From Inonotus obliquus (taxonomy: Eukaryota; Basidiomycota; Agaricomycetes; Hymenochaetales; Hymenochaetaceae), in NCBI GenBank assembly GCA_032164295.1, contig JAJHTX010000010.1, positions 1,426,001 to 1,490,000 on the forward strand: a stretch of 64,000 nt of DNA. Reading direction: 5' to 3'. This document shows, one piece after another, positions 1-64,000 of the stretch. Every line of letters begins with the position of its first letter. The stretch's first letter is position 1. The notes beneath the pieces were generated by a model. The model did no database searches, was not told the origin of the DNA, and saw nothing but the letters and a program-made list of their open reading frames with translations. Position numbers and translations under genes: made by a program.

Positions 1-1444
1 TGAGACGAGAGACGAGGGCGACAAAGACGAGAACGATGACTACCGGTATCCATACCGGTGACTACGAGACGAGACGAATGAACGGGGACTTGAACGAGAT
101 GAGCAAAACCCGGACCTTCACTCTGGAAGTTCCTCTCAGATTAGCTGGTTTGCTACAGTAGAACATGCAGGCTATAAATACCATAATACCGTAGCCATTC
201 AAGATACCAAATGGGGGGTTTTTACAAGTCGAATCGTACCGTAATCTGGTACAAGAAATGGAATATAAAGTCGAATTGAATGTAAAATTATAATCAGGGG
301 AAACATAAGATGATGAATAAATAAGAAGTTTTATCAGGGGGTAGCTAAGAATAGGGTGGGACGAGACAAGAACCCAATGAAAACTCACGACGAGTGATAC
401 TGAGGTAGGGCGGCGATACCGACGTCGACCAGCGCTAAAATAAGGACGTGTCTCAAGCTACCGCATGGGCGCTCCTGGCGATGTCCCTGTCGTAGGAGAA
501 GCACGTCATCCTGATTTACCTTTGTTCCGGTATCATGATCCGTGCGGCATTAGTCTGGGCATCTACCGATCGATCGGACGGCGTGCTCCAATGTTGACGT
601 GTCGGTACAACCCAACCTTGGCAATGGAGTACTCTACCGCTCGGTACCAATCAGTACCCTGGGATCATCCCTGAGCATCAACGAGATCGCTCTAGCCCCT
701 CGATATCAATCGGTACGCGTTGCCTGACTCGACTGGGCATTGCTTGGCTTCCCCTCCGAGTCAGATTGATGGCCTCCTCTGAGATCGAAGCAGCGTACGG
801 CGGACTTGATTCATTTCCCAACCTTCCTCTCGACGTAGATCTCCGAGGGCGTGGTCTCGACCTAGCACACGTTACGAACTCCGGTACCGGAGCGGACCAT
901 CGGTATCAACACCGGTATCGTCGGTATCGATGTATGGCGGTTCAGAAGGGCATACCGTCGGACTTGGAGCTTCGACCATGATCCAACTCTTTGCAGCAAC
1001 GTATGGCATACCGATCGCAGCTTTGTGTGCCTTTTCCTCTGGCATGGGCTGTCGAACGTGGACTATTAAGCGTCGGTATCAGGATGGGTGGACGGTACGG
1101 TATCGGTATCATCGGTATCGAAGTCTGGTGGTTCGGTACTGTGATGGAAGACGGGCGTAGGGATTGGTGATTCGGTATTGGCGCAGAAGTCTGGCTAAAC
1201 GTATGCAGGACCAGTTCTCAATCGTTCTTAGCCTTGTCGAATCACAGAAGGCTCGTACTTTGTTGGAACCGCAGGCGTAGATAGGACGGCAGAAGTACCG
1301 TGGTCCGAAGAGAAGTAAGAAGCGGTAGAATCGCAGAAGTATCGTTAATTGGAAGAAGCGGTAGAATCGCAGAATTAAGCCCATATCGATCGTAGCCTCC
1401 GGTATTACTCTTTAACGGAGTGTTGGTCTGATAGGTGCATCGTT
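1..1444. other. Decayed repeat-rich region without a supported gene
   Basis: No gene is supported here. The stretch is dense in short imperfect motifs built on CGGTATC, CGGTACC and GGTACGG, clustered at about 40-60, 520-720 and 880-1150. A second local repeat around GAAGCGGTAGAATCGCAGAA occurs twice near 1318-1375. The short open frames do not resemble proteins. It is probably old repeat or transposon DNA; I cannot assign a family. Confidence 0.4.
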
Positions 1445-1622
1445 ATCCTCTGACTCAGAGTCAAGCTCTATAATGAAGGTGTCCTAAAAGCGTTAGTGGA
1501 CTTCTGCAATTATTTCTTGGTCTGTCTGGAATAGGTGCATCTCACCATAATCTTTCTGTTCTTCTATTGGGTTTAACATCTCCTCAAGTGTTGGTACAGT
1601 TCCGTGAATGCCATTCCTCCTG
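1445..1622 (-). pseudogene. pogo/CENP-B-type transposase relic, distal part
   Basis: This is the continuation of the relic at 3195-3600, separated from it by the solo LTR. Read on the minus strand and joined at one copy of the TCCTG target duplication, the frame runs on through the motif TGGMAFTELYQHL. That fits the second half of a CENP-B-type helix-turn-helix. A stop codon follows shortly after and the rest is degenerate. The family assignment rests on visual recognition of the motif only. Confidence 0.45.
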
Positions 1623-1680
1623 TGAAAGGATTGTGCTGAAATTTTGATTCAATTAGGAACGCCGATCGAAACTACCCCAG

Positions 1681-2460
1681 ATGGGACTGGTTAATTTCAC
1701 TGGCCGGCTACGATCAGGATCGACAGCGAGAAGTGGAGAACATGCGAATCTAATACAATCCGAAGCCGACGATCAAGAAGCATTGGCTAGCAACGCTAAT
1801 CCCGACGATCACACTAAACCTTCGCAAACGATGCAGCAAGTACAGCAACCTCCAACGGCTTGCTATAAATGCAGAAGAGTGCGACAGATCATCGAAGACC
1901 TACACAAGATAATACTACGGGAGGCAATGGGCATGTTGACATATCATGTGTCCAGCGAACGAGCAACAGCTTATCGAGAATACCACAATCCCCCAGAGGT
2001 TATTCGAAATCGCACGAGGTCAACAATAGCAATGGATACAGCAATAGGCATGCAACCAAAGACGCACTGGACAATAGTAGGAATCCACGACATATTAGCA
2101 CTCGAGTGCCCAAGCACATTCGTGGAGATCAGTGCAGACTATGTTACGAACTGCCGCTCACCGATAACAGCGGCATGGGTTGCAAACACACTCAGGGAAC
2201 TATGGGCATACTGCAAAGCTATTTGACTACAAGGAGACCTATACCTAGGCTGGAGAATACCTTCGAACAATACTCGACGAAGTGTACGGCTACTCATCGC
2301 CATAGGCACCTACGTTAAACCACCTTGGTTTCCCCACGATGATATCCGATGTCGAATCACACTTGACGGCCCCGAACAAGAGTCCCGAGGTGACAAGCAA
2401 ATCACAGCCTTCATAGCCCCAGATGCTATACAACGGAACCCCGACAGAATTCCTTAAATG
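1681..2460 (+). pseudogene. LTR-encoded protein, broken copy
   Basis: This is the + strand copy of the 258-codon ORF found in the intact LTRs. It opens MGLVNFTGRLRSGS and keeps the CYKC motif near residue 62. A TGA at 2224-2226 stops it after 181 residues, where the intact LTRs have CGA. That is a C-to-T change at a CpG. Similarity to the remaining 3' part of the ORF continues past the stop. The function of the protein is unknown. Confidence 0.75.
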
Positions 2461-2716
2461 CACAAGCAACTGCGGACGAGTGAACTCTAACTACGGCGCA
2501 GCCATGCAAAACCAATGGCATACGAACACGCATTCAATGACTCACTCACTGACTCACTCTATGCACAGGGCGCAGCACAAGGCCGACCCCGAACATAGGT
2601 TTCAATTCAGTTCAAGTCAAGATGAGTCAACGCCGGGTCATCGCCTTGCACAGTGCGCAGTCGATGAGTCAATCCGCAGCAGAACAATAGGAATACCAGA
2701 CGAGTTTGGAAGCTAG
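2423..2716 (+). CDS. Second LTR ORF (97 aa), solo-LTR copy
   Basis: This is the copy of the second LTR ORF seen at 45864-46157. It overlaps the end of the first ORF in another frame. It has a CTSNC motif, a repetitive THSMTHSLTHSMH stretch and a Gln/Ser-rich tail. It is open over its full length here, although the neighbouring ORF is broken. No family is recognised. Whether it is ever translated is not shown by the sequence. Confidence 0.35.
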   Translation: MLYNGTPTEFLKCTSNCGRVNSNYGAAMQNQWHTNTHSMTHSLTHSMHRAQHKADPEHRFQFSSSQDESTPGHRLAQCAVDESIRSRTIGIPDEFGS

Positions 2717-3194
2717 AATAACGAATCAGATCGAGAGTAGGAACTACGGAGCGTAGGAAGTGGTCCGTCCACAACATGAGGAAAAGGTATAAATAGTTGT
2801 AGACTTAGACCGTAGCTCCCCATCTTTCTTTCAATCGTCTTGTACATCGAGTTCTCTTAGGCATCTAGCTTCTAATCTGAAGACCACCTAATCTGCTTAA
2901 CCTCTCTTACTCTACGGCGTGGAGCGATTGATTAGTCGCCCACCGACTAGGGAAGCTTACGAACGGCAGTCAACACTGTCCTACTAGTCTGTCAACGAGG
3001 TTGAGGCCCGACTTGATTAGTAAACGAGAGCGTCTGAGGCAACACTTAGTATACTTGGGAATCTGCCCTGCTTGTGAAAACCGAGTAGGCTCCGGAAACT
3101 CTTAGAAAAGCATCGCCGAACCCGTAACACTATCGGACCGTCCTATTGTGGTTACTGTATAGTCCCTTTAGGGCGAGCGTTTTCTAACATCCTG

Positions 3195-3600
3195 TAACGA
3201 TCTCATTATATACCTCTAATGACTGCTTCCATAAGACAAGTGCCTGCTCAACTTTAGGATTTGTGACAACAAGTGGTTGCTTGCTTGATAGGTCATTCAG
3301 TGTCTTATTTGTATGATCTTCAAGAATTTGGCAGCGAGCAAGATTTCGGCACAAAGATGATTGTGTGAAATGAAGAGACTGGGTTGGATGATTGCAAAAA
3401 TACTTTACAACTACAGACTGGGATAAGTCAGAGTGTTTATCGCAGTATGAAAAGACTTCCAGCCAGTCAGCGCAGGTGAGATTTTTTCGCCCCTCTAAAG
3501 TTTTTGCTGATGTTTTTGGACATAGTTTACACTTTCCTGGAGGGGGACCAGGTTTGCTTTTGTATGGATTAAGGGTACGATGCTTGCGTGTTGACTAGGG
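3195..3600 (-). pseudogene. pogo/CENP-B-type transposase relic, N-terminal HTH part
   Basis: On the minus strand a frame reads RKNLTCADWLEVFSYC, then DLSQSVVVKYF, then TQSSLCRNLARCQILED, then a PKVEQALVLWKQSLEVYNEI stretch. This order matches the psq-type HTH followed by the CENP-B-type HTH of fungal pogo transposases, as known from that family. The frame runs into the solo LTR at 3189 and resumes at 1622. No DDE catalytic part is visible, so this is a relic. Identification is by motif order and could not be checked against a database. Confidence 0.55.
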
Positions 3601-4290
3601 AGGCATAAGGGAAGAGTTGTGTTGAGTACTCAGTCTCTGAGACTCTAGATATTTTATTTTTTTCGTTTCCTTTGACATACACAATGTGATCCCTTGTGAA
3701 ACAAGTATTATTTCATCAATCCTTTGAATTCTAAATGTTGATCGTAGACATTTGAGCTGCCAATCACCAAAACTAAGAATAATATATTGTTATAATACAT
3801 AATTCTGCTTGAAAAATTGATGTATTATGCCATATGGTGTTTTTTTGCATAATCTACCATCTCAAGATGTGGGAGATGTCTAAAAGTGATGCATTATAAA
3901 ATATATGCATTATGAACCAATGCACCATGACAATTTTGACTGTATAGTCAAAGCTATCATTAGCTTAGATATACTGACCAACTGCATGTCTGCACTATGA
4001 GGAGCAATAATGTAACCAAAACTGTGAAACAGAGGTAATGAGAAAGGGAGAAACCAGGAAAGAATTGAGAGCATGCATATTTCATACTATATTTTGTTTC
4101 TGTAATTTTATATGCAAATAACGATATAGCTATATTGTAGATATATATTCTTGTTCACTTGATGCATACCTTTCTATCATACAACAGATGAGGACTTATG
4201 GTGAAGAGTTGCTTGGGAAAGTGCTAAGAAATAGTAAAGTTGACCTTGATGTTCAACAATCACAGACACTTTTGATCAGACCCTGTACTT
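3601..4290. other. AT-rich intergenic stretch
   Basis: No gene is supported. The sequence is AT-rich with several TATA-like runs around 3780-3920 and 4080-4160. It separates the transposase relic from the promoter block of F-box gene A. Confidence 0.4.
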
Positions 4291-4644
4291 ACCAGTCCTC
4301 TCACTCTTTCTATTTGCCTCTCCCTCATCCCAAACCTGATCATTAACCAGTATCAAGCATAAAAATACAAAACATGTCATGAGGACCTCGGGCAAGCGCT
4401 GCGGGTCGGAATAGCTGCGTCAGAGATACTGAGACTAACAAAAAACAAAGTGAGCATTCAGCAAAAGTAAGTTACTTTGAAATACTTGCAGGAGCAGAAC
4501 TCAAGCATTGCTGTGATTGAATCAATATGGCTAGTATTCTAAAAACTTACTGGTACACGTGTAAATTTCGACCCAGCAAAGTGTTCTACTGTATTTAATA
4601 GGAAGTGACTCTGAATCATATTCTCTTTGTGACCACCAGTCGAC
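4291..4644 (-). repeat. Promoter-flank block of gene A, inverted relative to genes B and D
   Basis: About 350 bp here are the reverse complement of the block at about 7065-7415 upstream of gene B (also present near 12510-12855 upstream of gene D). For example CTATTTGCCTCTCCCTCATC here appears as its complement at about 7380-7395. The proximal element starting GTACGTAAGC at 4652 keeps the normal orientation. A local inversion between the two is the simplest explanation. Confidence 0.75.
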
Positions 4645-4651
4645 TACTACT

Positions 4652-4687
4652 GTACGTAAGCGGATCGTGTCAATAATTATGTAAACC
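4652..4687 (+). promoter_or_regulatory. Shared two-part upstream element of gene A
   Basis: GTACGTAAGC at 4652-4661 and ATTATGTAAACC at 4676-4687 lie 85 bp upstream of the ATG of gene A. The same pair occurs upstream of B, C (second part degenerate), D, F, G, H and I. TACGTAA resembles bZIP (Atf/Yap-type) sites; a regulator is not known. Confidence 0.55.
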
Positions 4688-4736
4688 AAAACAAACTGCA
4701 TCTTCTACAACAGCGATTCTATTCCCCAACGTCGAC

Positions 4737-6454
4737 ATGGACAAACTCAGAGGAATTGAGAGGAGATCCATCGCGTTTGATGATGTGCAGTGCGCTAGAC
4801 CGCATGATATTGAGGCATTCTCCGCTCTCGAACAGGCTGCAGCGGTGGTATGGACACTGGTCGAGGACTGGGTGGACAGCATACTTGCGTTATTTTCTGA
4901 GTGAGTTGGTCAGCGCATTGAAAATAACCTATAACTCTCAATTCCCTGAGCAGCGAAAACTCTCATAATGGCCTCGCGAATCGCCTCAAGTCTATGCGGA
5001 GATCGTACGCTTCCTCTTTCAAGCCACTCCATAGGTTCCAGGTATTCGCGGCGACGATGCTCGATAGAGTAAAACAGTTTGAGCAAAAACTCGAAAGGTT
5101 CCAAATCCAGATTTCGTGCACTGCCATGAACTATGGATTAAATCTGCTCCCGGACGAGGTGCTGGCTGAGATAGTCGTCCTTGCCGCGACGACGCTGGAG
5201 GAGAAGGTGGCTCTATCGCTGGTGTGCAGGAGGTTCAGGAGAGTGATGATGTCGATGAGGAGGATGTGGGACGGGTATCGCATCGATTCAAACCAGCCAC
5301 CAGAACAGAGCGTTGCTATTGCTGAGGGGAACGGGTATACTTCCGTGAAGGCTTGCATTCATCGCAGGTCCCCGTTGGGTTTCGTGGAATGGATTCTATC
5401 CCTTGAACCGGAAGATCTCGAACTCGCTTATTTCGACAAATCATCATGGGAAAAATGTGGGCCGATTCTGGCTGGCTGGAATGCGCAGAATCTCCGCAGT
5501 TTGGTGATACGACATACCCGCGACATACCCAGCATGGATATTCTCAAAGAATGGAACTTTCCACACCTCGAAAGCTTAGAGGCCGACTTCGTTCCAGCGA
5601 CGGAACTCGGGAGGAACCTGGTTCGGTGTAGATTTGACCGAATTCGAAATAATGAACTGGATTCCCTGAGGGATTTCCTTGCAAACGCAAATTCTCTTCA
5701 GGATCTACATCTTTTTATCCGCGGCAAACGCTTCAACGAAGTCTGCGACCTTCCTTCGCTTCGCAGTCTGGTGGTCAACTTCATTCCTCATCCATCCCTT
5801 GCTAAATACTTGGTTCGTTTTCGATTGTGTTCTTTTGTCCACATCCGTCTGCCCGAGTTGCTCGATTTTTTATCGGTTTCGACAGCACTGCAAGAGCTCG
5901 ACGTTTTTATCTATGACATGGATGACGTAGCCACAGTCAACGTAACGACTATGCCTAGTATTGTCACGTGTGTCATTTCGGGCTGTTCTGGGTCGGTTGG
6001 TTCGGGCTTGATCGCGAAACTCCGTATGCCCAACCTTCGAACGCTAAAACTACGACTGGATTACATTTCCACGGAAGCTTCGGAGGAATTCCGGACTTCC
6101 CTACAGTCCATGACATTGCTTGAGGAGCTCGAGTTGGATGGGGATTTGACAGCCAACTTTCTTGACGAAATCATCCGGTTTGCTCCTCATCACCTCGGGT
6201 CGTTCTCGTTGAAGGGTTGCCAATATTTCTATTCGATCAGTACAGATCGACCACGCTTGCATTTCTGTCCCGGTCCTCAGCGACAGTTTATCCGTTTTAC
6301 GGAGGGTGATTTTGGCGTGTATGTCATATCGGGCATCATTGATTATCTGAGGTCGGTCGGACTTGACTCGATGAAGATCGAGTTTTGTAATTGTGGTGGG
6401 TGGGAGAATGGGGTGTTTGGACTAGACGACGTAGCATCAGCAATACGGTCGTGA
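4737..6454 (+). CDS. F-box/LRR-like protein A
   Basis: Predicted SCF ubiquitin-ligase substrate receptor of 554 residues. Exon 1 is 4737-4900 and exon 2 is 4954-6454, with a 53-nt GTGAGT...CAG phase-2 intron. Exon 1 encodes the family's helix-rich segment with FSALEQAAAVVWTLVED. Exon 2 carries a coiled-coil-like stretch, then the F-box around residues 120-165 (LLPDEVLAEIVVLAATTLEE, then LSLVCRRF). About 370 residues of irregular leucine-rich segments follow (LRSLVI, HLESLEADF, LQDLHLF, LRTLKL, LLEELEL). The ATG at 4994 is inside exon 2 and is not the start. The 5' splice site has lost the usual TG before GTGAGT, so the joining codon is Asp instead of Cys. The F-box half is almost the same as in gene F, and the next segment matches gene H. 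Confidence 0.85.
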
Positions 6455-7541
6455 GCCTCTCGTATGTCCTTTCGTTGAACCAAGTGAGTCCAGATCGAGT
6501 TATATAAGGACTTCTCAGTCGGTATTGTACAGTTCCTGTAAATAATTCATGGGAGAAGAAAAAGATTGTGTGTACATGTATAAAGGGTATCTCAGTCCTG
6601 TGACAGACTATGGAATCAATATTATACGTGAGTGCAAGGAAAATCACTGGACTGACTAACAGTGGACATTCCGTCGATCATAAGCAGGTTGATCAATTTC
6701 AAGTTAGAACTCGCTTTGCATTGCGGAACAATATAGAGTTGCGTGGCATCAGGTGAACAGTAGCGCACTTCAGGGAAAGGATATATACACCTTGAATCAG
6801 ATGCTACATTCAACTACTATCCTGTTATTACATGCGTCAAGAATGTATTAGGCTTGAAGCGTACGCAGTCGTCCATTGGCAATCCTCTTCTTGATGACAT
6901 CTAAATGATAAACGTCCTTAGTACTCGCGATTTTTGCACTTGACGTTGAGACTGCGACATTCTCTTACCAGGCATTCTGATGTCGTAGAGAACGGGCCGG
7001 AGCAAGGCTCCTCATGGACGATTTGGAGAAGATCATTGTGGCAATGAGCGTGGAGCTGGTCGACCGGTGGTCATGAAGAGAGTATGAATCAAAGTTCCTT
7101 CCTATTGAATACAGTAGAACGCTTAGCTGGGTCGAAAGTTACATGTGGACCAGTAAGCGCATAGAATACTAACCATATCGATTCAATCACAACTCTGCTC
7201 CAGTTCTGCTCCTGCAACTATGTCGAAGCAATTTACTTTTGCCAAATGCTCACTTTGTCTTCTTGATTAGTCTCAGGATCTCTGACGCAACTATTCTGAC
7301 CCGCAGCGTTTGCCCGAGGTCCTCGTGATGTGTTTCGTGTTTGACATGCTTGATACTGGCGTAACGATCAGGTTTGGGATGAGGGAGAGGCAAATAGAAA
7401 AAGTGAGACGACTGGTAAGTACGTAAGCGGATCGTGTCGATAATTATGTAAACCATAACCTGGACTGAGTCATTCTCGACAGGGCATCTTCAGCAACTTC
7501 TGCAACAGCGATCGTACTCTATTCTATTCCCCAGCGTTGGC
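6455..7541. other. Intergenic region A-B, duplicated as C-D
   Basis: No gene is supported. The region is nearly the same as 11860-12981 (for instance GCGGAACAATATAGAGTTGC at about 6723 and 12152). Genes B and D with this spacer are therefore a tandem duplication with a period of about 5.4 kb. The first 130 bp after the stop codon are a 3' flank shared with C, D and in part F. The upstream element of gene B lies at 7419-7454. Confidence 0.65.
7419..7454 (+). promoter_or_regulatory. Shared two-part upstream element of gene B
   Basis: GTACGTAAGC at 7419-7428 and TTATGTAAACC at 7444-7454 lie 123 bp upstream of the ATG. The arrangement is the same as before the other family members. Confidence 0.55.
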
Positions 7542-9257
7542 ATGGGCAAACTCAACGGAATCGAAATGAGATCTTTCGCGTCTAAGGATGTGCAGTGCGC
7601 TAGCCTGCGCGATTTTGATGCATTCTCCGCTCTCGAACAGGCTGCAGTGACGGTATGGACGCTGGTCGGGGACGGGCTGGATAGCACGGCTGCATTATTT
7701 GCTGAATGGTGAGTCGCACTCAATCAGCACACCAATAATACTAAAAACACCTATTGCGAAAGCTCGGACGACGACGTCGTGAACAGTCTGAAGTCAATGC
7801 GAAGATCGTATACATCCTCTCTCGAGCCATTTCGTAGACTCAAGGCGATCACGATGGCGGTGCTCGACAGAGTGAAACAGTTGGAGAAGAAGCTCGAGGA
7901 GTTTGAAAGTCAGATCTCGTGCACTGCCATGAACTATGGATTGAATCTTCTCCCGGACGACTTGCTTGCAGAGATATTCGTTCTTGCCGCAACGACGCTG
8001 GAGGAGAAGGTGGCGCTGTCGCTGGTGTGCAAGAGGTTCAGTAGAGTGATGATGTCGATGCAGAGAATGTGGGATGGGTATTTCATCGATTCATACCAGC
8101 CACCAGAACAGAGCATTGCGATTGCTGAGGGGAATGGGTATACTTCCGTGAAGGCTCGCCTTGACCCCGGATCCCCGGTGGCTTTCGTGAAATGGATTCT
8201 ATCTCTTGGACCGGAAGAGCTGGAATTGAGTCATTTCGACAATTCTTCCTGGGAAAATTTTGGGCCGATCCTGGCTGGCGGGAACACGCAGAACCTCCGT
8301 AGTTTGGTGATACACCATACCCGCATCTTACCCAGCATGCACATTCTCGAAGAATGGAACTTTCCACACCTCGAAGGCTTAGTGGCCGACTTCGTTCCAG
8401 CGACGGAACTCGGGAGGAACCTGGTTCGGTGTAGATTGGACCAAATTCCAGATTATGAACTAGATTCCCTGCGGAATTTCCTTGCAAACGCAAAATCTCT
8501 TCAGGATCTACGTCTTTCTATCCTCCGCGGCACACGTTTTTACGAGGCATGCGACCTTCCTTCACTTCGCAGTCTGGAGGTCAATTTCGTTCCTCACCCA
8601 TCCCTTGCCAAACACTTGGTTCGTTTTCGATTAGTAACATTGGACGACGTTCATGAGTCCGAGTTGCTCAATTTTTTATCGGTTTCGACGGGACTACAGG
8701 AGCTCGACGTTTCTGGTCATGTCACTTATGAAGTAGCCGCAGTCAACGTAACGACCATGCCTAGTATTGTCACGTGTGTCATTTCAAGCTTTTGCTCCGG
8801 TTCGGACTTGATTGCGAAACTCCGTATGCCCAACCTTCGAACGCTAATACTACAACAGCTGGAGCACCGTCCCACGCGGTATCCGGAGGAATTCCGGACT
8901 TCCCTGCAGTCCATGACATTGCTTGAGGAGCTCGAGTTGGAGGTACGTGAATTGGACGCCGGAACTCTTCACGAAATTATCCGATTTGCTCCTCATCACC
9001 TCGAATCGATCTCGTTGAAGGGCTGCCATCGTTTTTATCCGTTCAACACCTGTCGACGACTCTTGCATTTCTCTCCCCGTCCTCTGCGACGGCTTATCCG
9101 TTTTGCGGAGGGTGAGTTTGGTGTGGATTTCATATCGGGCGTTGTTGATTATCTGAGGTCTGTCGGACTTGACTCTGCGAAGATCGAATTTTGTAACTGT
9201 GTGTTGTGGAAGAATGGAGTGTTCGGGCTAGAAGAGGTATTATCGGCGAAACAGTAG
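7542..9257 (+). CDS. F-box/LRR-like protein B
   Basis: Predicted F-box substrate receptor of 553 residues. Exon 1 is 7542-7708 (ATG GGC AAA), the intron is 7709-7762, and exon 2 is 7763-9257. The intron starts GTGAGT and ends AAAG in place of CAG. The second exon would otherwise appear to start at a GTG (7779), which is not a plausible eukaryotic start. The F-box core is LLPDDLLAEIFVLAATTLEE then LSLVCKRF. The leucine-rich part includes PSLRSLEVNFVPHPSLAKHL. From about 8040 to 8960 it is nearly the same as gene E, although the two genes differ at both ends, which points to gene conversion. Exon 1 is nearly the same as in D. Confidence 0.85.
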
Positions 9258-10151
9258 GAAATGCCATCACCAAGGTGGTACTAGTTTACACTGAGAACTA
9301 CATTTTGGGAATTATTAATTAACCAAGAAGTTGAGACTATTAGAGTTTGACTCTTTTCAGTGAACAAATAAGTAGAACTTTTAGTATATCAGCAGGTTAG
9401 TTATGCAGTAAAGACATAATATTATCCTGGACTTGGGGATTAACGGGATGTCTATGCACCTGAAAGAATCGGGGAAGAGGTCGAGTATTTGGAATTTGCA
9501 TGCTTGGACATGTAGGGTCGAGGACGGCCGAGACAAGGTCACTTCTGGTCACCGCGAGTGTACAGGAAGCACTGGTTACTGGATGCTTAAGGTAGCTGAT
9601 ACTGCATAGACTCACAGAATGAATAGTAGAGGAGTCTGCCTTCATAATGCAGAAAAGAGAAACATACATTCGAAAGGTACCAAAGCACTTGGAGATATGT
9701 TGGAGGGCAAGTTCCTGCTTATACATACATATACAAAAAATTTATGCCTCTTACTTACTTCATTTAGATATGAATTGACAAAGTTTATTATAAGTGGCGA
9801 TAATCATCGAGTTGTCTGCTCTGAATGGTCATAGGAGGATCCCAACGCATTAAAAAACGGTTAGGAGTACTAGTTAGGCTCCTTGTGGATGTTTCGGTGA
9901 AGTTATGCATCTCGATGTCGATTCGGTTCCCTCCAAGCAACTTTTGCTGAATGTTGATTTCCTCTCCTTCAATAGTTTTGTGATCCCTGATATGTTATCC
10001 TGCCATTCCGGTCCCTCGTGTCGGATTTTTTGTATCAAGCTTGAGGGTGATCGATGCCGTCGCGGCAAGTACGTAAGCGACCCATTATGTGAAGTGAAAC
10101 CGTGTCTTACCTTTCTGCAACAACGGTCACTATCTGTTTCTCATTTTTGAC
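9258..10151. other. Intergenic region B-C with a relic on the minus strand
   Basis: At about 9397-9610 (-) there is a fragment with SASCTLAVTR and LDPTC. It is related to fragments at 20523-20830 (-), 35970-36150 (+) and 39330-39510 (+). No intact gene is seen. GTACGTAAGC occurs at 10069-10078, 83 bp upstream of gene C, followed by a degenerate second half (ATTATGTGAAG). Confidence 0.45.
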
Positions 10152-11859
10152 ATGGACAAACTCAACGGAAGCAAAATGAGATCTTTCGCGTCTAAGGATG
10201 CGCAGTGCGCTAGCCTGCACGATTTTGATGCATTCTCCGCTCTCGAGCAGGCTGCTGTGACGGTATGGACGCTGATTGAGGATGGGTTGGACAGTACGGC
10301 TGCTTTATTTGCTGAGTGGTGAGTCGGTCAACGCATCGACAATGTCTATAATACTCATCGTCTCGAGCAGCAAAAACTCGCATGATGGCGTCGCAGATCA
10401 TCTCAAATCTATGCGGAGGTCGTATACTTCGTCTCTCAAGTCACTCCGTAAGCTCCGTGAGTTCGCTGCGACGGTGCTCGACGGAGTAAAACAGTTTGAG
10501 CAGAACTTCGAGGATCTCCAGAATCAGATCAGCAACACTGCTTTGAACTACGGACTGATTCCTCTTCCGGACGAGGTGCTTGCAGAGATATTCGTTCTTG
10601 CTGCAACGACGCTGGAGGAGAAAGTGGCGCTGTCGCTGGTGTGCAAGAGGTTCAGGAGAGTGATAATGTCGATGCAGAGTATGTGGGATGGGTATTTCAT
10701 TAATTCATACCAGCGACCAGAGCAGAGCATTGCTATTGCTGAGGGGAATAGGCATACTTCCGTGAAGGCTCGCCTTGACCCCGGATCCCCGGTGGCTTTC
10801 GTGAAATGGATTCTATCTCTTGGACCGGAAGAGCTGGAATTGAGTCATTTCGACAATTCTTCCTGGGAAAATTTTGGACCGATCCTGGCTGGCGGGAACA
10901 TGCCGAATCTCCGTAGTTTGGTGATACAATATACCCGCGTCTTACCCAGCATGCACATTCTCGAAGAATGGAACTTTCCACACCTCGAAGGCTTAGAGGC
11001 CGACTTCGTTCCAGCGACGGAACTCGGGAGGAACCTGGTTTGGTGTGGATTGGACCGAATTGGAGATAATGAACTGGATTCCCTGAGGGATTTCCTTGCA
11101 AACGCGAATTCTCTTCAGGATCTACGTCTTTTTATCTGCGACACACCTTTTAACGAATCCGTCGACCTTCCTTCACTTCGCAGTCTGGAGGTCAATTTCA
11201 TTCCTCACCCATCCCTTGCCAAACACCTGGTTCATTTTCGATTAGATCCAGAGGTCAACGTTCGTCTACCCAAGCTGCTCGATTTTCTGTCGGTTTCGAC
11301 AGCACTGCAAGAGCTCGACGTTTCTATTTATTTCATGTATGACGTAGCCACAGCCAACGTGATGACTATACCTAGTATAGTCACGTGTGTCATTTCGGGC
11401 AGTTCGGTCTTGATTGCGAAACTCCGTATGCCCAACATTCGAACGCTAAGACTAGCTCTGGGTTTCATTCCAATGGATACTCTGGAGGAATTCCGGACTT
11501 CCCTACAGTCCATGACATTGCTTGAGGAGCTCGAGTTGGAGGCATGTATGATACTCGCCGATTTCCTTGACGAAATCATCCGATTTGCCCCTCATCACCT
11601 CGGGTCGTTCTCGTTGAAGGGTTGCCAATATTTCTATTCGTTCAGTACAGATCGACCACGCTTGCATTTCTCTCCCGGTCCTCAGCGACAACTTATCCGT
11701 TTTGCGGAGGGTGACTTCGGTGTGGATTTCATATCGGGCGTCGTTGATTATCTGAGGTCGGTCGGACTTGACTCGACGAAGATCGAATTTTGTACCTGCA
11801 GTGGTTGGGAGAATGAGGTGTTTGGACTGGGCGATGTAATATCAGCAATACGGTCGTGA
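10152..11859 (+). CDS. F-box/LRR-like protein C
   Basis: Predicted F-box substrate receptor of 551 residues. Exon 1 is 10152-10318, the intron 10319-10370 (GTGAGT...CAG, 52 nt) and exon 2 10371-11859. A longer open frame starting at 10276 runs through the intron in another frame of exon 1. It is rejected because the family peptide FSALEQAAVTVWTLIEDGLD is in the frame of the ATG at 10152. The F-box core is PLPDEVLAEIFVLAATTLEE then LSLVCKRF. The middle shares a block with B (LDPGSPVAFVKWILSL) and the C-terminal part matches A (HHLGSFSLKGCQYFYS). It appears intact. Confidence 0.85.
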
Positions 11860-12981
11860 GCCTCTCGCATGTCCTTTCGTTGATCCAAGTGAGTCCAGGT
11901 CGAGATGCATTAAGGACTTGTCAGTCGGTATTGTACAGTTCCTGTAAATAATTCCATGGGAGAAGAAAAAGATTGTGTGTACATGTACCGAGGGGCTCAT
12001 CTCAGTCCTGGTGTACAGAGCTGAGGTAATCAATCTTATACGTGAGTGCAAGGAGAATCACCGGACTGACTAACAGTAGACATCTCGTCGATCACAAGCA
12101 AGTTGATCAATTTCCGACAAGTTATGATGGACGTGAACTGGTTTTGTATTGCGGAACAATATAGAGTTGCATGGCATCAGGTAAACAGTAGCGCACTTCA
12201 GAGAAACGATATATACACCTTGAATCAGACGCTGCATTCAACTACTATCCTGTTATTACATGCGTCAAGAATGTATTAGGCTTGAAGCTTACGCAGTCGT
12301 CCATTGGCAATCCTCTTCTTGATGACAGCTAAATGATAAACGTCCTTAGTACTCGCGATTTTTGCACTTGACGTTGAGACTGCGACATTCTCTTACCAGA
12401 CATTCCGATGTCGTAGAGAACGGGCCGGAGCAAGGCTCCTCATTGACGATTTGGAGAAAATCATTAATATTGTGGCAATGAGCGTGGAGCTGGTCGACTG
12501 GTGGTCATGAAGAGAATATGATTCAAAGTTCCTTCCATTTGAATACAGTAGAACGCTTAGCTGGGTCGAAAGTTACATGTGGACCAGTAAGCGTATAGAA
12601 TGTTAACCATATCGATTCAATCACAACAATGCTCGAGTTCTGCTCCTGCAAGCAATTCGAAGCAACTTACTTTTGCCGAATGCTCATTGCTCACTTCGTT
12701 TTTTGATTAGTCTCAGGCTCTCTGACGCAACTATTCCGACCCGCAGCGCTTGCCCGAGGTCCTCATGACGTGTTTCGTGCTTGACATGCTTGATACTGGC
12801 GTAACGATCAGGTTTGGGATGAGGGAGAGGCAAATAGAAAAAGTGAGAGGACTGGTAAGTACGTAAGCGGATCGTGTCGATAATTATGTAAACCATAACC
12901 TGGACTGAGTCATTCTCGACAGGGCATCTTCAGCAACTTCTGCAACAGCGATCGTACTCTATTCTATTCCCCAGCGTTGGC
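11860..12981. other. Intergenic region C-D, copy of the A-B spacer
   Basis: The spacer is nearly identical to 6455-7541, including the 3' flank, the inner block and the upstream element (GTACGTAAGC at 12859, TTATGTAAACC at 12884). No gene is supported. Confidence 0.6.
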
Positions 12982-14705
12982 ATGGGCAAACTCAACGGAA
13001 TCGAAATGAGATCTTTCGCGTCTAAGGATGTGCAGTGCGCTAGCCTGCACGATTTTGATGCATTCTCCGCTCTCGAACAGGCTGCAGTGACGGTATGGAC
13101 GCTGGTCGGGGACGGGCTGGATAGCACGGCTGCATTATTTGCTGAATGGTGAGTCGCACTCAATCAGCACACCAATAATACTAAAAACACCTATTGCGAA
13201 AGCTCGGACGACGACGTCGTGAACAGTCTGAAGTCAATGCGAAGATCGTATACATCCTCTCTCGAGCCATTTCGTAGACTCAAGGCGATCACGATGGCGG
13301 TGCTCGACAGAGTGAAACAGTTGGAGAAGAAGCTCGAGGAGTTTGAAAGTCAGATCTCGTGCACTGCCATGAACTATGGATTGAATCTTCTCCCGGACGA
13401 GGTGCTGGCTGAGATATTCGTTCTTGCCGCGACGACGCTGGAGGAGAAGGTAGCGCTATCGCTGGTGTGCAAGAGGTTCAGGAGAGTGATGATGTCGATG
13501 CGGAGGATGTGGGATGGATATCACATTAGCTCGGATCGGCCACCAGAGCAGATTGTTGCAATTGCTGAGGGGCATGGGTTTGCTTCGCTGAAGGCATGCC
13601 TTTATCGCGGATCCCCAGTGTCTTCCGTGAAGTGCATTCTATCCCTTGAACCGGGAGAGCTGGAATTTAGTCATTTCGACAATTCATCCTGGGAAGATTT
13701 TGAGCCGATCCTGGCTGGCTGGAACACGCAGAATCTCCGTAGTTTGGTGATACGGGGCACTTGCGATGTACCCAGCATGGATATTCTCAAAGAATGGAAC
13801 TTTCCTCACCTCGAAAGCTTATCGGCCAACTTTGTTCCGGCGACGGAACTCGGGAAGAACCTGGTTCGGTGTAGATTGGACGGAATACCAGATAGCGCAC
13901 TAGATAACCTGCGGAATTTCCTTGCAAACGCAAATTCACTTCAGGATCTACGTCTTTCTATCCGCGGCGAACATTTTACCGAAGTCTGCGACCTTCCTTC
14001 ACTTCGCAGTCTGGACGTCGACTTCATTCCCTTGCCAAACACTTGGTTCGTTTTCGATTGTGTTCTGATGTCCACACCCGTCTGCCCGAGTTGCTCGATT
14101 TTTTATCGGTTTCGACAGCACTGCAAGAGCTTGGCGTTTCTATCTATGACATGTATGATGTAGCCACCGTCAGCATAACGACTATGCCCAGTATTGTCAC
14201 GTGTGTCATTTCGAGCAGTTACATTTCGGGCAGTTACTCTGTTTCGGATTTGATGATTGCGAAACTCCGTATGCCCAACCTTCGAACACTAAAACTACGA
14301 CATCTGGAATCCATTTCCACGGAAACTCTGGAGGAATTCCGGACTTCCCTGCATTCCATGACATTGCTTGAGGAGCTCGAATTGGAGGCACGTGCATTGT
14401 TCGCCGGAACTCTTGACGAAATCATCCGATTTGCTCCTCATCACCTCGAATCGATCTCGTTGAAGGGCTACCATCGTTGTTATCCGTTCCCTACCGATCG
14501 ACCACGCTTGCATTCCTCTCCCGCTCCTCTGCGACGGCTTATCCGCTTTACGGAGGGCGAATTCTATGAGGATTTCATGTCGTTCATCGTTGATTACCTG
14601 AGGTCGGTCGGACTTGACTCGACGAAGATCGAGTTTTGTAATTGTGGTGGGTGGGAGAATGGGGTGTTTGGACTGGGCGATGTAATATCAGCAAAACGGT
14701 CGTGA
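12982..14705 (+). pseudogene. F-box/LRR-like gene D, frameshifted
   Basis: The gene has the family layout: exon 1 12982-13148, intron 13149-13202, exon 2 13203-14705. Exon 1 and the start of exon 2 are nearly the same as in gene B. The F-box core LLPDEVLAEIFVLAATTLEE is intact. Around 14030 the sequence reads CATTCCCTTGCC where the relatives have CATTCC, ten more bases, then CTTGCC. The 10-nt deletion lies between short TCC repeats. It moves the reading into another frame that stops at 14163, giving about 375 residues. The original frame resumes as an open stretch to 14705, ending like the intact genes. The change looks recent because no other stop is seen. A truncated protein could still be made. 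Confidence 0.8.
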
Positions 14706-15103
14706 GCCTCTCGCATGTCCTTTCGCTGATCCAAGTGAGTCAAGATCGAGTAATATAAGGACTTCTCATTCGGTATAGTACAGATTGTGTGTACATGTAC
14801 AGAGGGGTTCATCTCAGCCTTGGCTTAGCACAGACTACGAAATGAATCTTACATACGCTAGAGCAGTGGACATTGCGTCGATCACAAGCAGATTGGTCAA
14901 TTTTCAACAAGTTATGATGGTCGAGAACTGATTTTGTTGTATAGCATCAGGTAAACGGTAGTGCGCTTCCAGGAAACCTGGTGGTAGAAAGATTACTATT
15001 CCAGGAGCGATGTCTGTCTAAGATTATGTAATCAAACTACCTGAGTCATTCTACCAACCAACCTTTTGCAGCAAGGACCGCAACCTATCCCTGAAGTAGT
15101 GGC
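14706..15103. other. Intergenic region D-E
   Basis: No gene is supported. The 3' flank resembles that of genes A and C but lacks an internal stretch. Only the second half of the usual upstream element is recognisable (GATTATGTAATC at about 15023), so gene E has lost the TACGTAAGC half. Confidence 0.4.
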
Positions 15104-16828
15104 ATGGACAATCACAACGAAATCGAAAAGAGATCTCTGGCGTTTAATGGTGCGAAGTATGCTAGCCTGCATGATTCTGAGGCATTCTCCGCTCTCGAGC
15201 AGGCTGCAGCGACGGTATGGATGGTGGTGGAAGACGGGTTGGACAGCGTAGCTCCGATATTTGCTGAGTAGTGAGTCGGGAAACGCATCGATCGACAATA
15301 CCTTATAATACTCATCGTCTTGAGCAGCGAGAACTCGCACGATTTCGTGAATCACCTCAAATCCGTGAGGAGATCGTATGCTTCCTCTCTCAAGCTATTG
15401 CGCAACCTCCAGGCGTTCACGGTGACGGTGGCCAACAGAGTAAAACAGTTTGAGCAGAAACTCGAGGATCTCCAGAATCAGATCACCTGCACCGCCTTGA
15501 ACTATGGGCTAAGTCTGCTCCCGGACGAGGTGCTGGCTGAGATATTCGTTCTTGCCGCAACGACGCTGGAGGAGAAGGTGGCGCTGTCGCTGGTGTGCAA
15601 GAGGTTCAGTAGAGTGATGATGTCGATGCAGAGAATGTGGGATGGGTATTTCATCGATTCATACCAGCCACCAGAACAGAGCATTGCGATTGCTGAGGGG
15701 AATGGGTATACTTCCGTGAAGGCTCGCCTTGACCCCGGATCCCCGGTTGCTTTCGTGAAATGGATTCTATCTCTTGAACCAGGAGAGCTGGAATTTGGTC
15801 ATTTCGACAATTCATCCTGGGAAACTTTTAGGCCGATCCTGGCTGGCGGGAACACGCAGAACCTCCGTAGTTTGGTGATACACCATACCCGCATCTTACC
15901 CAGCATGCACATTCTCGAAGAATGGAACTTTCCACACCTCGAAGGCTTAGTGGCCGACTTCGTTCCAGCGACGGAACTCGGGAGGAACCTGGTTCGGTGT
16001 AGATTGGACCAAATTCCAGATTATGAACTAGATTCCCTGCGGAATTTCCTTGCAAACGCAAAATCTCTTCAGGATCTACGTCTTTCTATCCTCCGCGGCA
16101 CACGTTTTTACGAGGCATGCGACCTTCCTTCACTTCGCAGTCTGGAGGTCAATTTCGTTCCTCACCCATCCCTTGCCAAACACTTGGTTCGTTTTCGATT
16201 AGTAACATTGGACGACGTTCATGAGTCCGAGTTGCTCAATTTTTTATCGGTTTCGACGGGACTACAGGAGCTCGACGTTTCTGGTCATGTCACTTATGAA
16301 GTAGCCGCAGTCAACGTAACGACCATGCCTAGTATTGTCACGTGTGTCATTTCAAGCGTTTGCTCCGGTTCGGACTTGATTGCGAAACTCCGTATGCCCA
16401 ACCTTCGAACGCTAATACTACAACAGTTGGAGCACCGTCCCACGCGGTATCCGGAAGAATTCCGGACTTCCCTGCAGTCCATGACATTGCTTGAGGAGCT
16501 CGAGTTGGAGGTACGTGAATTGTTCGCCAGAACTCTTCACGAAATTATCCGATTTGCTCCTCATCACCTCGAATCGATCTCGTTGAAGGGTTGCCAACAT
16601 TTTTATACGCTCAACACCGGTCGACGACGCTTGCATTTCTCTCCCGCTCCTCTGCGACGGCTTATCCGCTTTACGGAGGGCCAATTCGATGAGGATTTCA
16701 TGTCGTTCATCGTTGATTACCTGAGGTCGGTCGGACTTGACTCGACGAAGATCGAGTTTTGTAATTGTGGTGGGTGGGAGAATGGGGTGTTTGGACTGGA
16801 CGGCGTATTGTCTGCAAAACTGGCTTGA
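15104..16828 (+). CDS. F-box/LRR-like protein E
   Basis: Predicted F-box substrate receptor of 555 residues. Exon 1 is 15104-15270, the intron 15271-15327 (57 nt) and exon 2 15328-16828. Exon 1 ends TA where most copies have TG, so the joining codon is Tyr. The F-box core is LLPDEVLAEIFVLAATTLEE then LSLVCKRF. It is a clear mosaic. Exon 1 and the intron resemble gene G. The middle (about 15590-16540) is nearly the same as gene B. The last 50 residues, with FMSFIVDYLRSVGLDSTKIE, match gene D. It appears intact. Confidence 0.85.
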
Positions 16829-17868
16829 GCGATATTATGCTCTTTCGTCGACCTGAGGGAACTGATGGAGATATGTTATGATTTGTATTTTACAGTACCC
16901 GTAAACACGGACTATGGAATCAGGGCTGACCAGGACGGCAGTCATTGCGTGGATCATAACCAACTCCAAGACGTTATGACAAACGAGAACTGGGTTTAGT
17001 AATGCGGTACAAGATAGAGTTACAAGACATCAGATGGAAAGTGTGCTTCAGAGCTACCAGGTGATTGAAAGATTGCTAGTATAAAGAGTCCACTACGAAA
17101 GTGACTACGGAGAGCCGTGAATGGATATTTGCTAGACGCAACGTAGATAGTGCACGTCATCCATCCTCCTCCAGTATATGCCTCAGCTTATAAACATTAT
17201 CTGATCCACACATGTTGCATTCGACTAGCATGTTCTTATTGCGTGTGTTGAGAATGTGCTAGGCTTGAAGCTTACCCAGTCGTCTCAGTTGGTGACAATG
17301 TTGATGATTACTTGGCCCGATGTTAATTGGCCAATTCATTGATACTTGCGATTTTCGCACTTGACAGCATGCTCCTACGAGTAGGCAAAGGGATTCTGGC
17401 GTATTAGAAATCTGTCGTAAGGTTGTTTTGGAGAAGATGTGGCGAGGACTCGCGTGGAACTGGTAGTCACAAGGAGAATTGGACTCAACATTCCTATTGA
17501 GAACCACAGAACGAGAATAGATGCTGGAAATTATACGTTTGCCTGTGAGAATATAGATTATTAACCGTGTCAATTCAGCTACCGCAATATACTCCTGCAA
17601 CTGCAAGCAACTCTTATCGAATGTTCATTTCGTCTTATATAACTAGTCTTAGGATCGACGTGCTATGCAGTCCTGCAGTGATTCCTCGCCCCATGATGGA
17701 TTTCATACTTTACAAGATGAATGATGACAAAGCAAAAGGCGTGAGAGGACAGGACGTCATGGCAAGTACGTAAGCAAACCTTGACCTTGACCATGATTAT
17801 GTAAACCGGGGCATTAGGCCTCCGCCTCCGAAATGCAACAACGATCCAGTCTTCATACAAACAGTGAC
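16829..17868. other. Intergenic region E-F
   Basis: No gene is supported. It contains weak similarity to the other spacers (GTGTGCTTCAGAG at about 17040; AGGCTTGAAGCTTAC at about 17261, compare 12280). GTACGTAAGC is at 17766-17775 and ATTATGTAAACC at 17796-17807, about 100 bp before gene F. Confidence 0.4.
17766..17807 (+). promoter_or_regulatory. Shared two-part upstream element of gene F
   Basis: GTACGTAAGC and ATTATGTAAACC are present with a slightly longer gap than before A, B and D. The first part is 103 bp upstream of the ATG. Confidence 0.5.
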
Positions 17869-19620
17869 ATGAATAAACTTAACGAAATCGAAAAGGGATA
17901 TTTCACGTCTAAGGATGTGCAGTGCGCTAGCCTGCACGATTTTGATGCATTCTCCGCTCTCGAACAGGCTGCAGCGGTGGTATGGACGCTGGTTGAGGAC
18001 GGGTTGGACAGCACGGCTGCGTTATTTGCTGAGTGGTGAGTTGGACAACGCATTGGCAATAGCCTGTGACACTCATTGCTTTGATCACTGATCAGCGAAA
18101 ACTCTCATGATGACGTTGCGAATCGCCTCAAGTCTATGCGGATATCGTACGCTTCGTCTTTCAAGCCACTCCATAGGTTCCAGGCGTTCGCGGCGACGAT
18201 GCTCGATAGAGTAAAACAGTTTGAGCAGAAACTCGAAAGGTTCCAAATCCAGATTTCGTGCACTGCCATGAACTATGGATTAAATCTGCTCCCGGACGAG
18301 GTGCTGGCTGAGATAGTCGTCCTTGCCGCGACGACGCTGGAGGAGAAGGTGGCGCTATCGCTGGTGTGCAGGAGGTTCAGGAGAGTGATGATGTCGATGC
18401 GGAGGATGTGGGATGGGTATCGCATCGATTCAAACCAGTCACGAGAACAGATGATTGCAATTGCTGAAGGCAACAGGTTTGTTTCGCTGAAGGCTCGTCT
18501 CCATGCCAGATCCCCGGTGGCTTTCGTGAAATGGATTCTATCTCTCGAACCGGAAGAGATGGAATGTACATCTTTCGACGAATCATCCTGGGAAACATTT
18601 GGGCCAATTCTGGCTGGATGGAAGGCGCAGAATCTCCGTAGTTTGGCGATACAACATACCCGCGTCTTACCCAGCATGGATATTCTCAAAGAATGGAACT
18701 TTCCACGCCTCGAAAGCCTAGAGGCCGATTTCGTTCCAGGAACCGCACTCGGGAGGAACCTGGTTCGTTGTAGATTGGACCGAATTCGGAGTAACGGACT
18801 AGGTTCCCTGATGGATTTCCTTGCAAACGCAAATTTACTTCAAGATCTACATATTACTGTCTGCGGCACACGTTTTCACGAAGTGTGCGACCTTCCTTCA
18901 CTTCGCAGTCTGGAGATCAATCACATTCCCCACCCATCGCTTGCCAAACACTTGGTTCGTTTTCGATTATCGTGTCCTATGGGTGGGAACTACCCTCGCC
19001 TGCCCGAGCTGCTCGATTTTTTGTCGATTTCGACAGCGCTACAAGAGCTCGACCTCGTTATTGATGGCATCAATGGCATAGACATGGCATTACCGGCAGT
19101 AACTATGCCTAGCATTGTCTCATGTGCTATCTCGGATCGTCAAGGGCTCGTAAAAATGTCTTCGGCTTTATTGATTGCGAAACTCCGTATGCCCAGCCTT
19201 CGAACGCTAAAACTAGAACTGGGTTCTAATTCCACGGAAACTCGGGAGGAATTCCGAACTTCTCTACGGTCCATGACAATGCTCGAGGAGCTCGAATTGA
19301 AGACATATGCACTACACGCCGAGTTTCTTGACGAAATCATCCGATTTGCTCCTCATCACCTAGAGTCATTCTCATTGAAGGATTGCCGTGATTATCATCC
19401 GTTCACTACCGGTCGACCACGCTTGAATTTCTCTCCCGCTCCTCTGAGAAGGCTTATACATTTTACGAAGGGTCGTTTAGGTGTGGTTTTCGTATCGGGC
19501 ATCGTGGATTATCTCAGGACGGTTGGACTAGACAAGATGAAGATCGAGCTTTGTGACTGTGTAGGTTTGAAGAATGGGACGTACGGGCTAGACGAGGTAC
19601 TATCGGTGAGACGGTCGTGA
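17869..19620 (+). CDS. F-box/LRR-like protein F
   Basis: Predicted F-box substrate receptor of 563 residues, the longest in the array. Exon 1 is 17869-18035, the intron 18036-18095 (60 nt) and exon 2 18096-19620. The N-terminal part of exon 2 is nearly the same as in gene A (SFKPLHRFQAFAATMLDRVK and the F-box with EIVVLAATTLEE). The stretch DSNQSREQMIAIAEGNRF onward is the same as gene G. The leucine-rich region is more divergent, with an extended loop around SCPMGGNYPRLPELLDFLSI that is shared only with G. F and G thus form a subgroup in the LRR part, while F groups with A in the F-box part. Confidence 0.85.
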
Positions 19621-21504
19621 GCCTTCTTATACTCTTTCATTGACCCGAGGGAATCCAGATGGAGTCAAGTACAGATTTCTCAGTCGAAGTGTTGTACAGT
19701 ACCCGTAAATAACTATATGGAAGAACAAAAGGATTGTGAATAGAAGTTCTCACCTTAGTCGTGGTGGAAGACCTATAAACTTGACAGGGTTGACTGACGT
19801 CCGGCATTGCGTCGATCATAACCAAATTTCAAGACGTTACGATGAACGAGAGCTGAGTTTACCACTGCGGGACAATATATACTTACACGATACCATAACT
19901 ATTCGACAATATGCTTCTGGGAATTGAAAGATTACTATTGTCAACTTCATAATCGATCGTTTCCTGTATATAAAACAATCAGGATCATGTTCGTCTGCAG
20001 GTTGATCTCTGTTACTAAGAGTGGCTGCAGGTGAGTGAAGGTCTGAAAGACAAGATTGATGCTTCCAAGTTCCCGGTAAGGTTACAGAAAATGTTTTCCG
20101 AAACGCAGAACATAAGAAAATACTAAATAGGCGTCGTCCAGGACGGCATAGTAGCTTCTATTACTGTATAACAAAGTAAATACTTCAGACTATGTAATTT
20201 ATTTGATGCACATGTCTTGAATCACAAGCAATGAATAGACCAACAATCCGGTACGTTCTTATAGCATAGGTTGAGGAAGCATTAGGTTTGAAGTCGCAGT
20301 TATCTCTGTTGCTGATATTATTGATAGTAAAATGCGCTAAGATGAACATCCTGGAGAATTGATCATTGTGATATTTTAATGAATAGACTCTTGGTTTATC
20401 TCGACGAGGCTTTTGTCCCATTGAGTATTTGAACAGCTTTGAAAAGCGGTCAGCCATTCGCCAACCAAAAACATCAGTCTCAATGGGTCGGGATAAATAC
20501 TACGTTACCGTCCCAAAATGACTTATGGAGACCCAGTAATCAATATCCGGATTGGATTTGATAGTGCCCTCGAGGAGCCCTGGCAGCTCTTGGTCTGCAT
20601 GTCTAACAATCGACTACAAGAAAAGCATACAATATACTTGTCTTTGGTTCCAGTCATATCCATCTTGGGGCTGATATTGAGGGTTGGACCCGATGAAATT
20701 TGCAGTGGGACACGAACGGATGAAATAAAGCCAGCCCTATCATTTCCACCAACCGCCATAAGTGTGCAAGAGGCACCATTTATGCTGCTTGAGATAGTTG
20801 ATATTTTGGCTGCTAGATGTTAGGCACACAGAAAGTACAGGAAGGACCATAGAGGCGTCCGCCCTCGCATCGCAGATACAGATGTATGCCTCTTCCCCGC
20901 TTCATTCAGACTCCCACGAATCCGTAAAGTTGCTAATGTTCAACTATACGAGTGGTGATAGCCATCCAGCGGACCGCTCTAGGTAGGGGATAAAGGGATC
21001 ACGACTTATTATAAAACGATCCGGTGCAAGGCCCCTTGAGGCTGTTTTTGGAAAGGCCATGCATCTCGAGGTTCGAAAGGAGTCGCAAGGAGCATGGAAT
21101 TGGTCGACTGGTGGCCATGGGGAGAGTATCATGAGGAGAGTATAGTTCAAAAGCTCATTCCAATTGAATACGGTGGAACAGAATAGACGCTGAGCTGTTG
21201 TAGTCATCATCCGTCCTCACACTCCGCCCACGGACCTTCAAGTTCTGCCCTCCTCCAAGTAATTTTTGCCGACCGAACTCTCACTTCGTCTTCATCATAA
21301 TTAGTTTTATATTCCATGCCTTTCCTCAGTACCTATAAGGTCCTCGCGATGGATTTCATTCTTGCAATGATAATGATGGAGATGACTTTTGAAGACATTG
21401 ATTCATCGCGGCAAGTACGTAAGCGGATCGAGTCACTGATTATGTAACCAAACTACTCGGAGTGGGAGTCAAGTTGGGTTCGCTGCATCCATTGACATGG
21501 ACTG
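19621..21504. other. Intergenic region F-G with a relic on the minus strand
   Basis: No intact gene is supported. At about 20523-20830 (-) there is the best-kept copy of an unidentified fragment family (NGASCTLMAVGGNDRAGF, then PTLNISPKMDMTGTKDKY). It is related to fragments at 9397, 35970 and 39330. The upstream element of gene G is at 21415-21449 (GTACGTAAGC and ATTATGTAACC). Confidence 0.45.
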
Positions 21505-23226
21505 ATGGACGACGGAACTGAGAAGAATTCTTTCTTGTGCAACGAGCTGCAATGCTCTAACCTGCATGACTCTGAGGAGTACTCCACTCTCGAGCAGGCT
21601 GCAGCGACGGTATGGACGGTGGTGGAAGACGGGTTGGACAGCGCAGCTCTGATATTTGCTGAGTGGTGAGTCGGGAAACGCATCGATCGACAATACCCTA
21701 TACCTATAATACTCATCGTCTTGAGCAGCGAAAACTCGCACGATTTCGTGAATCACCTCAAATCCGTGCGGAGATCGTATGCCTCCTCTCTCAAGCTATT
21801 ACGCAACTTTCAGGCGTTCACGGCGATGATGGTCGACAGAGTGAAACAGTTCGAGAAGAAGCTCGAGGAGTTCGAAAATCAGATCACCTGCACTGCTATG
21901 AGCTATGGATTAAATCTTCTCCCGGACGAGGTGCTTGCCGAGATATTCGTCCTTACCGCAACCACGCTGGAGGAGAAGGTGGCGCTATCGCTGGTGTGCA
22001 AGAGGTTCAGGAGAGTGATGATGTCGATGCGGAGGATGTGGGATGGGTATCGCATCGATTCAAACCAGTCACGAGAACAGATGATTGCAATTGCTGAAGG
22101 CAACAGGTTTGTTTCGCTGAAGGCTCGTCTCCATGCCAGATCCCCGGTGGCTTTCGTGAAATGTATCCTGTCCCTCGAACCGGAAGAGCTGGAATGTCCA
22201 TTTTTCGACGAATCATCCTGGGAAACATTTGGGCCAATTCTGGCTGGATGGAGCGCGCAGAATCTCCGTAGTTTGGTGATACACTCCCGCTGTCCCAACA
22301 TGCGTATTCTCGAAAAATGGAATTTTCCGCACCTCGAAAGCCTAGAGGCCGACTTCGTTCCAGGAACCGCACTCGGGAGGAACCTGGTTCGGTGTAGATT
22401 GGACCAAATTCGAGATAACGAAGTAGGTTCGCTGAGGAATTTCCTTGCAAACGCAAATTCTCTTCAGGATCTACATGTTACTAGCTGCAGCATAACTTTT
22501 TACGAAATGTGCGACCTTCCTTCACTTCGCAGTCTGGGGATCAATTTCGTGCCTCACCCATCCCTTGCCAAACACCTGGTTCGTCTTCGATTATCGTGTC
22601 CTATGGGCATGAACTACTTTCGTCTGCCCGAGCTGCTCGATTTTTTATCGATTTCGACAGCACTACAAGAGCTCGACCTCGTTATTGATGGCATCTTTGA
22701 CATAGACGACGCGTTACCGGCAGTAACTATGCCTAGCATTGTCTCGTGTGCCATCCTGGATCGTCGAGCGTTCTCGGCTATATTGATTGCGAAACTCCGT
22801 ATGCCCAACCTTCGAACGCTAAAACTAGAACTAGTTTACATTCCCACGCAGTATCTGGAGGAATTCCAGACTTCCCTACACTCCATGAAATCACTTGAGG
22901 AGCTCGAATTGAAGGCGGGTACAGTGCTCGCCGATTTACTCGACGAAATCATCAGGTTTGCTCCTCATCACCTCGAGTCGTTCTCGTTGAAGGATTGCTA
23001 TGAGTATGGTTCATTCGTCGTCTCGAGTACATCTCCCGTTCCTCTGCGACGGCTTATCCGCTTTACAAATGGACATTTTCATCTTGATAATGCTTTCATA
23101 CCGGACATCGTTGATTACCTGAGGTCGGTCGGGCTGGACAAGGTCAAGATTGAATTTTGTAACTGTACGTGGTGGAGGAATGGAACATATGGGCTAGACG
23201 AGGTACTATCGGCGAAACAGTACTAG
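21505..23226 (+). CDS. F-box/LRR-like protein G
   Basis: Predicted F-box substrate receptor of about 553 residues. Exon 1 is 21505-21665, the intron 21666-21728 (63 nt) and exon 2 21729-23226. The family's usual ATG position (21496) reads ATG GAC TGA, so the start has moved to the ATG nine bases downstream, which restores the conserved frame (LEQAAATVWTVVEDGLDSAA). The F-box core is LLPDEVLAEIFVLTATTLEE then LSLVCKRF. The LRR part resembles F, including the longer loop SCPMGMNYFRLPELLDFLSI. The intron and exon-1 end match gene E (GTGAGTCGGGAAACGCATCG). Confidence 0.82.
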
Positions 23227-23899
23227 TCAGGGTAGGAATCTGCATGACCAAGATGGTGCACGAGGACTGGGTCTCGGCTTTGGATGTGGGAGATGGGTGT
23301 GTAGTATCTTACTCTCATCTCTGCTACGAAGAGTGACTGAGGGCGACCCGTGAGTGAGTATTCGATAGACAAGGTTGGTGTATTATTGGTAAAGGAGAAA
23401 ATAGATTTTGCCCCCTCATGCCGATGTCCGTTTTCTTGAATACACCGGACGTTTAGGATCGCCTGACTCATCTTTGCTATGAAGAGTGCGGTCGGAACCT
23501 CGAATGAATGAGTATTTGATAGACAAGGTTGGTGACTTGTCGATAAGAGAGAGGACAGGTCACGTATATAATTTCGAAATATTGACACAAGAAAATATTG
23601 GACGCCTTTAGCATAGTAAGTAGTTTCTATTTATATTCATATTCACTCGCCGAATTCTGAATCAGTGTGAGAAAGTCTGACATAATACTGTATCGTACTT
23701 GCCTCGGCTGACGTAAACTATCCGATCCATCACGCGCTGGAAGGCCACTTTTTCTCATACGCCTGCAATTTATTCGACTGGCACGCTCTTTTTGCATGTC
23801 CTTCCTCGACCAATACAGTCGCATATAAAAGGACGCGTAAGCTACAGCCTTACAATCCAATCACCTCGCACTTCCTTTATCCCTCATCAAACTGAAGCC
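23227..23899. other. Intergenic region at the end of the + strand array
   Basis: No gene is supported. Two imperfect copies of a unit of about 70 bp lie at about 23315-23380 and 23477-23542 (both contain GATAGACAAGGTTGGTG). A weaker relative occurs near 17095. The last 100 bp are the leader of the BTB gene. Confidence 0.45.
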
Positions 23900-25608
23900 A
23901 TGTCGTTTCTCCAAAAACCACAGGCTGGTGTCAACATAAGCGTTGACACCAATACTGCCAGCTTGAAATCTTCGTTGGGCAGCAAAGCGAACCATCAAGA
24001 TGAATTTGAGTCTGATGATGACTCCGTTCCACCGTCGCCCGCATCAGTAGCGAGCGATTCGAGCGCCGGGAGTTGGGGGAAGATGTCTCAAGTTTCTCGT
24101 GGCCCGCCTGCTATTAGGAGGCACCCGGAGTACTACATTGATAGTGGTGATGTCGTCTTTTTAGTACGTGTTTTTTCTCTCTACGTATTTAGTTTTCCGC
24201 GCAACTTTGGTTGACACGACCTTATCAACAGGTTGAGACTACGCTGTTCAAAGTCCATAGTTACTTCTTCGTACGCGAGTCGACTAAGTTCCGAGATATC
24301 CTTTGTATACCTTCCCGTACGGGGACGATGCTCAAGGCTTCGTCGGACTCATACCCTGTTGGGCTACGTGACGCCTCTGCGAAAGATTTCGCTCGTTTCC
24401 TTTGGATTTTCTACAACCCGTAAGTAACCCTTTCGATTGTATACTTGCCGCACGAAACTCAATCCATCCTTCCCCTTTTTTCTCTCGTCTCGTAAACTAT
24501 CAACATCACTAGGACCTACTCCTATGCTGCCTCAATCCCCAAATGGTCTTCCATCTTACGTCTTTCCCATCTTTGGTCCTTCCCACAAATCAAATCTCTC
24601 GCCATTCGCGAAATGGACCTTCTACCCATCTCACCTGTTGATAAAGCTGTAATGGCAAAAGAATTCCAAGTTGATCCAGAAAGGAGATGGTTGGAAACTG
24701 CCTATGCCGCTTTGGGAGCCAGAGAGGAGCCGTTGACTAAGGAGGAAGGGAGGAGACTCGGATTGGATGTTGTACTTTTACTTGCGCGCGTAAGGGAGAG
24801 GATTAGGGAGAGGAAGAGGAAGGAGGGGGAGGAAAGGGAGGATAGGGAAGCTAGGGAGATTAAAGAGATTAGGGAGAAGGAGAGGATGAATGCGCTTCCT
24901 CCTCCTCCTACGAACATCCGAGACGAACCCATCGGAAAGGAGGAAGAAGAATACTATATTCAAAGAGCTACCGCTATTGCTACCGCACAATGCCTAACCA
25001 ACAGCAAACCTAACCAAGAAATTACTCCGAATGTTATTGCCGATCATAGTCATCAAGACGAAGATTTTCGTCCTGTCTCGCCGGTACGAAGTGAGGGATC
25101 TTACGATGACGATGACGACGACAATGAGAATGAGTGTGGGTATGACCCTAGGATGGCTGAATCGATGTATCTTCCTCCTAAACCTCCTTCTCAACCTTCG
25201 CAATCGTGTCATCAGCAGAGGCAATCCGATCATCATCAGCGCCACCACCTGCAAGGTATGAGCCCGAGCAATAGTAACAGCGCCAGCTTATCGGGAAGTG
25301 GAAACAGGGATGTAGCTGGAAATGGAAGTGGGAGTCATGCAGGAAGCTCGATGCATCCATCTTTCGCATCTTTGACAACTCCTCCACCAATAAATCCGAA
25401 TTCGATCTCTCAGAATCAAAATCAATCCCAGGATCACAATCGTACCCACTCTCACTCTCATGCTCCTCACAACTACCCGTTCCCTCCTTCCGCTATGCAC
25501 CAGATGCAACAGCTACATCAAATGCAACAGATGCAACAGATGGCGATGGGAATGAAAGGGTACACAGAAGATGACGTAGCTGCCGTTAAAGAGGTTTTCG
25601 TTTCTTAA
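23900..25608 (+). CDS. BTB/POZ domain protein
   Basis: The predicted protein has 515 residues. Exon 1 is 23900-24163, intron 24164-24231, exon 2 24232-24419, intron 24420-24512, exon 3 24513-25608. Joining keeps the frame throughout. The N-terminal 70 residues are polar and Ser/Asp-rich. The BTB domain starts near residue 75 with HPEYYIDSGDVVFL and VETTLFKVHSYFFV, followed by FARFLWIFYNP at the exon 2/3 border and SSILRLSHLWSFPQIKSLAI. This is the common fungal BTB type. A charged Arg/Glu-rich helix follows (RVRERIRERKRKEGEE), then a long disordered tail with runs of Asp, His, Ser/Asn and Gln/Met. BTB proteins often dimerise or bind Cul3; nothing here identifies a partner. It is not related to the flanking F-box family. 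Confidence 0.85.
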
Positions 25609-27556
25609 TATGCACTTCAAGCATCGAGGGTCGAGGTTGAGGTTGAGGTTGAGGCCGAGGTAGAAAAGGTCGAAGGTTCGTTCATATTCGCGTTCAGTCT
25701 CGAAAACGTTCACGGGTTTCCGGCTAGTTAAAAGTATATCTCTGTCTCCTTCGTCTTCTGTGAACCCTCTCTTGCTCTTTCGTTCCTAGCATCCTACTAC
25801 ACTTCTTCAAATTCAATCTGACTATTTCGCTCTGATTCTGTTTTTTGCTATCGATGGGGATGGATGGTTTGTCCGTTATCGGATGGTTGAATTAATCTCT
25901 CCTCGATTTCTCTCGAAGTCCGAAGTCGAAGTCAAACTCGCATTTGCACTTGAACTTGAACTTGAACATATTGCTGTATGATATGTATCGCCTCATGACT
26001 TTTTACTTCCTAATTTCTAATTTCTAATCACCTATTTGCTACTCAGCTCCATCACTCCGTCATCTGTATGATACACCCGCTTTCTCGTCTTTTGTCTCTG
26101 GCTCTGTCTTGTTCATGTCGCGTCTCATCTCATCTCATCTCCTCATGTCTTGTACATACATACAACCCTCTTATCCTCGTTCTTGTGTATTTACACGTGT
26201 GCGTGTACCGGTTACGGCAGCAGTGGATTGAGCGTTCTGCGTTCTGCGTTGTGTGCATTGTGTGCATTGTGTGTTGCGTGTTGTGAACGATACTGTAGAA
26301 AAGAAATGATATATGTATGTCTAAACATATAAACCAAATTTCATTTCATTTCTTTCCTCCCCTCCTCCTAGTGTCGACTTTCTTACATTACACATTCTCT
26401 TATTTCACACACCAAAAAAAAGGACACAAAAGCTAAAACCGAAACACGAAAAAGTAAAGGTCTTCGAGGTACTTATCAACTTATCAACTTATTTCTCCGA
26501 AGCTAATCCCTCTTGTTTCGCGATATATATATATCATACAGTCATGATATGATATGATGCCGTAACGATTACACAAATCCAATTTCCAATAACGCATTGC
26601 ATTGATATGATATGGATGAGGGTTTATTTTGGAGGTATGATAGATGCACATGCATACAAATCAACTCAACGAAAGCAATTTTTATACAATACGATAAGAT
26701 ACGATACGTCAACAACAGCCGACAACGCAAAAAGCACAAAACACAGAAACGCAAAAACGCAAAACACAGAAACACAAAATGATAAAATGATAAAAGAAGA
26801 GTTCCAAAACATCAAAAGGAGGAGGAGAGGAAGCGATGACGAGGAGTAAGTATATGGTATATGAAATAATAGTATGAGATGGCAGTATGGCAGTATGGCA
26901 GTATGGGATGGTAGTGGAAAAAAGGTAAGAAGGTAAGAATGGAGAAACGAAGAAACGAAGAAGGGAAGAAGGGAAGAATCGAACCAGCGGTACGTCAAAT
27001 GCGTAAATGCGTAAATGCGTAAAAGAAATTTGGGAAGTTTGGAAGTTTGGAAGTTTGGAAGGGATCGCAAAAGATATTGTATGTATGTATGTATGAATGT
27101 TATAAATGCCATCGTAAATCACAAAAAAAAATCGCAAGACAGGAAGAGAGGAAGAGAGGAAAGAGGAAAGAGGAAAGAGGAAGAGAGAAAGGACCACCAT
27201 CAAAAACGAAAACCCAAAAGAAATACGGTTATGGTTGGTATAAGAAAAGGATAAAGATGATTGATGGGTACGCGTGAACAAAAACAAGTCAAAAAACGAA
27301 CAAATAGATGCAATGCAATAGGCGGTGACAATGCAAGAGAGAAAGGGAGAGAGAATGCAGAGAGAATGCAACAGACACGCACACATAGGAGTTGAAAAGG
27401 GTCGACTGCTCACTAGGACTAGGAGAAGTCGTATCCCAGCCACCTACGACACCAATTTGAGTTTTCTCGTCGACTAGTCGTTGGTCGTTCATCAACCCGA
27501 ATCGCGGTCGTGGTCGTCGCACTCTCGAATACCAACCACCAATCACCTAATAGCAA
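25609..27556. other. Intergenic region with simple repeats
   Basis: No gene is supported. The tail-to-tail spacer between the BTB gene (+) and the disordered-protein gene (-) holds many short tandem repeats: TTGAGG units near 25635, TGTGCATTG near 26255, TATCAACT near 26470, ATATGATATGAT near 26540, AAACGC/AAACAC near 26735, GGCAGTAT near 26885, AATGCGTA near 27000, TGGAAGTT near 27045 and AGAGGAA near 27150. Open frames on both strands are low-complexity and not credible. Confidence 0.6.
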
Positions 27557-30500
27557 CTACCTCCCTTCCCTCCCTTCAACACCGACACCTCCCACACTCC
27601 CCACACCAGCAACAATCCCGATCCTTCTCGTCAAAGTACTACATCTCGTAGCCAACCTCTGCAAAGCCTTCCCACTCCCACTCCCACTCCCATTTCCTTC
27701 TGTATTCCTATCTCTATTCCGATTCCTAGCCCTCCGTTGACTTCCTCGAGGACTCCAACCCGTCGCTTCCTCGCACTGGTGGTGTTGATGCCGCCCGTCT
27801 TGACTGTGACTATGATGGGAACGAGAAATGGAATGGGGATGGGAATGGTTCTGATGATGCAGGGAATAAGAATGCTGATGAGGATAATGACGCAGATCGT
27901 ACGGATACTGCTTCGGAGGAGGTGTAGGAACGGGTGTAGGAACTTTCCCAATCCCTCCATTATCTCCGTCCTCTCCAACCTCTCCATCTTCTCCACCCCT
28001 TTCGATTTCAATTATTTCTCTCGAAGTCGTCGAGTGCGAGTGAAAGGAACTCAGACCGGATTGGGATTCGAAGGATTGGGACTGGGATTGATTTCGTTTC
28101 TTACTACTCTGACCTTGACCTTGACCTTCTTCTTCTTCATCTTTCCCGTATCCGTATCCGTATTCGTGTTGGTCACCGTCGTCTTCTTCCCTTCCGATTT
28201 TCGGTGATTGGAAGGGCTTCGGAGGGAAAGGTTTGGAATGATCAAAATACGAATGTCCATGTTCGTTCGAATTCGTTTTCGAATTCTCTTCCTCCCCTTC
28301 CCCAGCCTCATTCTTCCCTTCATCACCGTCGTTCTTCTCATCTTCATCAGACTCATGAAAAAGAACAAAACTCTCCGTCGACATCGACTTTGCAGAAAGA
28401 GCCGAAGAAGCAGCTGAGAGAGAGAGGTTCACTGCGTAATGATGTTGAAGGAGGAAAGAATGGTGAGCTGGTCGTTCTTTATGTTCTGGGTGAACTTCTC
28501 GGTGTTCTGGACGCTCTGGATGACGTTCCGTACGTTCAGAAGATGATCGTTGTGGTTGTGGACCGGTCGGAACGTTCGAACCGTTCTTCTTATCGTCCTC
28601 GATAGATTTCCGTTCGTTGGATTGGAGAATTGGCGGTGCACACTCTCGTTCTCCATCTCCATCTCTATCCCCTTCTCGTTCTCCATCACCGCTTTTCGAA
28701 TCGGGTCTGATGTCAATAACGGCGTCGGCGTCTGTAGAGTTAGAGTTGGTGGGAGGTGAAGACCTAGACCTAGACTCGGGATTAGCTCCAAGTCCGTGTC
28801 CAGAACCAGAGCCTGAACTAAAATTTGAGTTCATCATGCTCCCCATCCCCGAACCTGACCCTGACCCAAACCCGAAACGATTACCTGACCCAAACCCAAA
28901 CCGATTCCGCGCTCCAACCCTGTTCGCTCCATTCACCCTATCCGCCCGATTCGCCAAAGTCGAAGTCGAAGTCGAAGCTGGGGAAGCAGGAGTGGTTGTG
29001 GAACCACCCGATCCGTGCGATCCATGCGACCCATGCGAACCATGAGAAGCAGAAGCAGGAGAAGCAGGAGAAATAGGTGAAATAGGAGAATGAGACGCAG
29101 GAGACGCAACGCGAAACCCACCACAACCACTACCAGACCCAGATGCATAAGGTCCAGCAGCAGAAGCGCTTAACCAAGCTTCAGCTGTCGTTCGTGTTGG
29201 TCCCATGTTTCCTTTTGGTATTGGTACTGATGTTGTTGTTTGAGTTGGGATAGCGTGTGGATTTGGGCGTGGACGTGGTGGTAACGGTCTTGGTCTTTGA
29301 TTCGTTTGAGGTTGATTTTGAGGTTGAGGTAGGGGATTAAGAACGAAACCTTCCTTACGAAACGGACGGAGTGGCGAACCGGGTTGACTTTCGTTCCCAT
29401 CACCATCACCAACGACATCCGGATACGTAAATCCAGATCCAGATACCCCAGAACCAACCTTCACCAAAGGCTTAAAACTCGCACACCGCGCCGAATCTCT
29501 ATAAGAATAAGGATGCTGCGGTGCATAAGCATAGGCATGAGCACCGGCATAAGAGAACGACGTAGAAAAGTGCGTCGCTGCAGGTGTAATAAGCGCCGTC
29601 GTATCCGTATCCGTCGGACTATTCAGACTATTCGGACTGATTGGACTCGGAGAGAATAATGGTGTTGGTTGAGATGAGGCTGAGGTTGAGAAACTCAAAA
29701 TCGTAGTCGTATTTGGTGAAGTTGGTGAAGTCGTAGTTATACTGGTAGTTGGGATTGAATCGGATTCGGTCGGACTTGCAGGGAAGGTCAGTTGACTGCG
29801 GATTCGCGTCGTGGTAGGTGGTACTCGAGTGAGAATTTGCGTAGGTTGAGATTGTAACGGGTTTTGAGGAGTTATACCATTATTCCTCTGCAAACAATAA
29901 AGCAACTATTGAGTATGGAACAAAAAAGAACAAACCTAGAAAACGCACCTCGTAATCCTCTCCACTCCTAAGCCTAACAATCCTGCGACTAATCTCCACT
30001 CCATCCTCAGCCTCCAATCTCGGAGTCGGAGTATACGACGAATCATACGCATACGCATACGCCAAATCATACGGCGGCGGATCTCTATCCCGTTCTCGTT
30101 CAGTAAGAACAAGCCTATCACGTTCACATTCCCCATAATCCGGTGCAGTTTCACCCTCCGCAGCGCCTTCACCACTCGTATTAGCCAACATCTCAGTCAA
30201 ATCTTCAGCAGCAACGCTCGTCGCTTCGCCCATGCTCATAACTCCGGTTTCATCATGTGCATGTGTCGTTCTAAGTGATAGCGATACAGGAGGCGTTTGC
30301 GCGAGTACAGGGTCAACAGGTGTACGCGTCGGCGAAGACGAAGACGACAAAGTAAGCGCAGATACATCTGTCTGAGGCTGAGGATACGTCGGTAACGGGA
30401 CTTGGATATGTCGATAGGGTAAGATCCTAGCCCTTGCCGCTTGCGCGCGAGCGCCCGTCAGTGAAATCCATTCTTCGGGATCTTCCGAGCTGATGGTGGA

Positions 30501-31724
30501 CGTTCCAGGAGACGTTGTTGACGTTGTTGTTGACGTCGCCTCGGTCCATGTAACGTTTGAGATTGTACGGTCGTCTCCTTCGTCTTCGCTATCCACCTCG
30601 GTCTCTGATAATTCATCTCGTCGACGGAACACGGGTGACGGCGAAGATTCCCTCCACGACTCCACTTCTGATTTTTCCTGCGCTCTGAATACTGACCCGG
30701 CATCGTTGCGATTTTCCAATTCCAATTCCCGTCGCTGCTTTTCCTGGCTATCATCACCTCGGGGCTGCGGATCTGTTTCTGCTTCGGAATCAGATTCGCT
30801 GTCTGGAGCTGCTTCGTCCCAACAGAGTGCTTCCCACGCCGAGCACGGATCATCGAATAGAGTTGAGTCTAGTGCGAGGGACTTGAGGAGCGTGTTTGAC
30901 GCTATGAGGGATGTAGGCCATGCTGAAGGTGCCAATGGTGGAGCGGAACGTACGGGGTAAGACGGAGATGGAATAGATTGACGAGGCTGGGTGTATGCGT
31001 ATGTGAATTTCGAATTGTCAGTGTCATGGTACGCGCTATTGTTGTTATTGTTGGTGGTGTCAGAACCACTGCCGTTGACGTGGAAAGAAAAGCGGGATGA
31101 TTCTGAAGGTGTTGATGAGCGGCAAGGTGGTTGTTCATAGCCTAAACCATCTGGAAAGCCATAGCTTGCTAGATAGGCGCGTAAAGGTGCGCTGTAATCT
31201 GTGTTGCGACTTGACGGACGAAGGAACTGGGTGAGATTTGAACGCTCTTGTGTTGGAGTTGGCTCGGCAGATCCTTCTTCCTCTTCCTGTCTTATAGCTG
31301 CCTGCCAACCATATCGACCACGTCGACGCTGCCGCTCCTCACCCTCACCGTCGCTGTCGCTGTCAAAATCCAAATGCGACACCCTCTCCCCGTCATCGTC
31401 ATCATCCCCATCCTCGCCCTCATCATCGACTACTTCGGCAGGAACCGAACTCGGGCCTGGCCGTTCCGTCCGTAGATAGGGTTTGGCAGTCCTCCACGTA
31501 GGACTAATACTAGAGAAAACATGGAGCGGGGCGGGCGCAGAGAGAGGCGCAGGAGCCCAGTTGGCGTTGAAAGTAATCACACTCGGTGTATACCGAGTCC
31601 GAGTGCGGGTGCGCGTAGACGACCATGTCCCTACGCTCGCACGTGGATCGACGACGGTCAAGTTACCGGGGGTGTTCCATTTAGAAGAACTCGTCGTCAG
31701 ACTTGTTAGAGTAGTAGTAGCCAT
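27557..31724 (-). CDS. Large disordered Ser/Pro/Gly-rich protein of unknown function
   Basis: Predicted protein of 1368 residues. Exon 1 is 31724-29949 (592 codons), the intron 29948-29888 (GTGCGT...CAG, 61 nt, phase 0) and exon 2 29887-27557. Joining turns GEDYE into RNNGIT without a frame change. Almost all of it is low-complexity: Asp/Glu runs near residue 100, Ser/Thr/Pro stretches, Gly/Ser-Gly repeats with Phe/Arg (RFGFGSGN) and acidic Glu/Asp tracts. More ordered islands are APLRAYLASYGFPDGLGYEQ, CSAWEALCWDEAAPDS and PEEWISLTGARAQAARARIL. I do not recognise a domain. Long open frames on the opposite strand are by-products of the biased composition. A further small 3' exon cannot be excluded. 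Confidence 0.65.
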
Positions 31725-33542
31725 ATCGCATTCAACCAGAATTTTGGAGTATGTAGGAGTAAGGGGGAGAAGAGATGAGAGAGGAATGAATAGATGCGGG
31801 AGGTAAGGCGGTCAAAAGGAAGCACGCCTTTGAGGGGAAATGAGCCTGGGTCTATGTATTATCAAAAACACCATCAACTCACCTACCTCGGCCACCACAC
31901 AATACGTAACCGACTCTCGCGTTCACAGCTTCAGCAAATCTGAGAAATGGAAGTAACGACGATCAAGGATAAGGTCAGAGTTGGTATTGGAATGGAATTG
32001 AAGGGAGAAGTAGAAGTGCAGTTGAAAGAAGCTTTACTATGGGAATGCAACGACGACGCGAAGGCACGCACAAAGGACGCGGTACCGTACACAGACGAGA
32101 GCAGGGCAGAGCAAAGGCTCAGATGATAGGCAGAGGGTCCCTTGATGCCGCATCTATATCTACTTACACATCATCCATCACAGCGTCCGAGCGAGCGTTC
32201 CAAGTGTCCGCCGCAAACACACCGAACGTCCCTTAACCAGCCCAAATGGAGGTACACTCCACTCCACTCACAAGATCCCATCATCTTATCACCGAACACG
32301 CATTCAGGTCATTGCAGCCCACCAACCCGCCCCGCTTCACCACCGACACTTTGAATGAAAACATGAAACGAATCGATGGAGATTAGACGTGCGTTGTTTT
32401 GCTTAGCGATACTGTAAGTGGGTCCACGTCGATCGTCAATCATAGATCATCGTCCCTAATTAATCCCTTTATGTATTATGTAATTAATCACTAGAACTTC
32501 CGCCCGTTCTTCCGTCGTCGTCGTTAACAATTACACTTGAAGACAAGAGCGTCATTCACTCGAAAGTTTGGAAATCTACGCTCAAGCTCCTCAGGACTGT
32601 GATTATATTGTTGGTGGCTTTTGTATTCGGATGTAATTTACTTTATTGTATTGTGTACAACCAATCTCCCCTTCCTTCCCTTCATAATTGTTTGTTTGCT
32701 GCCGCCCATCAGGAAATTATATTCTAATGCACATAAATGCCATCTCATCTCATCCCAACCTTAAACTCAAAGAGAAGAACCCCGTCTCCACTCTGAGTCA
32801 GGGTGTGGCAGAAATAGTTTTATTAATTGTAATACTAATGTGTAGCTGACTGGCTCATGAGTGGGCTCGTGTGCATGTGTTTTTTCTTGAATTTGTTGTA
32901 CATGAAATATAGGACGATCATCTTGGTATGCTAAAAAACTCCCGAGATTAATTGCAGAGTTGCAGTTGTTTAATCTAATGAGACGAGGTTGCAGATCACC
33001 TCACCCGCGCCCTCACCCTCACCATCAGTACTGTACCTGTGCCCCGTGTTCTCATGCAAACACGCAAAATACACACACCTCCTTAAAATCAGCATAGCAG
33101 GTAATGGATTTAGAATAAGAAGGGCAATAAGGTAATAATAATATTTGAACTGTTTCCCGAGAGAATACATAACACTGTTTAACAAAATCGAATGACATGT
33201 ATATCTATGTATCCTTTCCCGCAATACTAAACCCACTTCTTGGTCTATCATCATCTGTTGCAATATAACCAGTTTATTTCTGACCGATGCAATGCCCAAT
33301 GTTGTGATTTCCTTTGTTGCCACGTATATAGATTGATTCTGTATTTCGAGCCACCTCAGTCTCTTATGCCATGACTGGAGTGAGCCCCTCGCTACATATG
33401 TACGCACACGCACACTATTCGCATTCTTTTGACTCTCCCATAGAGTCATTTACGAGTACTACACAATAACACCACAGTATCTCCATCCCATTCCTCCAGT
33501 CCTCCAGGTTAACATAAGAGGCAAGGATGTATATGCTCACGT
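31725..33542. other. Intergenic region upstream of the disordered-protein gene
   Basis: This holds the divergent promoter side of the gene at 27557-31724 and the 3' flank of F-box gene H. No gene is supported. The stretch 33110-33460 is related to 39540-39840 near gene J (shared CATCATCTGTTGCAATATAA-like block), so it belongs to the duplicated 3' flank of the family. Possible small introns or untranslated exons around 31860-32040 cannot be judged. Confidence 0.4.
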
Positions 33543-35245
33543 TCATTTAGCGGATGCGGATAACACGTCGTCTAGTCCAAACACCCCACTCTTCCACCCC
33601 TCACAGTCGCAAAACTCGATCTTCACTTTGTCCAGCCCGGCGGACCTCAGATAATCAACGAGACACGATATGGAATGCGAATCGAATAAGCCCTCCGAAA
33701 AACGTATAAGCTATCGCAGAGGAGGGTGAGAGGTATGCAAGCGTAGTCGACCGGTGCTGAACGGATCAAATCTTTCGCAACGCTTCAACGAGAACGACCC
33801 AAGGTGATGAGGGGCAAATCGGATGACTTCGTCAAAGAAATCAGCGTGCAGTGTATATGTCTCCAACTCGAGCTCCTCAAGCAATGTCATGGACTGTAGG
33901 GAAGTCCAGAATTCCTCCAGAGTTTCCGTGGAAATGGGATACAGTTGTAGTTTTAGCGTTCGAAGGTTGGGCATACGGAGTTTCGCAATCAAGTCCGAAA
34001 CAGAGCAGCTGCCCGTAATGACACACGTGACGATACTAGGCATAGTCGTAATGCTGACTGTGGCTACGTCATACATCTCAAAGATAGAAACGTCAAGCTC
34101 CTGCAGTGCTGTTAAAGCCGATAAAAAATCGAGCAACTCGGGTAGACGAATCTTGCCGAAACGTGAAGATAATCGAAAATGAACCAAGTGTTTGGCAAGG
34201 GATGGGTGAGGAATGAAGTTGACCTCCAGACTGCGAAGCGAAGGAACGTCGCAGACTTCGTTAAAACGTTTGCCGCAGATTAAAAGACATAGATCCTGAA
34301 GAGAATTTGCGTTTGCAAGGAAATCCCTCAGGGAATCTAGTTCGTTAACGTGAATTCCGACCAATCTACACCGAACCAGGTTCATCCCGAGTTCCGTCGC
34401 TGGAACGAAGCCGGCCTCTAAGCTTTCGAGGTGAGGAAAGTTCCATTCTTTGAGAATATCCATGCTGGGTACGTCGCGGGTACGTCGTATCACCAAACTG
34501 CGGAGATTCTGCGCGTTCCAGCCAGCCAGAATCGGCCCATACTTTTCCCATGATGATTTGTCGAAATAAGCGAGTTCGAGATCTTCCGGTTCAAGCGATA
34601 GAATCCATTCCACGAAACCCAACGGGGACCTGCGATGAATGCAAGCCTTCACGGAAGTATATCCGCTCCCCTCAGCAATTGAAATCATCTGCTCTGGCGG
34701 CTGATTGGAGTTAATGCGATATCCATCCCAAATTCTCCGCATCGACATCATCACTCTCCTGAACCTCTTGCACACAAGTGACAGCCCCACCTTCTCCTCC
34801 AGCGTCGTCGCGGCAAGAACGAATATATCGGCAAGCACATCGTCCGGAATAAGATTCAGTCCATAGTTCAAAGCAGTCCTGCTGATATGATTCTTAAATT
34901 CCTCCAATTTCTGCTCAAGCCGTTTGGCTTCGTCGAGCACCGTCACAGCGAACTCACGGAGCCTACGGAGTGGCTTGAGAGACGAAGTGTACAACCTCCG
35001 CATAGATTTGATATGATTTGCGACGTCATCATGCGAGTTTTCGCTGCTCGAGACGGTGAGTACTATAGACATTGTCGATGCGTTGACCGACTCACCACTC
35101 AGCAAGTAACAGAGCTGTGCTATCCTCGACCATCGTCCATACCGCTGCTGCGGCCTGCTCGAGAGCGGGGTACGTCTCAGAGTAACGCGGACTGGTGGAC
35201 TGTATCTCATTGAATGCGCGATTCCTTCTCATTGGGTTTGACCAT
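33543..35245 (-). pseudogene. F-box/LRR-like gene H, truncated by a stop codon
   Basis: The layout is that of the family: exon 1 ends at 35096, the intron is 35095-35044 (52 nt) and exon 2 runs from 35043. The usual ATG (35245) is out of frame with the conserved peptide, so an inner ATG at 35232 is the best start. The F-box core is LIPDDVLADIFVLAATTLEE then LSLVCKRF. A TAG at 33713-33711 replaces the CAG found in relatives (CTGCGATAG against CTGCGACAG) and ends the protein after about 489 residues. The last 55 residues, as in gene J, are still readable down to 33543. The segment with CIHRRSPLGFVEWILSLEPE is shared with gene A in the + array. It could still be translated as a shorter protein. 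Confidence 0.75.
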
Positions 35246-36871
35246 GTCAATGCTAAGAAATGCTTAGATTGCAATCGTTGCAAGAGATGACGAGTCAGTT
35301 ATGAAGCAGTCGTCGTCGAATGAATGAGAAGTATTGGTTTACATAATCCTTGACACGTCCCGCTTACGTACTTGCCACAATCACACCCATCATCGCCTCT
35401 GTGAGTCACCGTCACCTCACTATCAATTCAATCCGTCACGAGAATCGGGAGGCGCTGCAAAAGATAGCGCGTCAGAGATCCTGAAAACTAGTTAAGAATA
35501 CGAAATAAACATTCGGCAAAAATGCTTGGAGGGGACAGAAGTGACTTTGGAGCCGAATGGACATAGTTGGTAATCTATATGTATATTCTTACCGGCCCAG
35601 CTCAGCATATAATCTCATTTTTCCGTATTCAATAGAAAGGAGCTTTGGATCACTTTCTTCTCATGACCATCGGTCGACCAGTTCCACGCTCCTTGCGACT
35701 TCTTTTCAGCTTCGAGATAATAACTTCAGACAACCCCAAGGAACCTTATTCTGGTCCCTTTGATAATACGACAGGGTCCCGTCATCTACTGGTAAGATTC
35801 TGCCTTTCAATTGGTTTCTCTGAACCTATGGTAAAATATCAGCATATTCGTATATTCGTATACAACTGAGCTGGAAGTTACTCCTAGCACTCCTTCAGAG
35901 TGTTTCGTCCCCCTCGAACGTACTGCTCTTTTTTACAATGCGAGGACGGGCTCCTCTACTACTATTTCTGTGCATCTGGTACTCAGCCAAAGAATCAGAT
36001 ACCTCGAGTATAACCAGCGCATCATGCACGCTTGCGGCGACCGATGGAGATGAGGGGCCCAACGCCCTCTCGGTTGCCCTCGACCCTATGTGTCGTACTG
36101 TGATCGCTTTTTTGATATGTAGACACAGAGCTGGGATGTTCAATTTATCTCCTGGAGGGTACTGTTAAATCCAATCCGTTTATTGATTGCTGGGATGCCG
36201 TAAGTCATCTCGAAACGGTAGTGAATCTAGTGATGCCTATATTCTGACCCATTGAAACCTATGCTTTTGGCGGAGGCGTGGTGTGACGCCGCAATGTACA
36301 TGTACCTGGATTCTCAACCAGTAAATGCATTTGACGAATAGCTGACCTCTCTCAAATCCGTTCGGATTCATCGCTCCTTCGTCTCACCGTTCTTACAATT
36401 CTCAGTGGGACAAACGTCCTTGTTGAGATACGCCAGAAGTCCACTCATTGGGACCTACTCAAATATGAACGTCGCCGCGGTCCCAACGACAAGTACGAAA
36501 ATTGCAAATATCGACGGGTACTGCATCTATCGTTCGGACCAAGTTGTCATCAAGGATAGCATTATCAACAATGCAGATGAATGCATAAGCTTCAGCATAG
36601 CATGTCCTCAACCTATGCAATAAGAGTGTGCCAACCGAATATGTTATATGCTGAAGGCCATCATAACGTGCTTGAAATTGACCAGTTGTTTGTGATCGAT
36701 GCAATGTCTGTCATTATTCAGCCCAGCGACTTCATCTGCTGTCAAGTATACATGTTTGATTCCATAGTCATTGCCACCTCAGTCTCTTACACCACGCCTG
36801 GGGTGGTCCCCTTTCATCATAGATAACTCCATCCGCATTCCCCTATGTCAACGTAAGAGCATAAGATACGC
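35246..36871. other. Intergenic region H-I with a relic on the + strand
   Basis: The upstream element of H is at 35337-35371 on the minus strand (GCTTACGTAC and GGTTTACATAAT as read on +). At about 35970-36150 (+) lies a member of the unidentified fragment family (SITSASCTLAATDGDE, VALDPMC). No intact gene is supported. Around 36780 begins the 3' flank of gene I. Confidence 0.4.
35337..35371 (-). promoter_or_regulatory. Shared two-part upstream element of gene H
   Basis: On the minus strand GTACGTAAGC (35371-35362) is followed by ATTATGTAAACC (35348-35337), about 126 bp upstream of the family start position. Confidence 0.5.
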
Positions 36872-38573
36872 TCATAGCAGTTCTGCAGACAATACGTCGT
36901 CTAGTCCAAACACACCATTCTCCCACCCCTCACAGTCGCAAAACTCGATCTTCACCTTGCTCAGCCCGACCAACCTCAGGTAATCAACGATGCCCGGTAT
37001 GAAACTCGTATCGAAATCACCATCCGAAAAACGAATAAGCTGTCGCAGAGGAGCGGGAGAAGTATGCAAGCGTGGTCGAACTCTAGTGAACGGATTAAAC
37101 ATTTCGCAACCCTTCAACGAGAACGACTCGAGGTGATGAGGGGCAAATCGGATGATTTCGTCAAGAGTTCCGGCGAACAATGCATGTGCCTTCAACTCGA
37201 GCTCCTCAAGCGACGTCATGGTTTGCAGTGAAGTCCGGAATTCCTCCAGAGTTTTCGTGGAAATGGAACGCAGTCGTCGTAGTTTTAGTGTTCGAAGGTT
37301 GGGCATACGGAGTTTCGCAACACATCTACCCGAAATGGCACACGTGACAATACTAGGCATAGTCGTTATGCTGGCTGTGGGTACGTCATACATGTTATAA
37401 ATAGAAACATCGAGCTCTTGTAGTGCTGTCGGGACCGATAAAAAATCGAGCAACTCGGACAGACGAATGTAGTCCTCTCGACACGATAATCGAAAACGAA
37501 CCAAGTGTTTGGCAAGGGATGGGTGAGGAATGAAATTGACCTCCAGACTACGAAGCGAAGGAAGGTCGCAAACTTCGTTAAAACGTTCGCCGCTGCGGAT
37601 ACAAAGATGTAGATCTTGAAGAGAATTTGCGTTTGCAAGGAAATCCCTCAGGGAATCTAGGTCGCACTCTCGAATTCGATCCAATCTACACCGAACCAGG
37701 TTCCTCCCAAGCGCGGTTCCCGGAACGAAGTCGGCTACTAGGTGTTCGAGGTGTGGAAACTTCCATTCTTTGAGAATATCCATGCTGGGTAAGACGCGGG
37801 TATGTTGTATCACCAAACTATGGAGGTTCTGCGCCTTCCAGCCAGCCAGAATCGGCCCATACTTTTCCCATGATGATTCGTCGAAATAAACGAGTTTCAG
37901 CTCTTCCGGTTCAAGGGATAGAATGCATCTCACGGAAGACAACGGGGACCTGCTATGAATGCAAGCCTTCACGGAAGTATACCCGTTCCCCTCAGCAATT
38001 GCAATGATCTGCTCTGGTGGCTGATCCGAGCTAATGTGATATCCATCCCACATTCTCCGCATCGACATCATCACTCTCCTGAACCTCTTGCACACAAGCG
38101 ACAGCGCTACCTTCTTCTCCAGCGTGGTTGCGGCAAGGACGAATATCTCTGCAAGCACCTCGTCCGGAAGAAGATTTAGTCCGTAGTTCAAAGCAGTGCT
38201 GCTCATATGATTATGGAATTCCTCCAGTTTCTGCTCAAGCCGTTTGACTTCGTCGAGCACCGTCGCAGCGAACTCACGGAGCCTACGGAGTGGCTTGAGA
38301 GACGAAGTGTACGACCTCCGCATCGATTTGAGATGATTTGCGACGTCGTCATACGAATTTTCGCTGCTCGAGACGATGAGAATTGTAGACATTGTCGATG
38401 CGTTGACCGACTCACCGCTCAGCAAGTAACAGAGCTGTGCTGTCCTCCACAAGCGTCCATACCGCCGCTGCGGCTTGCTCGAGAGTGGGGCACGTCTCAG
38501 AATAATGCGGACTGGCGCATTGTAGCTCATTGAATGCGCACGATTCCTTCTCGGTCCCATTGAGTTTGTCCAT
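36872..38573 (-). CDS. F-box/LRR-like protein I
   Basis: Predicted F-box substrate receptor of 549 residues, and the only complete copy on the minus strand. Exon 1 is 38573-38416 (52 codons plus two bases), the intron 38415-38364 (52 nt) and exon 2 38363-36872. A longer open frame through the intron uses a different frame of exon 1 and is rejected. Exon 1 has the family peptide LEQAAAAVWTLVED. The F-box core is LLPDEVLAEIFVLAATTLEK then LSLVCKRF. LRR-like segments continue to the C-terminal DYLRLVGLSKVKIEFCDCEG motif. Exon 1 is shorter by three codons near its end than in the + strand genes, a feature shared with H, so H and I form a subgroup. Confidence 0.85.
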
Positions 38574-39946
38574 GTCAATGTTGGGAAATACTTGTTTGCG
38601 AGCGTTGCAAGAGATGACCGGCAGTTATGTTGCAGTCGTCGAAGTCGAGTGAGTGAGAAGTTTTGGTTTACATAATCCTTGACATGACCCGCTTACGTAC
38701 TTGCCGCGACGGCACACTCTTACTACCTCTCCTCTCCGAGTCTTCGAGTCACCGTCAGTATTACTTCAATCCGTCACGGGGATCGGAAAGCTCTGCGGGA
38801 AGGATAGCACGTCAGGGATCCTAAAAACTGATTAAGAATACGAAATAAACATTTGGCAAAAATTGCTTGAAGGGGACAGAAGTGACTTTGGAACCGGATG
38901 GACATGGTTGGTATTCTATACGTATATTCTTACTGGGTCATCGTCTATTCTCGTTTCACCGTATTCAATAGGAAGCAACGTTGGATCACATTCTTCTCAT
39001 GACCAATGGTCGACCACTTCCACGCTCTTTCGAGCTTCGAGATACATAACTTCAGACAACCACAACTTGAAGGAACCTTACTCCGGGCCCTTTGATAATA
39101 TGTCAGGGTCCCGTCACCTACTGGCAAGAGGCCGCTTATCAACCGGTTTCTATTCCTGTGATAAAATGTGTACAATTGAGCTGGAAGTTAGTCCTAGCCC
39201 TCCAACTTGTCCTTCAAGTACTTTCATCCCTCTCAAACTACCTGTTCTCTTTTCTACGATGTGAGGATGGACTGCTGTACTAAAACTTCTGTACATCTGG
39301 TGCTCAGCTAAAGTATCAGCTAAGTATTTTGAGAGAAACTGGTGTCTCTTACACACTCACGGTGACGGGTGGAAATGATGGGCATGACTTTGACCTGGCC
39401 CTCCTCGACTCTATGTGTTCTGCTGTGCAAATTCCATGGGAAACAACGCTCGATATAAACACAAAGATGAATATGATGGGAGATAAAGACAATCATATGT
39501 TTTTCTTATGATCGATCATAAAATTAGCATGGCAGTTTATGAACTTGGAATATAAGAAGGGCGATGAGATAATATTAATATTTGAACTGTTTCCCAGAAG
39601 ATTAATACCTAATACTGTGCAACTGATTCGAATAACACATATATATATCCTTTCCTGCAATACTAAGTCCACTTCTTGTTCTATCATCATTTGTTGCAAT
39701 ATAACCAGTTTGCTTGCGACTGATGCAATTCCCAATGTGGTGATTTCATTTGTTCTCAGTCTCTTATGTCACGACTGAGGTGAGCCACTCTCTCTATATG
39801 TATACACACGCACACTATTCACATTCATTTTACTCTCTCGTAGAGTCATTAGTGATTAGACAACAACACGACTGAGAAATCTTTACATATCTCCATCCCT
39901 TTCCTCCAGTCCTCCAGGTCAACGTAAGAGGTAAGGATATATGTGC
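38574..39946. other. Intergenic region I-J with a relic on the + strand
   Basis: The upstream element of I is at 38665-38700 on the minus strand. At about 39330-39510 (+) lies another member of the fragment family (SYTLTVTGGNDGHDFDLALL, then TKMNMMGDKDN). The stretch 39540-39840 repeats the flank of gene H (33110-33460). No intact gene is supported. Confidence 0.4.
38665..38700 (-). promoter_or_regulatory. Shared two-part upstream element of gene I
   Basis: On the minus strand GTACGTAAGC (38700-38691) is followed by ATTATGTAAACC (38676-38665), 127 bp upstream of the ATG. Confidence 0.5.
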
Positions 39947-40454
39947 TCATGCTCGTTTAGCGGATGCGGATAACACATCATCTAGTCCAAACACCCCACT
40001 CTTCCACCCCTCACAGTCGCAAAACTCAATCTTCACTTTCTCAAGCCCGACCGACCTCAGATAATCAACGAGACACGATATGGAATGCGAATTGAAACAG
40101 CCCTCCGAAAAACGTATAAGCTGTCGCAGAGGAGCGTGAGAGGTATGCAAGCGTGGTTGACCTGTAGTGAATGGAGAAAAACGACGGCAATACTTCATAG
40201 AGAATGACCCAAGGTGATGAGGGGCAAATCGGATGATTTCGTCTAGAGAATCGGCGTGCTGAACATATGGCTCTAACTGGAGCTCCTCAAGCGATGTCAT
40301 GGATTGTAGGGAAGTCCGGAATTCCTCCAGAGTTTTCGTGGGAATGGAATACAGTTTTTGTAGTTTTAGCGTTCGAAGGTTGGGCATACAGAGTTTCACA
40401 ATCAAGTCCGAACAAAATGAAATGACACACGTGACAACACTAGGCATGGTCGTT
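39947..40454 (-). pseudogene. F-box/LRR-like gene J, 3' fragment
   Basis: This is the C-terminal third of an F-box family gene, starting within the TTMPSVVTC motif and ending DDVLSASAKRA at 39947. It is open over its length. At 40454 it meets the terminal inverted repeat of a DNA transposon. The other half of the interrupted motif (AAVNVT) is at 42932, and one copy of the GTT duplication restores the frame. Confidence 0.85.
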
Positions 40455-40750
40455 CACGGCAGGCAAAATAGGATATCAGCGGGGATCGTATTTTAAATAT
40501 TTTTCAAGCATTTATTTTAAGTATCAGTAAGCATGCCGGCTGAGCCAATATTTAAAGTATCTTTCACGTGACGCAATTTTAAATATCGATAAGGATATCG
40601 GTCTAAGGTTATTTTAAATATCAGTCGGATTATAATATGTAAATCGATATTTTAAATATAGGTCAAGATATCAAACTTGCCGAAATTTCAAATATAGATA
40701 AGGATATTGTCAAAGTCAATATTCTAAATATCATTCGAAGACATATTGAG

Positions 40751-40850
40751 CGGGCAATAAGCGGGCAATGGGAGGGCGACGGGCGGGTGATGAGAGGGCG
40801 ACGAGCAGGCGATGAGAGGGCGACAGGCAGGCGATGAGCGGGTGTGCAGT
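40751..40850. repeat. GGGCGATGGGCGG-type minisatellite in the left TIR
   Basis: About eight imperfect copies of a 12-13-bp unit (variants of GGGCGATGAGAG and GCGGGCAATGGG) occur here. The reverse-complement array sits at 42465-42615 in the right TIR, so it is part of the transposon's subterminal structure. Confidence 0.7.
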
Positions 40851-41042
40851 TGAAGCCTGTATGCAGTCAGTAAGGGCAAATACAGCATCAAGGTCCTATA
40901 CCAAGTCATAACTCAGTCCCGTCAAAGAGTCTGTCAATAATGGACCACTAGTACATGTATAAATGGCAATTGAGATTTCAAAGGGCGATGGCAGGGTGAT
41001 GAGTGGGTGTGTAGATAGAGTGTAGGGAGTTGTCCAACATCT

Positions 41043-41240
41043 TTGATTCCATTCCATCATTACACACCTACATTAATACCATACCACATAATGTACCCGA
41101 TAGACTTCGAGGAACATAGAACCCTCGCCTTTCTCTACCTTGCAAAGCTAAGCAAACAGGACGCGATTCTCCTGTCCACCATCACGAGTGCAAGGCATTC
41201 AGGGCATTTGGGCAGACTTGACTCGCAATGTGAACGTAAG
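41043..41240 (+). other. Unidentified open segment inside the TIR transposon
   Basis: A short open segment with an ATG at 41091 reads MYPIDFEEHRTLAFLYLAKL and ends at a possible GTAAGT splice donor (about 41234). A possible acceptor TCACCAG lies directly before the histidine kinase fragment. It may be another captured exon or element-specific sequence; I do not recognise it. Confidence 0.3.
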
Positions 41241-41282
41241 TGTTCTATTTGAAGAACCTATTCGCAACAATGGTACTCACCA

Positions 41283-41545
41283 GGGTCGCACAGAAAATGG
41301 CAAGCAACCTCACTGACCAAGTGAGTTCGATTTTGAATGTCACGAAGGCTATCGTGCACGGAAACTTGTCCAAGGTTGTCGACATAGATGTGCAGGGTGA
41401 ATTGTTAGGAAACTGTGAACAGCATGGTTGCCCAAGTTTCGCCACTTGCAAATGAAGTTGTTTGTGTGTTGATCGAAGTCATTACTGCAGGTAAACTCGG
41501 TGGACAAGCAGTTGTTCCTGATGTGAAAGGGGTGTGGAAGGTTAG
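41283..41545 (+). pseudogene. Captured HAMP-repeat fragment of a group III histidine kinase
   Basis: The + strand reads VAQKMASNLTDQVSSILNVT, then HGNLSKVVDIDVQGELL, and after a frame change VNSMVAQVSPLANEV and KLGGQAVVPDVKGVWK. This order is the repeated HAMP unit of fungal group III hybrid histidine kinases (Nik-1/Os-1 type). Only about 85 residues are present, with one frameshift near 41410 and no kinase domain. It lies within a TIR transposon, so a captured fragment is the best explanation. Recognition is from memory of the family pattern. Confidence 0.75.
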
Positions 41546-41548
41546 TTA

Positions 41549-42259
<711 letters not shown>

Positions 42260-42464
42260 TGGTAAACGGCGAAATCTTTAACTTCATGCCCTAGATCCGG
42301 CATGTCGCTGCGAACACCGTTTCTATAATTCAGAATGAATGAGTAAGTTTATCTGCGCATACAGGCTCGTCTCCATTGTAGCAACTAGAACAGCGGCTCA
42401 ATATCTCTCATGGACACAGGTTCATCTTTGCCCTTACGGACCGCATACAAGCTTCAACTGCGCA

Positions 42465-42615
42465 CCCGCTCATTACCTGCCCGTTGCCCGCCTATTGCCT
42501 GCCCATTGCCCGCCTATTGCCTGCCCGTCACCCACCCATCACCCACCCGTTGCCCTCTCATTGCCCTCTCATTGCCCACCCATTGCCCGCCCATTGCCCG
42601 TTCATTGCCCGCTTA
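42465..42615. repeat. CCCATTGCCCGCC-type minisatellite in the right TIR
   Basis: At least ten imperfect copies of a 12-14-bp unit occur here. They are the reverse complement of the array at 40751-40850, and this copy is longer. It is part of the inverted repeat of the element. Confidence 0.7.
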
Positions 42616-42931
42616 ATATCTACCCGACCAATATTTATAATATCCGGTCTGGCAATACCCTTATTGATTCTTAAAATATCACCCAAGTAGATATCTTGAT
42701 TGATATTTAAAATATATGCCAAGTCGATATCTTAAATATCGATAAAAATATCAGTAAGAGGATTTTTTAAATATCTCACGGATGGGGATATCCTTATTTA
42801 TATTTAAAATATCGACACGTGAAATATATTATAAGTATCGGCGCAGCCGGGACACTTATCGATATTTAAAATATCGGCAAAAAAATAATTTAAAATAATG
42901 CCCCCTCCGATATTCTATTTTGCCCGCCGTG

Positions 42932-43757
42932 GTTACGTTGACTGCGGCTACGTTATAAGTGACAAAACCAGAAATGTCGAGCTCCTGCAGTGCTGTTGAA
43001 ACCAATAAAAAATCAAGCAACTCGGACAGATGAATTTGTCCTCGAAGACCAGGAGGAGGGGGAAAAACTTGAGGTCGAAGGGATGGAGAGCATGGAATGT
43101 CGGCATCTCGATCTAATCGAAAACGAACCAAGCGCTTGGCAAGGGATGGATGAGGAACAAAATTGACCTCCAGATTGCGAAGTGAAGGAAGGTTGCATGC
43201 CTCATAAAAAAGTGTGCCACAGAGGATAGAAAGATGTAGATCCTGAAGAGAATTTGCGTTTGCAAGGAAATCCCTCAGGGAATCCAGTTCATAATCTCGA
43301 ATTCGTTCCAATCTACACTGAACCAGGTTTCTCCCGAGTTCCGTCGCAGGAACGAAGTCGGCCTCTAGGCTTTCGAGGTGTGGAAAGTTCCATTCTTTGA
43401 GAATATCCATGCCGGGTACATCGCGGGTATGTCATATCACCAAACTGCGGAGATTCTGCGCGTTCCAGCCAACCAGAATCGGCCCAAATTTTTCCCATGA
43501 TGATTTGTCAAAATAACCGAGTTCCAGCTCTTCCGGTTCAAGAGATAGAATACATTCCATGGAAGACAACGGGGATTTGGGATAGAGCAAAGCCTTCAGC
43601 GAGATAAACCTGCTTGCTTCAGCAATTGCAACGCTCTGTTCTGGTGGCTGGTTCGAATCTATGCGATACCCATCCCACATTTTCGGCATGGACATCATCA
43701 CTCTCCTGAACCTCTTGCACACAAGTGATAGTGCCACTTTCTCCTCCAGCGTGGTTG
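42932..43757 (-). pseudogene. F-box/LRR-like gene J, middle fragment
   Basis: Between the solo LTR and the TIR transposon lies the middle of gene J: TLEEKVALSLVCKRFRRVMM, then the leucine-rich segments up to the AAVNVT motif. A TGA at 43434-43432 replaces CGA of relatives (ATATGACAT against ATACGACAT); the frame is otherwise continuous. There is an unusual Pro-rich insertion (PQVFPPPPGLRGQ) near 43060. Removal of both mobile elements would give one collinear gene from the F-box to the C-terminus. Confidence 0.8.
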
Positions 43758-45288
43758 TGTCAGAAGAAATTGACTTATTTGGCATGCAGATCCAGAAATG
43801 CTACAACCCGATAAATTCCCACAAACACCTGACATCCCGCTTTGTGCAAAACGCGATTTGCACAAAGCGTTAATGACACGTGACCAGGAGAATGGAGAGA
43901 CAATTCGATCGAACATATTATACACACACACGCTATTGTCCCTGGGGCTCGACATTACCAGGACAAATCAATACACCAATATGCAGGTTCTGTGAGTGGG
44001 CACATGAGGAAGCATGGATGCTGCAGACATGGATACTCGAGGACGCAGTAAATCATATGCTTCGAAGTGACCCGTATTCAATTCGAACCAACCACCATTG
44101 GTCGACGGTTGCAGAAACAACTCAACCATTGTTCACACCTACACTAAATGCATACTTGCATGAAGTTACGGTTTGGACAGGAAGAGGGTTACACTACATT
44201 GCGAATGCAGGTGTAATTGCATAGACAAGAAGATCGATACATTCCCAGCTATGCCGACGAGTGGCAATACAACCCGACTGGCCAATACATGCGGAAGCTA
44301 CAAGAGAACATCAAGCACTACGCAATAATCTATTTGGCAACATAGTGGCACGATGGAAATCAGAGCAGAATCAACTACCGGGAATGATAGCATTGGAAAT
44401 CTCTCAACCGAGGGAACGGATCAACGGGGCGATCTTAACCTTCATCATGGAAGGGATCAGTGGCGATCAGGTGCAAGGAACGGAGATACGGATACCTGAC
44501 GGATATCGCCGAGCAACGATCTGGCGGACTGGGTTACCTGCCATAGTACAGGCAGAACCATATAGGCCCGCCGCTCCGGTGATTGATAATCGAGCTAATC
44601 CTATTGAGGGAGGAAGCCCGAGTCGACCGAGACAGCCGAATGGCCCAGCAGCACCTGCAGAGGATGAAGACATGGCAGACTGTTCGAGTTGCTGTGCATG
44701 ACATCATAAGGAACATTCGAGAGGGACTGACGTGGCAGTGCGGAAGGCACGGAGCTCCGCACAGCCACAGGATTGGCCGGTGATGGCGTGATCGCCGTAC
44801 ACTGACCAGGTATGAAGTCATATTGAAGGATCTGGAAGGTTGCAGGAGGAAATCGGAAGTGCATCGCCACCCGATTGGAGATTGCGGAGTATCAGACAAG
44901 ATAGGGGCTGTGCTCGGAAAGATCAGGAGGCTGTGCCCGAGGGAGCCCGGGTAACTCAATAGATAGAAGCTTCGGGTATAAATAGGCCAAGCGAGGGTGG
45001 CTATGTCCCTCAGCAAAATTCTTCTGTACTAGTGAATACAAAGAAGCCCCACAAAGCTTCTCTTCTTCGCTACCACTCTTATCATCGGTACTAGTGTCCG
45101 GCCGGTCCCTTGACCCCGACTAAGTACTGTTGCTACTCTGCTCTACAAAGCACTGCCTCGCACTTCCCATCGCTTATCAAAACGGATTGCGAATATTGCC
45201 AGAGTGAGTGGACTTGTTCTGGTGCATCGATCGTGTTGATCAGTCGATCAATGTCGGTCTGCTGATCCGATCTGCACTGGTCCTAACA
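43758..45288 (+). mobile_element. Solo LTR of a second LTR-retrotransposon family
   Basis: The 1531-bp element starts TGTCAGAAGA and ends GGTCCTAACA. It is flanked by the direct repeat GGTTG (43753-43757 and 45289-45293). Its two sides join the F-box of gene J exactly (TLEEK... on the left, PDEVLAEIFVLTAT on the right). There is no internal pol. A TATAAATAG box is at 44977-44985 on the + strand, followed by a C/T-rich stretch, as expected in an LTR promoter. A broken ORF lies upstream of the TATA box, as in the other LTR family. The overall sequence is not visibly similar to the 1567-bp LTR. Confidence 0.85.
43880..44701 (+). pseudogene. LTR-encoded ORF of the second family, broken
   Basis: One reading frame runs from 43880 to 44701 with a single in-frame TAG at 44222-44224. 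It contains CRFC, then WILEDAVNHML, then HHWSTV and a later IALEISQPRERINGAILTFI segment. The ORF of the 1567-bp LTR has the same order: CYKC, IILREATGML, THWTIV and LGWRIPSNDTRRSVRLLI. The position upstream of the TATA box is also the same. I infer a distant common origin. Function is unknown. Confidence 0.5.
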
Positions 45289-45336
45289 GGTTGCAGTAAG
45301 GACGAATATCTCGGCAAGCACCTCGTCCGGGACAGA
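45289..45336 (-). pseudogene. F-box/LRR-like gene J, 5' fragment (F-box core)
   Basis: This short piece encodes PDEVLAEIFVLTAT and directly continues into the middle fragment once the solo LTR and one GGTTG copy are removed. Upstream of it (beyond 45336) the expected exon 2 start, intron and exon 1 are missing. Within 25 bp the sequence passes to a piece of another family copy (K). Confidence 0.75.
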
Positions 45337-45360
45337 TGGATATTTTACAAAAATGGACCT

Positions 45361-45390
45361 AATCGCAAATGAACCAACTGTATGGCAAGG
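45361..45390 (-). pseudogene. F-box/LRR-like gene K, fragment left of the retrotransposon
   Basis: On the minus strand this reads on from PSLA at the other side of the retrotransposon as a degenerate LVHLRL (KHLVRFRL in intact genes). It shows that the chromovirus inserted in a family copy. The fragment ends abruptly next to the J fragment, so a deletion had fused K and J. Confidence 0.65.
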
Positions 45391-45863
45391 TGTTAGAAAA
45401 CGCTCGCCCTAAAGGGACTATACAGTAACCACAGTAGGACTGAGACCAGTGTTACGGGTTCGGCGATGCTTTTCTAAGAGTTTCCGGAGCCTACTCGGTT
45501 TTCACAAGCAGGGCAGATTCCCAAGTATACTAAGCGTTGCCTCAGACGTTTTCGTTTAGCTGATCAAGTCGGGCCTCAACCTCGTTGACAGACTAGTAGG
45601 ACAGTGTCGACTGCCGTTCGTAAGCTTCCCTAGTCGGTGGACGACTAATCAATCGTTCCACGCCGTAGAGTAAGAGAGGTTAAGCAGATTAGGTGGTCTT
45701 CAGATTAGAAGCTAGATGCCTAAGAGGACTCGATGTACAAGACGATCGAAAGAAAGATGGGGAGCTACGGTCTAAGTCTACAACTATTTATACCTTTTCC
45801 TCATGTTGTGGACGGACCACTTCCTACGCTCCGTAGTTCCTACTCTCGATCTGATTCGTTGTT

Positions 45864-46157
45864 CTAGCTTTCAAACTCGTCTGGTAATTCCATTGTTCTG
45901 CTGCGGATTGACTCATCGACTGCGCCCTGTGCAGGATGATGACTCGGCGTTGACTCATCTTGACTTGAACTGAATTGAAACCTATGCTCGGGGTCGGCCT
46001 TGTGCTGCGCCCTGTGCATGGAGTGAGTCAATGAGTGAGTCATTGAATGCGTGTTCGTATGCCATTGGTTTTGCATGGCTGCGCCGTAGTTAGAGTTCGC
46101 TTGTCCGCAGTTGCTCGTGCATTTAAGGAATTCCGTTGGGGTTCCGTGGTATAGCAT
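45864..46157 (-). CDS. Second LTR ORF (97 aa), 3' LTR copy
   Basis: This ORF overlaps the end of the 258-codon ORF by 35 nt in another frame. It has CTSNCG near residue 14, a THSMTHSLTHSMH repeat and a polar tail. No family is recognised. It could be the 3' part of a frameshifted product or chance; its retention in all three LTR copies is weak support because the copies are closely related. Confidence 0.35.
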   Translation of the reverse strand: MLYHGTPTEFLKCTSNCGQANSNYGAAMQNQWHTNTHSMTHSLTHSMHRAQHKADPEHRFQFSSSQDESTPSHHPAQGAVDESIRSRTMELPDEFES

Positions 46158-46899
46158 CTGGGGCTATGAAGGCTGTGATTTGCTTGTCGCCTCGGGACTC
46201 TTGTTCGGGGCCGTCAAGTGTGATTCGACATCGGATATCATCGTGGGGAAACCAAGGTGGTTTAACGTATGTGCCTATGGCGATGAGTAGCCGTACACTT
46301 CGTCGAGTATCGTTCGAAGGTATTCTCCAGCCTAGGTATAGGTCTCCTTGTAGTCGAATAGCTTTGCAGTATGCCCATAGTTCCCTGAGTGTGTTTGCAA
46401 CCCATGCCGCTGTTATCGGTGAGCGGCGGTTTGTAACATAGTCTGCACTGATCTCCACGAATGTGCTTGGGCACTCGAGTGCTAATATGTCGTGGATTCC
46501 TACTATTGTCCAGTGCGTCTTTGGTTGCATGCCTATTGCCGTATCCATTGCTATTGTTGACCTCGTGCGATTTCGAACGACCTCCGGGGGATTGTGATAT
46601 TCTCGATAAGCTGTTGCTCGTTCGCTGGACACATGATATGTTAACATGCCCGTTGCCTCCCGTAGTATTATCTTGTGTAGGTCTTCGATGATCTGTCGCA
46701 CTCTTCTGCATTTATAGCAAGCCGTTGGAGGTTGCTGTACTTGCTGCATCGTTTGCGAAGGTTTAGTGTGATCGTCGGGATTAGCGTTGCTAGCCGATGC
46801 TTCTTGATCGTCGGCTTCGGATTGTATTAGATTCGCGTGTTCTCCGCTTCTCGCTGTCGATCCTGATCGTCTCCGGCCAGTGAAATTAACCGGTCCCAT
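46123..46899 (-). CDS. LTR-encoded protein of 258 aa, 3' LTR copy
   Basis: The ORF starts 58 bp inside the LTR and ends before the TATA box, so it lies in the U3 part, in the sense orientation of the element. The basic N-terminal region (TGRRRSGSTARSGEH) is followed by a polar linker. CYKCRRVRQIIEDLHKIILR follows near residue 62, then a region of about 190 residues with THWTIVGIHDILALEC and LYLGWRIPSNDTRRSVRLLI. There is no signal peptide or membrane segment. In the genomic RNA this copy would be at the 3' end. The broken copy at 1681 and the related ORF at 43880 show that the design is not unique to this element. Function unknown. Confidence 0.6.
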   Translation of the reverse strand: MGPVNFTGRRRSGSTARSGEHANLIQSEADDQEASASNANPDDHTKPSQTMQQVQQPPTACYKCRRVRQIIEDLHKIILREATGMLTYHVSSERATAYREYHNPPEVVRNRTRSTIAMDTAIGMQPKTHWTIVGIHDILALECPSTFVEISADYVTNRRSPITAAWVANTLRELWAYCKAIRLQGDLYLGWRIPSNDTRRSVRLLIAIGTYVKPPWFPHDDIRCRITLDGPEQESRGDKQITAFIAPDAIPRNPNGIP

Positions 46900-46957
46900 C
46901 CGGGGTAGTTTCGATCGACGTTCCTAATCGAATCAAAATTTCAGCACAATCCTTTCA

Positions 46958-46970
46958 CTCGCCCCCCTCC
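46958..46970 (-). other. Polypurine tract
   Basis: On the minus strand GGAGGGGGGCGAG directly precedes the 3' LTR (TGAAAGG). This is the expected position for plus-strand DNA priming. The tract holds one C. Confidence 0.8.
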
Positions 46971-47330
46971 AAGATCTTTACTCGATAGGGAAAAGATCTC
47001 AATTGGGTTGAAATTGCGATGAGATCGTAGGATCGTGTGCGAAATTAGTGACGATGTTGCTTCGTATTTCCTTCGAAATTCGTGTGCGTGATGCAGTTGA
47101 AAGACTTATTGAAGTCTGAAATCGTATCCTGAGCTCGATTTGAGAGCGTGCTTCGAGGGTAATTTGAAGAAATTAAAGGGAGATAGCTTGACTCCCAGTC
47201 GAATTGTTGTTTCTTCTTGCAAATTTCCTTTAAGTTTCACTTTAGTGGACTTAGACTTGTCACACCAAAAGCAAAATAAGAAAATTTTCTTTATTATTTT
47301 TCCTCCCTCTGCACCTCTTGCCCTGCCGGT

Positions 47331-48095
47331 TCAGTCCTCCCAATGGGTCTGACCGTCATTCCATCCGCGCGCTGTCCACTCGCGATCTCGGCTCTCACCG
47401 GGGCTTACTGAGCCTTCGCCTGACTCTGGCGATTCGGCTGCCCGGTTGTGCAGGCCTGACCTTTCCGACACCCGCTGTCTACCTCGCATCGGCCACCACG
47501 GGGCATTAGCCGGCGGTTGCGGACCCTGTAGGATGTACGGGCCGCCCCACGCGTTTGCTTCTGCTTCTGCCGCGTCTGCTTCTGGCCATGCTTCTGGTTC
47601 GGGTTGTACGTAGCCGGGTAGGTCGACGTATAGGTCGTCGGGCGTTGCCGGTGGTGCTTCTACCGGTGCCTGTGCCTGTTGTGCTTCTGCCGTGTTCCTG
47701 ATCGCTTCGAGTTCTTCTATTGCCGCCCGCATCCTTGCGACATCATCGACCAGCTGATCGAGTCTTGCTGCGCTCGATGTTGCTAGGTCTTCGATTGCTC
47801 GGTCGGGGATGCTCTGTAGTACTTCTTGAAGGCGGTCTTCGATGCGTCCGAAGGACGTTGCGCTTAGGTGGTGGAGTGCCTCGACCGTGAGGTTACGGCC
47901 TTGGGCTCGTGCTCGTCTCACTTCTTGGGTCCTTCGTGACTCCTCTATCCTCATCTCGTGCTGCTCTCTGTTTATTCCCTCTAGCCTCACTACTAACTGC
48001 TCCCAGCGTTCCAGCGCTCGTCGTACGACGTCCACGATCACAACGGCTGTGGTGCAGACCGTGATGATGAGGAGTGCGGTGTAGTAGGCGTTCAT
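47331..48095 (-). CDS. Post-pol ORF with N-terminal membrane segment (254 aa)
   Basis: This is the last internal ORF before the 3' LTR, where retroviruses carry env. Residues 6-27 form a hydrophobic segment (TALLIITVCTTAVVIVDVV) preceded by a very short N-terminus. A long charged, probably coiled-coil region follows (about 28-145, with RIEDRLQEVLQ and ARMRAAIEELEAIRN), then a Pro/Ala/Glu-rich disordered tail. This suggests a membrane-anchored coiled-coil protein. There is no cysteine pattern, signal peptidase site or fusion segment that would support a viral envelope protein. No family is recognised. It has an ATG start and is fully open. Confidence 0.6.
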   Translation of the reverse strand: MNAYYTALLIITVCTTAVVIVDVVRRALERWEQLVVRLEGINREQHEMRIEESRRTQEVRRARAQGRNLTVEALHHLSATSFGRIEDRLQEVLQSIPDRAIEDLATSSAARLDQLVDDVARMRAAIEELEAIRNTAEAQQAQAPVEAPPATPDDLYVDLPGYVQPEPEAWPEADAAEAEANAWGGPYILQGPQPPANAPWWPMRGRQRVSERSGLHNRAAESPESGEGSVSPGESRDREWTARGWNDGQTHWED

Positions 48096-48519
48096 GGTGT
48101 TCGAGATGTCGTTGGTGGTTCTAGACTACTTGTGCTTTTCCAGCTGAGGCTCTCCTGTTGGATTCCTGCCTCTATTTATGCTTTTCCAACTCGTACCCTT
48201 CGTGACTCTGTTCTAGTCTTCCCCGGGTTCACCGTGCTGCGGTTGCTGCGGTTTTCAATTGTCTTGCTGCGATCTGTGCTTCGCTGTCGCACTCTATTAT
48301 TGTCGTGCTGCGGATTTCCCATATCCTGTCATTCGTGTACGAATTATCTTGCCCGTAGTCGCTTCGTAATAGTCCCGTGATTCTTCGATGTATGTGCGCA
48401 GTTGACTTGGCATTCATAAATACCATAGGGGATTTCGGGTTGCATAATGTTGAATAGATACCATAGGGTGTGCATGTGTTGTCCTGTCAATAAATACCAT
48501 AGAAGAATGAGTTGCATAG

Positions 48520-49536
48520 TTATGCTTCGTCATCTGTCGGCGCTAGATCGAATTCTTCTGTGTCATCGTGGGATCGCTTGCGACTATTGGATGTCTCGTC
48601 CTCGGGTTTCCGGGATTGTAGCTTCTGCGGATATTGATATACGTCCGTGAACCAGCTACTATCTTTAGGATGTAGTACTGCGCCTAGGGTGTATCTAAGG
48701 CGGTATTCCGCACTATTGAGTGCCTGGAGGTAGTCCTCGTCGTAAGGCCAACAAATAGATTGGTCTAGTTTGTCCGGAGGGTTCTCCCATAATCCTTCCG
48801 CTGCTTCTTTCGCTTTGTTGCGGCGTTCCGTTTCTTCGTTCTCGATCAGTTTCCACGCCTCCAAGTATGGTAAGTCTCGATGAGGTGTGTCCCATGGGAT
48901 AGATCGTCCTGGTGCCTTTGTTCGTTCCCATGTTTGTCTAAGTATGTTGATCGTAGAATAGAAACGTCTCTTGAGTCGTGCATATTGAATTTGCTGCTGC
49001 GCGATGTACTCGATGTAGTCGCGTTCTTTGGCTGTGATACAGTGGATAAGCGACCATCGCATGACCTTGTGTTCGAATGCTTCTGTGAGCTCGACTCGAT
49101 ATGCGCAGATCCTTGTTGCTGCATAGAGTAATGCGACGCAATTGTTGGCTGTTTCTGTTTGTGACAACAGCAATGGTTGATACGATAGAATCGCTGTGCT
49201 GAGATCTAGAGCATATGCGATGTAAGCGTCGTCATTGAGTCTCCTCACTGAATTGTAAGCTTCTGTAGTCATGGCAAACCAAGATCCAAAGAATATCGGT
49301 GGCATTAGCAGCATATTGTATCCCATGCCGCGTTGATGTGCCATGCTGATCTTGTCCATGAAATCGTCGAAATATCTGCCGACGTTCGAGGGTATGATGT
49401 CATCCCATAACATCTCGGTGTTCTCCCTGTCGTCTAGCTGTGGCCATTGATATTTGTCGGGTCGTGACTGTATGTCGACTTCTGTGATATTGAGTTGCGC
49501 ATGCTGTACTTCTGCAAGTGTTTCGAGTAGTGGCAT
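48520..49536 (-). CDS. Post-pol ORF of unknown function (338 aa)
   Basis: The ORF lies 312 nt after the end of pol on the same strand and is fully open from an ATG. The first 300 residues look like a folded, mostly helical protein rich in Trp, Tyr and Gln (WDDIIPSNVGRYFDDFMDKI, YAARICAY-like helices, QQQIQYARLKRRFY). The C-terminus is charged with a possible nuclear localisation signal (SRKRSHDD) and an acidic end. It is not a recognisable part of pol. I do not recognise a family. It could be an accessory protein gained by this lineage. Expression would need splicing or a subgenomic promoter. Confidence 0.6.
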   Translation of the reverse strand: MPLLETLAEVQHAQLNITEVDIQSRPDKYQWPQLDDRENTEMLWDDIIPSNVGRYFDDFMDKISMAHQRGMGYNMLLMPPIFFGSWFAMTTEAYNSVRRLNDDAYIAYALDLSTAILSYQPLLLSQTETANNCVALLYAATRICAYRVELTEAFEHKVMRWSLIHCITAKERDYIEYIAQQQIQYARLKRRFYSTINILRQTWERTKAPGRSIPWDTPHRDLPYLEAWKLIENEETERRNKAKEAAEGLWENPPDKLDQSICWPYDEDYLQALNSAEYRLRYTLGAVLHPKDSSWFTDVYQYPQKLQSRKPEDETSNSRKRSHDDTEEFDLAPTDDEA

Positions 49537-49848
49537 TTCGAAATGTAGACTTGTTTCGTGTCGAATGAGAGTTGTTTCTGGCGTTGGTGCCGTTCATAGG
49601 TCGTTACTGCTTGTTCTTATAGCTCTGTGTCGTTACTGCGTATGACTGGGTGATCGGTCCAGTTGTTTTCGATATGACTTGACCTCTACTGCGTATACTG
49701 TGCCGCAGTGTCTCTCGTTCGTCCGTGACTGTTCATGACTTGTCGTGACTTCGTTAATTCTCAAGCATTGCTGCGAGAATGTCATCATCTGCTGCGATCT
49801 GCTGTGATCAGCTGCGGATGAGTACTACTTGCTGTGCCGCAGTTATGC

Positions 49849-52800
49849 CTACTGCGGGCGTAGTCGTCTGCTGCTGCGTGTAGTCCTTCCTCGACTGCGC
49901 ATGCTGCGTTGACTGTCTTCTGATACTGTGCTTTCGGTATCAGTATTACCTTCTGAGTCTGACGTCGATCCTTCTGATCCGTCGGAGGATTCTTCCGTGT
50001 CCTCGTGACTCGTTTGTTTCCTATTCCGGCGCCTCGCGGATAACCATTGCGTAAGGTTCCGTGGCTTCTGCGCCTGAGGGTACTTCTTGTGGAAGTCCTC
50101 AACTAGCTTGTACGTGTGCTTCAGGTTCTCCAGCGGTTCCCATGTTGTTTCTGCATAGCCTTTCCATCTGACTAGGTATTGCACCTTGCTGCGCCGCAGT
50201 CTGGTATCTTGAACTGCTTCGACTTCGTATTCGGCTGCGCCTTCCACTTCTACTGGTGGTGGTTCCGTAAGTTGCTTACGTCCTGGGAATTCTTTCCGCT
50301 TGTATGGCTTCAATAGACTCGCATGAAATACTGGGTGAATTGCCATCGTTTCAGGAAGTTTCAGTCGAAATGAAACCTTCCCTACGGCCTTGTCGACTTT
50401 ATAAGGCCCTGCCCATTTCATGGCTAGTTTCTTCGTCGGTTCGAGTCTTGCTAAGTTCTTCATATCCAACATCACTTCGTCTCCAGGTCGATAATCTGGT
50501 AGCTTCCCTCGATGTAAGTCTGCATATAACTTCATCGCTTCGTTAGCCTGCTTAATGCTTGCATAGGCTTGTCGCTGCGCTTGTTGAAGCTCCTCTCGGT
50601 AATCTTGTGCTTCTGGGACGTTGCTTTCGTCGTGATTGGCAAAGTCAGTTGTTGGATTCCATCCGTACAACGTGTAGAATGGTGATTGACGTGTCGCTGA
50701 ATGCTGTCTGTTGTTATAGGCGAATTCTGCGAGATCCAAGTAATGTGCCCAATCTGTCTGTCGGTAGGACACATAGCAGCGTAAGTACTGTTCCATCGTT
50801 TGGTTCAGTCGCTCTGTTTGACCATCGGTTTGTGGGTGATACGCGGTGCTAGTTTTCCAATCGATTTCGAGGAGTCGGCAGAACTCCTTCAAAAACTGCG
50901 CCGTGAAGTTGCTTCCTCTGTCGGAGAGTACAACCTTTGGGGTCCCATAATGCTTGAAGATGTTTTGGATGAACATCTGTGCAATGCGTTTGGCATTCGG
51001 TACACCCGTCGTAGGGATGAACCTCCCCATCTTGGTAAGTCTATCCACAACAACCAATATGGTGTCATATCCCTCGGTACTGACTGGTAGGTCTGTAACT
51101 AGGTCACAGGAAATGGCTTCCCATGGCCTTTCAGGTGGGGATATCGGTTGAATCGGTGGCTCGCGATTTTGCCGAAGAGGCTTTGATCGCTGACATGCGT
51201 CGCAAGTTGTTACGTAGTCTCGGACGTCCGATCGAAGGTTTGGCCAATAGTATCGTCTCTCCAGAAGCTCAGTGGTTTTGGCTACTCCGGGATGGCCTGC
51301 AGTTGTGTGGTCATGGTGCCTTCGCATTAGTAGACTTCGTAGGTTGGCGTTCGGCGGGATCCATAACTTTCCATCTACATAACGAGTTCCATCCGTGTAG
51401 GTGTGGCTTCTGTCTTTCGTATTCCGTATGACGTTCCATTCGGTTTGTGCCTCCTTCGTCGCATAGTCCTTTCGAATAGTTCGAAGTATCGGGTCCGTGA
51501 TCCTGACTGACGTAGTTTTTAACTCGTATAGTCCTGCGACTTCCGTTCGTTTCAACGTTTGCTGCTGTATGCGGTCTGCTGGTAGCATAGTGATCTTCTC
51601 TGTGTCTTTGCCGATTTCGTAATCGGTTCGCCTTGATAGTGCGTCGGCTTTGTTTTCCTTGCCTGGCCAATGTATCATCTTGAAGTTAAACTGGGATAGC
51701 TTTAGCATCCATCGTTTCAGCTTCTCAGATAGGTTCTGTCCTGTCATGAACCATTGCAGGTTCTTATGATCCGTTCGAATGATAAAAGGATGTTTCGTTC
51801 CTTCGAGCAAGTGTCTCCATTCGTTGAGTGAATGAACAATTGCGAACATCTCTTTTTCGTGAACTGGCCAGTTGAGTTGTGCTCCTGACAACTGCTTCGA
51901 CATTGTGGCTAACGGTCGTAGTTCGCCCTTGTCGTCTTCTTGTTGGAGTAAAGCTCCGATCGCAAATTTCGATGCATCTGTCTCGAGGATGAATGGTTTA
52001 TCGTGGTTCGGATAACCTAGCGTTATTTCCGTTTGAAACGCTTGCTTGATGTCCTCGAATGCTTGCTGACATTCAGTTGTCCATACGAACTTCCTATCCT
52101 TCTTGGTGAGTTCGTTAATTGGGTGTATGCGCTCTGCATAGTTCTTCACGAATCTTCGATAGAAGTTGCAAAATCCTTGGAACTTCCTAATCTCCCGTTT
52201 CGTCGTTGGTGTAGGCCATTCTGCGATTGCTTTGAGTTTGTACGGGTCCATTTGTACTCCCTTGTCGCCCACTATGAAGCCTAGGTAGTCTAGCTTCTTC
52301 TGTAGGAAATGGCACTTCTCGATCTTCAAGTAGATATCGAGTTCTCGGCATTTCTTCAAGACTGCTCGTAGGAGTTTCCAGTGTTCCTCCTCAGTCTTTG
52401 CCTTTCCGATGATGTCGTCCAGGTAGATAAGTATCTCCTGACTTCGTAGCCATTGCTCAAAGTTGTCGTTCATGAATCGTTGGAATATTGCGGGTGAGTT
52501 CTTCATTCCGAACATCATAACGAGTGGCTTGTAGATTGCGTTGCCGACTCGGAATGCCGCTTTCCATTCGTCTCCTTCCTTGATACGCAAGTTGTGGTAT
52601 CCGGACCGCATGTCCAATGTGAAGAAGTAATTGTTGCCTGCCAACTTGTCTGGTAACCCATTCATGATTGGAATCGGGTACGGGTCTGGTATCGTGATTT
52701 GGTTTATCGCTCGATAGTCCGTTACGACTCTTGCCCCTCCGTCCTTCTTTCCGACAAAGAATACGGGTGATGCTACTGGGCATGGTTCGTGTGGTTCGAC

Positions 52801-55276
52801 CTTGGTAATCCATCCTTTCTTCATCAGCTCATCTACGTGGTTGTCCAGTGCTTCCTGTTCGACTGGCGTGAGCTTGATAATAGGTCGTGGTTTCGGTAAC
52901 GGTTCCTTCTCATCGAGGTGTATGACCATGTCATACTTCGTATGTCTCGGTAGTCGTCTTGCCCTGTCTGGATCGAATACGTCTGCATAGTCTGCTATCT
53001 GCCTTGGTAGCAGTTTGCGCCAATCTCGTTTCTGCGTGTCTAGCAATCCCTCTGCTGCTGCTTTCTGCTGCGAGTACTGCTGCGCTACTGAGCTAACCTT
53101 GTTCAATGGTTGCTTCTCTTGGCGATGCTGTCGATTCGTATTAGGTGACCAATTTCGTTTGATCTCAAACATTTCTGCGAGATCCTCCTTCTGCAGTAAG
53201 GGTTTTGATTTACCTCGAGCCTCGGTGGCGAGATACGCTATTCGTTGCTGAATAGGTGATGGTTCGTTGGTTACCATACGTTCGATATGCATTTCTTCTT
53301 GAGGTTGGGTTCCTCCTGGTTCTTGCAGTTCGTTCATAACTTCGTCTTGATCCGTGTGCTCCCACCTTGTTCTTTTCGGTGCGGGGCTTCGTGTTCGTGT
53401 ACTTCCTGTACTATTGATAGACTGTCTTCGCCGATGTCCTAGTATCGGTTTGTCTTCGAATCGTTCCTTTCGTGGCATAATCCATGTGCCTTTCGGATCA
53501 AAGTTTCCTACGGCTTCTTCTCCTTCTCGAAGATAACCTTTCCAGTACTTGAATGTAGGGTCTTCCTTGACTACTCGTGGTTTCGTTGTCTTCCGTTCGA
53601 CTGACGGTGACTCTTGTCTTCGCTTTCCTAGCGATGTCGTACTCGGTTGCAAGGGCTTATTGCGACTGCCTTGACTCTGTACTCGTGTGTCAGGTCTTTC
53701 TGCCTGTTCATTCCCGAATCTTGATATAGGCGATCTTGATTCGTCTTCGGGCCTTATTGGTACTGCCCAGTCCTGTCGAGCCTTATTGCCAATGCTCTGA
53801 CTAGACTGCAAAGTCTTATTGGCGCTGCTTTGTCTTGGTGCGTTCGACGTTCGTTCACCTTCTGGCGTCCGTGCTCTCTTCCTTGGAGCATTGCTGAATT
53901 GACTTCCTGATCGTGGTCTAATTCTCGGTGGTGAAACGTTCCTTGTTTCGTTTCTCGTCGATCGGCTTTCGCTTCGGTTTCTGCCTTCCATAGGGTGGTC
54001 GTCCCTTTGCCTTTCCTTCGTGTTGAGGTCTGGCCTAATCCATATTCCACTATCGTTGTCGCTATCGCTGTCGGTTTCTGAGTTGTCAGATGAGTCGGAT
54101 CCAGGGCTCTTCGTAGCTTTAGCTTTCGTCTTCCTGCCATAGGCTGTCTTGCGCGTAACAGGTGATTTACTATCCAACGGCAACGTCTTATTGGTACTGC
54201 GTTGACTGTTCAAGGGCTTATTGCCAATGCCTTGTGGTTTCGGTCGTTGATCGTCTCGACTCTTCAAGGTCTTATTGCGACTGCCTTGTGCCTGCTTGGT
54301 CTTATTGCCACTGCCATGCTGCGATCGTTGATCTACTTGTGGAACCTTTCGTTTCTCTGTCTTGTATAGAGCTTTCGATGTCTTCGTGCCTTCGTCTTGG
54401 GTAATGGCTCTTTCATTCCCGTACCAGGATGGTCGCTCCTGACTAGTCGCCTCTCCTATTCGATTGGGCCTAGCTTTCCTTCGTTGTTCGCGATTACAAC
54501 TGTTCTCCTGATCGTCTACCGATTTGCGCTTGTCGGTTACCAGATTTCCCTTTGGTCCGTTGACGCTTGGGTCGTTTCGTGTAGCCTTATTGCCATTGCT
54601 ACTCTGGTTCGATCGTAAGGTCTTATTGACTCTGCCTTTCGTAGTCTTATTGCCATTGCTACCCCGCCGTTCGGTCTTATTGGTGCTGCCTGAACGCGGT
54701 GAGGGCTTATTTGTTCTGCCTCTACGATTACGGTTTGTACTTTTCCGTTTTCGTTTCCGTTTCTTGCTTGTCGACTCTGCTCGAACGATACTGAGCTCGA
54801 ATGGTATCGTTTGTCCATTTCCTTCCATGACTTGTTCCTTCCAATCGATGATCGGGTTGGCCTTGCCCAAATAATCGATGCCTAGTATGATCTGATCCGT
54901 TCCCGTATGTGCGACTGCCAGAGTTTGACCGATGGGCTTGATTCCGTCAAATATAAGTGCGTCCACTTCGTACTTGATTGCTCCTTTTCGGTTTGATGTT
55001 CCATCTGCATTTCGCAACGGTCTAGGTTGTGATAGCGTTCGTCGTGGTAAGTCGTGTTTCCGTACTAACTCCGGATGAATAGTACTGCATGTTGCTCCTG
55101 AGTCGATAAGTGCTTTGACTGCTAAGGTTTGCGTTCCCACAAGAATCCTGATAGGCAATCTTGGGTGTAATGCATATGTCGGTAATCCTTTACTGTACAT
55201 TTCTTCGCAATCCTTCTTACCCTCTCGCTTCGCAGTCTTGAGCGGAGGTGCTAGTCTTTTCCCTGACCTTGTGCCT
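49849..55276 (-). CDS. Pol polyprotein: protease, RT, RNase H, integrase, chromodomain
   Basis: The frame is open from 55275 and the first ATG is at 55200 (1783 residues). Retropepsin-like protease: LIDSGATCSTIHPEL, Asp33. Then a 500-residue basic linker with at least 12 copies of an (S/G)xxNK(T/P)L motif. Reverse transcriptase at about 760-975 with VTDYRAINQ, LDMRSGYHN and the catalytic YLDD (926-929). RNase H at about 1065-1190 with ETDASKFA. Integrase with HHCC (H1295/H1303 region, CDAC 1333-1336) and catalytic Asp1366, Asp1427, Glu1463. The chromodomain is at about 1658-1708 (YLVRWKGYAETTWEPLENLK). All key residues are present. The frame is -1 relative to Gag and overlaps its end by about 25 nt, so Pol is probably made as Gag-Pol by frameshifting. 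The chromodomain probably guides integration to marked chromatin, as known for chromoviruses. Confidence 0.95.
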
Positions 55277-56366
55277 TAGCCTTTCCTTTGTTAGGCTTCT
55301 GGTCGCGTGGTTTGGGATTGACGTTTCGCTTGTTCGTATGATCGTCGTCTTCTTCTTCCTCGGATTCGGCTTCTTGAATTCTCGCGTGCATGGTTCTTCT
55401 ATTCTTCTTGTGATGCTTCGACGATCTTCCACGTGCTCCTTTAGACGTGTTTGGTCGACGATGTTGGCGGTGATTACCTAGTGCTCCTTTAGACGTAGGT
55501 GATCTTCTCGGTTCGGGGCATTTGCTTGCATAGTGACCCTGTCTTCCGCAATTGTAACATCCTGATGATCCCTTCTTCGGCAAGCCTCGGATTGCATCGA
55601 TGTCCATTGCGTTCGGATCCCTTTCTAGTCTTGTAGGCTGCTCGTACCTCGGTTGTCCATGAAATGAATACCGCGGTTGATATGTTCCTTGCGTGAGCTG
55701 AGCCTTTGTCTTGTTCATGACTGCATATTGCTCCGTTATTGCCATCCATTCTTCATAACTGAATTTCGTGAATGCTTCCATGTCGTGTGCGAGTACGCGA
55801 TTGATAAGCCATTGATCCAATCCTTTGATGTAGCAGTGCTTGATCGTATTCTCGTCCACTGTGCTTGCAATCTTCGTTCGTAGTTGCCTGAACGCGTGAT
55901 TGTAACTCTCGATAGGTTTGCTGGCCTGTTTGATATTGAATATCTTGTTCAGGGCCTCGAGTTCTTGTGGAACGGTTTTGCCTGCTTTGGTACGAATGAA
56001 TTGAATCATATCCCTGAGTGATGCGAACATAGCGGTAGGAGGTTTCGCAACCGCTCCTGCTGCATCTACGACGGTAGGTAAGCTCTTGAGTGCTCCGGTG
56101 GTAGCGTCGAATGATACGGTGAGTTGCTTTTCGAGGAACCAATTGAATGCATCTCCCTCGATAGCTAGGAATAGCGCGTTCGCAATTTCCTTCTCGTCCT
56201 TAATTCCGTTTGACACTAATTTTGCCACACTCCTGTCTACCCATTGATCGATACTTTCGTCTCGTGCGCCTAGAAACTTTGGTAGTTTGATCGACAATCT
56301 TGCCATTCGACTAGTAAGCTCATTGATCCGAGCTTGTAGTTGATCTGGTGTTGGAGGTGTTGCCAT
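55251..56366 (-). CDS. Gag polyprotein with CCHC zinc knuckle (371 aa)
   Basis: Nucleocapsid/capsid precursor. The capsid-like part spans about 25-225 (KLPKFLGARDESIDQWVDRS, then FNWFLEKQL, FIRTKAGKTVPQELEALNKI and SYNHAFRQLRTKI), typical of Ty3/gypsy Gag. A CCHC knuckle CYNCGRQGHYASKC is at 270-283. A basic tail follows. The stop codon is at 55253-55251. Directly before it is GGGAAAA (55263-55257) in the reading G GGA AAA. The start overlaps the pre-gag ORF by 47 nt in the +1 frame. Confidence 0.93.
   Translation of the reverse strand: MATPPTPDQLQARINELTSRMARLSIKLPKFLGARDESIDQWVDRSVAKLVSNGIKDEKEIANALFLAIEGDAFNWFLEKQLTVSFDATTGALKSLPTVVDAAGAVAKPPTAMFASLRDMIQFIRTKAGKTVPQELEALNKIFNIKQASKPIESYNHAFRQLRTKIASTVDENTIKHCYIKGLDQWLINRVLAHDMEAFTKFSYEEWMAITEQYAVMNKTKAQLTQGTYQPRYSFHGQPRYEQPTRLERDPNAMDIDAIRGLPKKGSSGCYNCGRQGHYASKCPEPRRSPTSKGALGNHRQHRRPNTSKGARGRSSKHHKKNRRTMHARIQEAESEEEEDDDHTNKRNVNPKPRDQKPNKGKAKAQGQGKD
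55257..55263 (-). promoter_or_regulatory. Probable -1 frameshift site between gag and pol
   Basis: The heptamer GGGAAAA is read G GGA AAA in the Gag frame, which fits the X XXY YYZ rule for -1 slippage. It lies one codon before the Gag stop. The pol frame is the -1 frame and is open from 55275. A slip here would lead through RLAPPLK to the first Pol ATG without a stop. Confidence 0.75.
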
Positions 56367-57201
56367 TGTCGGTAAATGCTACTACGCGAGGTGGTCTGAT
56401 CGGTAATAGAGTTGTTTCGAATGTTTCAACGATTGGTACGCTTGTCTGTACGCCGCTTGATACTGTCGCGGGTTCTTCTTCCAATGTCAAGTTACGGATT
56501 CTTGTCAAGACTTCTTCGATCTGTTCACGTGGAATGAAGGTGAACTGTTCGATGTGCGTTTCGCCTGAGTCTATCGATTCGTTACTTTCCAATGACCTTT
56601 GGATTTCGTTGCGTGTTTCTTGAATACGTTGAGTTGTTTCGATGTGTTCTCTCTGGATATTTCCGATTAACTCTGTGAGTTGCTGGTACTGGTCGTCGAG
56701 CTTCTTGTTCTGCTCTTCTAGCTGATTTGTTCTATCAACGAGTCCGTTGATTAACGTTCGTTCGACGAAGAATCGGTGTCTTGTCGATTGCTCGAATTCC
56801 TCGAGATCCTTGGCTAGTCCAGATACTGTAACTCCTTCTCCTGTAGCGGTTTGCTCTTCCTGGAGATTAGACCTCTGTAAGTTTGCTGGCGTGCTTCCTG
56901 CGATAACGTTGTCTTGGAGTCCTTCGACGGCTGCTATAATTCTTCTCGTTAAGAATTTGATTTCGTCGATTTCGATTTGACGTTGTTCCTCGTGGATCTC
57001 CAATAACTCTTGTCTGTTGTGTTGTGCGATCACTTGTCTTTCGAGTGTCGCAATCCTTGCTAGGGTTTCGTATTCCCTTGTCAACTCTCGTGCTTGTCTT
57101 GCGTTTCGATTGTTGCCTCGACGTTCTGGCTGTTCTTGTGTGTCGTTGCGTGGACCTCTTGGTAGGTTGCTTCGACCGTTACCACGTCGTTGATGTTGCA
57201 T
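56320..57201 (-). CDS. Pre-gag coiled-coil ORF (293 aa)
   Basis: The first internal ORF of the element. It has a basic N-terminus (RRGNGRSNLPRGPRND), then long heptad-like helices (about 40-100 and 135-205, for example LARIATLERQVIAQHNRQEL and NQLEEQNKKLDDQYQQLTEL) and a Thr/Ser-rich end. It overlaps gag by 47 nt and is in another frame. Typical Ty3/gypsy elements have no ORF in this place. It may be a separate structural protein or an N-terminal Gag extension joined by a frameshift. No conserved domain is recognised. Confidence 0.65.
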   Translation of the reverse strand: MQHQRRGNGRSNLPRGPRNDTQEQPERRGNNRNARQARELTREYETLARIATLERQVIAQHNRQELLEIHEEQRQIEIDEIKFLTRRIIAAVEGLQDNVIAGSTPANLQRSNLQEEQTATGEGVTVSGLAKDLEEFEQSTRHRFFVERTLINGLVDRTNQLEEQNKKLDDQYQQLTELIGNIQREHIETTQRIQETRNEIQRSLESNESIDSGETHIEQFTFIPREQIEEVLTRIRNLTLEEEPATVSSGVQTSVPIVETFETTLLPIRPPRVVAFTDNGNTSNTRSTTSSDQ

Positions 57202-57761
57202 ATATCGATAAGCGAATTGGCTTCTTTAGTTGACTTCGTATCCTTCCTGGATAATGTTCTTCGTAGTCGTCAGATTCTTTTCTCCTCCTGTAAGCCCAGG
57301 TTTCCTTCTGAATCAATCTTCAACTAGCTACGAGTCCGTCGACTTCCGATGAAGGTGACTCTAGTAGACTTGTACTCGATTCGATGTGCGATGGGACACT
57401 TGATCGTATATCGTATCGGTGATAGTTTCACTGTAGCTCGACTACGTATGTAGGAACTGCAGGTAATGGTTCTTCGACGAGTGGCTGGCAATTACAACTG
57501 CTCGAGTCGAAGTTGGGTGAATACAACTGATACTCTTCCTGACTAACGTTTGCTACGCAAGCTCAGTAAAGAATAACAGTGGCTAATTTGATAATGATGT
57601 GAGTAATTTGTAGAACGGTAGTGACGTGCACCTTTCACTAGCGTTAGACGCTGTTGGTTATTACACTCCCAATTGCGAGTGGATCTTCTTTCTTCGTATG
57701 TTAGAAAGCGATAACACTTGATCTACTGAGATTCCCGAAGGAGATCTTTCTTTCGATCGAA
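57202..57761 (-). other. Leader of the chromovirus with self-priming site
   Basis: The 560-bp untranslated leader lies between the 5' LTR and the pre-gag ORF. Two bases after the LTR, positions 57759-57744 read CGATCGAAAGAAAGAT on the minus strand. This is the exact complement of ATCTTTCTTTCGATCG at 58129-58114, which begins 34 nt after the first base of the TATA box. The usual TGG of a tRNA-type primer site is absent. This is the arrangement known from the self-primed Tf1/sushi-type elements. The rest of the leader has no supported feature. Confidence 0.8.
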
Positions 57762-58234
57762 TGTTAGAAAACGCTCGCCCTAAAGGGACTATACAGTAAC
57801 CACAGTAGGACTGAGACCAGTGTTACGGGTTCGGCGATGCTTTTCTAAGAGTTTCCGGAGCCTACTCGGTTTTCACAAGCAGGGCAGATTCCCAAGTATA
57901 CTAAGCGTTGCCTCAGACGTTTTCGTTTAGCTGATCAAGTCGGGCCTCAACCTCGTTGACAGACTAGTAGGACAGTGTCGACTGCCGTTCGTAAGCTTCC
58001 CTAGTCGGTGGACGACTAATCAATCGTTCCACGCCGTAGAGTAAGAGAGGTTAAGCAGATTAGGTGGTCTTCAGATTAGAAGCTAGATGCCTAAGAGGAC
58101 TCGATGTACAAGACGATCGAAAGAAAGATGGGGAGCTACGGTCTAAGTCTACAACTATTTATACCTTTTCCTCATGTTGTGGACGGACCACTTCCTACGC
58201 TCCGTAGTTCCTACTCTCGATCTGATTCGTTGTT

Positions 58235-58528
58235 CTAGCTTTCAAACTCGTCTGGTAATTCCATTGTTCTGCTGCGGATTGACTCATCGACTGCGCCCTG
58301 TGCAGGATGATGACTCGGCGTTGACTCATCTTGACTTGAACTGAATTGAAACCTATGCTCGGGGTCGGCCTTGTGCTGCGCCCTGTGCATGGAGTGAGTC
58401 AATGAGTGAGTCATTGAATGCGTGTTCGTATGCCATTGGTTTTGCATGGCTGCGCCGTAGTTAGAGTTCGCTTGTCCGCAGTTGCTCGTGCATTTAAGGA
58501 ATTCCGTTGGGGTTCCGTGGTATAGCAT
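58235..58528 (-). CDS. Second LTR ORF (97 aa), 5' LTR copy
   Basis: Identical in translation to the ORF at 45864-46157. In this LTR it lies upstream of the element's own TATA box. Confidence 0.35.
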   Translation of the reverse strand: MLYHGTPTEFLKCTSNCGQANSNYGAAMQNQWHTNTHSMTHSLTHSMHRAQHKADPEHRFQFSSSQDESTPSHHPAQGAVDESIRSRTMELPDEFES

Positions 58529-59270
58529 CTGGGGCTATGAAGGCTGTGATTTGCTTGTCGCCTCGGGACTCTTGTTCGGGGCCGTCAAGTGTGATTCGAC
58601 ATCGGATATCATCGTGGGGAAACCAAGGTGGTTTAACGTATGTGCCTATGGCGATGAGTAGCCGTACACTTCGTCGAGTATCGTTCGAAGGTATTCTCCA
58701 GCCTAGGTATAGGTCTCCTTGTAGTCGAATAGCTTTGCAGTATGCCCATAGTTCCCTGAGTGTGTTTGCAACCCATGCCGCTGTTATCGGTGAGCGGCGG
58801 TTTGTAACATAGTCTGCACTGATCTCCACGAATGTGCTTGGGCACTCGAGTGCTAATATGTCGTGGATTCCTACTATTGTCCAGTGCGTCTTTGGTTGCA
58901 TGCCTATTGCCGTATCCATTGCTATTGTTGACCTCGTGCGATTTCGAACGACCTCCGGGGGATTGTGATATTCTCGATAAGCTGTTGCTCGTTCGCTGGA
59001 CACATGATATGTTAACATGCCCGTTGCCTCCCGTAGTATTATCTTGTGTAGGTCTTCGATGATCTGTCGCACTCTTCTGCATTTATAGCAAGCCGTTGGA
59101 GGTTGCTGTACTTGCTGCATCGTTTGCGAAGGTTTAGTGTGATCGTCGGGATTAGCGTTGCTAGCCGATGCTTCTTGATCGTCGGCTTCGGATTGTATTA
59201 GATTCGCGTGTTCTCCGCTTCTCGCTGTCGATCCTGATCGTCTCCGGCCAGTGAAATTAACCGGTCCCAT
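58494..59270 (-). CDS. LTR-encoded protein of 258 aa, 5' LTR copy
   Basis: Identical in translation to the ORF at 46123-46899. Because it lies upstream of the element promoter, this copy would need a promoter of its own or from the flank. The functional copy, if any, is more likely the one in the 3' LTR. The CYKC motif and the full length are intact. Confidence 0.55.
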   Translation of the reverse strand: MGPVNFTGRRRSGSTARSGEHANLIQSEADDQEASASNANPDDHTKPSQTMQQVQQPPTACYKCRRVRQIIEDLHKIILREATGMLTYHVSSERATAYREYHNPPEVVRNRTRSTIAMDTAIGMQPKTHWTIVGIHDILALECPSTFVEISADYVTNRRSPITAAWVANTLRELWAYCKAIRLQGDLYLGWRIPSNDTRRSVRLLIAIGTYVKPPWFPHDDIRCRITLDGPEQESRGDKQITAFIAPDAIPRNPNGIP

Positions 59271-59328
59271 CCGGGGTAGTTTCGATCGACGTTCCTAATC
59301 GAATCAAAATTTCAGCACAATCCTTTCA

Positions 59329-59760
59329 CAAGGGATGGGTGGGGAATGAAGCTGACCTCGAGAGTGCAAAGTGAAGGAAGGTCAGAGACTTCGTAAAAAC
59401 GTCCGCTGAAGATGAAAAGACGTATATCCTGAAGAGAATTTGCGTTTGCAAGGAAATCTCTCAGAGATCCGGGATAGAACCAAGCCTTCAGCGAAATAAA
59501 GTTTTTCGCCTCAGCAATTGCAATGGTCTGTTGTGACTGGTCCAAGTTGGGGCGATTCACGACATCATCATGAGAGTTTTCACAACTCAATGCATTGAGA
59601 GAGACAGGGTCTTTTCAACGTGATGTCAGCTCGCAACTCAGCAGATAACGCAGCCATGCTGTCCAACCCGTCTTCTACTAGCGACTATGCAGTCGCTGTA
59701 GCCTGATCGAGAGCGGAGAATTCCTTGGAGTACTGCACTTTGCTAAGCTAGATAGTGATG
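59329..59760 (-). pseudogene. F-box/LRR-like gene K, fragment right of the retrotransposon
   Basis: The minus strand shows an exon-1 relic around 59745-59640 (FSALDQATATA, a TAG in place of TGG, then VEDGLDSMAAL). An exon-2 relic (NSHDDVVNR, then QQTIAIAEAKNFISLKA, then LRDFLANANSLQD) leads to FIPHPSL at the border. The F-box itself is deleted and the leucine-rich part is shortened, so the gene was dead before the retrotransposon came in. The continuation is at 45390-45361. Confidence 0.8.
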
Positions 59761-60575
59761 CGAGGGGAAACAAAATCAGGCATTGTTGACACTGAGGCGA
59801 TTCTATCCGGATGAACTCAAAGATCCTTGTAGTTGTCCGGAAGCACGTGGATGGCTGCAATGGATTGACACCAGTCCATATGCATACAATCACATAAGAA
59901 AAAGCATCAATTGCTGACTGAGGATGAACAAGACGATGCATTCATCGACTGTATACGACGATCCATAATAGCGAAATGCGAAGGGAAGAATGACCGTGAT
60001 AGTGATTGAAGGACAGTATTCTTCGTAATATTGAGACTCTGAAGCAGTCTGCGGTAATAATTATCTGCGTTCCTTTTGTACGCTCTGCTGGACATGGAGC
60101 AATCTGCAATAGTAAAGGTGGTCATGATGGAAGGAGTGAAAGATGATATTTCAAATGCTTAGGATATTTCTGTGTGAGCACAGTAGCAAGTTCCTTTCAT
60201 GAAGAGAAATTGTGATGATGAGCGGATTGCCAGGTTGCACAGTTGAAGGAACGTGTCACCAAAGGATCTATGCTTATACTAAGTCGGTGAGGGTGAAAGA
60301 GTAAAGAGTAAATCTAACTGTGTACGATCAATTATTAGATCAGATGAGTATTTGTTTGCGGGAGAGGACCGAGTGGACTGAGAAGCAGAAGCAGAGTGCC
60401 CGCGCGGGCCCGGGCTGAGGCCATCTCGCGTAGTGGCAAGAATTCATCGTGCGTGGGAATATCTATACCTTGACTAAGCAAGGTAGCATTGTGCTAGTGC
60501 TCATCGATTACAAACGAATGTTACCCTAAAGCCACCGTCACTTCACCGTCACTGCATCTTTTCCGTGTTGTCGAC
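59761..60575. other. Intergenic region K to the P-loop gene
   Basis: No gene is supported. It probably contains the promoter of the gene starting at 60576. I see no clear shared element of the F-box family here. Confidence 0.4.
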
Positions 60576-62479
60576 ATGGCCAACGAAGAAGACTATGTGA
60601 ACCTCTCGGAAGATGTATTGTTGCAGTCTTTTGTAAGACTGCATGAACTTGCCTGGATGGGCAGCATGGAAGCAGTTTTCCACCTTCATGCAGTTTGTCG
60701 AGATGACGTGAAAGATCGCATCCCAGTTGTCACTCCAGAGGTCGTTACGACACTATCTTGGATGAATAAGGATAAGTATGATGGCAAAATCCCAGCTTTA
60801 CTCGCTTATTATGCCGTGAAGTCGGTCTACATTAGGCATGAGTATCAAGAGATGCTGCGTGACTTGATCCAAAAGTGCTCGTTGAACGAGGACGGACCGG
60901 TTGTGAACACTGAACCCAACCCTGTCTTCGGTATACGGAACCCCTTCAAGCGCCAACTATCCCAAATGAGAACTCGTGGTGCGTGTGTAACTGGAAGTCC
61001 AGGTATTGGTAAGTCATTCCTTGTGATCACGAGACGAGACCTTACTCACAGCATCTTCAGGCAAGAGTGTCTTCTTGCTCCTCGTCCTCGTCCTTCGTCT
61101 TCTTGCTGGCATCCCCACCGTCGTCGTGTTACATTCCGGGGGTGCCTTCATTGCAACCGGGCGCAAGGTTGAATTTGTCCTCTGAAGTCTTTGATACGAT
61201 TCCATGCTCCACCAAACACATGGTTTTTGGTCGACTGCAACTTTCGAAGCGTACCCGAGGAAATTCTGAATGTGGCCCAACTTTGTTCAGGCTTCATTGT
61301 TCAGGCGGCATCCCAACGCGGTGATAACTTCGCTTGGCTAACGAAGGTGGCCATGGGAAGACCACCTCGACTATATATGAACTTTTGGACTCTTGGAGAG
61401 CTTATCTGCGCGTGAATTTCTCTTCCGATTCCTTTTCCGGTTACATACTGATTACGGTGTCTGACAGTCGAGACTTGCAGAACACAGTCCATATTTCGAG
61501 CGAACGGCAGCTTCGTTCCTTCGTCAAGAAATTCGGCTCAGCTCCTCGCTACGTGTACGGCGACACAGACGCACCCAAACATTACGAAACTCTCCTGAAA
61601 GGTAGAATTAGATATTTTGAGCTGAATATCCTCGAGGACGCCATCCGCGGTGCCGATAGGGACTTCAGCAGCTTCGACCCTCGAATTCCTCGTTTGGTTG
61701 TTCATACGATACCAAATAAGGATGATCGCGAGCAGGCCAAAAGGGGGATCCAGACCAGGTACCTGACGAGTCTCTTATACCACCACTTCAAGGAAAAGCA
61801 GGATTTCGAACCCCGTCGGCTATACACTCTATTTCTCGCAAACGGCTTCACGAGGGCTGGTGTAGGGTTTATTCTGGAACGCCTATGCCTCGAAGAGCTC
61901 CCAAAGGGTGGAGAGTGGCGCATGACAGAGATGCTACCGAGTGATCAGGAATCCACGACGCATTTCGAATACTCACCGAATTCGCGCGAAGTCTTCCTTC
62001 GTCTTGGATATGACAGCACTCTGTTGGGAATACTCGCACGGCAAGCGGCCCATACTACGTCGTTCAACCCGTTGTCCACAACCAAGTTCAAGCGGGGACA
62101 AAAACTATCGCTCAGTGATGGCTTCTACATTCCCTCGAGCAGAACCTATCCGTCGCTCGATGCCTTTGTCTATCAAAACAAGGTAACGACATTGTTTCAA
62201 GTTACCGTCGATAAGGAACAAGGCATGAATGAGGAAAGACTGAAATTCCTGCTGGAGTCTGGCGCAGAAGTTCTGGATGTCATTGTTGTGACTTGTCCAA
62301 TGAAAGGTAACAGGGGTGGGACTGAAAAACTGATTATCGATATGAGGATACGAAAATTGCTGCGCAACGTTTATCATCTCATACTTCACAATGAGGATGA
62401 CGAATCTGATGAAGAATCCGGAGAAGGGGAGGGCAGTAGTGTTGAGCTCACCGACTCCATTGATATCGACGTTGATTAA
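60576..62479 (+). pseudogene. Crinkler/RHS-like P-loop protein gene with one disruption
   Basis: Exon 1 is 60576-61008, the intron 61009-61060 (GTAAGT...CAG), exon 2 61061-61411, the intron 61412-61467 and exon 3 61468-62479. The first junction completes a P-loop, GSPGIGKS, near residue 140. A hydrophobic strand and NTWFLVDCNF (Walker B-like), then a FWTLGELI motif, follow as in fungal and kinetoplastid RHS-type ATPases. The C-terminal part (DAFVYQNKVTTLFQVTVDKE) resembles the nuclease-like end of RHS/Crinkler proteins. Between about 61160 and 61190 the frame is broken by a TGA and resumes in another frame. This is either a frameshift or a short intron that I cannot place. The C-terminus is acidic. 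The gene stands alone on the + strand among minus-strand F-box copies. In this family, roles in interference competition or effector function have been proposed; none is shown here. Confidence 0.6.
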
Positions 62480-62646
62480 ATGTCTCAAACCATCATGTAC
62501 AATATGTACTGTTGTCTGTCCAGATTTCCTTTGTTGAGTATATAGTTCGATCCCGTAGTCCACCGCACCACGACTGAGGTGATACCTTCAATAGGCATCA
62601 TGTACACGCACACTATTAATACTCTATTTATTTTTCCGTAGAGTTA

Positions 62647-63136
62647 GAGCCTGTTCGGCTGCATTGCCGCGCGCGGTCGTCCCCGCGAGAAAACGAGATC
62701 ACGATCTCATGGGATCATGACCTGCGGTTGCGGTAGAGGCGGCTGTTCGGCTTCTCTTTCCTCAACCGTGTCCGGTTGTGATTTTTCCCTTTTTTGGGTT
62801 GAGATTGCGATACGGGTCTGACCTGTATCTCAATCTCAGGTCGTCCAACCTCATCTCAGTATCTCATCCATCCATCACAACTCAACCACAAAAAAATCCA
62901 ATAAAAATGTAAAAAATAATGTAGTCATTAGGGCCTATCGTCTGGTGTGCATTTTTCAATTTTTATGTGGTTGCAATGTGGTGCTATGGCCCTTCAGCAA
63001 AAGTGAGGGTTTTGACACTGGCCGTGAGAAATATCTCATTGAGGTGCTCCCACGACCTCTACCACAATCTTGCAAATGGTCAGATTGTGGTAGAGGGAGA
63101 TTGTGACCGCGCGCGGCAATGCAGCCGAACAGGCTC
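62647..63136. mobile_element. Harbinger/Tourist-like MITE (490 bp)
   Basis: Perfect 32-bp terminal inverted repeats begin GAGCCTGTTCGGCTGCATTG at both ends. The flanking duplication is TTA (62644-62646 and 63137-63139). There is no coding capacity. The TTA duplication and the GCCTGTTCGG terminus are typical of Tourist-type MITEs of the PIF/Harbinger superfamily. It lies in the shared 3' flank of F-box gene L. Confidence 0.88.
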
Positions 63137-63218
63137 TTATTTATGGGTACTATACAACACCACGACCGCAAATACTACGTCCTGGATTCCCGCAGGTCAA
63201 CGTAAGGTTATAAGATAC

Positions 63219-64000
63219 TCAAGATAGTTTTGCATAAAACACGTCGTCTAGTTCAAACACGCCACTCTTCCACCTTTCACAGTTACAAAATTCGACCTTC
63301 ACCTTGTCCAACCCGACTGACCTCAGATAATCAACGATGCCCGTCATGAAACCCTCATCGAAACTACAATCCGTAAAACGAACAAGCTGTCGCAGAGGGG
63401 CGGAAGAGGTATGCATGCCGACGAACCGTTTAAAACGACGGCAGTCATTCAGCGAGAACGACTCGAGGTGATGAGGAGCAAATCGGATGATTTCGTCAAG
63501 AGTCTCGGCGTCTACCACACCCATCCTCAATTCGAGGTCCTCAAGCAACGTCATGGACTGTAGCAAAGTACGAAATTCCTCTCGAGCCACTATTTCTCCC
63601 TCTCCCAGTCCTAGTTTTAGCGTTCGTAGGATCGGCATGCGAAGTTTCGTAGTCAACAAAGTCGAACCGACCTTTGAGTAGGTGTTACGGTCCGAAATGA
63701 CACACGAGACAATGCTAGGCATGGTCACTACCAGTGACTCGCCGTACGTGTCCCAGTAAACAATGTCATCATATCCTACATAAAGGACGAGCTCTTGAAG
63801 TGCTTTCGAAACAGACAAAAAATCGAGCAACTCGGACAGACGAACGGAACGCACATGAACTTGACCTAATCGAAAACGAACCAGGTGTTTGGCAAGGGAT
63901 GGGTGTGGAATGAAATTGACCTCCAGACTGAGAAGTGAAGGAAGGTCGACGGATTCGTAAAAACGTGTGCCTCGGATAAAAAGGTGTAGATCCTGAAGAG
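63219..64000 (-). CDS. F-box/LRR-like gene L, 3' part (cut by window edge)
   Basis: The C-terminal 260 residues of a family member, open from the window edge to the stop at 63219. It includes LPSLLSLEVNFIPHPSLAKH, SELLDFLSVSKALQEL, the LRMPILRTLKL segment and the family end IVDYLRSVGLDKVKVEFCNC. It has a distinct loop (VYWDTYGESLVVTMPS). The F-box and exon 1 would lie beyond position 64000. No break is seen in the visible part. Confidence 0.8.
   Translation of the reverse strand, partial: LQDLHLFIRGTRFYESVDLPSLLSLEVNFIPHPSLAKHLVRFRLGQVHVRSVRLSELLDFLSVSKALQELVLYVGYDDIVYWDTYGESLVVTMPSIVSCVISDRNTYSKVGSTLLTTKLRMPILRTLKLGLGEGEIVAREEFRTLLQSMTLLEDLELRMGVVDAETLDEIIRFAPHHLESFSLNDCRRFKRFVGMHTSSAPLRQLVRFTDCSFDEGFMTGIVDYLRSVGLDKVKVEFCNCERWKSGVFELDDVFYAKLS

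What the first reader, a model, noticed from the sequence alone, without database searches (positions are those of the whole stretch)
45391..59328. Giant chromovirus with four non-canonical ORFs
The element has the normal gag and pol with a chromodomain, but also a pre-gag coiled-coil ORF (56320-57201), two ORFs after pol (48520-49536 and 47331-48095) and an ORF in each LTR. All are open, in sense orientation, and the LTRs look identical. Fungal Ty3/gypsy elements usually carry only gag and pol in about 6-7 kb. The structure is seen directly; that the extra ORFs are functional is inference.
Basis: partly seen in the sequence, partly recalled or inferred. Interest (0 to 1): 0.9.

Follow-up and report, generated by a model that had tools for sequence, protein, structure and literature searches.

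The report
Giant fungal retrotransposon with accessory genes
A 13.9-kb mushroom-type retrotransposon carries, besides its normal gag and pol genes, four extra protein genes kept by natural selection (one inside its terminal repeats), and its RNA leader appears cleared of start codons so that ribosomes can reach the second gene, a layout recalling some plant pararetroviruses.

Summary
Window 45391-59328 (minus strand) is a complete, very young Ty3/gypsy chromovirus: identical 1,567-bp LTRs, 5-bp target duplication, gag, PR-RT-RH-IN-chromodomain pol. The four extra ORFs look like real genes. Among genomic copies, pre-gag, ORF A and ORF B show pN/pS 0.12-0.33. The LTR ORF is neutral in private variants of 20 LTRs outside the full-length elements (1.0) but constrained in shared ones (0.44) and between six full-length elements (0.21). 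A second family (RT 53% identical) also has a pre-gag ORF and a U3 ORF; a third, decayed family has a U3 ORF. All three fall in one pol clade (100/99), outside three canonical gag-pol families of the same genome. New here: from the inferred RNA start to gag, 1,767 nt hold one ATG (pre-gag's, weak context) before gag's own (strong context); 13 are expected. In family II, 2,550 nt hold one; 25 are expected, and its 535-codon pre-gag frame has none. That is the signature of leaky scanning, as in badnaviruses. All three families look self-primed (Tf1-like). RNA starts, mRNAs, proteins and accessory functions are inferred or unknown.

The parts
45386..45390 (.). target-site duplication CAAGG (left copy)
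   Evidence: read directly
59329..59333 (.). target-site duplication CAAGG (right copy)
   Evidence: read directly
57762..59328 (-). 5' LTR, 1,567 bp, TG...CA
45391..46957 (-). 3' LTR, identical to the 5' LTR
58494..59270 (-). U3 ORF, 258 aa, CxxC motif (CYKC), in 5' LTR upstream of the LTR TATA box
46123..46899 (-). U3 ORF in 3' LTR, 258 aa; the copy most likely expressed (inference)
   Evidence: selection; no ATG in the 430 nt before it
58158..58163 (-). LTR TATA box (GGTATAAATAG); start of RNA inferred about 58133
   Evidence: start not mapped
58114..58129 (-). 16 nt complementary to the primer-binding site; putative RNA 5' end that primes reverse transcription
57744..57759 (-). primer-binding site CGATCGAAAGAAAGAT, 2 nt after the 5' LTR
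57202..58133 (-). 932-nt leader without any ATG
   Evidence: 8.2 expected; 0 of 2000 shuffles
56320..57201 (-). pre-gag ORF, 293 aa, RG-rich N-terminus then coiled coil; no ATG in any frame between its own start and gag's
55251..56366 (-). gag, 371 aa, CCHC; its ATG is the second of the inferred RNA, strong context; overlaps pre-gag by 47 nt
49849..55200 (-). pol, 1,783 aa: protease, RT, RNase H, integrase, chromodomain
49613..49622 (-). TATA-like core before ORF A (CTATAAGAAC), unchanged in 17 of 17 copies
   Evidence: promoter inferred
48520..49536 (-). ORF A, 338 aa, acidic, helical in a low-confidence model, basic patch near the C-terminus
48172..48180 (-). TATA-like core before ORF B (CATAAATAG), unchanged in 17 of 17 copies
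   Evidence: promoter inferred
47331..48095 (-). ORF B, 254 aa, N-terminal hydrophobic segment (KD 2.43) then coiled coil
46900..47330 (-). spacer before the U3 ORF without ATG; putative site of a U3 ORF promoter
   Evidence: 0 against 4.4 expected, 10 of 2000 shuffles
46958..46970 (-). polypurine tract GGAGGGGGGCGAG before the 3' LTR
   Evidence: read directly

Best explanation
This is a recently inserted, self-primed chromodomain LTR retrotransposon of a clade with a 'complex' genome. Full-length RNA starts in the LTR about 30 nt after a TATA box; its 5' end pairs with the site just after the LTR to prime reverse transcription (inferred from sequence). Ribosomes scan 932 nt without any AUG; some start at the first AUG (pre-gag, weak context TAT-AUG-C), the rest pass through an AUG-free coding region to the second AUG (gag, ACA-AUG-G). 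Pol follows by frameshift or reinitiation. ORF A and ORF B are made from their own short mRNAs (TATA cores 77-86 nt before each ATG), and the U3 ORF from an mRNA that starts in the AUG-free spacer and runs into the 3' LTR. Shown: the anatomy, purifying selection, ATG depletion, similar layout in relatives. Inferred: RNA starts, leaky scanning, mRNAs. My best guess for the accessory proteins: pre-gag is an RNA-binding coiled-coil partner of Gag, ORF B a membrane-anchored coiled coil, ORF A and the U3 protein nuclear regulators or anti-silencing factors.
For: Selection, pN/pS for singleton/shared variants: ORF A 0.12/0.17, ORF B 0.25/0.33, pol C-terminus 0.39/0.23 (17 copies); pre-gag 0.24/0.15 (window plus 13 copies). 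Indels: ORF A+B (1,782 bp) have one 3-bp deletion and no frameshift; the spacers (about 1 kb) have 11 interior indels not divisible by three (10 were entered in the Fisher test, p=4e-5). U3 ORF: 20 spread places, private variants 1.01, shared 0.44 (p=0.009); one LTR each of six full-length elements, all variants 0.21 (p=0.003). ATG depletion: family I 0 against 13.0, family II 1 against 24.6, both 0 of 2000 shuffles; 11 of 13 further copies have only the pre-gag and gag ATGs. Self-priming complementarity 16, 11 and 11 nt in three families, each 33-36 nt after a TATA box. Tree: families I, II, III in one clade, 100/99; three canonical families outside.
Against: No RNA or protein data; I placed the RNA start myself. 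Pre-gag and gag overlap by 47 nt in both families, so a +1 frameshift cannot be excluded. The decayed family III copy has 8 ATGs in the 557 nt held before its gag. No homologue of ORF A or the U3 ORF reached E 0.01 in a collection of 5.8 billion proteins, although close pol relatives are there. Both structure predictions were poor (pLDDT 41). ORF A and ORF B could be reached by splicing. Over all variants together the 20 spread U3 ORFs give only 0.75 (p=0.09), and the six full-length elements there are those whose LTRs were among the best-scoring 30, which favours low counts of amino-acid changes.
Confidence: 0.8

Rival explanations
1. Pre-gag and gag are joined by programmed +1 frameshifting into one long Gag; the 47-nt overlap is the shift window.
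For: Overlap of exactly 47 nt and the same relative frame in families I and II. Ty3 uses +1 frameshifting, though between gag and pol (recalled).
Against: Does not explain a leader and coding region free of ATG in all three frames, nor gag's own ATG in strong context right at the start of the overlap. I saw no slippery site that I recognise, but made no systematic search for one.
Confidence: 0.12
2. The extra ORFs are chance open frames in a young element.
For: The element is young (identical LTRs), so frames had little time to decay.
Against: pN/pS well below 1 in pre-gag, ORF A, ORF B and in between-element U3 variants; diverged relatives keep pre-gag and U3 frames at 29-48% identity.
Confidence: 0.02
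3. Gag, ORF A, ORF B and the U3 ORF are expressed from spliced RNAs, and the ATG depletion only serves to keep pre-gag's ATG first.
For: Splicing makes extra mRNAs in retroviruses (recalled) and in RTBV for P4 (PMC5902531, passages).
Against: Pre-gag itself is cleared of ATG in all frames up to gag's ATG, needless if gag had its own spliced mRNA. TATA cores before A and B are unchanged in 17 of 17 copies while the surrounding spacers vary. Splice sites were not scanned.
Confidence: 0.2
4. It is an infectious, envelope-bearing or fusogen-bearing element, with ORF B as the membrane protein.
For: ORF B lies between pol and the 3' LTR and has an N-terminal hydrophobic segment. A listed abstract reports Drosophila LTR elements that pass between cells without Env (PMC11952523, search listing only).
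Against: The strongest hydrophobic segment of ORF B is N-terminal and followed by coiled coil; no Pfam match reached its cut-off. No dedicated membrane-topology program was available.
Confidence: 0.03

Closest known systems
Tf1/sushi-type self-primed Ty3/gypsy elements
   Same: Chromovirus pol and a primer-binding site complementary to the presumed 5' end of the RNA. Self-priming as a mechanism: PMC2864245, passage seen.
   Different: Tf1 is recalled as a small element with a single ORF and short LTRs; this one has six distinct long ORFs in 13.9 kb.
Badnaviruses and rice tungro bacilliform virus (leaky scanning)
   Same: Long upstream ORFs free of internal AUGs let ribosomes reach the next gene; non-AUG start of the first ORF in RTBV (PMC5902531, passages), as family II's Met-less pre-gag frame would need.
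   Different: Plant viruses. Here LTRs, integrase and chromodomain are present, and the nearly AUG-free stretch is longer (1.8-2.5 kb against about 900 nt).
Plant LTR retrotransposons with additional ORFs (Retand, Grande, Retrosat2 ORF0)
   Same: Extra ORFs between pol and 3' LTR or upstream of gag-pol (PMC7264820 passages; Retrosat2 PMC3485330 passages).
   Different: The passages seen do not describe an ORF inside the LTR or an ATG-free leader; neither paper was read whole.
Boty-like elements of Botrytis with brtn
   Same: Fungal Ty3/gypsy element with an extra gene (title cited in PMC7264820 and PMC8365987, passages; the original paper was not seen).
   Different: One antisense gene; here four distinct sense ORFs.
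MMTV (sag in the U3 region)
   Same: A protein gene inside U3 of the LTR (recalled).
   Different: No sequence relation was tested; different hosts and elements.

Membership tests
Ty3/gypsy chromovirus | LTRs with target duplication; PR-RT-RH-IN order; chromodomain after integrase | tested here: met
Ty3/gypsy chromovirus | Pol groups with fungal chromovirus pols | tested here: met
   (17 of the 120 listed proteins were put in the tree)
Self-primed (Tf1/sushi-like) elements | Primer-binding site complementary to the RNA 5' end, not to a tRNA | tested here: inconclusive
   complementarity met: 16 nt in family I, 11 nt in II and III; but the RNA 5' end is not mapped and tRNA 3' ends of the genome were not compared
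Self-primed (Tf1/sushi-like) elements | Cleavage and priming shown biochemically | not testable with these tools
   needs cDNA analysis
Caulimoviridae (badnavirus/tungrovirus) | ORFs upstream of the main ORF free of AUG | tested here: met
Caulimoviridae (badnavirus/tungrovirus) | No LTRs and no integrase (recalled) | tested here: not met
   LTRs and integrase present; so not a member
Enveloped errantivirus/retrovirus | env gene: signal peptide, ectodomain, membrane anchor, fusion domain | tested here: not met
   no Pfam match above cut-off; ORF B's best hydrophobic segment is N-terminal; no topology program was run
Complex retrovirus-like layout | accessory genes between pol and the 3' LTR and inside U3, under selection | tested here: met
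   membership in Retroviridae is not claimed

The most novel reading that the evidence does not exclude
A lineage of basidiomycete chromoviruses has independently evolved a complex-retrovirus/badnavirus-like genome. Genomic RNA is translated by leaky scanning over up to 2.5 kb cleared of AUGs, with a non-AUG-started 535-codon protein in family II; separate promoters feed accessory proteins, one of them coded inside U3; and these proteins act against fungal genome defence (RNA interference or DNA methylation).
Probability: 0.3. Interest if true: 0.82.

Novelty: new variant of a known kind. Interest (0 to 1): 0.66.

Why it matters
Fungal LTR retrotransposons are usually described as gag plus pol. 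A clade with accessory genes under purifying selection, a U3-coded protein, and an RNA leader shaped for polycistronic translation would show that retroelements without a known infectious stage evolve virus-like gene sets. It also gives a clean natural case for leaky scanning over kilobases in a fungus, and candidate proteins to test for counter-defence.

Tried and rejected
Chance ORFs: rejected by selection tests. Env reading: little support. Homologues of ORF A and the U3 ORF in the protein collection: none of 637 and 223 word-sharing candidates reached E 0.01. Homology between families: U3 ORF I-II weak (12/42 identities, E 0.027; 30 of 400 shuffles reach the score); U3 II-III 4 of 400, U3 I-III 156 of 400; ORF B against II pre-gag 2 of 400, but both are coiled-coil rich; ORF A against II pre-gag 9 of 400; pre-gag I-II none (148 of 400). 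Structure models of ORF A and the U3 ORF had pLDDT 41, so no fold search was run. One search was a bacterial promoter scan of 101 bases and says nothing. Gag pN/pS was not computed because gag copies were not fetched. Pre-gag: 13 of the 16 other places were fetched; dropped were two that looked like near-duplicates in the table (C12:413007, C4:640014) and the deletion copy C6:2507470. One search's ORF A and ORF B sets counted the window copy twice, so one search is cited for them. In one search the group that I called full-length held both LTRs of five elements and one LTR (L047) that lies outside any full-length copy; one search repeats it with one LTR for each of six elements (5 N, 10 S, 0.21). 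The 20 U3 places are spread over ranks about 45 to 146, all with full coverage, so indels could not be seen there.
Full report
WHAT IS THERE. Window 45391-59328 holds one complete LTR retrotransposon in minus orientation. The LTRs are 45391-46957 and 57762-59328, identical over 1,567 bp, begin TG and end CA in sense, and are flanked by CAAGG on both sides. In sense order: 5' LTR with U3 ORF (59270-58494), pre-gag (57201-56320), gag (56366-55251), pol (55200-49849), ORF A (49536-48520), ORF B (48095-47331), 3' LTR with the U3 ORF again (46899-46123). Pfam finds protease, RT, RNase H, integrase and chromodomain in pol and a CCHC knuckle in gag (the capsid match lies just under its cut-off); the four extra ORFs have no match above the curated cut-offs. 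The genome has 36.07 Mb in 30 contigs; size and the 13 large contigs fit Coprinopsis cinerea (recalled), but no call names the organism.

COPIES. ORF A has 17 full places and one partial, 98-100% identical in DNA; ORF B 18 places; pre-gag 17; the matching RT region 17 at 99-100%. The U3 ORF was found in 147 scored places out of 207 candidates, so LTR copies far outnumber full elements.

SELECTION. In 17 copies the spacers carry 11 interior indels not divisible by three in about 1 kb, while ORF A and ORF B (1,782 bp) carry only one 3-bp deletion; the pol piece has one 4-bp deletion at its very end. I entered 10 spacer events in the Fisher test (p=4e-5). pN/pS for singleton and shared variants: ORF A 0.12 and 0.17, ORF B 0.25 and 0.33, pol C-terminus 0.39 and 0.23; pre-gag 0.24 and 0.15 (window plus 13 of 16 other copies). 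Leaving out CpG transitions gives the same picture for pre-gag, A and B. For the U3 ORF, 20 places outside the full-length elements, spread down the ranking, have neutral private variants (1.01, as expected of dead LTRs) and constrained shared variants (0.44, p=0.009); all variants together give 0.75 (p=0.09). Between six full-length elements, one LTR each, it is 5 amino-acid-changing against 10 silent variants, 0.21 (p=0.003); these six are the ones whose LTRs were among the 30 best-scoring loci, which favours a low value.

RELATIVES. The nearest other family by RT (53%) was read at C8:1071500-1086500. Family II has LTRs of about 1.45 kb with a U3 ORF of about 253 aa (with a CxxC motif too), an ORF of 129 codons without Met, a pre-gag frame of 535 codons without Met, gag, pol and a 119-aa ORF after pol. 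Its pre-gag overlaps gag by 47 nt, as in family I. Pre-gag II has 16 close copies, 15 without stop, and two diverged places (family IV) at 29-46% identity, open for 513-514 aa. U3 ORF II has 125 listed rows; 32 of them lie at 42-48% identity over more than 200 residues, 16 of these without stop (my count). The 129-codon ORF has 16 close copies, all open, and two weak distant matches, one open and one with two stops. A third, decayed family (pol piece at C12:684542) lies between two LTRs (95.9% alike) with another U3 ORF, which has 78 matches in the genome. Three other chromovirus families, one copy each (L060, L061, L062), have LTRs of about 450-560 bp and only gag and pol. A tree of 23 RT/RNase H pieces (six from this genome, 17 chosen from the 120 listed proteins) puts families I, II and III, with proteins of Sanghuangporus baumii (P0002) and S. 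sanghuang (P0023) and four without organism name, in one clade (100/99), outside the three canonical families. Family IV was not in the tree because its letters were not fetched.

THE ATG-FREE LEADER. The LTR has GGTATAAATAG about 34 nt before a 16-nt stretch that is complementary to the sequence 2 nt after the 5' LTR. Families II and III show the same with 11 nt each, 33-36 nt after a TATA box. This is the self-priming arrangement known for some elements (PMC2864245, passage; Tf1 detail recalled). Taking the RNA start there, 932 nt follow without ATG (8.2 expected, 0 of 2000 shuffles), then pre-gag's ATG in weak context, 834 nt without ATG in any frame (4.6 expected, 5 of 2000), then gag's ATG in strong context. 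Together 0 against 13.0 expected, 0 of 2000 dinucleotide shuffles; gag itself has 21 against 15.1. In family II, 2,550 nt hold one ATG against 24.6 expected, and that one opens a four-codon frame. Of 13 further family I copies 11 have only the pre-gag and gag ATGs in this stretch; two have one more. Rice tungro bacilliform virus and badnaviruses are described as working this way: upstream ORFs free of AUG, scanned through by ribosomes (PMC5902531, passages). The spacer before the 3' U3 ORF is also free of ATG (0 against 4.4, 10 of 2000); in the part held for the 17 copies, 16 have none. The spacers before ORF A and ORF B are not depleted as a whole (5 against 3.8, 10 against 7.7), but after the TATA-like core one ATG (49597, before the inferred RNA start) precedes ORF A and none precedes ORF B in the window copy; in the 17 copies the last stretch before ORF A has none in 17 and that before ORF B none in 15. 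The cores themselves are unchanged in 17 of 17.

MECHANISM AND LIMITS. I read this as full-length RNA giving pre-gag and gag by leaky scanning, with short mRNAs for ORF A, ORF B and the U3 protein. A frameshift over the 47-nt overlap, or splicing, remains possible. Functions of the accessory proteins are guesses from composition: pre-gag RG-rich plus coiled coil, ORF B an N-terminal hydrophobic segment plus coiled coil, ORF A acidic and helical in a low-confidence model, U3 protein a CxxC motif with a low-confidence alpha/beta pattern. Against a simple story: the decayed family III copy has ordinary ATG density before gag (8 in 557 nt); I found no counterpart of ORF A in family II; sequence similarity between I and II is weak or absent for the extra ORFs; and nothing similar to ORF A or the U3 ORF was found in the protein collection although pol relatives are there.

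LITERATURE. Additional ORFs are known in plant elements (PMC7264820, passages; Retrosat2 ORF0, PMC3485330, passages), rotifers (PMC5408684, abstract and outline) and Botrytis (brtn, cited in passages). A survey of fungal LTR elements says that members usually encode two ORFs, gag and pol (PMC3248453, passages); in a Laccaria survey the word ORF does not occur in the main text (PMC3411680). Ten searches were run; in their listings I saw no report of a U3-coded protein or an ATG-free leader in a fungal LTR retrotransposon. Subscription papers and repeat databases were not searched, so an entry may exist.

Noticed in passing
window 43757-45288 (+): An older LTR of the third family, with its own broken U3 ORF (pieces 43877-44221 and 44225-44701, a stop between them), lies about 100 bp from the 3' LTR of the element.
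   Followed up: partly
window 1611-3190 (+): A further family I LTR, 96% identical, possibly solo; its U3 ORF is cut by a stop after 181 codons.
   Followed up: partly
G000:C12:390421-415968: Two family I elements stand in tandem and seem to share LTRs (three U3 ORFs 12,387 bp apart), as from unequal recombination.
   Followed up: no
G000:C6:2505291-2516271: One family I copy shows a single 1,700-codon frame across pre-gag and the RT region, with about 2.2 kb missing; looks like a deletion derivative.
   Followed up: no
window 4285-43757 and 63137-64000: Many diverged copies of a gene-like unit of about 1.6-2.5 kb (roughly 72-90% identical) lie in the rest of the window; the ORF at 42856-43410 looks leucine-rich.
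   Followed up: no
L057:1369-1758: Family II has a further ORF of 129 codons without Met before pre-gag, open in 16 of 16 close copies.
   Followed up: partly
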